A DNA stretch of 49,534 nucleotides, from positions 1-49,534 of the forward strand of contig JAAZLE010000052.1 of NCBI GenBank assembly GCA_012799455.1, given 5' to 3'. The position numbers and the translations under genes are program-made. The notes under the pieces were generated by a model. That model worked only from the letters and a program-made list of their open reading frames with translations, was not told the origin of the DNA and made no database searches. The stretch's first letter is position 1. Every line of letters begins with the position of its first letter. Below are positions 1 through 49,534 of this stretch, one piece after another. This DNA is from Clostridiales bacterium (GTDB lineage: Bacteria; Bacillota; Clostridia; Christensenellales; DTU072).

Positions 1-44
1 GAAAATCCTATAAAAAAGTAAGAATAATCCATAAAATCGAAAAA

Positions 45-80
45 GTCCTGTTAAAAATACGATAAAACAGGGCTTTTTTG
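45..80 (+). terminator. Possible rho-independent terminator of a gene upstream of the window
   Basis: Short inverted repeat tcctgtt ... aacaggg followed by cttttttg. Confidence 0.5.
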
Positions 81-81
81 C

Positions 82-120
82 AAAGAAAAACACGGTGTCA
101 ATACTGCCTTGACGCCGTGT
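82..120 (-). terminator. Rho-independent terminator downstream of tRNA-Ala (minus strand)
   Basis: Inverted repeat cacggtgtcaa/ttgacgccgtg (91-120); on the minus strand it is followed by a T-rich tract (TTTTTCTTTG). Confidence 0.7.
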
Positions 121-125
121 GTCTA

Positions 126-201
126 TGGTGGAGACAAGGGGATTCGAACCCCTGGCCTATGCGTTGCGAACGCATCGCTCTACCAACTGAGCCATGTCCC
201 C
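126..201 (-). tRNA. tRNA-Ala(CGC), CCA encoded
   Basis: Minus strand GGGGACATGGCTCAGTTGGTAGAGCGATGCGTTCGCAACGCATAGGCCAGGGGTTCGAATCCCCTTGTCTCCACCA: cloverleaf, anticodon loop TTCGCAA, and the Ala identity pair G3:U70 in the acceptor stem. Confidence 0.95.
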
Positions 202-385
202 ATAACGATGATTTTGATTATACCAAAGCACCTTAATAGTGTCAAATATTGTGAATTAAGTTAGGTAAGCCAAATTGACCGTTATTATATTTTTTAAATA
301 CAGCATTATTTTTTAACTGTGGTTTATTTGCTATACGGCGCACAAAAACTTATAATGGATTTATACTACACTGGGGGTGTTAATT

Positions 386-1066
386 ATGGAAATTCTTTAT
401 CTGGGAAAAACAAAAGATGTCTACAAACTTAGTAATGGAAATGTATTATTAAAGTTCAAAGACGATGTAACAGGCAAGGACGGGAAGTTTGACCCAGGTG
501 AGAATACTGTTGGTTTGACTATTGAAGGTATGGGCCGAGCTAATTTACAGACATCATCAATGTTTTTTGAAGAATTAAAGAAAAGGGGTATAAAAACTCA
601 TTACGTATCTTCGAATTTGCAAGACGGTACAATGGAAGTTTTAGCCTGTAAGCCTTTTGGGAAAGGGCTTGAAGTTATTTGTAGATTGGTCGCTACTGGA
701 AGTTTTATTCGAAGATATGGAGATTATATTTCAAATGCTACTCCGTTAAAAGAATGGTATGTGGAAACAACTTTAAAAGACGACCTTCGTGGTGACCCAT
801 TAATTACGAGCGATGGATTGGCTACTCTTGAAATTATGTCAAAAGAGATGTATGAGAACATGAAAAGACAAACAATTTTGATTACAAAAATTATTGTTGA
901 TATATTGAAAGAAAAAGAACTAGACTTGTGGGATATTAAGTTTGAGTTCGGCTATCATAATGATGAAGTAATTTTAATGGATGAGATTTCAAGTGGGAAT
1001 ATGCGAGTTTACCAAAATGGAGTCATTGTAGATCCTGTAACTCTTACATCAATATTGAATTCTTAA
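386..1066 (+). CDS. purC: Phosphoribosylaminoimidazole-succinocarboxamide synthase (SAICAR synthetase)
   Basis: N-terminus MEILYLGKTKDVYKLSNGNVLLKFKDDVTGKDGKFDPGENTVG and RLVATGSFIRRYG are SAICAR-synthetase-like. The ORF opens at 377 but MEILYLG (386) is the likelier start. Confidence 0.92.
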   Translation: MEILYLGKTKDVYKLSNGNVLLKFKDDVTGKDGKFDPGENTVGLTIEGMGRANLQTSSMFFEELKKRGIKTHYVSSNLQDGTMEVLACKPFGKGLEVICRLVATGSFIRRYGDYISNATPLKEWYVETTLKDDLRGDPLITSDGLATLEIMSKEMYENMKRQTILITKIIVDILKEKELDLWDIKFEFGYHNDEVILMDEISSGNMRVYQNGVIVDPVTLTSILNS

Positions 1067-1115
1067 ACGATTAAAGTTTACTAATTAGAGAAAAACTAGC
1101 AGGCAGGTAAGACGT

Positions 1116-1553
1116 ATGTACGCAGTTATTCAGAGAGTTAAGCAAGCAAGTATAATTGTAAATGATGTAGAAATATCTAGAATTAATAAGGGGTTATGTG
1201 TATATTTGGGCGTTGCTAAGGGAGATACTTTAGAAGAAGTTAGATACATTGCAAAAAAAATAGCAAATTTACGCATCTTCGAAAACGAAGAAGGAAAAAT
1301 GAGTTATAGTGTTTTAGATTTAAAAGGTGAAATCTTATTAATTTCACAGTTTACTCTTTTAGGCAATTGCAATAAAGGAAATAGACCCGATTTTACAAAT
1401 GCAGAAAAACCAGATGTTGCGAATAATCTTTATCTAGAAGTAGGCAGTGAGCTTGAAAAATTTGGAGTCGTTGTTAAATACGGGCAATTTGGTGCTCATA
1501 TGTTAATTCCTCAAACTAATGATGGTCCAGTAACCATTATTATTTCAAAATAA
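1116..1553 (+). CDS. dtd: D-aminoacyl-tRNA deacylase
   Basis: MYAVIQRVKQASIIV..., SQFTLLGNCNKGNRPDF and the C-terminal FGAHMLIPQTNDGPVTIII (typical Dtd FGAxMxVxLxNDGPVT). Confidence 0.95.
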   Translation: MYAVIQRVKQASIIVNDVEISRINKGLCVYLGVAKGDTLEEVRYIAKKIANLRIFENEEGKMSYSVLDLKGEILLISQFTLLGNCNKGNRPDFTNAEKPDVANNLYLEVGSELEKFGVVVKYGQFGAHMLIPQTNDGPVTIIISK

Positions 1554-1595
1554 AACATAGCGATTGAAGAGTTTGCATGATTTTGAAGTGAATAG

Positions 1596-1624
1596 TGCCG
1601 TTGGTAAAAAAACGGCATTTTTTC
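1596..1624 (+). terminator. Rho-independent terminator after dtd
   Basis: TGCCGTT-ggtaaaaa-AACGGCA followed by TTTTTTTC. Confidence 0.8.
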
Positions 1625-1676
1625 ATAAATGCCATCTAAGTTGCTTTTTAAAAATCACTAAAAAAAGCAATCTGCA

Positions 1677-1705
1677 TTGACACATATATGTGTATTTGTT
1701 AAAAT
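1677..1705 (+). promoter_or_regulatory. SigmaA-type promoter of uraA
   Basis: TTGACA (1677-1682), 17-nt spacer, TAAAAT (1700-1705). Confidence 0.7.
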
Positions 1706-1731
1706 TTAAAAAATCATGTTGGAGGAAGTGT

Positions 1732-3306
1732 ATGGGTAAGAAAAAAATTAATTTTTATAAATACTCTGCAAAGGAAGTGTTTATATCATTTCAACATATG
1801 TTTGCGATGCTTGGTGCTACAATTTTAGTTCCAATATTAACAAACATGAGTATTCCTATGGCCTTAATATCAGCAGGCTTAGGAACAATCGCATTCCATT
1901 TTATTTCAAAAAGGAAAGTGCCAGTGTTTCTAGGCAGTTCTTTTGCTTTTTTACCTGCCCTTATTTCAATAGTCGCTGGGTCTGGGGAGAAATATTCTAC
2001 TGAATGGCAAAATAGCATGGCCGTTGCAGTTCTGTGTATTGTTTTAGCGGGCCTCGTTTATGTTGGAATTGCAGGAATAATCAAATTAGTTGGAGCAGAA
2101 AAAGTTAAAAAGTTTTTTCCGCCAGTAGTAATTGGTCCAGTCATTATAATCATTGGTATGATTTTAGCTCCTAAAATGTTTTGGAATAATATTTTATTCA
2201 ATTATTTGAAGCTAGGAAGTGTTTCGTGGAAGGAATGGTCTGCTGCAATTGTAACTGCTTTAACAATTCTTTTGATTAGTGCATTTTCAAAGCCTAAAAG
2301 TTTCTTAAAGGTTATACCTGTTTTGCTTGGGTTTATTGTTGGATACATCTACAGTGCTATAATAGGGATAATTAACTTTGAAGGTGCATTTAGTGCAGAC
2401 AGGATAATTATTTTTCAAAATATAGGCAAAGAGCTTTCTTTCTACAAGGGCTTTGCAAATATAACTGGAACAAGTTTCTTAACAGGATTTTTAGCGGTTG
2501 TCCCAGTTGCAATTGTTACATTTATGGAACACTTGGGTGATATTTCAGCTAATAGTTATATATGCGGGCAAGACTTCATGGTTGATCCTGGTTTAAATCG
2601 AACGGTTCTAGGTGATGGGGTAGGGACTATAATTGCCGGACTACTAGGAGGTCCACCAAACACCACATATGGTGAAAATTCTGCTGTATTAGCAATTACA
2701 AAGAACTACGAGCCTAAGAATGTGTTTTTAGCAGGTGTATTAGCAGTTATATTTGGTGTGTTTTCGGTGTTTGGAGACTTACTGGCAACGATACCAAGTG
2801 CTGTTATCGGTGGTGCTTCAATAGTCTTATTTGGAATGATTTCAGCTTCAGGATTAAGAGTTTTAGTTGACGCAAAGGTTGATTTTACTGACACACGTAA
2901 CATGATGATTGTTTCAGTTATTTTGGCAACAGGTCTTGGGTTAGGGGCTTTGAGTTTAGCTGGAGACATAATTGGTAGCTTAGGTCTTGAATATATTCAA
3001 GTAGGAGGTCAGGTAATTCAAATAGCAGATAGTTCAAAATTAAAAATTATGGCTGGTTCTGTTGAGATTTCTCCGCTAGCAATCGCTACTGTCTTGGGAA
3101 TGTTGCTCAATATTATATATCCAACTGAAGAAAATGTTGAGAAACTCCGTGCAAAAATATCGAAGTTTTTCAAGAATATTCGCAAAAAAAGTAGCGAAAA
3201 AGAATCGGAAGATACTACTGTAGAAAAAATATCTGATGAAGCAGACAAAGTTGAGGCCGACCAAGAAGTTATTGAAGAGAATACAACAAAACAAGATGCT
3301 GAATAA
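1732..3306 (+). CDS. uraA: Uracil permease (NCS2 family)
   Basis: Multi-TM NCS2 protein (FQHMFAMLGATILVPILT..., VPVAIVTFMEHLGDISANS, DGVGTIIAGLLGGPPNTTYGEN) upstream of upp. Start set at 1732 (MGKKKINFYK) because GGAGGA lies upstream and the ORF's first ATG (1690) is upstream of the predicted -10. Confidence 0.9.
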   Translation: MGKKKINFYKYSAKEVFISFQHMFAMLGATILVPILTNMSIPMALISAGLGTIAFHFISKRKVPVFLGSSFAFLPALISIVAGSGEKYSTEWQNSMAVAVLCIVLAGLVYVGIAGIIKLVGAEKVKKFFPPVVIGPVIIIIGMILAPKMFWNNILFNYLKLGSVSWKEWSAAIVTALTILLISAFSKPKSFLKVIPVLLGFIVGYIYSAIIGIINFEGAFSADRIIIFQNIGKELSFYKGFANITGTSFLTGFLAVVPVAIVTFMEHLGDISANSYICGQDFMVDPGLNRTVLGDGVGTIIAGLLGGPPNTTYGENSAVLAITKNYEPKNVFLAGVLAVIFGVFSVFGDLLATIPSAVIGGASIVLFGMISASGLRVLVDAKVDFTDTRNMMIVSVILATGLGLGALSLAGDIIGSLGLEYIQVGGQVIQIADSSKLKIMAGSVEISPLAIATVLGMLLNIIYPTEENVEKLRAKISKFFKNIRKKSSEKESEDTTVEKISDEADKVEADQEVIEENTTKQDAE

Positions 3307-3345
3307 TTGACAGTATTGAAGTAATATAAAATTTGGTTCACAAAT

Positions 3346-3384
3346 ACAGTGTTATGGACTAATACAATTAGTCCGTTTCGCTGT
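3346..3384 (+). promoter_or_regulatory. Two-tier stem-loop in the uraA-upp spacer
   Basis: Outer stem ACAGTG (3346-3351)/CGCTGT (3379-3384), inner perfect 8-bp stem GGACTAAT-ACA-ATTAGTCC (3356-3374), no following T-run. Confidence 0.55.
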
Positions 3385-3412
3385 GTGTCATAAGTAGAGA
3401 GGAGAGTTAGAG

Positions 3413-4054
3413 ATGAACGACTACGGTGAAAATGTTACAATTTTTAATCATCCTTTGGTAATGCATAAGATTGCAATGCTAAGAGATATAAATACGCCAT
3501 CAAAGATGTTTAGGGAATTAATATCTGAAATAACTGCGTTAATGACGTTTGAATGCTTCAAAGATGTCCCGACATATGAGACAGAAATTGAAACGCCTAT
3601 GGAAAAATGCATGCAAATAATGGTAAAGGAAAAATCTGTTGCTATAATACCAATACTTAGAGCTGGTTTAGGGATGGTTAATGGGGTACATATGTTATTT
3701 CCAACAGCATATGTAGGTCATATTGGTCTCTATAGGGATGAGCAGACTTTAGAGCCACATCAGTACTACTGCAAGCTACCCATAGGAATAGAGGAGAAAT
3801 TGTGTGTGTTATTAGATCCTATGCTTGCAACTGGAGGTTCAGTAGTTGCTGCAATAGATGTTTTAAAAAAGAAAGGATGTACAAACATTAGATTGATGTC
3901 AATAATAGCTGCTCCCGAGGGGATTAAGAAAGTTCTAGAGAAACATCAAGATGTAAAAATATTTATAGCAGCATGCGATAGGGAGTTAAACAAAAATGGC
4001 TATATATTACCAGGTTTGGGTGATGCCGGTGACAGGATGTTTGGCACAAAATAA
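3413..4054 (+). CDS. upp: Uracil phosphoribosyltransferase
   Basis: NHPLVMHKIAMLRD, IIPILRAGLGMVNG, LLDPMLATGGSVVAAIDVLK, GLGDAGDRMFGTK. Confidence 0.96.
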   Translation: MNDYGENVTIFNHPLVMHKIAMLRDINTPSKMFRELISEITALMTFECFKDVPTYETEIETPMEKCMQIMVKEKSVAIIPILRAGLGMVNGVHMLFPTAYVGHIGLYRDEQTLEPHQYYCKLPIGIEEKLCVLLDPMLATGGSVVAAIDVLKKKGCTNIRLMSIIAAPEGIKKVLEKHQDVKIFIAACDRELNKNGYILPGLGDAGDRMFGTK

Positions 4055-4073
4055 TTGAATTTTGTTATGATTT

Positions 4074-4109
4074 AAAAGCCTGTGGAAACTCTAAGTTCAC
4101 AGGCTTTTT
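4074..4109 (+). terminator. Rho-independent terminator after upp
   Basis: AAAAGCCTGTG ... CACAGGCTTTTT. Confidence 0.9.
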
Positions 4110-4214
4110 GCATATGTAACATATGTTTGAAACAGTTCCGTGTTCTCTTGCTTATTTATTGCAATGTTTATATAATCTAACTTAAGAGAATAATGCGTAA
4201 GTGGGTGTGCAAAA

Positions 4215-5219
4215 ATGAAATTATCAACAAAAAAAACAGTAAATACGGCCTTGTTATATCTATTGTTTGCTGTCATCAGCATAGTAAGAGCATTTGCTAC
4301 ATATTCTTTTATCGTGCCCAATGCATTTGCCCCAGGAGGGATAGGGGGTATTGCCTCGATTTTGTTTAATGTGGTTAACATAAGCAACCCTCGTTTGGCG
4401 TCGACGGTTTTTAATCCAGCTATCACAATTTTTGTTTTAAATATACCGTTACTTATAGTGGCATTTTTCCTGTTGAACAGAGAGTTTGTGGTGAGAACAG
4501 TTTTTTGTGTTGCCGTGTATGCGGGGTTTATGGGAGTTTTAAGCGCTATTAATTTCCCAGTTTTTAAAGGCACAGGGATAGAAAGTGGGGTTGTTATTTT
4601 GGCGAGCTTAGCAGGTGGTGTTTTAAGTGGCATTTCTCTTGGCGTGAATTTAATCACAAATAGCTCATTAGGTGGAACAGATATTATAGCAAGATTAACC
4701 TCTCTAAAATCATCAAGATTAAATGTTAATTGGTTAATATTTGCATTTGATTGTATTGTTGTAGTTTTTTCTGGACTTATTGGGTTATTACAGTCTAAAC
4801 CAGATCACACAAGTGACGAAATCTTTTTAAATGTTATGACCCCGATACTTTATTCTTTTGTTACGTTGTTTCTTACTTCTCAGGTGGCAGACATATTAAC
4901 TAATGGCTTGCATTCAAGTCTTGTATTCAATATCATAACAGAAAAGGCAGAAGAACTTGGAAAGACAATAATTGCAGAACTTAAGAGAGGAGCTACAATA
5001 TTAAAAGGGCAAGGAGTTTTTACAAGTGGAGAAAGAAAGGTTTTAATATGTGTTGTCAAAAAAAGACAATCCGCGGATCTTAAGAGAATAGTTAAAAAAA
5101 TAGACCCAAGTGCATTTATGTACATAAACAAAGCATCAGAAGTTAATGGATTTGGTTTTGATGTGGCTACTGATATCCCCGTAAGAAGGAGGAACAAGAA
5201 AATAAATGAAGAAGAGTAG
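4215..5219 (+). CDS. YitT family (DUF161/DUF2179) integral membrane protein
   Basis: Hydrophobic N-terminal half (GGIGGIASILFNV, GGVLSGISLGVNLITNSSLGGTDIIARL) and C-terminal DUF2179-like region (HSSLVFNIITEKAEELGKTIIAELKRGATILKGQGVFTSGERKVLICVVKKRQ). Confidence 0.9.
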   Translation: MKLSTKKTVNTALLYLLFAVISIVRAFATYSFIVPNAFAPGGIGGIASILFNVVNISNPRLASTVFNPAITIFVLNIPLLIVAFFLLNREFVVRTVFCVAVYAGFMGVLSAINFPVFKGTGIESGVVILASLAGGVLSGISLGVNLITNSSLGGTDIIARLTSLKSSRLNVNWLIFAFDCIVVVFSGLIGLLQSKPDHTSDEIFLNVMTPILYSFVTLFLTSQVADILTNGLHSSLVFNIITEKAEELGKTIIAELKRGATILKGQGVFTSGERKVLICVVKKRQSADLKRIVKKIDPSAFMYINKASEVNGFGFDVATDIPVRRRNKKINEEE

Positions 5220-5646
5220 TATGCTGAAATTTTTAGGGTATAGGGTAAGCAGTATAAAGTTTTCAATTAATAATGTTGACACAAATGATACTTTCCAGTT
5301 GAGTCCAAGTATTAAGTTTGAATTTGGGCTTAAAGGAACTCGCTGTAATTTGATAACGACTGTAGTTTTAAAACAAACTGAAGATAATAGGACTCCATTT
5401 GATTTGGAGGTTTCAATAGTTGGGCAATTTAACATTACTAGCTTAGCTGAGAATTCTATTCCTGAAATTAGCAAGGCTGCATGTAGTATTTTATATCCGT
5501 ATGTTAGAGCAGTTGTTTCAAACATAACGACGACAGCAAACATGCCTCCTTATTATTTGCCGTTACTAAATTTTAACGATATGGGAAATGAGAATATAAA
5601 CGAATCTGGACAAATTAAGATTCGTACATTAGACACGGAAGTTTAA
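5206..5646 (+). CDS. SecB-like chaperone family protein
   Basis: C-terminal ACSILYPYVRAVVSNITTTANMPPYYLPLLNFNDM resembles the SecB segment [33 protein letters not shown]. Overlaps the YitT stop; start may be 5206 or 5221. Confidence 0.65.
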   Translation: MKKSSMLKFLGYRVSSIKFSINNVDTNDTFQLSPSIKFEFGLKGTRCNLITTVVLKQTEDNRTPFDLEVSIVGQFNITSLAENSIPEISKAACSILYPYVRAVVSNITTTANMPPYYLPLLNFNDMGNENINESGQIKIRTLDTEV

Positions 5647-5655
5647 TTTTTACGT

Positions 5656-6387
5656 ATGAAGATAGGGATTTTTACTGATATTCATTCCAACAAAGAAGCT
5701 CTCGAAATAGCTCTTGAAGCGCTGTCGGATTGTAATGAAATTATTTGTTTAGGAGATCTTTGCCATTTTGGTGCTGATACCAATGAATGCTTTGAAATAA
5801 TTTGTGAATTATCCAATTTTTATATGGTGAAGGGCAACCATGATAAATACTATATTTCAAGTTGTGAAAACAAGAAGATAGCGGGATTAGCTCCAGAGCT
5901 CATCGATTATATTAATTTCATGAAAGAAAAAACTAATCCTAGAGTATATGAGTTTTTAAAGAGTTTACCATACTCCATTACCAGGAGCATTAATGGAATA
6001 GATATGAGTTTTACTCATTTTGCATGGAAAAAAGATAATAGTGATACGGAGTCTATATTTGAGTTTCCTCCTAAACAAGAACAAATGGAAAAGATTTTTA
6101 AAGATATGGAAAGCCAGTATATATTTTATGGACATACATACTTTCAACATTTAATGAATATAAATAGAGGTAATGTGAAAAAATGCTACGTAAATTTTGG
6201 GCCGCTCGGAGCGCCTCATAATAATCAAGGAATAGCTAAGTTTGGAAGTGTTGAAATTAATATGTGCGGGGAAGTCAAAATTAATAATTATGCTTTAGAT
6301 TATGATGTTTCAAAAACTAAGGCAAAAATAAATACACTTAATCACTCGTACGTAAATACTGTGTTGAACAAATTTTTTTCAAAATAA
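5656..6387 (+). CDS. Metallophosphoesterase, YfcE/calcineurin-like
   Basis: DIHSN, GDLCHFG, KGNHDKYY, YGHTYFQ, NFGPLGAP motifs. Confidence 0.88.
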   Translation: MKIGIFTDIHSNKEALEIALEALSDCNEIICLGDLCHFGADTNECFEIICELSNFYMVKGNHDKYYISSCENKKIAGLAPELIDYINFMKEKTNPRVYEFLKSLPYSITRSINGIDMSFTHFAWKKDNSDTESIFEFPPKQEQMEKIFKDMESQYIFYGHTYFQHLMNINRGNVKKCYVNFGPLGAPHNNQGIAKFGSVEINMCGEVKINNYALDYDVSKTKAKINTLNHSYVNTVLNKFFSK

Positions 6388-6411
6388 AAGGTTAAAAAGT
6401 TTATGAATTAA

Positions 6412-6440
6412 AAAAGAGGTTGCTGCTTGCAACCTCTTTT
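6412..6440. terminator. Bidirectional terminator between the phosphoesterase and pckG
   Basis: AAAAGAGGTTGC-tgctt-GCAACCTCTTTT between convergent genes. Confidence 0.9.
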
Positions 6441-6458
6441 CATTATTGAATAAAATTA

Positions 6459-8237
6459 TTAAACAAGTCTCTTTTTTAATGCGGCAAGTTCCTCATATAA
6501 TTCCTTTGGAAGGGTGTCGCCGAACTTGGTAGTATAGAAATTTTCTATTTCTTGAGCTTCTTGTTTCCATGTATCCTTATCGCAATCCAATATGCTAACT
6601 AATTGGTCTTTTGTGAAATCAAGTCCTTCTAAATTGATATCATCGGGCTTGGGCATGTATCCAATAGGAGTGTCGACTGCATCTACAACATCCTCGCATC
6701 TTTGTAAAATCCAATCCAATACTCTCATATTATCTCCAAAGCCTGGCCATATGAAATTACCATTGTCGTCTAATCTAAACCAGTTAACGTTAAATATTTT
6801 AGGAGGATTAGAAAGCTTTTTACCCATAGCTAGCCAGTGGGCAAAATAATCAGCCATATTATATCCACAGAATGGGAGCATTGCCATTGGGTCATGTCTA
6901 ACAACGCCTACTGCGCCTGTGGCTGCTGCTGTTGTTTCTGAAGCCATAATAGAACCTACGAATACCCCATGTTGCCAGTTATATGCTTCATATACGAGTG
7001 GTGCAGCCTTTGCGCGCCTTCCACCAAATATAATGGCTGAAATAGGAACTCCTTCTGGGTTTTCAAACTCAGGAGATATGGATGGACAATTAATAGCAGG
7101 GGACGTGAATCTGCTATTAGGGTTAGCGCCTTTAATTATATTGCCGTCAGCATCAGTCATTCCACCATACCATTTATTCCCTTTCCAATCTTCTGCATCT
7201 GTTGGCGGGTTTTTATCTAGACCTTCCCACCAAACGGTACCTGTTTTCGGAACATATACTACATTTGTGAAAATCGTATTTTTTCTAGTTGAAGCTAGCG
7301 CATTAGGATTAGATTTCATATTTGTGCCAGGAGCAACGCCGAAGAATCCATTTTCTGGGTTGATAGCATAAAGCCTACCGTCTTTACCAGGTCTTATCCA
7401 CGCAATATCGTCACCTACTGTAGTAACTTTATATCCTTTTTTAGTATATGTTTCAGGTGGAATTAGCATGGCTAAGTTTGTTTTCCCACATGCGGACGGA
7501 AATGCTCCTGTGATATACTTGATTTCACCATTTGGTTTTTCTATTCCAAGAATTAACATATGCTCTGCAAGCCAGTTTTGTTTCCATGCTTGATAAGAAG
7601 CAATTCTTAAGGCGAAACATTTTTTGCCTAGCAAAACATTTCCGCCATAACCGCTGTTTAGCGAATATATCATATTATCTTCGGGGAAGTGACATATATA
7701 TCTATTTTCTAAGTCTAGTTGTACTTTGCTATGCACACCTTTAACAAATTCACCTTTTTTACCTATAGCATCTAATACATCAGTGCCAACACGTGTCATA
7801 ATCATCATGTTTAGTACAACATAAATGCTGTCGGTAAGTTCTATCCCATATTTGGCAAAAGGAGAACCAACTTTTCCCATTGAATATGGGATTATATACA
7901 TTGTTCGGCCAGTCATTGCTTTTTCGGCAATCTTATCAAGCATTTTATAAGCTTCTTGTGGTTCCATCCAGTTGTTTGTGGGGCCTGCGCCATCCTTTGT
8001 GCGTGAACAGATAAAAGTTCTGTGTTCAACTCTAGCTACGTCATTGACTGCAGTTCTGTGATAGACGCAACCTGGTAATAATTTCTCATTTAATTTAATA
8101 ATTTCACCAGTTGAAGCTGCTTCTTCTGTAAGCCGTTGTTTTTGCTCTTCTGAACCATCAATCCAAACGATGTTATCTGGTGTCATTAATTTTGCATATT
8201 GATCGATAAAATCCAAAATAACTTTATTTTTAGTCAT
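6459..8237 (-). CDS. pckG: Phosphoenolpyruvate carboxykinase (GTP)
   Basis: TGAFPSACGKTNLAMLIPPETY (kinase-1a), TVGDDIAWIRPGKDGRLYAINPENGFFGVAPGTN, FTSPAINCPSISPEFENPEGVPISAIIFGGRR: GTP-type PEPCK. RBS AGGAGG upstream on the minus strand. Confidence 0.95.
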   Translation of the reverse strand: MTKNKVILDFIDQYAKLMTPDNIVWIDGSEEQKQRLTEEAASTGEIIKLNEKLLPGCVYHRTAVNDVARVEHRTFICSRTKDGAGPTNNWMEPQEAYKMLDKIAEKAMTGRTMYIIPYSMGKVGSPFAKYGIELTDSIYVVLNMMIMTRVGTDVLDAIGKKGEFVKGVHSKVQLDLENRYICHFPEDNMIYSLNSGYGGNVLLGKKCFALRIASYQAWKQNWLAEHMLILGIEKPNGEIKYITGAFPSACGKTNLAMLIPPETYTKKGYKVTTVGDDIAWIRPGKDGRLYAINPENGFFGVAPGTNMKSNPNALASTRKNTIFTNVVYVPKTGTVWWEGLDKNPPTDAEDWKGNKWYGGMTDADGNIIKGANPNSRFTSPAINCPSISPEFENPEGVPISAIIFGGRRAKAAPLVYEAYNWQHGVFVGSIMASETTAAATGAVGVVRHDPMAMLPFCGYNMADYFAHWLAMGKKLSNPPKIFNVNWFRLDDNGNFIWPGFGDNMRVLDWILQRCEDVVDAVDTPIGYMPKPDDINLEGLDFTKDQLVSILDCDKDTWKQEAQEIENFYTTKFGDTLPKELYEELAALKKRLV

Positions 8238-8344
8238 AAAAGAAAACCTCCTTGTTTAATTGTGCATATTGTATCATTATAATGGCAAAATAATCAAACT
8301 TATACGAATGGATTATTAGCATTATATCAATAAAGGTAGTTATA

Positions 8345-8373
8345 TTGAATCATTTTAAATTTTGTGTGATAAT
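8345..8373 (+). promoter_or_regulatory. Extended -10 promoter of the GH5 gene
   Basis: TTGAAT (8345-8350), 17 nt, TGTGATAAT extended -10 (GATAAT at 8368-8373). Confidence 0.5.
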
Positions 8374-8451
8374 ATCCATTGAGTGTAAATATTGAAATTA
8401 TTCACCATTGCCAAGAGGTTAACAAGAGGTTAATTTGAACTATTAAAACAT

Positions 8452-9717
8452 ATGAAGAGAAAGTTAGAAATATTAATTAGTATCATTGCAATAGCTATAT
8501 TGCTGACAATCATTTGTACACAAGTTGTACTATTGGTTGTTAGTGATGAAGATAACCCAAAAGACATTGATGATTTTCGCTTTCTAAATACTGCTGGAAC
8601 AAAGATTTTTAATAAGAAAGGTGATGAAATAGTCTTGAAAGGGCTTAATGCTGGCGGGCTGTTTGTGCAAGAGGAATGGATGTGTCCCATAATTGATTCG
8701 GAAGAGGAGTTATTAGATCATAAAAAGATATTAGCTAAATTAGAGGAGAGGTTTGGATATGAAAAGTCCCGTCAATTAATGAGGGTCTATGAAGATAATT
8801 GGTGGAGCGAAGAAGATTTTGATAACATAAAAAGTGCAGGTTTTAATTCTATTAGACTCCCGTTTACATACATGAATTTAGAAGACACAGAGGGAAACAT
8901 AACAAACTTTGAAAGGCTCGATTGGTTTATTGAGAAGTGTGAAGATAGAGATTTATACGTTATTTTAGATTTACATGGCGCGTATGGCTCTCAAAACGGT
9001 AAGCACCACTCGGGAGATACTTCAGGTACAGATCTCTTCGATAACGCAGAAAATAAAGAAAAGACAATTAACTTATGGGTAGAAATATCTAAAAGATACA
9101 GAAACAAATCTATAATAGCAGGATATGACTTACTAAACGAGCCAGAAGGCGCAGAAGGGAACACGGGATTAAAGCAATGGTTGTTTTATGTGGATTTATG
9201 TAGGGCGGTTCGACAAACGGGGGATGAGCATATTCTCATTATAGAGAGCGTGTGGGAAACAGATAATTTACCTCCACCTAGTTGGTTTGAAGGGTTAGGG
9301 AGCATTATTTATTCATTTCATGAGTACAATTGGGCGTTGTATCCATTACCGATAGAAGAAAAGCTGGGTTTTCAAAAGGAGTTTGTAGACACAAAAATGC
9401 AAAACTTAGTAAATGCAAATTTTGGTATTCCTATTTACATTGGTGAGTTTAATTGTTTCAATCACATTCCTTCGTGGGAATATGCTCTTTCTGAATATGA
9501 AAAAGAAAATATTAGCTGGTCATTTTGGACGTACAAAGTAAAAGAACCGGGAAGTTATTGGGGGCTTTATACTCCACATAAGAGTTTAGAGCAAGTTGAT
9601 ATTGCTAATGATACATATGATGAAATGATGCAAAAATTTTCAAAATATAAAACATCCGAGTATTTCAAAGTAAATCCAGAGTTAAGCGAATTGCTTAGAA
9701 ATTATACTAGCAATTAA
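8452..9717 (+). CDS. Glycoside hydrolase family 5-like protein with N-terminal membrane anchor/signal
   Basis: TM segment ILISIIAIAILLTIICTQVVLLV; GLNAGGLFVQEEWM, IRLPFTYMNL, YVILDLHGAYGSQNGKHHSG, YDLLNEPEG (acid/base NEP), IYIGEFNCF (nucleophile E). Confidence 0.85.
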   Translation: MKRKLEILISIIAIAILLTIICTQVVLLVVSDEDNPKDIDDFRFLNTAGTKIFNKKGDEIVLKGLNAGGLFVQEEWMCPIIDSEEELLDHKKILAKLEERFGYEKSRQLMRVYEDNWWSEEDFDNIKSAGFNSIRLPFTYMNLEDTEGNITNFERLDWFIEKCEDRDLYVILDLHGAYGSQNGKHHSGDTSGTDLFDNAENKEKTINLWVEISKRYRNKSIIAGYDLLNEPEGAEGNTGLKQWLFYVDLCRAVRQTGDEHILIIESVWETDNLPPPSWFEGLGSIIYSFHEYNWALYPLPIEEKLGFQKEFVDTKMQNLVNANFGIPIYIGEFNCFNHIPSWEYALSEYEKENISWSFWTYKVKEPGSYWGLYTPHKSLEQVDIANDTYDEMMQKFSKYKTSEYFKVNPELSELLRNYTSN

Positions 9718-9857
9718 AGAATTCTATATAGGTCACCAGATTAGTTTTTTGCATAACTAGACTACGCAACAAGACACTTGTTAGTGTAATGTAAGAATTG
9801 ACATATGGGACACGCTTCCATATAATAAGGGCAGAATCAAAAAAAGGAGAGATCATT

Positions 9858-11111
9858 ATGAAAAAACCATTTATTACACTTGAAAAAGCTAAAGAAATAC
9901 AAAAGCAGTTTCCAACTCCTTATCACATATATGACAGGGATGGAATAGAAAAAAATATAATAAGGTTAAAGGATGCGTTTGCTTGGAATAAGGGGTTTAA
10001 AGAATATTTTGCCGTCAAAGCAACTCCAAATCCCGCAATTTTAAAAATTATGAAAGAAAATGGTTGCGGAGTGGACTGTTCATCATATACAGAGCTCATT
10101 ATGGCGGACAAGTTAGGTTTTAAAGGTGATGAGATAATGTTTTCTTCCAATGAAACTGCTGCAAAGGAATATGTTTTAGCTAGAAAACTTAATGCCATTA
10201 TCAATTTAGATGACATAACCCATATTGAATTTCTGGAAAAACATGCAGGGATTCCGTCAAAAATTAGTTTAAGATTTAATCCTGGCGGTGAGTTTAAAAT
10301 AGGTACAAAAATCATGGGCAATCCAGCAGATGCAAAATATGGGTTGACCCGACCACAAATGTTTGATGCAGTAGAAAAGTTGATGAAAAAGGGTGTTAAA
10401 GAGTTCGGGATACATGCGTTTTTAGCAAGCAATACCGCGGGAAATGATTACTACCCAGAATTAGCTAGATTATTGTTTGTACTAATAAAAGAGATATCAC
10501 AAAAAACAGGCGCAAAATTTGTTTTTGTTAACTTAAGTGGCGGGATTGGAATCCCATATAAGCCTGAAGAAAAGCCGGCTGCTATATATAAAATTGGTGA
10601 TGGCGTAAGGAAGGCATATCAAGAAGAATTAGGTGATAGATACGGAGAAGTTTCTATTTTTACCGAATTAGGAAGGTTTATGTTAGCACCGTATGGAGGT
10701 TTAGTTACTGAGGTTATACATTTCAAACATATTTACAAAAATTATGCAGGAGTAGATGCGTGTGCAGCAAACCTTATGAGGCCTGCAATATATGGTGCGT
10801 ATCATCATATTACAGTCTTAGGCAAAGAAAACGAGAAATTAAGTAATACTTATGATGTAGTGGGTTCGTTATGTGAAAATAGTGATAAGTTTGCAGTCGA
10901 TAGAGACCTCCCAAAACTTGAATATGGCGATATTTTATTTATACATGATGCCGGGGCTCATGGACATGCAATGGGATACAACTATAATGGAAAACTCAGA
11001 AGCGCCGAGATCCTTTTGAATAAGGATGGTACTTTTGAGTTGATTAGAAGGGCGGAAACAGCTAGTGATTATTTTGCCACACTGGATATATACCCAGAGT
11101 TTAGCGATTAA
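9858..11111 (+). CDS. lysA: Diaminopimelate decarboxylase-like fold-type III PLP enzyme
   Basis: YAVKATPNP-like EYFAVKATPNPAIL (PLP Lys), CGVDCSSYTELIMA, HDAGAHGHAMGYNYNGKLRSAEILL. AAGGAGA precedes ATG at 9858. Confidence 0.8.
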   Translation: MKKPFITLEKAKEIQKQFPTPYHIYDRDGIEKNIIRLKDAFAWNKGFKEYFAVKATPNPAILKIMKENGCGVDCSSYTELIMADKLGFKGDEIMFSSNETAAKEYVLARKLNAIINLDDITHIEFLEKHAGIPSKISLRFNPGGEFKIGTKIMGNPADAKYGLTRPQMFDAVEKLMKKGVKEFGIHAFLASNTAGNDYYPELARLLFVLIKEISQKTGAKFVFVNLSGGIGIPYKPEEKPAAIYKIGDGVRKAYQEELGDRYGEVSIFTELGRFMLAPYGGLVTEVIHFKHIYKNYAGVDACAANLMRPAIYGAYHHITVLGKENEKLSNTYDVVGSLCENSDKFAVDRDLPKLEYGDILFIHDAGAHGHAMGYNYNGKLRSAEILLNKDGTFELIRRAETASDYFATLDIYPEFSD

Positions 11112-11146
11112 CACTATCGAGAATTTTTAAAAATGTGAATAAGTTG

Positions 11147-11177
11147 CTCCTGTGTTTTGATTAGCACAGGAGTTTTT
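11147..11177 (+). terminator. Rho-independent terminator after lysA-like gene
   Basis: CTCCTGTG-ttttgattag-CACAGGAG-TTTTT. Confidence 0.9.
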
Positions 11178-11218
11178 AATATTTATTCACATATAGTACA
11201 TTGTAAGCACACTACAGT

Positions 11219-11229
11219 TGTGATAATAT
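11219..11229 (+). promoter_or_regulatory. Possible extended -10 promoter of the 2253-aa surface protein
   Basis: TGTGATAATAT, with TTGTAA upstream at 11201-11206. Confidence 0.35.
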
Positions 11230-11308
11230 TACAGTGAATAAATGTAATAGCGCGAACGACGCGCGCATGCGCGTAATAACCTAGAGTAGACAAAATAATT
11301 CAAATCCT

Positions 11309-14300
11309 ATGATTAAAGCAATATCAAAAAAAACAGAAAAAAGTGTATGTAGCCTCATCATATGTATGTTGTTATGCTTAGTGCTTTTTATTTTGTTAAT
11401 GTCGGTTTATTATAGTTTTTTTAAACAAGCAAACATTTCCGAAGCCGCAGGGGATGATGTATTTTATATTCAAACTGAATCGGATTTTGAAGCATTTCTT
11501 CTCGATGGGCTAAATAATAACTTATTAAGTGGCTCTCCTGACCCACTATGGTCTGTAACAACTGGTAGAAAATATATTTTGTGCAATGACATATATTTGA
11601 CCCGTAAAAACGTTGATGTGACAGCAGAGAAAATATGGATATCGGGATATTTTAATGGTGAATTTGACGGTAGAGGCCACTCAATTATAGGTTTTGAAAT
11701 TGATAATCAAAGAGCATGGTATACAAATGGTGAAAAAAACATTGCGGAATCTAATGGTTATGCGCTCTTTTCTGTGATAGGCAAGAATGGTTGTGTTAAA
11801 AACTTAAACATAATTGATGCAAACGTGTCTTTTGAAAAATCAGGTGCTGCAATTCTTGTAGGAACCAATTCAGGAATAGTAGAAAATGTTAAAGTTCAAG
11901 GTACGGTAAATGGATATAAATGGGCTGGTGGTATTTGTAATATAAATCTTGGAACAATAAAAAATTCATTATCGATGGCTAGGGTTACTGTATCTAAGTG
12001 CAATCCATTTGATCATAATTTTGACAATGAGGGATTTAGTGTTGCTGGGTACATAACGGCGATGAATACGGCGGATGTTTATGGTGATCCAGGAGGAGAT
12101 AACGCTTTTAAATTGCTTAACAACATATACCATTGCTATAACGATGATGCATTGAATACGCAACAGATGGGAATTGATGTTGATTGGAGCTGGGGTGGTA
12201 ATACAGTTAATTATGTTCAAAACAAAGCTCCTCAAAATGTACAAGATGCAAATCCAAATTCCTATCTTGCAGAACAAGCGGATAAATATTTAATCAAAGA
12301 CTATCTAGGTGTTGTTTGGTATTTAGACCATATCAAGACAGAATTAGACAAGCCGGAACCTGATGTTAATAATATCAAGCTTGCATTGTTACAAAATGAT
12401 ATAAATTTATACAATGTAGAGATTAATCCTATATATGCTACTTTTTATAAAGAAGTTTTAAGCGGTGTCTCAGACGAATTAGGGCTGGATTTGTCTAGCA
12501 AACTTGCGAAAAATGGCTTTAACTATTATAACAGAGATAGGTTAGAATTGGATTTTTATGGGTTCGAAGATAAAGAACGTGTCAACGTACCTAATGATGT
12601 GAGTGTGACATTGAATGGGGAGGGGACTAAAAGCAATCCTTATTTAATCAATAGCGTTGATGATTTAATAGTGTTATCGTACGTGCCATTTGAAACAGGC
12701 TTAAATGCATATTATATGTTGACGAATAATATAGACTTATCGTCATATATGTTGGCACAACCGTTGTTAGGAACGCTTAGTGGGGTTTTGGATGGAAACG
12801 GGTATTCGATATCAAATATTTTTGGACATTCATTAGTAGCTAGTATATCAGCAACTGGAACAATTAAAAATTTAAGGCTGAGTGGAGTTGTGAGTGGGGA
12901 CTATGCTTTAGTAACACAGGATAACAAGGGAACAATAGAAGGAATTGATGTTGATATAGAAATAAGTAGTACAAATGGAGTTGGAATCGCATACCAAAAT
13001 GAAGCAATTATTACGCTGAGTACATTACGAACAACAGGCAGTAAAGGTACAGCAACAATGGCTGGAAATATCTTGGGAAATAGTTTGATTTCTCATACGA
13101 GAGCCATGGCTTTGTATATATCGGACAATTGTCAACATGATGTTCCGTTCATCGGAGTAGATTCATCGTCAACAAACAGACCAGTAGAATATTGTACAAA
13201 CGTTAATGCCATATGGGGAGTAAGTGAAGTGAAGTTAAGCAATTGTGCATGGTTTGGAGCAGGTGGTGTTATAGGCAGTACTGGTGAAAGTATTTATTCG
13301 CTAGTTCAGACAAATAATATAAACCAGTCTTTGCATGATACAGGCTGGGCTTATCCTTTACGGTTTAGTGACCTTGGAATGTTTGCTTACCAAACAGGGT
13401 TGGTAGAAGATGTTCCAGAACTGGTTTTTCCAAATGATAACAAAACATATAAAGAAGTAACCTTTTTGACAGATACGTATACTGCACCAATCGTGAAGAG
13501 GTATGCAAGCAATCCTGTTTTTTATGCTGAAATGCTGATTGATAAGATGGCTGTAGATTCGGCAGAATGGCTAGCCTTAGAAAATGCTTTTAGCGGGGAG
13601 GGTATTGTAATTAAGCAAAGAGTAGAAGATGGTGCTTACATAATTGGTTTGAATGAAGGAGAAAGTAATATAACCAAATTAGCCATAGAGGTTATAACAA
13701 AACAGGGTTTGTCCGATGATATTAAAACATTGATTAGCAGTACTATCTTTGAGTGGGATACAGAAGGATCTGACTTGTTACCACGCGACAATGCATATTA
13801 TTTTCATATGTACAGTGAATATGTTGATATCAGTGGAGCTTTTTTATTGAATGGGGGTTCTAGCATTCTTAATTTTAGGAGAAAAGATTATACAACGAAC
13901 ACAAACTCAGTTTTTTACGATGAAATATTCCCGTCTTTACCAACAGACTTAGTAGATGGAGATCTCGGCTTTAAGGTGGCAAAAAAAGATACGCCAAGCA
14001 ACTATTTAGCAGATACCATTATTAATGACTTAGGAGAATATGTTTTTTCGGCTTTAGTTGAAGGGAATACGCAGCGCACGAGATTTTATAAGGAATATCA
14101 ATTCACTTTGCAAAAAGGCATTTTTGATATGACAAACCTAGATCTAACAAGTAAGATTGGTGGGTTAAATACATCAGTAAATGCACCGATATTTAATGCT
14201 GCTATTGTTGACTACGAAGATGCTTTATGTTTCAATGACATAAAATCAGATTTATACTCAAAACAATTAACAATAAATAAACTTATCCGTTCGGATGGCT

Positions 14301-17300
14301 CGGAACAATCGGTTGTGTCAGATTTTATGTTTGCAGGGGAATATAAGTGTGTTTTAAATATCTCTTCCGAAAAGTATGAGACCAAAGAGTTTTATATATC
14401 ATTGTTTGTTAATCCTAAAAATTTGACAGTATCAAGCTCAATTAATAGTCATGAAGTTTTTTATGGTGATCCGACGCCTGGTATAACATCGTCGTTTGAA
14501 GGCGTTATATATAATTATCCAGTAAGTATACATGCTTCCAGTACTTATATAGCTGGGGTTTCTGATATAGGGACATATGAAGTTATTTTAGTTGTTGATA
14601 AAGCTTTAGACACAAATAAGAACTATCTAAACTATAATATCAGTCTAACACCCAACAAGCTGACATTCATAGTCAATCCCGCTAATTTGGATTTACCATA
14701 TGAAGCATTTCCAAATAAGGGAGTAGATTATAATGGAGCTGCCCACATGTTGGTGGTAGATAGATCGAAGGTCAATCCAGCAACTGCAAATATTTCTGTG
14801 AAATATAGGTACGCAAACATCATGCAAACAGAAGCATTTTCATTTATAAATGCTGGTTCATATAACGTTACCGCAGTAATTAGTGCGGGTGTAAACTATA
14901 ATGAGAAAGAGGTTACTTCTACGCTTATAATTAACAAATTAATGGTCCAAATTAAGGCGGAAGATAAGGAAATTATTTATGGAGATATCCCGAATTGGTC
15001 GTTCAAGGTTGTGGCGAACGAAGAGTTATCTGCGTTGATAAGAGCGGAATTACTAAAAGAAAATAAGAGTTTTGATTACTACTGCGAATATAGTAGTTCT
15101 TCGCCCACGGGCTGGCCAGATAAATGGGATGCAAATAATAACTGTTATGAACTACCTATACAAATAATGAATTATACAAACATTTCAAACGGGGTGTACT
15201 CAAATATAGGAATATCACCGTATAATAACAGCAGTGGGTTTTTGCGTGTTAGAAAGATGAATTATAGCCCCCAGCTCGTAACTGATAAAATTACGTATAC
15301 GGGGAATATGGTACAGTTAAGTTTTAAATACAGTTTGGAGCCCGTAAACAAGCAATGGCATTCAATAGATGCTTCGGATGCAACAAACAAAACGCCTCTT
15401 GGACAAGCTCCTGTAAATGTAAGTTTGTATGAAGAAAATAACGTTAGGCCTCAATCAAATAAATATATGCTTAGATGTGATTTTTTAGGCGACTATAAAT
15501 ATTCACCACTGGAGGGAGCGGAGTTGATTTTTGATATTGTCCAAGCCGAATTAGGGCTGCAAGGATTATATTTAATTAGTCCAGAAGGTGTGTATGAGAC
15601 GAATCCGATAAATCAAGGTAAGAATATTGGCGAATATATGGGTGCTGACTGGCAGGTTTATATTAAAAATTCGGAGCTTCCCCCTAATTTAGCTGTTGAA
15701 ATCAGTTATGGTGGACATACGACAAATGGACCTATAACATTTAAAAATGCGGGCGAATATAGGGACATTAGTTTAGCTATAAGTTATGCTAACGATAATG
15801 AGATAAAAAACTATAAGCCATTTAACAAACACTATCCTGAAGGTGTAATTATTATTCCAAGAGCTGGCGAAATGTCTTCATACAAGGTTAATAATACTTA
15901 TACGGGGGTGGAAATAACACCTTCATTTGCTCCAAAAGAAGGGTTTTATGTCGGCGAAGATGTTTTTGATTTAGAAGCCCATTTGGATGTTGCAATAGAT
16001 AATTATTTATTGTATAGGGGTGATGGTGATATTAATGATTCAGCAAATTATATAGAGTGTACGATAAACCCAACGGAAATAGTGTTCCCAGGTCTATATA
16101 AAATTAGAATCAAAAACACAAATCCAAACTATAGACTTATCAATCTTGATGCAAACAATACGAAAGAAGCTATAGTTATTGTAACTCCGGCAGAAGTTAA
16201 TTTAGATTTAACAACTATGCCGATAATAGAAGAAATATATTTAAGTCAAAGATCATCATTATTACAACCAAGGCTGTTAAATATTACTCTTGGGGGGAAT
16301 AATATTCAAAAAGAAGTTAGTTTAGGAATTAATTCGGCTGAAAATGCATTCCCTATCGTGGGATTATATGACATTGATAGGGCTGAAAGGATATATCATC
16401 AATTTAATACTGGAGAACATGTGCTATGCATAAGTTTTATCATCACTGGTGGTGAAAATAAATTCAAAGTTAATCCTAGATATATAAGCTTCAATTGGAG
16501 CGATGTAATTACCGAAAATGTGTTTTATAAATCACCTGAGCTCAATAAGTTTGTCAATGGTGTTACTACATTAGAGTATAAAAAAGGAGACAATAGTCCT
16601 CTGGTATTAATTCCTGGAATAGGGGAAAATGTAGACTTAAAAAATTTAGCTCCCGCAAGTGTCTCAAGAATTAGAATTACTGTAGATAAAGCAAATATTT
16701 ATGAGTTATCTGCTGGTGATACATTTATGTTAAATGCAAGTTTAACTGATTCGGTCAATTTTAAGCTAGTAGAAGAAGTTCAAACTGAAATGAATATAAA
16801 CATACAGCCTAGGACAGTTATGTATATAATTAGTAAAACATATATGTATTCTGGTGAGTCTTTGCCTGTTTTTTGTTTCGATGCCGTTCATTTTATATTA
16901 AGTGCCGATGAGTTGGAAGTATTACCTGCTGACACTACTATAGGATTAATAGGAGATGAAGAAACTTTATCAATATTACAAATTGAAAAGTCTTTGCTAG
17001 ATATAGAGTTTAATGTTATAGGATATGCACCAACCTTAGATTTAGCAGGTGAGTTTATGGGAGAAATTAAGCTGTTGCTTAATGGGAAGGTTTACCCAAA
17101 CTTTAACCTTGAAAAAGAAGATGGTGTAACAAAAGAAATATTTGTTTCTAAACATATATTCAATGTGCAAATACCTGATGTTTATGCTGAATATGATGGC
17201 GACATCAAACTGCCAGAGATTACAAATCTAGAGGGAGCTTCAGTATCACATAATTGCTTCCCAAAAGAAGCAGGTTCTTATAATTTGATTACAACTATAA

Positions 17301-18070
17301 GCAAGATTCACTATGAAACCGTAAATATTACTTCAAATGTTGTTGTCAAAAAAGCGCGTGCAACTATTAATACAGAACAAATAGAGTTGCCATATTGTTC
17401 GGACTATAATCTAGTTTCAACCCCTCTCAATATTACAGTTATGCACAACAATATAAACATTCCTGGTAGCGCAGGAATAAAAGCTGGGCAAGTATTATTA
17501 TTGGGGACAAATAGTTATGAAGCATTATTTATTCCTGAAGATCAAAATAATTACGAACAAATTGAATTTAATGTTGTTGTTAAAACTTACGTTAATCCTA
17601 CGGACTTTACTTTTTATGGTGGAAACAAGATAGGTGAAAATAAGGAAATTACATTTGAAAATAACACTATAGTTACAGATGCTGACATTTATACTCTTTC
17701 TTTTTCTAAGAGGGAAGGTTTACCAAACATGTATATGAAAGTTAATGGAAAACTTGTTGGCGAATCAAACGAGTATGTTTTCGAACAAAGCGAAGACAAT
17801 GTGAATGTTCAACTAATTGCTGCTGATGGAAGTAATGCGGTTTTGTTTGAAACTACAATAAATGTTCGATTAGCTAATGGGGTTAATGAAATTACACCAT
17901 CCATAGAAGATTCTCCAGTAGATTCGCCTGCAGGTTCAAACGAAATTGCAGTAGAGACAAAAAAATTAACACCGGGAGGCATTGCCGGAATCGTAATGGG
18001 CTCTATAGCATTTATAGCCATTGTCGTGTTAGCTACGATATTATTGATTAAAAAGAGGAAAAAAGTATAA
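11309..18070 (+). CDS. Giant surface protein (2253 aa): GLUG-type N-terminal region, MBG-type repeats, C-terminal TM anchor
   Basis: N-terminal TM (SLIICMLLCLVLFILLMSVYYSFF); GLUG-like segments (GTNSGIVENVKVQGTVNGYKWAGGICNINLGTIKNS; GTLSGVLDGNGYSISNIFG); MBG-like units (HEVFYGDPTPGITSSFEG ... LTFIVNPANL; YNGAAHMLVV ... NAGSYNVTAVISAGVNYNEKEVTSTLIINKL); C-terminal GGIAGIVMGSIAFIAIVVLATILLIKKRKKV. Confidence 0.85.
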   Translation: MIKAISKKTEKSVCSLIICMLLCLVLFILLMSVYYSFFKQANISEAAGDDVFYIQTESDFEAFLLDGLNNNLLSGSPDPLWSVTTGRKYILCNDIYLTRKNVDVTAEKIWISGYFNGEFDGRGHSIIGFEIDNQRAWYTNGEKNIAESNGYALFSVIGKNGCVKNLNIIDANVSFEKSGAAILVGTNSGIVENVKVQGTVNGYKWAGGICNINLGTIKNSLSMARVTVSKCNPFDHNFDNEGFSVAGYITAMNTADVYGDPGGDNAFKLLNNIYHCYNDDALNTQQMGIDVDWSWGGNTVNYVQNKAPQNVQDANPNSYLAEQADKYLIKDYLGVVWYLDHIKTELDKPEPDVNNIKLALLQNDINLYNVEINPIYATFYKEVLSGVSDELGLDLSSKLAKNGFNYYNRDRLELDFYGFEDKERVNVPNDVSVTLNGEGTKSNPYLINSVDDLIVLSYVPFETGLNAYYMLTNNIDLSSYMLAQPLLGTLSGVLDGNGYSISNIFGHSLVASISATGTIKNLRLSGVVSGDYALVTQDNKGTIEGIDVDIEISSTNGVGIAYQNEAIITLSTLRTTGSKGTATMAGNILGNSLISHTRAMALYISDNCQHDVPFIGVDSSSTNRPVEYCTNVNAIWGVSEVKLSNCAWFGAGGVIGSTGESIYSLVQTNNINQSLHDTGWAYPLRFSDLGMFAYQTGLVEDVPELVFPNDNKTYKEVTFLTDTYTAPIVKRYASNPVFYAEMLIDKMAVDSAEWLALENAFSGEGIVIKQRVEDGAYIIGLNEGESNITKLAIEVITKQGLSDDIKTLISSTIFEWDTEGSDLLPRDNAYYFHMYSEYVDISGAFLLNGGSSILNFRRKDYTTNTNSVFYDEIFPSLPTDLVDGDLGFKVAKKDTPSNYLADTIINDLGEYVFSALVEGNTQRTRFYKEYQFTLQKGIFDMTNLDLTSKIGGLNTSVNAPIFNAAIVDYEDALCFNDIKSDLYSKQLTINKLIRSDGSEQSVVSDFMFAGEYKCVLNISSEKYETKEFYISLFVNPKNLTVSSSINSHEVFYGDPTPGITSSFEGVIYNYPVSIHASSTYIAGVSDIGTYEVILVVDKALDTNKNYLNYNISLTPNKLTFIVNPANLDLPYEAFPNKGVDYNGAAHMLVVDRSKVNPATANISVKYRYANIMQTEAFSFINAGSYNVTAVISAGVNYNEKEVTSTLIINKLMVQIKAEDKEIIYGDIPNWSFKVVANEELSALIRAELLKENKSFDYYCEYSSSSPTGWPDKWDANNNCYELPIQIMNYTNISNGVYSNIGISPYNNSSGFLRVRKMNYSPQLVTDKITYTGNMVQLSFKYSLEPVNKQWHSIDASDATNKTPLGQAPVNVSLYEENNVRPQSNKYMLRCDFLGDYKYSPLEGAELIFDIVQAELGLQGLYLISPEGVYETNPINQGKNIGEYMGADWQVYIKNSELPPNLAVEISYGGHTTNGPITFKNAGEYRDISLAISYANDNEIKNYKPFNKHYPEGVIIIPRAGEMSSYKVNNTYTGVEITPSFAPKEGFYVGEDVFDLEAHLDVAIDNYLLYRGDGDINDSANYIECTINPTEIVFPGLYKIRIKNTNPNYRLINLDANNTKEAIVIVTPAEVNLDLTTMPIIEEIYLSQRSSLLQPRLLNITLGGNNIQKEVSLGINSAENAFPIVGLYDIDRAERIYHQFNTGEHVLCISFIITGGENKFKVNPRYISFNWSDVITENVFYKSPELNKFVNGVTTLEYKKGDNSPLVLIPGIGENVDLKNLAPASVSRIRITVDKANIYELSAGDTFMLNASLTDSVNFKLVEEVQTEMNINIQPRTVMYIISKTYMYSGESLPVFCFDAVHFILSADELEVLPADTTIGLIGDEETLSILQIEKSLLDIEFNVIGYAPTLDLAGEFMGEIKLLLNGKVYPNFNLEKEDGVTKEIFVSKHIFNVQIPDVYAEYDGDIKLPEITNLEGASVSHNCFPKEAGSYNLITTISKIHYETVNITSNVVVKKARATINTEQIELPYCSDYNLVSTPLNITVMHNNINIPGSAGIKAGQVLLLGTNSYEALFIPEDQNNYEQIEFNVVVKTYVNPTDFTFYGGNKIGENKEITFENNTIVTDADIYTLSFSKREGLPNMYMKVNGKLVGESNEYVFEQSEDNVNVQLIAADGSNAVLFETTINVRLANGVNEITPSIEDSPVDSPAGSNEIAVETKKLTPGGIAGIVMGSIAFIAIVVLATILLIKKRKKV

Positions 18071-20917
18071 ATGATGGGGATGGAAAGACATAAGAAGTCT
18101 ATATTATGTTCTTTGATTGTAATTTTACTTGCCATCGCAAGTTTTATTTTAATTTCATGTGGAAATCCTTCGCAAGTGCAAGAAGAGAACATAGAGCCAA
18201 AAATTAAAGCTGTACACATCAATAGAGGATATCAAAAGGATAGAGTTACAGCTTTAGTGAAGGAACCGATTTGTTTGGTTAGTGATGCTAACACAAATAA
18301 ATGTGAAAGTATAGACATTATTATAGAGCTTGATAACCCACAAAGAAGAACTATTAATATGGTTTATTTAAACGGCGCTCAATATAAAAAATCCGTTTTT
18401 TCAGAAGGAAGTGACTATCAAACTGTGAATATTAAACAATACCCAATAAACTTAAGTGAAGGGGAGTTTAAAATTAAGATAGATAAGCTATACTATCAGA
18501 CTCCTAATGAGCAAAAGTTAGCCAGTAAAGCAACAAGAGAATTGATTTTTTTAATAAATCCTGAGTTTAATTTAACGCTTGACATAAGTGAGTCCAACAT
18601 GCCTGAAGGTGATAGTGTGATAACGAAAAGAATTAAATATGGTAGCAGGTTTAACATGCCATCTGATTATGAAATGCAAAACGAGGCTGGATATGGGAAA
18701 TTGGGATATACATTTGCAGGGTGGTTTGATGCTCCAAATGGTGAGGGAAATAGATATAATGCACTTACGGATGACTATAAACTAAATAAAGATATAACTC
18801 TATATGCACATTATGATTTAACTTGTGAATACGAGGTTGTGTTAGGTGAAGATGAGGAAATAAGTCATGTAAAAGTTAAATCCATTACTCCAACAGGGAG
18901 AACAAATACAAGCAAAAAAATTTATATATTGGGCGAATATGAAGGTCATGTCGTTAAGGAGATTGGGGAAGAAGCTTTTACAGGGATGACTGTCGCTAGT
19001 TATGAACTACCAAGTAGCATCACACATATTAGTAAAAGGGCTTTTGCGAATGCTATGGGTGTATCTATTGATTTGAAAAATGTGCAACTAATAGGAGAGG
19101 AAGCCTTTTTAAATGTTTCTAGCATTACTTTGCCAAGAAATGGTTTCCCGCCCTCATTAAAGGAAATAGGTTCTCGAGCATTTGTAGGATGTGTATGGGA
19201 TACAACACTATATAATGACGGGGCAACAAGCGAGTCAAAAAACCTAAAAACACTAGTAATACCTGCGAATATTGAAAAGATTGGGAATGAGGCTTTTGCA
19301 CATTCTAAGTTTACTAAAGTATATTTTTGGGATGGAATATATTTAAACCCAGAAAACGCAGGAGCGGACGTGTTTAGCAATTGTCCAGAATTGCAAGTTC
19401 TATACACGGGGGCGAGGTTTATCGAAAATACTAGTACAGTTTCACCTTACGGCGAAAACGGGCTAAATATTATTGGAGATAGGTGGTTTTTCAATAACAG
19501 AAAAATGATTATAGAGACAGGTAGTTCTTCCTCAAGCGTGCTTACAGAAGGCTTAGAGACAATAGGCGAAGCTGCTTTTATGTCGGATGGCACTGGTAGC
19601 AAGGGACGAATGAATGGTATAACCAACATAAGGTTCCCGAACACTCTAAAAGAGATAAAAAAAGAGGCGTTTAATAATACTGCCCTAAGTCAAGCAGAAT
19701 TTGCAGAGAATAAGCAAAGCGAGTTTGAAACGCTTGGTGAAAAGGCATTTCAAGGAACTTTTATTAATAATATGGAGTTTTATAGTTTAAAAACTTTTGC
19801 TTCTACTGCGTTTTTTGCTGCGCCACTAGAGTATTTAATTTTTGATTTACCAGAAGGCGCTCCCATAGTAAAATACTTGCCACACAGTTCTACTTTTACA
19901 TTGAATAAACTTGCTGGCCATGGGATGCCTCGCTATACAAAAATATACGTTCCTGAAGGGCAGGTTGACGACTATAAAGACCTAGCTTCAGAGTGGTGGT
20001 TTAACGACAAAGGGAAGTTAGATGAAAAGTACATACAGCCTATTTTAAGCAAATCTTCTATTTTTACGTTACTTGGTGGAGATAACGTGAAGGTCTCATA
20101 TAATAAACTTGAGCAAGGCGAAGGATTGGTCATTACAAATATGTTTAAGACGGGTTCACTTGTAATTAATGGACGAGTGCAAATACCTGCTAAGATCAAT
20201 GGCCAATATGTGCTCGAAATTGGCGAGTATGTAGTAAGTGATGATGGATTTACAAAGGTATTGTTGCCTAGCAGTATAAAAACAATACACAAGAATGCAT
20301 TTAGGGATGCTGAGAATTTATATCTTGTAAATTGGTATGATAAAGATGATACATCTTATAAAGTGCTAGAGGATATTCAAGACATAGATTTAGAAGAAAT
20401 TGGAGATTCTGCATTTAAATCGACAAGAATTGAAAAATTTCAATCAAACAATAAACTTAAATTAATAGCTAAAAATACATTCCATTCATGTAAAGAATTA
20501 AAATATATTGAATTACTGCATGGAAATCAGATGGAAATTAAAGAAAACGTATTTGCAAATGCGGGAAGCTCTTTGCCAAACAGAGACATGAGGCTTTGGA
20601 TCAATTTAAATGTGATAAGCACCATTAGCACAGGACTATCAAACTCAGCGTTTTTATTAATTTCAAACGTATCCAAAGTTTATATTAATAGTAATTATTT
20701 GAATCACGAAGGGTTTAAATATCCAATAGAGTATGGTTTTTTAGGACAAAGTGTAGGGGAGGTATCAATTTATTTTAGTGAAAGTAGTCAAATCAATTTG
20801 TTTTTAGGGGGGCGCGCGAATACCTACTTTAATCTTGGCAAGTGTGCTTGGGATCTTGATGGAAAACCAAACACCAACGAGGAAGAAATACTATACACTA
20901 AGGGAGTTAGTCCATAG
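18071..20917 (+). CDS. Surface lipoprotein with InlB/Listeria-Bacteroides-type repeat and BspA-like LRR
   Basis: Lipobox ILISC-GN; repeat GYTFAGWFDAPNGEGNRYNALTDDYKLNKDITLYAHYD; LRR_5-like units (VKEIGEEAFTGMTVASYELPSSITHISKRAFANA; LKEIGSRAFVGC; IEKIGNEAFAHSKFTKVYF). ATG directly follows the upstream TAA. Confidence 0.88.
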   Translation: MMGMERHKKSILCSLIVILLAIASFILISCGNPSQVQEENIEPKIKAVHINRGYQKDRVTALVKEPICLVSDANTNKCESIDIIIELDNPQRRTINMVYLNGAQYKKSVFSEGSDYQTVNIKQYPINLSEGEFKIKIDKLYYQTPNEQKLASKATRELIFLINPEFNLTLDISESNMPEGDSVITKRIKYGSRFNMPSDYEMQNEAGYGKLGYTFAGWFDAPNGEGNRYNALTDDYKLNKDITLYAHYDLTCEYEVVLGEDEEISHVKVKSITPTGRTNTSKKIYILGEYEGHVVKEIGEEAFTGMTVASYELPSSITHISKRAFANAMGVSIDLKNVQLIGEEAFLNVSSITLPRNGFPPSLKEIGSRAFVGCVWDTTLYNDGATSESKNLKTLVIPANIEKIGNEAFAHSKFTKVYFWDGIYLNPENAGADVFSNCPELQVLYTGARFIENTSTVSPYGENGLNIIGDRWFFNNRKMIIETGSSSSSVLTEGLETIGEAAFMSDGTGSKGRMNGITNIRFPNTLKEIKKEAFNNTALSQAEFAENKQSEFETLGEKAFQGTFINNMEFYSLKTFASTAFFAAPLEYLIFDLPEGAPIVKYLPHSSTFTLNKLAGHGMPRYTKIYVPEGQVDDYKDLASEWWFNDKGKLDEKYIQPILSKSSIFTLLGGDNVKVSYNKLEQGEGLVITNMFKTGSLVINGRVQIPAKINGQYVLEIGEYVVSDDGFTKVLLPSSIKTIHKNAFRDAENLYLVNWYDKDDTSYKVLEDIQDIDLEEIGDSAFKSTRIEKFQSNNKLKLIAKNTFHSCKELKYIELLHGNQMEIKENVFANAGSSLPNRDMRLWINLNVISTISTGLSNSAFLLISNVSKVYINSNYLNHEGFKYPIEYGFLGQSVGEVSIYFSESSQINLFLGGRANTYFNLGKCAWDLDGKPNTNEEEILYTKGVSP

Positions 20918-20971
20918 TTGCTATGCGAGACTTATTTTGAATAAATTTAATATATGTGACTTGTATAAAGA

Positions 20972-21003
20972 ACAAACAGCGAAGAAGTTTCATCGCTGTT
21001 TGT
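20972..21003. terminator. Bidirectional terminator between the lipoprotein and groEL
   Basis: Perfect 11-bp inverted repeat ACAAACAGCGA-agaagtttca-TCGCTGTTTGT between convergent genes. Confidence 0.75.
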
Positions 21004-21031
21004 ATTAGTGGTTTAAGTTAAACTATAACTG

Positions 21032-22663
<1,632 letters not shown>

Positions 22664-22951
22664 CTAATCTTCTACTGTAGCGAGTATATCGCTTTGGCGT
22701 ATAATTATGTATTCTCTTCCATCTATTTTAAATTCTGAGCCGGCATATTTGCTATATAGCACTTTCTGACCAGGCTTAACGATCATTTTAATTTCTTTTC
22801 CGTCAATAACACCGCCATCTCCAACGGCGATAATTTTTGCCACTTGTGGTTTTTCTTGGTTACTTCCTGTTAATATTAAACCAAAGGAAGTAGTTTCTTC
22901 TTTTTCGATGTGTTGTACGACAACTTTGTCAAATAAAGGTTTTAATTTCAT
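22664..22951 (-). CDS. groES: 10-kDa co-chaperonin GroES
   Basis: MKLKPLFDKVVVQHIEKEETTSFGLILTG..., VKPGQKVLYSKYAGSEFKIDGREYIIIRQSDILA; AGAAGGAG upstream on minus strand. Confidence 0.97.
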   Translation of the reverse strand: MKLKPLFDKVVVQHIEKEETTSFGLILTGSNQEKPQVAKIIAVGDGGVIDGKEIKMIVKPGQKVLYSKYAGSEFKIDGREYIIIRQSDILATVED

Positions 22952-22980
22952 ATCAGTTTACTCCTTCTAGATTTTGTTTG

Positions 22981-23007
22981 CTAGCAATCTATGTTGCAGA
23001 GTGCTAA
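22981..23007 (-). promoter_or_regulatory. CIRCE operator (HrcA site) upstream of groES
   Basis: CTAGCAATC-N9-GAGTGCTAA; right arm perfect, left arm 7/9 versus TTAGCACTC-N9-GAGTGCTAA. Confidence 0.85.
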
Positions 23008-23014
23008 CTTTTAG

Positions 23015-23043
23015 ATTTTAACACAGCAAAAAACAATTTGCAA
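23015..23043 (-). promoter_or_regulatory. groESL sigmaA promoter
   Basis: Minus strand TTGCAA-17 nt-TAAAAT, directly upstream of CIRCE. Confidence 0.7.
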
Positions 23044-23258
23044 GTAAATATTTACTGTTGGGTTTATGCTTATACTAGCATATATCAAATATGTAGAAAC
23101 GTAAATTAATTTGTCACATATACGGCGTTTTAAATTTTTTGGTGCTTTTCAATATATTTAAACGGCATTCAGCCTAACTAATTGATGTGATTAATATTGG
23201 ATTTGATTGTTTTTTATGGTATCATTTTAAAGAAATTTACTCTTAGGATGGTATGCAT

Positions 23259-23720
23259 ATGAACAAATGGGATAAGCGATTTATGGAGTTGTCATACGTA
23301 GTAGGAAGCTGGTCTTCGTGTTACAAGGATGATAGACAAGTAGGTGCTGTTATTGTTAGGAATAAACGTATTTTGACCACTGGGTATAATGGTGCACCAA
23401 GCGGCATTACGAGTTGTAAAGACAGGGGGGAGTGCTTGCGTGTTAAAAAGAATATCCCTTCAGGTACTTGCCATGAAATTTGTTATGCAGTTCATGCAGA
23501 ACAAAATGCAATTATTCAAGCTGCTAAGATTGGCGTTTCCGTTGAGGATGCAACCTTGTATTGTACTCATCAGCCGTGTAATATTTGTGCAAAAATGATT
23601 ATTAATAGCGGAATAAAACGTATCGTATTTGATAATGGATATCCTGATAGTTTCTCAATGGAAATGTTCAAAGAAGCTAATGTGATAGTTGATAAATATA
23701 GTGACTTGCTTAAGAATTAG
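23259..23720 (+). CDS. dCMP deaminase (ComEB-like)
   Basis: HAEQNAIIQAAK, TLYCTHQPCNICAKMIINSGIKRIVF, GYNGAPSGITSC. Confidence 0.92.
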   Translation: MNKWDKRFMELSYVVGSWSSCYKDDRQVGAVIVRNKRILTTGYNGAPSGITSCKDRGECLRVKKNIPSGTCHEICYAVHAEQNAIIQAAKIGVSVEDATLYCTHQPCNICAKMIINSGIKRIVFDNGYPDSFSMEMFKEANVIVDKYSDLLKN

Positions 23721-24031
23721 CATTTAATTCAGAATTTTATCTTAATTAAAAGCAACACGACGGATAAACTGTAGCTCTGGCTACAAAAAACAACAGGTTA
23801 TCGAAAGAAATTTTATTTAATTATGTCGGGTTGATGTTCGGGATTTTTCATATGAGCCGTTGTAGTATGTACTTAAAGATACCCAATGGTTTTTTTCGAT
23901 ACAGTACGTCTAAACTTCATGCTTCAAGTTTTTGTTCTAGTTTTCAGGATTGCCAATTGGATATGCATTGAATTGAGTGTGATATATGTTTGATATTTCA
24001 ATGAATTATTACTTATAAGTTATTTTAAATA

Positions 24032-24061
24032 TTGACATGCGCACGTGTGTTAATGTATTAT
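24032..24061 (+). promoter_or_regulatory. Consensus sigmaA promoter of the giant MBG gene
   Basis: TTGACA (24032-24037), 18-nt spacer, TATTAT (24056-24061). Confidence 0.65.
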
Positions 24062-24089
24062 GTTTTTAATTGAAGTGAGGAATGTGTTC

Positions 24090-27000
24090 ATGGTTGCTAC
24101 CAGGAGTAAGAAGGTTAAAAATATTTTAATTTTACTTGTTGGGCTTGTTTTTATTGCAAGCATATTACTTCTCTCAATCATTCTCTTTCCGAATCAAAAT
24201 GAAACTATTGTAGGGTCTGCTGCTGTTGGATATAAAACAGATAAGGCTGCTGATTTAGACTCTGGGATTGTACAAGGATATCTAAAACCTGGGTTGAATT
24301 CCCTTAGCTCGGCGGCGCATTTTGCGGATAATCTCTCAAATAATTATCCTCTTTCAGGCACGACCGAAGAAGAGTATTTTGCTAAAGATTTTTACTGCGA
24401 TGAAAATTCATCAGCACGCTTTAGCGCTGAGTCGTTACAGTTTAAAAATGGTTCTGTAGGTACGTTGCTAAAAGTCAATAATGGAACCTATCCAGCAAAT
24501 GCTCTTGCACAAGCTCTAAGCAGTAATGAATTTATAATTAAGATAAGGTTTGAGTGTGAGATATTAATTTCAGGAACTGGTCCTTCAAACGCGAATTTAG
24601 AAACAGTGATTTATTGGTATCCAGCAGGAATCGGCACGAGTGAATATGCAACAAAAACTTCTTTAATACCAATGAGTTCAGGAAGTCAGTTTAGTCATTT
24701 TGTTGATTTGGGCGGGGATGATGCTGATAGCGGTGGTTCTTACTATGATGCAAATAATGTTTTATGTACTAACACAAACATTATACATGACGCTGCTTGT
24801 TTTTTAATCACGATGAAAGATCCTAACAACGCATCAGATGGTTTTGATATATTAATTAGGTCGCCTCGCGTCTATATTGATGTAGAGGCTGTAGGGCTTT
24901 CTATCAACATAGATATGTATGCGATAGAAATTTCTGGCGAAAATAGAGAAGCGACAGCCATTTCAAGAATCAAAGATGTTAGTTCAGATGGTCCACAAAT
25001 CCTAAGTAATACTTTTGTTAAGGCTGGAGATCAACTCGATCTTACAGCGCGTGTTGACAAGCAAGGTTTGCCATATGTATTTCCTACCTATTATCCTGCT
25101 CTATTTTATCCCGTGGATAACAACTTCGATGATAGAACTTGTATAGATTGGCATACGTACAATACAAACTATGATGAAACGATAGGCTCTTACTTGGAAG
25201 CTATCCCTTTACCAGAATCTGCAAGCCCTTCGGAACAAACGGCGAGAAAGTCTGGATATAGTGTTTCATTCCAAGTAAAAGATGGAGTTGGAAATACTCC
25301 TCAAGTTAAATTGCTACCTCGTTTACCAATAAGTATTGAAAGAGGGAATGTTACGTATTACGAATATAGTGTTGGAAATATTCCTAACATTGAGATTGTT
25401 GTAAAAGTTGATAATGTGTCCCCTTCGATCCCAATCATTGATGAAGATAGTACTTTCGGAAAAACAATCAAGAATAAAAGATGGTATACAACTTCTAGAA
25501 CGATGCATTTAGAATACTCTTCAGAGTTAACAACTGACTTTATAAATAACTCGAGAGAAAAGGTTTATGCATATGTTTTAAGCAGCGAGGTAAGTACGTT
25601 CGACGTATCCTCTTGCGATTTTTCTTTGCCTAATGATCATATGGATAGTAGGTATCCTTTTTATGGGGTGGGATCGGGTATTGATGAATTCGCAGATAGG
25701 CAAGATTTGGGTAATTTTTCGAACATCATGAATTTTGCAGAAAAGTTTGCGTTAAACTTTAGTACGCCTGGAGAGTACACATTAGTCCTTGTTGCAGTAG
25801 ACAGGGCAGGAAACGTTTCTTCCCCTATGATATATCACAGGGGCAATAACCAAACTGTGAGAGTGGACGATACAACACAGGAAGTAGGGTTTAACCTAAT
25901 GTATGGTACGACAGCGTTTATTTCTGACTATGTTTCAGTTATTGGTAATGTAACCATTTTCTTGGGTGAGAAGTGGCATGAAAAAGATGATGAAACACAA
26001 AAATGGACATGTACTGCTGCAGAGAGCGTTACATCTGGGGATGGGGTAGTTCAGAAAAGAGTAGAACCATCAAAGCGTGATATACCTGTAACGTTACGAC
26101 TTACGATGCCTGTAGCTGCTTACAATAACTACAGGCTAGTTATGTATAGTAACCAACCTGCAATGGAAGGTATGGTTTCAGATTCTCCAACATTTAAGTT
26201 AGGTCGTGATAATGCTCGCATCTATGAAATTACATTCTTTACAAACGATGAAATTTGGAATAGCGGACAAAGTTCTGGAATGGTTACAATGTTTTTTAAT
26301 AAAAGAGTTGATTTGGGCTTGATTACAACAGACTTTACTTATTCGAAGGACCAAATGGGAAATGGAAATATAGTTGCCTTAGATAGTTTTTTTGAAGCCT
26401 ACTTCCCTTATGACCCGAATACAGGGGTAAAAACTTTTCCAGAAAGACAGCCGGACATTGATATTACTTATTATGAGCATCATGAATACCAAGTGTATAT
26501 TGCTACGACTGTAAATAATGGACAAATAGTTACCACAACGGGTGGATACATTAATTACAAAGGGACTGAATACCACGTTCCAAATGATTATGATTTGCTA
26601 GCAAATACGAGAGTATCAAACATTGCCTTTATACCGGGATTGAATGGTGACTCTGGAACGCGTTTATACACTTTAAAAAGAAGAGAGCTTACGCCTGTGA
26701 CAGGTTACAAAGTATACACCGCAGAAGGGTTTATGCCAGAATTTGGGAAAAACATAGGTTTTATAGATGCTGGGAAATATGTCTATAAGGCAACAGTTGA
26801 TGTGTCTGGCGACACCAATTTATTCGGGGAAAGTGTAAATATTTTTGAAATTAAGAAAGCTACTCCAAATGTTTTTGACCTCCATACTAAAAACACATTG
26901 TTTTATGGGGACAGTTTAAATCAACTTATGTTTGGGAGTTCGTATGAAAATGGTTCGCCAATTACAGATCCAGGGTTTGAATATGCTTCAGAAAACTATT

Positions 27001-30000
27001 TTTTATCATCAGCAGGGGTGTATGGATATTTTGAGATAACATCACCACAACATGGAACAGAAACATATAACAAGCCTCAAGTCAGTTCATCTATGCCTAT
27101 TACGGTACGTTTTCATCCAATTGAAGTAATTGCTGGTGTGACCAATGAAATAATGAATGACAACTGGGATACAGTATTTTCTAGATACTATGATAGGGTG
27201 ATGGTTAATCCTGTCGGTCCTGTTTTTGAGTATACGTTGAAACCAGGGAAAAGTCATAGTAAGAATTATGAAACTCAGTTAATTGAGATGAATATAGAAA
27301 TAAAGCATGCAAAGGCTTACATTGATGTTGACTATTCAACAATTAGAAAAGTATACAACGAAGAGCCACAAGGACTGACGGCAAAGGCTTATTTGGATGT
27401 TGACAAAACCATAGAAGAATTTAATGTGCCATTTATCATAACCTATGTGGATAAAACGACAGGAATCCCACTTCAGGGGAAACCTGAATCAGCGGGAAAT
27501 TATCAAGCGAAGATTGATATCGATAAAACTAGCTCAAACTATGAAAATGATGTGTCTGTGTATCAAGATTTTATAATTGATAAGAAAGAATTAAATGTTT
27601 ATCCAATTGCTCCTGAAGGGGAACTAGGATTGGGAGATTATGTTTATGAAGAACTTCCGACAACTGAACTTTTAGGTCAGTATCAGTTTGATCATAAATT
27701 TACATTCATATACGGATACTTAGAAGCACCATCTTATAAGTTTGGCGTTTATGAAAACGAAATATTTGAAGAAATTACTGGCTTATATGTAAATCATTCC
27801 TTCTCTAAATATAGGGATGAAAATGGACAGTTTTTAGATCCGTTTGGAGATTGGGTTACCCAGACCATTCCTGGTGTTTTGCTTAGTGATATGTTATCTG
27901 CAGGTTGGCATATTGCCGAGATAACAATTGAAAACCAAAATTATTCAGGAGGATTATACGCAATATTTGTTATAGAGCAAGGCACTCCTCTTGGAAATCT
28001 TTTAACTGTAAATCTGCCTCAATTCAAGCGGACATACTCCGTTGTTGACTACGATGGTACGCCAAAGGGAGTAATTGGTCATTTAGAATATGGTCAAACG
28101 CTAGCAGCCGGTCTGCCGATTATGTTGCAAGGCTTAAGTACTAGCGCGTCTTACAAATATCGTAACAACGTAACGAAAGAGATCCAAGGTAGGTTTTATT
28201 TTGAATCTGAAACGGAATATTATTTGAGACAAGCAAGTCAGTCACAAGCTTATTTCGATGTGAATGGACAAAGAATTTTAGATGTTAACTATGGGACCGG
28301 CAATATGACAAATAGAGTAATCCCACATGCAGTGACGCTTTATTGGGAAGCAGGGGAGTACATAGGCGCCGAATTTATACCCAATAATAATTTTGGAATA
28401 GTTTCGTTTTCTACAGATATTGTTGTAGCTAGAGCAAGGGCTAATGTTGACAATATCTATATGAGCAGTATCACATACGGGCAAAAATTGTTAAATTCAG
28501 ATTTTGTAGGTGATATTGTTTCTAACGGAAAAATATTAGAACGCAATGTTCATTATTCACTGAATTTAATTACAAATAATCAAACGGTTTATAATGGGGG
28601 TACGCACAACGTAAGATATTCATTAAATCCGATTGGAGAGTACTTACGTCAATATCTGCCTCTAAATGACCTATATGCTCAAATTAACGTAATTAGTAGA
28701 GAAATAACAATATCATTTCCAGCGGATGTTAAAAGAAGTATTGAAATAGAGGAGTATGATAGTGGCTCGCCATTAAATCTTCCTATTGGTGTTGTTTACG
28801 AATATGGCTCATTGTATTCTCGGCCGACAACAATAGTAAAAACAACAGATACTGAGGAGATAGTTACTAATATTCAATTAGAATATCTTTACTTTAAAGA
28901 TAAACCAAATGATGGTTATGTTCTTCAAAGCGGTGAAAGTTACATGGATGGATATGAGAACTATGTTCGACTTCCTCGCATTTCTAGCACTACGGAAAGC
29001 GGAAGATATTATATGTTAGTCAGGCCTTTGGGTAACAATTATATTGGAAGTGTTTTTGAAGATTTTTATGTCATTAAAGCAGACTTGTATTATACGCAAC
29101 CTAATTTGCCAAGTATAGAATATGGTCAGTGTTTAGGTGATTATGTTTTTTCACAAATATTGGTACAAAATCGAACAAACACAATTAGCATTTCTGGTAG
29201 CTTTTCATTTGTTGATGAGGAACTAATGCCAGAAGTAGGGTCTACTGACAGTTTTTTAGTCAAGTTTATACCCAGAGCGGGGAGTACATTGCTGTATAAT
29301 AATTTTAAACCTATAGTTTTTCCATTAGCCATAAACGTTTTGAAAAAGACGCTAGTAATTTCAGTAGCAGATAATACACAATATGTATTTACTGGCGGTC
29401 CTAAAGCGATTATGGCAACGGTATTAGATCCAGAAAATCTTGGAGTATCATTGCCATTAGTTTATGAGTATTTTACTGTTGATGGATTGCCTCCTACTCA
29501 AGTTGGAATCTATAATGTAAAGGTTTCTATAGATAACTCTGTAGAGAAATTTAGAGGATTTAAGTCAGTAACTGTAGAAATTACTAAATCTCCAGTTACT
29601 ATTGATACGACAGATGTTGAAAAAGAATATACAGGATTACCTCAAGAACTTATCCCTAACTATTCATTTGTACCAGGAACTAATGTCAGAGACTTTATTG
29701 TAAATGATATCGAAGGTTTTAGAATCAGATATTATGACCATAATGGGTTGGAAATGAATGTTTTACCTAAGAAGGTAGGGAAATACAGAGCAAATGTGCA
29801 GTTAGTTGCAGCAAACTATAAAGCACAAGAAACTAACATTAATTTTTACATAAAACCATCAATAAAAGAAATTAGAAATCTAGAACAAACATATGTTCCC
29901 GTGGTTTTAGACCCCAATGCTCCTCGTGTTTTACCTGTTGAGCTTATATTCAACAAGGTTTTAATTATGCATTTGGATGAATATGGAAACGAATACGTTG

Positions 30001-33000
30001 CTGAAGAAAATCATCAATCAGTACAATATACAGTGTTTTACCGATATCTATCAAGCGCTGGCATTCAACCCGAATTTTCATCCAATTTAGATATAAATAA
30101 TGCAGGTGTATATGATCTGGAGATAAGGTTTTCAGAAAATGGATATAATAAAATAATAACAGGGGAACAGTTAATTGTTGCTAAGAGATCTGTTTCAGAA
30201 TACTTCCAAACAAGCCTTCAAAGTAGGTATGTAACAACTTATACTGGATTTACGCAGCCTCTTACTAACATCTCGTTACCTGCGGATATACAAAATGCAA
30301 CAATATATTATAAACAATATGAAGATAGCGGGGATTTTGTTAATACGGTCGCACCAACTCAGTCGGGATTATATAAAGTAAGGATTGTATTAGAGAGTGA
30401 AAATTATGAAGGTATAGGCGAAACTGAATATGAAATTAAGAAAGCAAAATTGACAATTGTTAGTACGCCTACTACAGAAAAAATAGAATTTAGTACAGAA
30501 AAAGAAAATGTATTATTCAAAGAAGGGACAGGAGAAGTTAGATTTGCAACCACAGGAGAGGTTTTAAGCAATAGAGGAACATGGTCGATTGAAACTGACA
30601 TAACTTCTCCTTTATGTACGGCTGGCAGTTCTTATTCTGTTGTTGTTCGTTTTACACCGGATGAAACGATTAATACAAACTTTCTTGCAGTGGAAAAAGA
30701 GATGTCCATAAGTATAACAAAAAGGGACATTAGTGAGTTTATCCAAATTGAAGAGCAGTCATTAAATAAAATTTATTCTGGAAGTCGTCAAGGGGCAAGA
30801 GCTATTATTGCGGAAGCTGCGAATATAATCCCTGGATACGGCAGAATTAAACTGACATATCAATACAACGGAGTAGTTGAAGATCCGAAGGATGTAGGAG
30901 TCTATAGTTTAGTAGTTAAGATAGTGGAGGATAATAATTACGTAGGAACAACAACTGCGAGAAGTTTTAAAATAACTATGGCTGAACCGTTAATAGAAAG
31001 CCCGCCTCGTATTAGAGATGTTAACAAGGGGGATACCCTAGTCAATGGGGATATTATTCCAAATACTGGACACGTGGTTAATCCAATAGATAATACGATA
31101 AAAGTTCAAGGTAGTTTTCAATTTGATTCGTCAAACGTTATGAATGAGGCTAACATTCATAAGGTTTTAATCCATTTTATTCCAAATGAATCGCTTAGTT
31201 ATAAAAGCATCTTATTCGAAGTGGATGTGAAGGTTATTGGTTTGGATTTAAATGTGACTTCGGTTGAGGTTGTCACCATACAAGATGTAAACGGATACGA
31301 TATAAGTTATCCTTATGGCACAAAATTATATGATACAGAATTGTCAATTACCCCCATGATTGATGGTGTTCCTTTAAGTGAAGATGTCGGAGTTTGGGAA
31401 TGGGTTGACAATAATGAGATCATAGATGTTGGAGGTGTCGCCAGATATAGGATTATTCCTACAGACCTTTCAACTTACAACATTTACGAAGGTTCTGTTA
31501 TTGTACCCTATATTCATAAGGCTGACATGCAAATCAACATGGAAGCCTCGAACATAACTATATATGCGGGCGAGGAGATTGATTTTTTCGCCCCAGAAGA
31601 ATCGCTAAATATTAATTTTATTGTGAACAACGCGCATAATTCAAATCTTGTAGTCAATCCTAAAATTGAAATATCAGACCAATATAGTGTTATTGAAGAT
31701 ATTAATAGTTTCAGTTTATCTGAAGATTATTACTATGATACTTTTACAGGTGGAAAATACTTAAGAAATTCAAATGGAATAGCTACAATCAAATTTAAGC
31801 TTACTAATGCTAATTATAATGAATTGATTGTTGAGTTCTCAGTAAGAGTGTATAAGCTTGTTGGAAGTAGTAGCTTTGAAGCAACACGTATTAGGAAATG
31901 TTATGACGGAGAAATGACAAAAATTAGTGATTTTAACATACGAGTAAGTGATACGGAAATTATTATAGATGAAAACAAATTGTTTATTTCAGATATTCAC
32001 AATTTTGCGGGCGAAAAAGTTACTGATTTTACATCTACCGCATTAACTCCAGGCATGTACAGTGTAACAGTTGAAATTAATGATATTTGGTATGCAGGAC
32101 AACATACTTTCAGTTATGAAGTGATAAATAACGATATCACAGAGTTTATGTCGATAAATCATACTACACGCGTTTATGCAGATAATCAACCTACTGCAAA
32201 AGCGAGCTTCGGTCAGTTTTATGATAACGCATTATTAACAACAGGGTCTGTAATCGAATATAAGTATTGGTCACAGGATAAGACGATTGACTTAGGTTAT
32301 CTTCCACCGAGAAATGCAGGTAATTATTGGTTAGAAGTTTCAATTGATGCAGAAGATATGTATTTTAGCGCAAGAAAGATAGTGCCATACACTATACTTA
32401 AAAAGGAGCTATCCCTAGCGCTTAACGAGTCATATGTGTTTAGGTATGGTCAGAGTTACGCAGTCGAACCTGAGATAGGAAACGGCTTGTCAGTAAATAA
32501 TTGTAATGTGTCATACTATCTTATTGGAGAGTCATTACCACTACTGACAAAACCAACAAATGTTGGCAGATACAGAATTAGATTTTCAATTAATCATCAA
32601 AACTACTTTGGTGCAAAAGAAGTTATGTTGACGATAAATCAAATAGCATTAGAGTTAAATGTCTCTCCGCAAATTGATGCATTAGAATACGGTACAAAAC
32701 TAAATTCGGCGGGCTTTAGTGGTGGTGAAGTAATTAGTGCTGATATGGAAGCAATTAGAGTTGTGGGACAATTTGTTTTTGTTGATCCCGATTTAACGCC
32801 GCCAGTAGGAGTTCAAACCGTTCAGATTCGTTTTGAGCCAACGAACAAAAACTACGCACCACTTACATTCTCCAGTGAAATTACGGTTAAGAAAAGAAGA
32901 GCGAGTATTCATTTCGTACTGACAAGTATGGAATATAATGGTTTACCTCAATTACCATTGATTGCAACGGATCCAGCGCTCAACATAAATGTTAGATACT

Positions 33001-34985
33001 CGATAGAGCAAGATGGATTAACAGTTACCAACGCCACAGAAGTGGGTATGTATAAGATCATTGCAACAATTCATGACGAAAATTATGAAGGTAGAAGTGT
33101 TTTAGATGGGTTTCAAATTGTAAAAGCAAATATAAAATTAAGTGAGAGTGTTATGCCAAACGCGTCTGCCATTGAATATAATCAAGCACTAAATAAGAGT
33201 TCATTGCTAGGTGGAAAAATAGTATATGTAAGTGGCAAAGAGCCAGTTGCAGGAATATTTAGGTATAAGAATCCAGATCTTATGCTTGGCCCTGTAGGGA
33301 ATTATACAAATATTGGATTTGTTTTTATTCCAGTTGATACTAAAAACTATGAGGTTTTTGAAGGCTCTGTTACGGTATCTGTAACAAAGGCAAATGCCTC
33401 AATCCAGGCTTTTGATACAGAATTTGTTTATGGAGACCAAATAAAGCGACCTAGATTTGTAACAAGTCCTGCTAATTTAACTGTACTGAATCAAGACTTT
33501 GAGGATAGCATGTACAATATGAAAGATGTAGGAATATATGTTTTTAACGCAACGATAAGCGATCACAATTATACTGGTCATATCACTTATAATCTGGTCA
33601 TAACAAAGAAAGTGTTAGAAATTCAGTTTTACCAAGGAACCGCACCCATAGACAAGTATATTGTGTCATATGGACAAAGAATTGAGCCGATAGCAAGAAT
33701 CAAACCTAGTTCTTTAGCTGCAGTTGATGCTCCCTATAGGGAGGAAATAGAAAGGCACATTATGTATTACTATAAGGGTGTTAACGGCGATATGCAATTC
33801 ACGGTGAATAGACCATATAATATTGGAGAGTACTTGGTAGTAGCGCGTATGGAAAGTCACAATAACTATAGGTTGGACGATAGTATTGCTACTTTAAGAT
33901 ATGAAATTACCAGAGCAAGAGTTGAAAGGCTTGATTTTGACCATACTCTTCTCTCAACGCAAGTATACGGCAATGTTACAATGCCATCTGTTCTTGTAAC
34001 ACCCGCTTCGGTTAGATATAAAATATACTTCCCTGGCTCTTCGGGACTCCCGACAACAGCAGGGACTCATAGTGTTAGGGTGGAAATTATAGATGAAAAC
34101 TATATATTTGAATCTAGAGATGCGGTGTTCAAAATACTACCACTTGAGTTAAATGTTGAAAATATCAAAGTACAAGACAAACCGGTGGACGGATTAAGTG
34201 ATGTAAAGGTCACAGGTGTTCTTAGCGGTGTAAGAGAAAAGGATGAGGTTTTTTTAACTCTAACAGCACATACAGATAAATGGGCTACAAATGTTGGGCA
34301 ACATGACGTTATTATTTCGAGTTGGAAACTTACTGGATTGCATGCTTCAAACTATGCGGTTAGAGAACCTATATATTCGCTTAAAGTAAATATCACAAAT
34401 AAAGTCATAAAGGATGAAAGTTCGGAATCATACGTAACTAGTTCAACGGGGTTTGACGGAAATATAACAGTTTCATTTGGTGAAGTATATGATTCAGTTA
34501 ATAGAACGAACTTTATCACAAGTCTAATAGGTCAAAAAGCGATAGTACAGAGTATTTCGATAAAAGAAAATGGTTTGGATACTGTTTTGAGTGAAAAAGT
34601 GAAGTATTATGTAAAAATACCTGACGCCTATTTAGGTGCACAAAACTTAGAAGTGAAAGGTTTGGGAGCGCTATCTAATCAGTCAATTCAGTTTACACAA
34701 GAAGGAGATTTTATCACATTTTATGCAGATACATCAGGCGAGATTTTATTCTATGTAGATGACTTCCCTTACTGGATTATTATTGTTGTGAGTGTGGTTT
34801 TAATCTTAATTATTGGTGCAATATTGGTTTTCATATTATTACCTAAAAAGAAGCGTAAAGTTACGATAACGTCGGATATGCGTAAAGCGCACGAATGGGT
34901 GAGACGCGCGGAAGAATTTGAAAACAAAGCGGAAATGGATAAGCAAATCAGAGATCGAGAGAAGAGACGCAGATGGAAAATGTGA
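24090..34985 (+). CDS. Giant MBG/Ig-like repeat surface protein (about 3630 aa) with N- and C-terminal TM segments
   Basis: N-terminal TM (NILILLVGLVFIASILLLSIILF); Ig-like regions; long array of roughly 80-aa units ending NY-x(n)-[IV]-x-K, e.g. NYEGIGETEYEIKKAKLTI, NYEGRSVLDGFQIVKANIKL, NYTGHITYNLVITKKVLEI; C-terminal TM WIIIVVSVVLILIIGAILVFILL with a charged tail. The ORF opens at 24060; start moved to 24090 (MVATRSKKVKN) on promoter grounds. Confidence 0.85.
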   Translation: MVATRSKKVKNILILLVGLVFIASILLLSIILFPNQNETIVGSAAVGYKTDKAADLDSGIVQGYLKPGLNSLSSAAHFADNLSNNYPLSGTTEEEYFAKDFYCDENSSARFSAESLQFKNGSVGTLLKVNNGTYPANALAQALSSNEFIIKIRFECEILISGTGPSNANLETVIYWYPAGIGTSEYATKTSLIPMSSGSQFSHFVDLGGDDADSGGSYYDANNVLCTNTNIIHDAACFLITMKDPNNASDGFDILIRSPRVYIDVEAVGLSINIDMYAIEISGENREATAISRIKDVSSDGPQILSNTFVKAGDQLDLTARVDKQGLPYVFPTYYPALFYPVDNNFDDRTCIDWHTYNTNYDETIGSYLEAIPLPESASPSEQTARKSGYSVSFQVKDGVGNTPQVKLLPRLPISIERGNVTYYEYSVGNIPNIEIVVKVDNVSPSIPIIDEDSTFGKTIKNKRWYTTSRTMHLEYSSELTTDFINNSREKVYAYVLSSEVSTFDVSSCDFSLPNDHMDSRYPFYGVGSGIDEFADRQDLGNFSNIMNFAEKFALNFSTPGEYTLVLVAVDRAGNVSSPMIYHRGNNQTVRVDDTTQEVGFNLMYGTTAFISDYVSVIGNVTIFLGEKWHEKDDETQKWTCTAAESVTSGDGVVQKRVEPSKRDIPVTLRLTMPVAAYNNYRLVMYSNQPAMEGMVSDSPTFKLGRDNARIYEITFFTNDEIWNSGQSSGMVTMFFNKRVDLGLITTDFTYSKDQMGNGNIVALDSFFEAYFPYDPNTGVKTFPERQPDIDITYYEHHEYQVYIATTVNNGQIVTTTGGYINYKGTEYHVPNDYDLLANTRVSNIAFIPGLNGDSGTRLYTLKRRELTPVTGYKVYTAEGFMPEFGKNIGFIDAGKYVYKATVDVSGDTNLFGESVNIFEIKKATPNVFDLHTKNTLFYGDSLNQLMFGSSYENGSPITDPGFEYASENYFLSSAGVYGYFEITSPQHGTETYNKPQVSSSMPITVRFHPIEVIAGVTNEIMNDNWDTVFSRYYDRVMVNPVGPVFEYTLKPGKSHSKNYETQLIEMNIEIKHAKAYIDVDYSTIRKVYNEEPQGLTAKAYLDVDKTIEEFNVPFIITYVDKTTGIPLQGKPESAGNYQAKIDIDKTSSNYENDVSVYQDFIIDKKELNVYPIAPEGELGLGDYVYEELPTTELLGQYQFDHKFTFIYGYLEAPSYKFGVYENEIFEEITGLYVNHSFSKYRDENGQFLDPFGDWVTQTIPGVLLSDMLSAGWHIAEITIENQNYSGGLYAIFVIEQGTPLGNLLTVNLPQFKRTYSVVDYDGTPKGVIGHLEYGQTLAAGLPIMLQGLSTSASYKYRNNVTKEIQGRFYFESETEYYLRQASQSQAYFDVNGQRILDVNYGTGNMTNRVIPHAVTLYWEAGEYIGAEFIPNNNFGIVSFSTDIVVARARANVDNIYMSSITYGQKLLNSDFVGDIVSNGKILERNVHYSLNLITNNQTVYNGGTHNVRYSLNPIGEYLRQYLPLNDLYAQINVISREITISFPADVKRSIEIEEYDSGSPLNLPIGVVYEYGSLYSRPTTIVKTTDTEEIVTNIQLEYLYFKDKPNDGYVLQSGESYMDGYENYVRLPRISSTTESGRYYMLVRPLGNNYIGSVFEDFYVIKADLYYTQPNLPSIEYGQCLGDYVFSQILVQNRTNTISISGSFSFVDEELMPEVGSTDSFLVKFIPRAGSTLLYNNFKPIVFPLAINVLKKTLVISVADNTQYVFTGGPKAIMATVLDPENLGVSLPLVYEYFTVDGLPPTQVGIYNVKVSIDNSVEKFRGFKSVTVEITKSPVTIDTTDVEKEYTGLPQELIPNYSFVPGTNVRDFIVNDIEGFRIRYYDHNGLEMNVLPKKVGKYRANVQLVAANYKAQETNINFYIKPSIKEIRNLEQTYVPVVLDPNAPRVLPVELIFNKVLIMHLDEYGNEYVAEENHQSVQYTVFYRYLSSAGIQPEFSSNLDINNAGVYDLEIRFSENGYNKIITGEQLIVAKRSVSEYFQTSLQSRYVTTYTGFTQPLTNISLPADIQNATIYYKQYEDSGDFVNTVAPTQSGLYKVRIVLESENYEGIGETEYEIKKAKLTIVSTPTTEKIEFSTEKENVLFKEGTGEVRFATTGEVLSNRGTWSIETDITSPLCTAGSSYSVVVRFTPDETINTNFLAVEKEMSISITKRDISEFIQIEEQSLNKIYSGSRQGARAIIAEAANIIPGYGRIKLTYQYNGVVEDPKDVGVYSLVVKIVEDNNYVGTTTARSFKITMAEPLIESPPRIRDVNKGDTLVNGDIIPNTGHVVNPIDNTIKVQGSFQFDSSNVMNEANIHKVLIHFIPNESLSYKSILFEVDVKVIGLDLNVTSVEVVTIQDVNGYDISYPYGTKLYDTELSITPMIDGVPLSEDVGVWEWVDNNEIIDVGGVARYRIIPTDLSTYNIYEGSVIVPYIHKADMQINMEASNITIYAGEEIDFFAPEESLNINFIVNNAHNSNLVVNPKIEISDQYSVIEDINSFSLSEDYYYDTFTGGKYLRNSNGIATIKFKLTNANYNELIVEFSVRVYKLVGSSSFEATRIRKCYDGEMTKISDFNIRVSDTEIIIDENKLFISDIHNFAGEKVTDFTSTALTPGMYSVTVEINDIWYAGQHTFSYEVINNDITEFMSINHTTRVYADNQPTAKASFGQFYDNALLTTGSVIEYKYWSQDKTIDLGYLPPRNAGNYWLEVSIDAEDMYFSARKIVPYTILKKELSLALNESYVFRYGQSYAVEPEIGNGLSVNNCNVSYYLIGESLPLLTKPTNVGRYRIRFSINHQNYFGAKEVMLTINQIALELNVSPQIDALEYGTKLNSAGFSGGEVISADMEAIRVVGQFVFVDPDLTPPVGVQTVQIRFEPTNKNYAPLTFSSEITVKKRRASIHFVLTSMEYNGLPQLPLIATDPALNINVRYSIEQDGLTVTNATEVGMYKIIATIHDENYEGRSVLDGFQIVKANIKLSESVMPNASAIEYNQALNKSSLLGGKIVYVSGKEPVAGIFRYKNPDLMLGPVGNYTNIGFVFIPVDTKNYEVFEGSVTVSVTKANASIQAFDTEFVYGDQIKRPRFVTSPANLTVLNQDFEDSMYNMKDVGIYVFNATISDHNYTGHITYNLVITKKVLEIQFYQGTAPIDKYIVSYGQRIEPIARIKPSSLAAVDAPYREEIERHIMYYYKGVNGDMQFTVNRPYNIGEYLVVARMESHNNYRLDDSIATLRYEITRARVERLDFDHTLLSTQVYGNVTMPSVLVTPASVRYKIYFPGSSGLPTTAGTHSVRVEIIDENYIFESRDAVFKILPLELNVENIKVQDKPVDGLSDVKVTGVLSGVREKDEVFLTLTAHTDKWATNVGQHDVIISSWKLTGLHASNYAVREPIYSLKVNITNKVIKDESSESYVTSSTGFDGNITVSFGEVYDSVNRTNFITSLIGQKAIVQSISIKENGLDTVLSEKVKYYVKIPDAYLGAQNLEVKGLGALSNQSIQFTQEGDFITFYADTSGEILFYVDDFPYWIIIVVSVVLILIIGAILVFILLPKKKRKVTITSDMRKAHEWVRRAEEFENKAEMDKQIRDREKRRRWKM

Positions 34986-36655
34986 GCAACAAGAAGGATT
35001 TTACAACACTTGTTAGTTATGTTTTTTGTATGTTGTTAGTTTTCGTCGCTACTATGCTATGTTCTGTTATCAACCGAAGCTTTGATTTTAACGCACTGGC
35101 TGAAGCTAACATTGTTTTAAGACTAGATAATAAAGAAAACAAAGTTTTTAATGCTTTAACAGGAGCTACATATTCCATAATATCGAATGATAAAACAATT
35201 GATATTTTGATTGCATTTGATGATGATGCAGATAATTGGATCATTTGTTCAAAAAACAACCAAGAAGAGATTCCATATATTTCTATAAAAGATTTAGAAA
35301 AGAACAACCCTGAAATATACCAAAGGCCGACCATTAATAACCAAGGTCTCTTTGAATCAAAAATTACCTTATACTCAAATGGTTTTTTATACATAAAATG
35401 TTTGTATGTAGAAGATGGGGAGAATAAATTTATTGAAAAATCTGAGAGGATTTCAGTCATAGATTGGGTAGCTCCTAATATTGTAAAAGATAGTGTTTTG
35501 GTTTATGCAGATGCTCGCAGTGTAAGTTTTTATGTCAAAGTTACGGATTATTTTCCGTGGCTTAGATATGAAACTGCGAAGAGTGGTATAAATAAAGCAG
35601 AGTTTTTCTTTATAGATAGAGAGTTAACTGAATATATGCAGCAAAAAGAAAGCCCTAGTGACGAATTTGATGTTTCGTTTGATGATTTAGAACAAGAAAT
35701 CGGATACGCTTCGATTAAAGTTCAAACAGCGGTCGCGGATGATGATGTATTAGACGTTCAATTTACGGAAACGGGGTATTATTATTTGGCCCTTGAAGAT
35801 AAGGTAGGCAATATGGCTATTTATTTATTAGGTCATTACAAGAAGCCTAAAGGTGCAGATTTTAAAGTTAAATACCCTTTTGGAGAGTTGGTAATATCTG
35901 AATATTTATTACAGGCTGAGAATTATATCGCATACTATGAAGGTAGGGAAGATTTTGCGCAAGTTAGAGTTGAAGAACTGAAGGAAGCTTTAAGTAATGT
36001 GTATTATGTTTTCTCAACGGAAGAAGATGAAACAATAAAAAGAACAGCATATGAGAGTTTTAATATAGTTAAATATGAATTTGAAAAAGCTACAGAGGGA
36101 GTTATTCTTGTTTTAGACAGTGTCGGTAGTGAAAACAATTTAGGAACTATAATTAAATGTGTTAATTTTAATGAAAAAATAGTAGAAACAGTATTAGGGG
36201 ATGAGGTTACCTTAATTGTAAAAACGTCAAGTTTAAACGCAGAAGACATTTTAGTTGATATATCATCATTAAAAGATAAAGATTACAATTATGTTATCAA
36301 GATCGAATATGAACTTTTAAAAAATGATGAGCACATAGTTCCTAATGTGCCTTTAGTGTTTAGTATAGATTATAATTTAACAATTAAAGATTTATTAGTT
36401 ATTTCTACAATAGACGGTTTAAATGCTAAATTATACGAGGTCGAACGAGGTTTACAGTATTTCAAACTTGAAAGCAATACGGATAAAAGAGAGTTTTATG
36501 TGTTTTATAATGTGGATACAAAAGTTGATAATTTAAACCCTATTAAACCTATATGGATTGTAGTAATAGGGATATATGTTGGGCTTTCAGCTGTAGTAAC
36601 ATTATTGTCCGCAGTTTTTAGTTTACGGAAACAGAAGAAGAGTACGAACGTTTGA
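34973..36655 (+). CDS. Uncharacterised bitopic surface protein, partner of the giant MBG protein
   Basis: 560 aa, N-terminal TM (LVSYVFCMLLVFVATMLCSVI), C-terminal TM (IWIVVIGIYVGLSAVVTLLSAVFSL) with basic tail; its ATG overlaps the giant ORF's 3' end by 13 nt. No family recognised. Confidence 0.8.
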   Translation: MENVSNKKDFTTLVSYVFCMLLVFVATMLCSVINRSFDFNALAEANIVLRLDNKENKVFNALTGATYSIISNDKTIDILIAFDDDADNWIICSKNNQEEIPYISIKDLEKNNPEIYQRPTINNQGLFESKITLYSNGFLYIKCLYVEDGENKFIEKSERISVIDWVAPNIVKDSVLVYADARSVSFYVKVTDYFPWLRYETAKSGINKAEFFFIDRELTEYMQQKESPSDEFDVSFDDLEQEIGYASIKVQTAVADDDVLDVQFTETGYYYLALEDKVGNMAIYLLGHYKKPKGADFKVKYPFGELVISEYLLQAENYIAYYEGREDFAQVRVEELKEALSNVYYVFSTEEDETIKRTAYESFNIVKYEFEKATEGVILVLDSVGSENNLGTIIKCVNFNEKIVETVLGDEVTLIVKTSSLNAEDILVDISSLKDKDYNYVIKIEYELLKNDEHIVPNVPLVFSIDYNLTIKDLLVISTIDGLNAKLYEVERGLQYFKLESNTDKREFYVFYNVDTKVDNLNPIKPIWIVVIGIYVGLSAVVTLLSAVFSLRKQKKSTNV

Positions 36656-36799
36656 TACGCTGCAATTTACATGCCTTATTTCCAGTTAAGATATTCCTTT
36701 AAAAACAGGTCTATATTTTAGATTAATTATGCGTTTTGACATATTATTTTAAGGCGATACAAATAATAAAAACTTTGAATAGTTTATAAATTGAAATGT

Positions 36800-36828
36800 T
36801 AGACAACTGTTTTGTCGTGTGGTATACT
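36800..36828 (+). promoter_or_regulatory. Promoter of the tRNA-Cys/tRNA-Leu pair
   Basis: TAGACA-17 nt-TATACT just upstream of tRNA-Cys. Confidence 0.6.
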
Positions 36829-36837
36829 ACTCAAGAT

Positions 36838-36911
<74 letters not shown>

Positions 36912-36919
36912 AGATAAAT

Positions 36920-37006
36920 GCCGTTGTGGCGGAATAGGCAGACGCAAGGGACTTAAAATCCCTCGATGGCAACATCGTGCCGGTTCAAGTCCGGCCAACG
37001 GCACCA
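36920..37006 (+). tRNA. tRNA-Leu(TAA), CCA encoded
   Basis: GCCGTTG ... anticodon loop CTTAAAA, variable arm gatggcaacatc, CAACGGCACCA. Confidence 0.95.
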
Positions 37007-37014
37007 TATAAAAT

Positions 37015-37045
37015 ACCGCAATCTTAGGATGGTTGCGGTATTTAT
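37015..37045 (+). terminator. Terminator after the tRNA pair
   Basis: ACCGCAATC-ttaggat-GGTTGCGGT followed by atttatt (weak T tract). Confidence 0.6.
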
Positions 37046-37126
37046 TGTAATGAATTGACTTTATTAATTTACTTGTAATAAGTTAATAGTTATAATAAAG
37101 ATATCACCGTAATGAGAGGTATAAAT

Positions 37127-37642
37127 ATGTGTATTTTAACAATATTATGTTACAACAAGTTGGTTAAATTAAGAGAACGTGCAGATAACTCATGGTCTCA
37201 AATTGATGTTCAGCTCCAGAAGAGATTTGATTTAGTGCCGAATCTTGTAGAGACTGTCAAAGGTTATGCTAAACATGAAAAAACTGTTCTTACAGAAGTC
37301 ACACAAGCTCGTGCGTCTGTTGGTAGTGCTAAAACACAAGAGGAAGTAATGGAGGCTAATAATCAATTAACAGGGGCACTATCACGGCTATTAGTCGTTG
37401 TTGAAAGATATCCTGAATTGAAGGCAAATGAAAACTTTTTATCATTGCAAGGGGAGTTAAAAAATATAGAAAGTGCAATCGCGTATTCAAGGCAGTTTTA
37501 TAATGATAGTTGCATGCTTTATAATCAAAAAATTAAATTGTTTCCTTGTGTAATAATTGCAAAGATTTTTAAATTCAAAGAAAAACCATATTTTGATGCG
37601 GTTGAGGAAACTAAGATTGCTCCGAAAGTTTCATTTGATTAA
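37127..37642 (+). CDS. LemA family protein with very short N-terminus
   Basis: YNKLVKLRERADNSWSQIDVQLQKRFDLVPNLVETVKGYAKHEKTVLTEVTQARA and AIAYSRQFYNDSCMLYNQKIKLFP match the LemA pattern. GAGAGG precedes ATG 37127 (ORF opens at 37112). Confidence 0.88.
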   Translation: MCILTILCYNKLVKLRERADNSWSQIDVQLQKRFDLVPNLVETVKGYAKHEKTVLTEVTQARASVGSAKTQEEVMEANNQLTGALSRLLVVVERYPELKANENFLSLQGELKNIESAIAYSRQFYNDSCMLYNQKIKLFPCVIIAKIFKFKEKPYFDAVEETKIAPKVSFD

Positions 37643-37676
37643 ATATTAGATTTAGAAGCAAAGCAAGGTGTTTCGA

Positions 37677-39650
37677 ATGAAAAGAAGTTTATCCTTAATT
37701 CTTACGTTAATGTTGTTAGCGTTGGTTTTAACGCTATTAAATTCATGTTCTCACAGGTTTACGGAAGATATCTGGATAAATAAGGTTACAATTAATGCTA
37801 CTATAAATGCGGATGGTAGTTTGGCTGTTCAAGAAAGATGGGATGTAGAGGCTAGCACAGAGTCAGGCAAGATTAATCTATATAAATCGTTATCATTAGT
37901 TAGTGAAGATGTGAAATTCAGTAACGTTAAGACATCTGTGGAAGATTTTTCTGTTTTTGATAATACTAATAATAGGACTTTAAATAATTTAGGTACGGGA
38001 TCGTTTGAAGAATTTCGCTCTAGTGGCGAGTTAGGATATTACATGAACGAGGAGAGTTCCACTAGTGTTGAGATTGGGTTAATGATGCCACCGTTTAAAT
38101 CTGGAAAGCGTTCGTATACATTCAACTATACACTAAAAGACTTTTTAGCTAAATTTAATGATTGTGTGGTTATGTATTGGCAGCAATTTAATGCGAAGTC
38201 TTTCTCTTTGTATATAGAAGAGTACGAGGCAAACATATGTTTACCTGCTAATACAGAAAAGAATACCATGCATTGGTTTCATACGGAGTCTCCAGAATCG
38301 TTTAGCGAGTTGAAAGAAGATAAAAGTTCGATTAATTACATTGCTAGAGATGTTAAAATAGGCACCAACATAGAAACTAGGATTTTATTTGGTGACATTG
38401 ATACTTTCCCTGAAGTTTCTTTAGCGGCAGATTCAAATATGAAAGACATTATCATAGCTGAGGAAAACAACTGGTTGCAAGACTGGGAAAATAAATTAAA
38501 GACCGATCGGCGCAACTTTATACTTTCATTGATAGGCATGACAATAATGATTTTCATAGGCGTAAGTATAATATTTACTATTCAGTATAAATACAGAAAA
38601 AGAACCAAAGAATATCCTAAATATGTTAGAGAAATTCCATCGGAAGTAACGGTTTCACAGATGAGTCATTTCTTTTATTACTACAAGGGGGGCGCTAGTT
38701 CTAAGAAAAATTCAGGCCATGTTATTTCTTCTACTATTTTGGAATTTATAAGAAGAGGATTTATCAAAATAGACGCACATCCAGGCAATAATGTCGCTAA
38801 ATTTATTATATCGGGAGCAAACGAAGCGGAACTTAGTGACCTAACATATCACGAGATAATAATACATAGATTACTTTCAGCGGCGATGAACCCAGAAACT
38901 AAAGAACTGACAATTAAACAGTTTGAAAAATATATTAAAAACAATTCAGACAGTGTTATTAGTTTATTAAAAGACTTTTTTAACGACTCAAAAAAACTTC
39001 TTGATGATGGAAACTATAAACGCCATATGGGCATTAATTATTCGTCTATTAAAATCATGGGGATTTTAATGTTAGTAGTGGGGGCGCTGTGGTTATTGTC
39101 TCTCCCTATAGTTTTTCCTTTAGCTATAGGGCTCGTTGTACTGGGATTATGTTTAGCAATTGGGACTCCTAAAAAGACTAAATTAAACGAGAAGGGTGAA
39201 GATAAATTAGCCGAGCTCGAAGGGTTGTATAATTTTATGAAAGATTTTTCAAATCTTAAAGAACATGAATTGCCTAAAATTGTATTATGGGAAGAGTATA
39301 TGGTTTATGCTACAATGATGGGTATATCTAAAGAGGTAATGGATGCACTTAAGGTTAGATATCCAGAACTAAGTGAAGACACATCAAAAATTAAGGCTAA
39401 TAGTTTTGCAAGAAGTTATTTACATACATATATGTGGCTTTCAACTGTAAGGGGCTTAGACCTGGGCTCTAGTATCAGTGCAAGCATAAATACTGCATAT
39501 AGAGCGGCTTATTCTGCATCTACTGCCGCGAAACTCAAGGCTATATCGAAGTCTAGCGGGCGCTCGGGAGGTTTCGGCGGTGGTTTTGGTGGTGGGGGCT
39601 TCGGCGGAGGCGGTGGTGGCTTCGGCGGAGGCGGCGGCGGAGCTCGCTAA
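37677..39650 (+). CDS. DUF2207-type membrane lipoprotein with glycine-rich C-terminus
   Basis: Lipobox LLNSC; DUF2207-like N-terminal domain (INATINADGSLAVQERWDV); internal TM segments; C-terminal GGFGGGFGGGGFGGGGGGFGGGGGGAR; downstream of LemA. Confidence 0.82.
   Translation: MKRSLSLILTLMLLALVLTLLNSCSHRFTEDIWINKVTINATINADGSLAVQERWDVEASTESGKINLYKSLSLVSEDVKFSNVKTSVEDFSVFDNTNNRTLNNLGTGSFEEFRSSGELGYYMNEESSTSVEIGLMMPPFKSGKRSYTFNYTLKDFLAKFNDCVVMYWQQFNAKSFSLYIEEYEANICLPANTEKNTMHWFHTESPESFSELKEDKSSINYIARDVKIGTNIETRILFGDIDTFPEVSLAADSNMKDIIIAEENNWLQDWENKLKTDRRNFILSLIGMTIMIFIGVSIIFTIQYKYRKRTKEYPKYVREIPSEVTVSQMSHFFYYYKGGASSKKNSGHVISSTILEFIRRGFIKIDAHPGNNVAKFIISGANEAELSDLTYHEIIIHRLLSAAMNPETKELTIKQFEKYIKNNSDSVISLLKDFFNDSKKLLDDGNYKRHMGINYSSIKIMGILMLVVGALWLLSLPIVFPLAIGLVVLGLCLAIGTPKKTKLNEKGEDKLAELEGLYNFMKDFSNLKEHELPKIVLWEEYMVYATMMGISKEVMDALKVRYPELSEDTSKIKANSFARSYLHTYMWLSTVRGLDLGSSISASINTAYRAAYSASTAAKLKAISKSSGRSGGFGGGFGGGGFGGGGGGFGGGGGGAR
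39597..39637 (+). repeat. 21-bp tandem repeat encoding Gly/Phe-rich tail
   Basis: ggcttcggcggaggcggtgg (39597-39616) and ggcttcggcggaggcggcgg (39618-39637). Confidence 0.7.
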
Positions 39651-39738
39651 TTTACAGTATAGTTAAAAAAAAGATATATCTCAGCATAAGTATAATTATG
39701 ATTCATCTAAGCTTTCTTGAAGAATAACTATTAGATAT

Positions 39739-39768
39739 TTGCAATAGTCAAATGTATTATTGTATAAT
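39739..39768 (+). promoter_or_regulatory. Promoter of tRNA-Gly
   Basis: TTGCAA (39739-39744), 18 nt, TATAAT (39763-39768). Confidence 0.6.
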
Positions 39769-39776
39769 TTCATTGT

Positions 39777-39851
39777 GCGAAAGTAGTTCAATGGTAGAGC
39801 CCTGCCTTCCCAAGGCAGTTGTTGCGAGTTCGAATCTCGTCTTTCGCTCCA
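39777..39851 (+). tRNA. tRNA-Gly(CCC), CCA encoded
   Basis: GCGAAAG ... anticodon stem-loop CTGCC-TTCCCAA-GGCAG ... CTTTCGCTCCA. Confidence 0.95.
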
Positions 39852-39859
39852 TTTCTAAG

Positions 39860-39884
39860 CTGTCCTAATGATAGGACAGTTTTT
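39860..39884 (+). terminator. Terminator after tRNA-Gly
   Basis: CTGTCCTA-atga-TAGGACAG-TTTTT. Confidence 0.9.
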
Positions 39885-39911
39885 GCATATTTTAAATATA
39901 AAGTAGTCATA

Positions 39912-39940
39912 TTGACTTTTATTTACTTTTAATTTACAAT
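39912..39940 (+). promoter_or_regulatory. Promoter of the MalT/SARP-like regulator
   Basis: TTGACT (39912-39917), 17 nt, TACAAT (39935-39940). Confidence 0.6.
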
Positions 39941-39972
39941 ATCAATTATCACATTATTTATAGAGTATATAT

Positions 39973-42732
39973 ATGAAATCGGAAAATACTATTAATATTA
40001 CGTTAAATGAAATAATAGCAAGCGATAATCCTGCAGTGTTTATACTAGCTCCCGTCGGGTCTAGGAAAAGTGATTTTATTAGTGAACTGAGCAATAAATT
40101 TGATAAGACTTTTTGGTTCAATGCGATTACTGAAGATTTGAGTCTATATATGCACACTATTATAGATAAAGTATTAAAAGATAACTTAGAACTTCAATTT
40201 AAACTCAAACAGCTATTATTGTGTGATTTAAAATATACTGGTAATGATACGATTATTTTTTCAATATTAGATTATATTGCCAAAATGAAAGAGACTGTTC
40301 TGATGGTGTTTGAACAAATGGAGTATATGTCACATAATTTTGATTATAGTGATTTTATTACTATAATAAAAAATGCTCCTAGTAACTTGAAGATAATATT
40401 TTCGTCAACAGAGATGTTGCCGTTTGAGTGGCACAAATTCGAACCCGTTTACCCTGTGTTGATTGATAGGCTTGTTCTTATGCCTAGAGTAAATACAACA
40501 ATTGATGTATATTTATCAGATACCTCAGAAGAAGATAGGGAGATTTTATCTAGGGTATCTGTTCTCGACGCTGTAGATATAGATTTTGTTGACAAGGTTT
40601 ATAGTGGCGGGGGGAAATTGCTAAAAACGTTATCGGCAAAAGGTGAGTATGTGTTCACTAGAGATATTAAATATTTTCGAATTAGTCCAGCATTGAGGAG
40701 TTATTTTTCGAAAAATATCATTTTACAAGAATCTGAAATAAAAGAAATTAAAAAACAATACGGGCAACATTTGGCAGACACAGGCCATTATTATGGCTCG
40801 TTAACATTATTTGCTAGTGCTAACGATATAGAAGGGTTTAATTCGTCAATTAAACATATACTTCTAGATTTAAATTTAATAAGCAAAGGTATTCCTTATG
40901 TAAAAAAACATCCTTATTCAGAGTTAGAGATAGAAGAACATAAGCTTATAGAATATCCTTACTTCACATTATATAAAATGATCTCATCTTGTATACATAA
41001 TGATAATAGTGCATACTATTACGATAGGTTTGATAAGATTATTGAAATTTTTAAAAAGAGCGATGAAAGGGCATATTTATTGTCATTGCTAGCCCAAATT
41101 CGCATTTTAATTAGTAAAGGAGAAAAGACATTAGCAAAAAAACGCTTTGAAGGATTAAATAAATATAAAAACAGTGATGCTGAAAGTTTTATTTTTGCAT
41201 TAGCTTGTACGCTACCTAATGTTATTACAAATACCAATATTACGATTGAAGAAATGGAATCTTATGCTTTCACAGAAGGGATAGAAGAAAACTTTTGGTA
41301 TATAAGATTAATGGAAGAGATAGCTAAAGCATATTATAAACAAGGAAATTATAAAAATGCATTAAATACTGTAAAGATAATTAAAAATTATTTAAATTAT
41401 TACATTGTACCACCGTATTTTATTGCTCCTCATTATTTCGCCGGGGAAGTTTATGAGGCTACAGAGTTGGTAAACGAGGCTCTTAACTGGCCAAACCCAT
41501 TAAGAACTGGCTTAAATGTGCTTTATACAATAAAAGGTATGATATGTTATCATCATGGTGATATAAACGAAGCTTTTGAATATTATGACAAGGCCTACAA
41601 AGCATTAGATGTTGTAGATGATGACTACTACACTACGATTACACAAAGATGTTTATTTATGGCAAAAAACGGAAATGCTCAATATGCAAAAGATCTTGCA
41701 AACATATATCTACAAGACTCAATTATTAGAAGGGAAGGAGTTGCCAACGGACTTCTCTTATCTATTTCATATGCGTATTTTAAGATGGGTGATAAGAAAA
41801 GAAGCTTTTACTATGCAACAGAATGTGTCAAAAATAGCACATCAAAATCATATGTGTGGCTACTAGGTATGGGCATAATAATTAATATTATGCTATCACG
41901 TTCTGAGATTGATGATGCTCCAACATTGATAAAAAACCTGTTAAAGGCATCATATTTTTATGGGATGAAAATGATAGTTGTTGATTACGCGGAAGATATT
42001 TTTAGTCCTATTTTACATTTTGCAAAAAAGAATCAGTTAGAACCAAGGTATGTGGAGCAAATAGAAATAAGCATCAAAGAAAGAGAGGGTCTATCAAGGA
42101 TAAACAATTTAATTAAAATAAATTTATTTGGGAATGTTAGTGTTCTAGTAAATGACAATGAAATCAAATGGAAAACCCGTAAATCAAAAGAACTGTTTAT
42201 ATTACTGTATTTGGCTGGAGATAAAGGAATTTCTAGATCATCTATAATTAAAAACTTATGGAGAAGTCGCGAAAAAGAATCTGCTATAAACAACCTAAAG
42301 ACTACTAATAACATTATACGTAATACTCTTAAAGAACATGGAGTGCAGTTTTCCATAGAATATATTAACGCAAAATATATTCTTAAAATTCGTAACGTAG
42401 AGAGTGATTATGAGCAATTTTTACTTTTGTCTCAAAAGTTTTCACAAGAAACAACAATGTCACAAAGGATGTTGCTCATGACAAAAATACTTAGTCTTTG
42501 TAAAGAAGACTTTGCAACTGACCTAAAAACAGAGTCTACGAAAAAAGAAAGGGACTCTATAAAACAATGGTTAATTATTAATGTATTTCCACTAGTAGAA
42601 ATGTTAATCAAGTCGAATAGTTTTGCTGAAGCAAAAAAACTTTTAATACAGTTAATAGATATTGATAAGGATACAGATTATACAAATTTATTAGAAACGA
42701 TTAATTTCGGTATAACTACAAGCATATTTTAG
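39973..42732 (+). CDS. Large transcriptional regulator: MalT/LAL-like NTPase region, TPR-like middle, C-terminal SARP/OmpR-type winged helix
   Basis: N-terminal FILAPVGSRKSDFISELSNKF and IIFSSTEMLPFEW align with MalT-like APAGYGKTT and SR.E.PPL; helical repeat middle (GMICYHHGDINEAFEYYDKAYKAL); C-terminal INLFGNVSVLVNDNEIKWKTRKSKELFILLYLAGDKGISRSSIIKNLW. Confidence 0.8.
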   Translation: MKSENTINITLNEIIASDNPAVFILAPVGSRKSDFISELSNKFDKTFWFNAITEDLSLYMHTIIDKVLKDNLELQFKLKQLLLCDLKYTGNDTIIFSILDYIAKMKETVLMVFEQMEYMSHNFDYSDFITIIKNAPSNLKIIFSSTEMLPFEWHKFEPVYPVLIDRLVLMPRVNTTIDVYLSDTSEEDREILSRVSVLDAVDIDFVDKVYSGGGKLLKTLSAKGEYVFTRDIKYFRISPALRSYFSKNIILQESEIKEIKKQYGQHLADTGHYYGSLTLFASANDIEGFNSSIKHILLDLNLISKGIPYVKKHPYSELEIEEHKLIEYPYFTLYKMISSCIHNDNSAYYYDRFDKIIEIFKKSDERAYLLSLLAQIRILISKGEKTLAKKRFEGLNKYKNSDAESFIFALACTLPNVITNTNITIEEMESYAFTEGIEENFWYIRLMEEIAKAYYKQGNYKNALNTVKIIKNYLNYYIVPPYFIAPHYFAGEVYEATELVNEALNWPNPLRTGLNVLYTIKGMICYHHGDINEAFEYYDKAYKALDVVDDDYYTTITQRCLFMAKNGNAQYAKDLANIYLQDSIIRREGVANGLLLSISYAYFKMGDKKRSFYYATECVKNSTSKSYVWLLGMGIIINIMLSRSEIDDAPTLIKNLLKASYFYGMKMIVVDYAEDIFSPILHFAKKNQLEPRYVEQIEISIKEREGLSRINNLIKINLFGNVSVLVNDNEIKWKTRKSKELFILLYLAGDKGISRSSIIKNLWRSREKESAINNLKTTNNIIRNTLKEHGVQFSIEYINAKYILKIRNVESDYEQFLLLSQKFSQETTMSQRMLLMTKILSLCKEDFATDLKTESTKKERDSIKQWLIINVFPLVEMLIKSNSFAEAKKLLIQLIDIDKDTDYTNLLETINFGITTSIF

Positions 42733-42909
42733 TCAGTTAAGTATTTGCTTTTAGTTAGATTATGTTTATGGGAAAAGGGTCTAGTGAAGGTTACGTCATA
42801 AAAACAATATGCTGTTAGATATTTATGTATAATAACTCAATGGCAAAAATTGTCCCTATAATGTATAATTACTATAGAAATTGTTCAAATATAAAGGAAT
42901 GAGAGGGTT

Positions 42910-43623
42910 ATGGACATTACATACAGTGACTTAATTATCATTTATGAAGACAATCATTTATTAGTAGTTGTTAAACCACAAGGGATACCTTGTTGCCCAG
43001 ATAACAGCAGTCAACCAAACTTATTGGATCTGTTAAAACAATATTTGATTGAAAAATATAATAAGCCCGGTGATGCATATTTAGGTCTCGTTCATAGATT
43101 GGATCAACCAACAGGTGGAGTAATGGTCTATGCCAAATCCAGCAAGGCAGCGAGGAGATTGTCTGATAATCTAAAGAATAGAAGTGTTGCAAAGAGGTAT
43201 TTTGCAATAACATCATCTGTACCAAAGAGTAAAAAGGGAATATTAAAGAATGCTTTGTATAAGGATAATAATAAAAATATGGTTTATTGCGTGCCAATAG
43301 CGACAACAGGAGCAAAGATGGCAGAACTAGAATATAAGGTTCTAGAAGAATTTAACGGTATGGCTCTTGTTGATATTAATTTGATTACGGGAAGGGCTCA
43401 TCAAGCTAGAGCGCAAATGGCTCATATTGGTTCGCCAATATATGGAGATAAGAAATACGGGGGAAAAAGCAGTAAGGGGGAAGGGATTGCATTATGGGCT
43501 GTCGAATTGAGGTTCCCTCATCCTGTAACTAAAGATATTATGGTTTTTAGAGTTCACCCACCCATTGATGAATTGCCATGGAAAAGTTTTGATATTGAGT
43601 CAAAGTTAGCAGTTATAAAATGA
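42910..43623 (+). CDS. RluA-family pseudouridine synthase
   Basis: YEDNHLLVVVKPQGIPCCPD, LVHRLDQPTGGVMVYAKSSKAARRL, LITGRAHQARAQMAHIGSPIYGDKKYGG. Confidence 0.92.
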   Translation: MDITYSDLIIIYEDNHLLVVVKPQGIPCCPDNSSQPNLLDLLKQYLIEKYNKPGDAYLGLVHRLDQPTGGVMVYAKSSKAARRLSDNLKNRSVAKRYFAITSSVPKSKKGILKNALYKDNNKNMVYCVPIATTGAKMAELEYKVLEEFNGMALVDINLITGRAHQARAQMAHIGSPIYGDKKYGGKSSKGEGIALWAVELRFPHPVTKDIMVFRVHPPIDELPWKSFDIESKLAVIK

Positions 43624-44240
43624 ATGCACTTAAGATATTAGAAAAACTAAAGAAAACTCATCCAAATGCTGGTTGTGAATTAAACTATTCATCTCCATTT
43701 GAATTGTTAATAGCAGTAATTTTAAGCGCACAGTGCACCGATAAGAGAGTTAATATGATTACTAAGGAACTGTTCAAGCTATACAATAAGCCTGAACAGT
43801 TTGCTGAACTTACACTTGAAGAATTGGTTCCAATCATTTACAGTTGCGGTTTTTTTAATAACAAAGGAAAAAATATTATTGAAATGTCAAAGCAGCTTTT
43901 GAACCGTTATAACGGAGAAGTTCCTAGCAATATGGAAGAGCTTGTTTCTTTGCCGGGGGTAGGAAGAAAAACGGCTTCAGTAGTACGTTCGGTTGCGTTT
44001 AAACTTCCCGCTATGCCCGTGGATACCCATGTTTTTAGGGTCTCTAGAAGAATAGGTTTTTCTAACGGAAGTACTGTAAGTGACGTGGAGCATGATTTAT
44101 GTGAGTTATTTAATGACAAATATTGGAATGATGTTCATCATACACTTATTTTTCATGGAAGGTACATATGTAAGGCTCAATCTCCAAAATGTAAAGAATG
44201 TATAATTAAAAATGAGTGCAAATATTTTAATAATAAGTAG
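43620..44240 (+). CDS. nth: Endonuclease III
   Basis: VILSAQCTDKRVN, SLPGVGRKTASVV, VDTHVFRVSRRIG, [4Fe-4S] motif C-X6-C-X2-C-X5-C. ATGA overlap with the preceding gene. Confidence 0.96.
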   Translation: MNALKILEKLKKTHPNAGCELNYSSPFELLIAVILSAQCTDKRVNMITKELFKLYNKPEQFAELTLEELVPIIYSCGFFNNKGKNIIEMSKQLLNRYNGEVPSNMEELVSLPGVGRKTASVVRSVAFKLPAMPVDTHVFRVSRRIGFSNGSTVSDVEHDLCELFNDKYWNDVHHTLIFHGRYICKAQSPKCKECIIKNECKYFNNK

Positions 44241-44247
44241 GTAATAA

Positions 44248-45504
<1,257 letters not shown>

Positions 45505-45530
45505 TATTATTAATTGTTAGAGTAAAACAA

Positions 45531-46640
45531 ATGAAATACGGTATTTTTGGTGGGACTTTTGATCCATTTCATAACGAACATTTAAAAATAATAGAAAATG
45601 CTATTATTAATTTAAAGCTTGACAAACTTATTATAGTCCCCTCTTATAACCCGCCACATAAAAAGATTGCAACAGACTTTAAAAAAAGAGTAGATATAAT
45701 AAATTTATATATAGATAATAATCCAAAAGTTATTGTTGACGAAATCGAAAATGAACTTAAATTATCAGAAAGTTACACATATCTTATACTAGAAAAGCTT
45801 ATAAACAAATATGGGAATAATGGTTGTTTTATCATGGGTGGAGATAGTCTAGTTGATTTCAAAGATTGGATGCATCCAGATGCAATTGCGAAGCGAACGC
45901 CTATTATAGTTTACTCGAGAGACAATATGCAGAATATGCTCAACGCAAAACGATTTGCCGAAAAAAACTTTAATGCGACAATCCAGTTGTTAAGTTTGCC
46001 CTTATGTAATCTATCAAGCACTTTTATTAGACTGCTGTTTGAAATAGGCTCAACAAAAGCAGCTAAATATATTTCTAGAAAGGCGTATGATTACATAGTT
46101 AATAATAATATTTATGGAGAGCATAAAATGTTAGAAGTTTTAAAAATGGAAGTGAACAATAAGACTTTCATGCATTCTTTAAATACTGCAGAATGTGCTC
46201 TAGAATTAGCTTGGAGGAATCCAAATATTAATTTAAATGATGTTTTGATAGCCGCTCTTTTGCATGATTGTGCAAAAAAAGATATTATTTTAAAACCGCG
46301 GTATAGTGGTGTAAGTGAGGCGGTTGTTCACCAATATACTAGTGCAGATAAGGCGGCTGTTCTTTTCGGAGTGAGTAAGCCGCTGATTTTAGATGCGATA
46401 CGTTATCATACGACTGGTAAACCTCATATGACTATGCTAGGAAAGATAGTGTATATAGCCGATAAAATCGAGCCGAGCAGGACATATGAAGGGGTCGAAG
46501 GTTTAAGGGCTTATGCAGAGCACGATATTGACAATGCGTTTTTAAAAATACTAGAGCAATCTTTTGAACATGCAACCAAGAAGGCGGAGAGAGTAGACAT
46601 ATTGACTGAAATTACTCTCTTATGGTACAATGCAACGTGA
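45531..46640 (+). CDS. nadD: Fused nicotinate-nucleotide adenylyltransferase (NadD) - HD-domain YqeK-like hydrolase
   Basis: N-terminal GIFGGTFDPFHNEHL, IVPSYNPPHK, CNLSSTFIR; C-terminal HSLNTAECALELAW, ALLHDCAKK, AIRYHTTGKPHMTMLGKIVYIADKIEPSRTYEGVEGLR. Confidence 0.93.
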   Translation: MKYGIFGGTFDPFHNEHLKIIENAIINLKLDKLIIVPSYNPPHKKIATDFKKRVDIINLYIDNNPKVIVDEIENELKLSESYTYLILEKLINKYGNNGCFIMGGDSLVDFKDWMHPDAIAKRTPIIVYSRDNMQNMLNAKRFAEKNFNATIQLLSLPLCNLSSTFIRLLFEIGSTKAAKYISRKAYDYIVNNNIYGEHKMLEVLKMEVNNKTFMHSLNTAECALELAWRNPNINLNDVLIAALLHDCAKKDIILKPRYSGVSEAVVHQYTSADKAAVLFGVSKPLILDAIRYHTTGKPHMTMLGKIVYIADKIEPSRTYEGVEGLRAYAEHDIDNAFLKILEQSFEHATKKAERVDILTEITLLWYNAT

Positions 46641-46685
46641 TGTTTTGTAAGTTATATTGATTATATGCTGGAGGCTGGACGCAAT

Positions 46686-47003
46686 ATGGATGTTAATAAC
46701 ATAAAAGATTTAATAGTAAAAAGTCTAGATGAAAAATCTGCAACCGACATACAGGTTATAGATATAGCAGCGAAGTCATCATTAGGTGATTTTTTTATTA
46801 TCGCAACGGGCAAAAACTTGTCCCAAGTCAGGGCGCTGTCAGATTATGTAGAAAAAAAGCTTGAAGAAAACAATGTGTTTACTACTCGAAAAGAGGGTTA
46901 TACGGACGGGCGTTGGATAGTGTTAGATTATGGAGATGTAATAGTGCACATTTTTAATAGTGAAACAAGAGATTTTTACTGTTTAGAAAAGTTATGGAGA
47001 TAG
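46686..47003 (+). CDS. rsfS: Ribosomal silencing factor RsfS
   Basis: ATDIQVIDIAAKSSLGDFFIIATGKNLSQVRALSDYVEKKL, GYTDGRWIVLDYGDVIVHIF. GGAGG within the ORF's first codons supports start at 46686 rather than 46665. Confidence 0.94.
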   Translation: MDVNNIKDLIVKSLDEKSATDIQVIDIAAKSSLGDFFIIATGKNLSQVRALSDYVEKKLEENNVFTTRKEGYTDGRWIVLDYGDVIVHIFNSETRDFYCLEKLWR

Positions 47004-47004
47004 T

Positions 47005-47778
47005 ATGAGTAAATTAGACGATAATACGATGAGCAACGAACCTATATGTGTGCCTGAAGAAATTGATGAGGGTGACGGTGGGGATGATGGAATAAATAGC
47101 GCTTGTGTAGAAAGTGAGTTTGTAAAGATGCCTAATGTTCGTGAAGTCGAAAATCTTAATGTGATTACCAAAGATAAGGACGGGTGCTATAAATCCAAAA
47201 GTCACAAAAAAAGAAGGTTTTTAGTTGGATATATTACAAAAATAGCTATACTTTCATCTCTTTCAGTAGTTTTATACATGTTTGCCAGATTCCCAATATT
47301 CACGGTCTTTCCATTTAGTGTGTTAGATATGGATTTTGCATCAATACCCAGTCTTTTAGGTGGTTTTGCGTTAGGTCCGATTGCTGCGGTTTTAATTGAA
47401 TTAATAAAATGCACTATCAAGCTAACTACTACAAACACGATGTTTGTAGGAGAGCTGAGTAATTTTATAGTATCTACGGCCTTCGTGTTGCCGTCTACTA
47501 TTATATATAAGTACAGCAAATATAAGAAAACCAAAAAGGGAGCTATTATTGGATTGATAGCAGGTGTTTTTACAAACGTAATAGTCGGGTCTATAAGTAA
47601 TTATTTTATAATACTCCCCTTATACAGTAAGGCATTTAATTTACCTATACTAATAACTGAGTATAGAGAGGTTTTTGCATTTGGTTATGGGGTGGCGTTT
47701 AATTTAATAAAATCCGTATCAGTATCTATAATCACTTTCTTGCTGTATAAGAGAGTCTCTAAACCTCTTCATTTATAA
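47005..47778 (+). CDS. RibU-like ECF transporter S component with acidic N-terminal extension
   Basis: DMDFASIPSLLGGFALGPIAAVLIELIKCTIKL resembles RibU; multi-TM; about 70 hydrophilic residues precede the first TM. Confidence 0.8.
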   Translation: MSKLDDNTMSNEPICVPEEIDEGDGGDDGINSACVESEFVKMPNVREVENLNVITKDKDGCYKSKSHKKRRFLVGYITKIAILSSLSVVLYMFARFPIFTVFPFSVLDMDFASIPSLLGGFALGPIAAVLIELIKCTIKLTTTNTMFVGELSNFIVSTAFVLPSTIIYKYSKYKKTKKGAIIGLIAGVFTNVIVGSISNYFIILPLYSKAFNLPILITEYREVFAFGYGVAFNLIKSVSVSIITFLLYKRVSKPLHL

Positions 47779-47780
47779 TT

Positions 47781-48227
47781 ATGAAAGATTATAACGAGAA
47801 AACATTCATATCAAACAGTGCAGAAAAGACTCAGTCAATTGCTGAAGAATTTGCAAAGGATCTTTCTGGGGGAGAGGTGCTAATTGTCAAGGGCGGGCTA
47901 GGCGCGGGTAAGACAACATTTACTCAGGGGTTGGCAAAAGGGCTTGGCGTTATGCAGCAAATTATCAGCCCTACTTTTACAATAGTTAAGGAATATTGTG
48001 GGTCTTCAGTCTTTTTATATCATATCGATATGTACAGGATTGAAGATGTTCAAGAATTAGAGAATCTAGGGTTAGAAGAACTGTTCTCTGATGATAGTAT
48101 TGTTGTTATCGAGTGGAATAAGAAGGAAAATATAACTGCTAAAAAAGTATATGAAATACAAATAGATATTCAAACCGATAAAAACAGGGTACTAATAATT
48201 AAAGACCTTTCCCGTACAATACAATAG
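47781..48227 (+). CDS. tsaE: tRNA t6A biosynthesis ATPase TsaE
   Basis: VKGGLGAGKTTFTQGLAKGLGV, ISPTFTIVKEY, YHIDMYRIED, VVIEWNKK. Confidence 0.95.
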   Translation: MKDYNEKTFISNSAEKTQSIAEEFAKDLSGGEVLIVKGGLGAGKTTFTQGLAKGLGVMQQIISPTFTIVKEYCGSSVFLYHIDMYRIEDVQELENLGLEELFSDDSIVVIEWNKKENITAKKVYEIQIDIQTDKNRVLIIKDLSRTIQ

Positions 48228-48246
48228 TTTGGATCGAGATTTGGTG

Positions 48247-49281
48247 ATGACAATGAAAAAAAACACAATAGATTTGTTAATAGATACGACCAGGGATAAA
48301 TTAGTGCTAATTATATTGTATGGAGCCAAATACGATTTATTCATTAGTAAATCAAGAAGACGTCGTCATGCATCAATGGTTTTAACAGAGATAGATGCTT
48401 TGCTGCAAAAAAATGGCTTGAATAAAGATATGATTGAAACAATAGGCGTAGTAGTAGGCCCCGGATCGTTTACTGGTATAAGAATTGGAGTTTCGACTGC
48501 TAATGCGCTATCGTACGCATTGGGCGCAAAGGTGATAGAGATTAATTCATTAGAGGTAATTATTAAGCTGCGCGATAAAGGTGTTGCTATCATAGATTGC
48601 GGTAATGAAAATTATTATATATTGGAAAGAGATGGTGCGGATAATAATTGTTACTATATCGCGAGTAAAGAAGATATTTCTAAGTACAATCTCAAAGGTA
48701 TAGATGTTTATGGCGAAGAAATGTGGAGTGAAGAAGGGTTGATTGATGTTTTTTTAGAGAAAAAAAAGAATGGTTATTGTGTTCTAAAAGCTATACCTTT
48801 TTATATTAGGGAAACATCTGCGGACAGAGGGACGGAAAACAAATATAGCGTGAGAAAGGCTGAAAGCGATGATTTACAGCAAATTATAGACATAGAGTTA
48901 GAAAGTTTTAATAATCCATGGTTTAAGGAATCTATATCTAAATATATTATCCAATCTGGTTGTTTGGTGTTAGTTCATAAGGAAGTACAAGAAACAATCG
49001 TTGGGTATTTAATGTATCAAACGATATCTGAGGATGAAATAGAAATATTAAAAGTAGCTCTTAAGTCCGAGTTTAGAGGCGCAGGTCTTGGGAGGTTTTT
49101 ATTAGATGCGCTTAATGAAGAGGCTAGGGAAAGGAGATTAACAAACATTATCCTAGAGGTTGCTGCAAACAATATCCCCGCAATTAGATTATATGAAAAG
49201 AATAATTTTAAAAAGGAAGGGTTAAGAAAAAAATATTATAATAATAATATTGATGCGATTTTGTATAGAAGAGTGGTATAG
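48247..49281 (+). CDS. Fused TsaB - RimI-like (N-acetyltransferase) protein
   Basis: N-terminal TsaB (LLIDTTRDKLVLI, VVVGPGSFTGIRIGVSTANALSYALGAKV); C-terminal GNAT/RimI (FNNPWFKESI, LKSEFRGAGLGRFLLDALNEEARE, LEVAANNIPAIRLYEKNNFKKEGLRKKYY). The ORF opens with TTG at 48229; ATG at 48247 or 48253 is likelier. Confidence 0.9.
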   Translation: MTMKKNTIDLLIDTTRDKLVLIILYGAKYDLFISKSRRRRHASMVLTEIDALLQKNGLNKDMIETIGVVVGPGSFTGIRIGVSTANALSYALGAKVIEINSLEVIIKLRDKGVAIIDCGNENYYILERDGADNNCYYIASKEDISKYNLKGIDVYGEEMWSEEGLIDVFLEKKKNGYCVLKAIPFYIRETSADRGTENKYSVRKAESDDLQQIIDIELESFNNPWFKESISKYIIQSGCLVLVHKEVQETIVGYLMYQTISEDEIEILKVALKSEFRGAGLGRFLLDALNEEARERRLTNIILEVAANNIPAIRLYEKNNFKKEGLRKKYYNNNIDAILYRRVV

Positions 49282-49534
49282 TTATTTTGTTTGTTTAGCC
49301 TGCAATCCCGTCTGGTTGTAAAGTCTCGCAAAACCAAAGTATTTTCATCAAATTGTTCCAAAAAATAAACTAAATAAGAACTATATTTAACGTCATTTTC
49401 TTGCTTTTTAACTTTTATTTTATAAATATTGCGAAAAACATACTGGAGTGGTATAAAACTCTCAAAGTTGTGAGTGTGTCACGTAATTTACTTAAGTCTT
49501 TTATTGATTTTTTTTAATCTTTTTGTTAGTATTA

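Follow-up and report, generated by a model that had tools for sequence, protein, structure and literature searches.

Do a giant repeat protein and the membrane protein whose gene begins inside its last codons form a unit, and if so, what would such a pair do at the cell surface? The window, by which we mean the whole stretch of 49,534 nucleotides that was analysed (G000:C111), belongs to a genome of 1.62 Mb in 130 contigs. An earlier note on this DNA had described one ORF filling nearly 11 kb and encoding about 3630 residues, with a 560-residue ORF starting within its end, and both observations were borne out. The longest ORF of the giant spans 24060-34985 on the plus strand (3641 aa), and the partner ORF overlaps it by 13 nt (34973-34985), with the partner ATG at 34973 and the giant TGA stop at 34983-34985. 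Judged from the start region, translation of the giant from ATG 24090, giving 3631 rather than 3641 aa, is likelier, because the -10 box of a promoter-like site overlaps the ATG at 24060 and because a GTGAGGA precedes the ATG at 24090. Promoter-like sites overall were no more numerous than in shuffled sequence, and the site at 24032, the position from which the earlier note counted the region, is suggestive at most. The features assigned to the giant are as follows.

24032-24061, plus strand, promoter-like site TTGACA-N18-TATTAT, 11/12 consensus matches, the best in the region
24090-34985, plus strand, giant coding sequence from its probable start ATG 24090, 3631 aa, with full-length colinear orthologs
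24090-24224, plus strand, putative signal peptide with n- and h-regions and the cleavage motif GSA|A, assigned from the motif
24237-24911, plus strand, N-terminal jelly-roll head in the AlphaFold2 model, diverse among genera
24912-26756, plus strand, non-repeat Ig-like segments with a VD.AGNVS motif; InlK_D3 and Big_13 match below cut-off
26757-34139, plus strand, 25-unit array made up of 16 MBG units (M) and 9 copies of a second repeat (t), from ortholog-trained profiles and Pfam
32643-32894 and 33135-33389, examples of the second repeat
34146-34364, plus strand, YDG domain (PF18657), over the Pfam cut-off
34365-34739, plus strand, family-wide membrane-proximal domain (profile A1, in 36/40 family genomes)
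34743-34856, plus strand, predicted C-terminal transmembrane (TM) segment, from hydropathy and a conserved DFPYW boundary
34857-34982, plus strand, predicted basic cytosolic tail ending KRRRWKM, whose last codons also encode the partner start

Each protein had been read as having an N-terminal and a C-terminal TM, with a charged tail on the giant. The C-terminal TMs and the basic tail of the giant (about 42 residues) are retained here, but the N-terminal segments are probably cleavable signal peptides, given that a simple motif scan found an AxA-type cleavage motif behind the hydrophobic core in 24/24 full-length giants and 23/23 partners. Since both N-terminal segments read in this way, giant and partner are both probably type I single-pass proteins. 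The DFPYW boundary at the C-terminal TM of the giant is kept in eight aligned orthologs; an LPXTG-type sortase motif is absent ahead of this TM, where the segment reads ...FYVDDFPYWIIIV..., and Pfam scans of giant and partner found neither SLH domains (at E<=10) nor a peptidoglycan-binding domain. The recurrent RRW[RK] in the giant tail was not upheld as a motif kept at the protein level, since the ATGGA start of the overlapping partner accounts for its last residues at least.

A profile search, which the earlier note had proposed as a check, matched the giant to MBG_3 (PF18887) in seven stretches (E 7e-38, 129 bits against a cut-off of 25) and to one YDG domain (PF18657; E 7.3e-6, 26.6 bits against a cut-off of 25), and assigned the partner to no Pfam or NCBIfam family. 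The array, put by eye at about 23 MBG-like units, is indeed an MBG array, but it numbers 25 units by profiles trained iteratively on these same orthologs and mixes two repeat types in the order MtMMttMtMMMMtMttMMMtMtMMM. The second repeat is about 80 aa long, with the consensus YG..L....GG...G.F.F.DP....G......F.P.....Y, and four t units scanned one by one against Pfam gave zero matches. The same repeat recurs in several giants of the source genome though it has no Pfam model. About 850 residues without repeats precede the array and hold the non-repeat Ig-like region (24912-26756) that had been noticed earlier. In an AlphaFold2 model of residues 50-640 (pLDDT 76.5), the N-terminal part adopts a jelly roll for which Foldseek returned CBM16/CBM22 modules (best prob 1.00; TM score about 0.46-0.54 on the target, rmsd about 6-8 A), a match at the level of fold only (E about 4e-4 to 2e-3, 5-10% identity), jelly rolls being common. 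Among orthologs, this head is poorly conserved and the Ig-like part that follows it better conserved, and few parts of the giant are as well conserved as its C-terminal domain. No sequence match to solved structures was obtained for the giant.

The partner is organised as follows.

34973-36655, plus strand, partner coding sequence, 560 aa
34973-35107, plus strand, putative signal peptide with the cleavage motif ALAEA|N, assigned from the motif
35108-35896, plus strand, ectodomain predicted to consist of Ig-like beta sandwiches bearing a D.VGN motif (AlphaFold2)
35897-36091, plus strand, predicted helical segment of three helices (model residues 309-322, 330-349 and 353-373, pLDDT about 90)
36092-36544, plus strand, predicted membrane-proximal beta domain (AlphaFold2 model)
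36545-36643, plus strand, predicted C-terminal TM helix (AlphaFold2 model)

The AlphaFold2 model of the partner has a mean pLDDT of 79 and begins with a signal helix. It had been considered that this protein might turn out to belong to a well-characterised family; however, the partner of the window gave nothing over cut-off in Pfam and NCBIfam, and 21 aligned partner orthologs gave no consistent Pfam match. A profile search of the PDB returned mainly TM-helix matches, and Foldseek (PDB and viral models) returned only generic Ig/FN3 folds. By these comparisons the partner is an uncharacterised protein family, outside the characterised families tested. We do not claim homology between the membrane-proximal domain of the partner and that of the giant, because the profile match between them (prob 96 with the TM included) falls to prob 25 once the TM is removed. 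The source genome contains no second full-length copy of the partner.

To place the locus among its relatives, we used a family sample of 40 genomes from 11 genera (Clostridia; a little-studied gut and digester lineage). Relatives in Clostridia include Firmicutes bacterium ADurb.Bin080, Candidatus Stercoripulliclostridium and 'Christensenella sp. UBA3944', and those with titles shown are nearly all metagenome-assembled. The giant is found in 37/40 family genomes and in all 11 genera: its C-terminal profile (A1) matches 36 of the 40, in 10/11 genera, and the 37th, G039, supplies the 11th genus with a gene cut by a contig end. No genome showed more than one intact copy; second matches were few, and those were weak and incomplete. 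The three genomes in which no giant was found are G001, where none lies beside a cpn60 that sits at a contig end, G028, whose contig ends 1.3 kb from cpn60, and G029, in which cpn60 was likewise not found. On the strength of what was seen in these genomes and in G039, we rejected co-loss as evidence. In samples from beyond the family, comprising 396 genomes of its order and 391 of its class, the giant gave weak matches that were confined to its membrane-proximal/TM part, and nearly all matches to the partner profile were to its TM region. As far as these genomes sample it, both proteins appear to be restricted to this family.

Within the family, the partner lies directly downstream of the giant in 31 of the 32 genomes with a readable position, 25 of them read from fetched DNA (among these G017, whose pair falls on two contigs with a stretch in common) and 6 judged from match coordinates that adjoin (G013, G026, G027, G031, G032 and G037); the count omits G002, G006, G016, G036 and G039 (unreadable or unexamined) and the three genomes with no giant. 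The one clear exception is G018, which has a giant without an adjacent partner. A contig scan with the window partner alone as the query found nothing, because the partner is too divergent for peptide patterns, while the C-terminal profile of the giant succeeded. Partners from genera g2 and g3, most of which the first profile missed, are homologs of the other partners (hhalign prob 99.9, E 3e-32 over 423 columns; hmmsearch E 4e-32 to 2e-7). The earlier note had called the partner an orphan coupled to the giant and had recognised that the pairing might not recur in relatives; it does recur, so the coupling stands while the orphan does not, the partner being a family-wide orthologous group. The note had also thought the pairing undescribed, and we found no description of giant or partner in the literature searched; the papers on MBG domains in that literature are few and none of them treats either protein.

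The junction itself varies. It is a 13-nt overlap in g1 and in most of the g10 genomes that were read, with the ATGGA start inside the ...W[RK]x codons of the giant; the overlap is 4 nt in G015 and in the g2 genomes G007 and G010, and 17-32 nt in g7/g8. Most other genomes have a gap of 2-29 nt, and since these include several of g2, g3 and g9, coupling by overlap is not universal. In G011 the partner start that was found, 256 nt downstream, is doubtful, and in G004 the partner frame is truncated.

Full-length giant orthologs are colinear with the giant of the window over their whole length at 18-48% identity, and measure 3335-3826 aa, with G018 longer at 4278. The 25-unit string changes little from genus to genus: at most a few units escape detection or are extra, chiefly in G018, G005, G008 and G017. 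Values of dN/dS run from 0.06 to 0.16 in the giant and from 0.17 to 0.18 in the partner, with the estimates for G034-G036 and G019-G020 less reliable at dS above 2. By these ratios both genes are under purifying selection, and a chance ORF is excluded because the orthologs are colinear at full length and dN/dS is 0.06-0.18. Across 10 genomes, giant and partner distances are correlated (r 0.87, 0/5000 permutations), above the correlations of the two with cpn60 in the same number of genomes (r 0.63 and 0.66), a comparison limited by the slower evolution of cpn60.

The surroundings of the pair are partly shared. A divergent cpn60 and a dCMP deaminase gene (21032-23720) adjoin the giant, with which they are syntenic in many genomes of the family (19 and 13 loci). 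On the 3' side of the partner lie tRNA-Cys and tRNA-Leu genes, followed by LemA and DUF2207 genes; the tRNA genes (36656-37111) occupy the place of a TM-anchored metallophosphoesterase of 1257-1269 aa in the sister genomes G023 and G024, and this interval is a possible site of insertion or loss. Behind the partner in g4, g5, g7, g8, g9 and g10 stand two polytopic genes (about 280 and 300 aa, 5-6 TMs; A5 and A6), which, where they occur in the family, nearly always come as a pair; an example, L013:9566-11310, has no usable Pfam match. The pair lies at a different locus in g2 and g3 and is missing from 3/3 genomes of the window's genus, and on both grounds we rejected it as an obligate component. 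In several genera, though not in the window, a protein of 250-330 aa (MDYSPYY...) with one TM is encoded upstream of the giant (L014:8187-8984, L021 in G015, L022/L017 in G025, and L096:3093-4082); it has a SPOR-like stretch by eye, without Pfam confirmation.

The source genome carries further MBG-rich giants on contigs C32, C43, C45, C53 and C60, with frames of about 1,600 to 3,850 aa or more. Because none of the at least seven other giants inspected is followed by the partner, although several have a C-terminal TM, the partner does not accompany MBG giants in general. A second giant in the window (11309-18070; 2253 aa, a C-terminal TM and 5 MBG-like units) abuts an unrelated 948-aa LRR_5 gene without a gap, the two spanning 11309-20917, and homologs of these two sit together, as a pair, on the opposite side of cpn60 in G025, G030 and G038. 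A control giant of 2796 aa from the same genome is less widespread than the giant of the window, its long matches falling chiefly in g1, g5 and g10; it is conserved too, and conserved giants are therefore a family trait and not unique to this one.

On balance, we favour the reading that giant and partner make up a two-protein surface assembly, put together jointly at the membrane, in which the giant is a fixed-length stalk tipped by a diverse jelly roll; we hold this reading to be somewhat probable. Both proteins would be exported by Sec and lose their signal peptides, and a single C-terminal TM, with a basic tail inside, would keep each in the cytoplasmic membrane. The giant would form the stalk, with 25 beta-type units standing on the conserved membrane-proximal domain and a length estimated to be of the order of 100 nm if each unit contributes about 4 nm. 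The non-repeat Ig-like region and the jelly-roll head would lie at the far end, where the head probably binds a glycan or envelope polymer; the adhesive or contact-dependent action suggested in the earlier note is conjectural. The partner, which would be made together with the giant, via overlapping genes in many genera, probably sits beside the membrane-proximal base of the giant and may assemble or stabilise it, or pass on a signal. The polytopic proteins may join the assembly in six genera, while the window's genus would work without them. A more specific proposal, which we regard as possible but tentative, is that the 25-unit beta stalk and its co-translated partner, with the two polytopic proteins in most genera, constitute a family-defining apparatus that serves as a molecular ruler and sets reach.

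Alternatively, the giant could be a scaffold of the envelope, in a cell wall or S-layer-like coat, and not an adhesin; its length would then fit the envelope, and the partner would anchor or space it. A single copy, near-universal presence in the family, a frozen unit number and purifying selection are how a core structural component behaves, and Embp/Ebh, a giant with a potential C-terminal TM, is linked by a review to cell-wall roles in S. aureus (PMC4330918). However, neither giant nor partner carries an SLH or peptidoglycan-binding domain, and a diverse head resembling carbohydrate modules better suits ligand binding, so that we consider the scaffold rather unlikely.

It is also conceivable that the giant is a stand-alone adhesin and the partner a functionally independent surface gene on a shared transcript. 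Small overlaps occur between many non-interacting bacterial genes, G018 has a giant with no partner nearby, and a giant-partner complex is itself something that we infer. Yet adjacency holds in 31/32 genomes although the next gene varies (polytopic pair, phosphoesterase, tRNA genes and others), and the divergence of the two proteins is correlated, which makes independence improbable. Giant repetitive surface proteins are often variable or of toxin type, but a repeat-variable, phase-variable or contact-dependent toxin-type protein is very hard to credit here: genera hardly differ in the number and order of units, the C-terminus of the giant is a conserved anchor with a short basic tail and not a variable toxin, toxin and immunity domains are absent from the Pfam/NCBIfam scans, the partner, the would-be immunity gene, is itself conserved and probably exported, and no features specific to contact-dependent inhibition were seen at the locus.

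Giant repeat surface proteins are usually regarded as variable, accessory adhesins. Here, a near-universal, single-copy giant keeps its repeat count and order while its sequence drifts to about 20% identity, and it has a dedicated partner. It thereby becomes testable whether selection can act on a bacterial surface stalk for exact length. The giant also offers a marker gene for an uncultured gut and digester lineage, and the locus adds an uncharacterised protein family, that of the partner, and a repeat unit not registered in Pfam.

Among known systems, close parallels are Embp of Staphylococcus epidermidis and Ebh of S. aureus, giant exported surface proteins that combine a long rod of repeats with a potential C-terminal TM; a review indicates cell-wall roles for Ebh in S. 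aureus, where its repeat number varies among strains (PMC4330918). The giant described here likewise reads as a long rod with a C-terminal TM, and is presumably exported, but Embp/Ebh are three times longer, are built of alpha-helical FIVAR and FIVAR-GA repeats, and have no co-encoded partner described (PMC4330918). Pfam found no FIVAR, FIVAR-GA or DUF1542 repeat in the giant or in any partner. Giant1-5 of Apilactobacillus kunkeei are surface proteins of 3,000-8,000 aa encoded as a gene cluster in a small genome, for which sequence exchange and recombination are reported; they share with the giant a signal peptide, an N-terminal head and a long repeat segment, but have beta-solenoid heads (Giant1-4), mostly helical repeats, and C-terminal DUF5776/SH3b-like wall-binding domains where the present giant has a TM (PMC12863079). 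The giant is, like Embp/Ebh, a TM-anchored giant repeat protein, but it belongs neither to the Embp/Ebh family nor to the Apilactobacillus giants. SiiE and other BIg-repeat adhesins also present a long array of beta-domains, and the N-terminal model of the giant has a weak Foldseek match to SiiE; in contrast to SiiE, the giant would be held in the membrane by its own TM. With MBG-domain surface proteins (MBG_2 PF18676, MBG_3 PF18887, YDG PF18657) the giant shares MBG_3 and YDG, but MBG is a building block and not a system, and it is the fixed 16+9 architecture together with the partner that is specific to this family.
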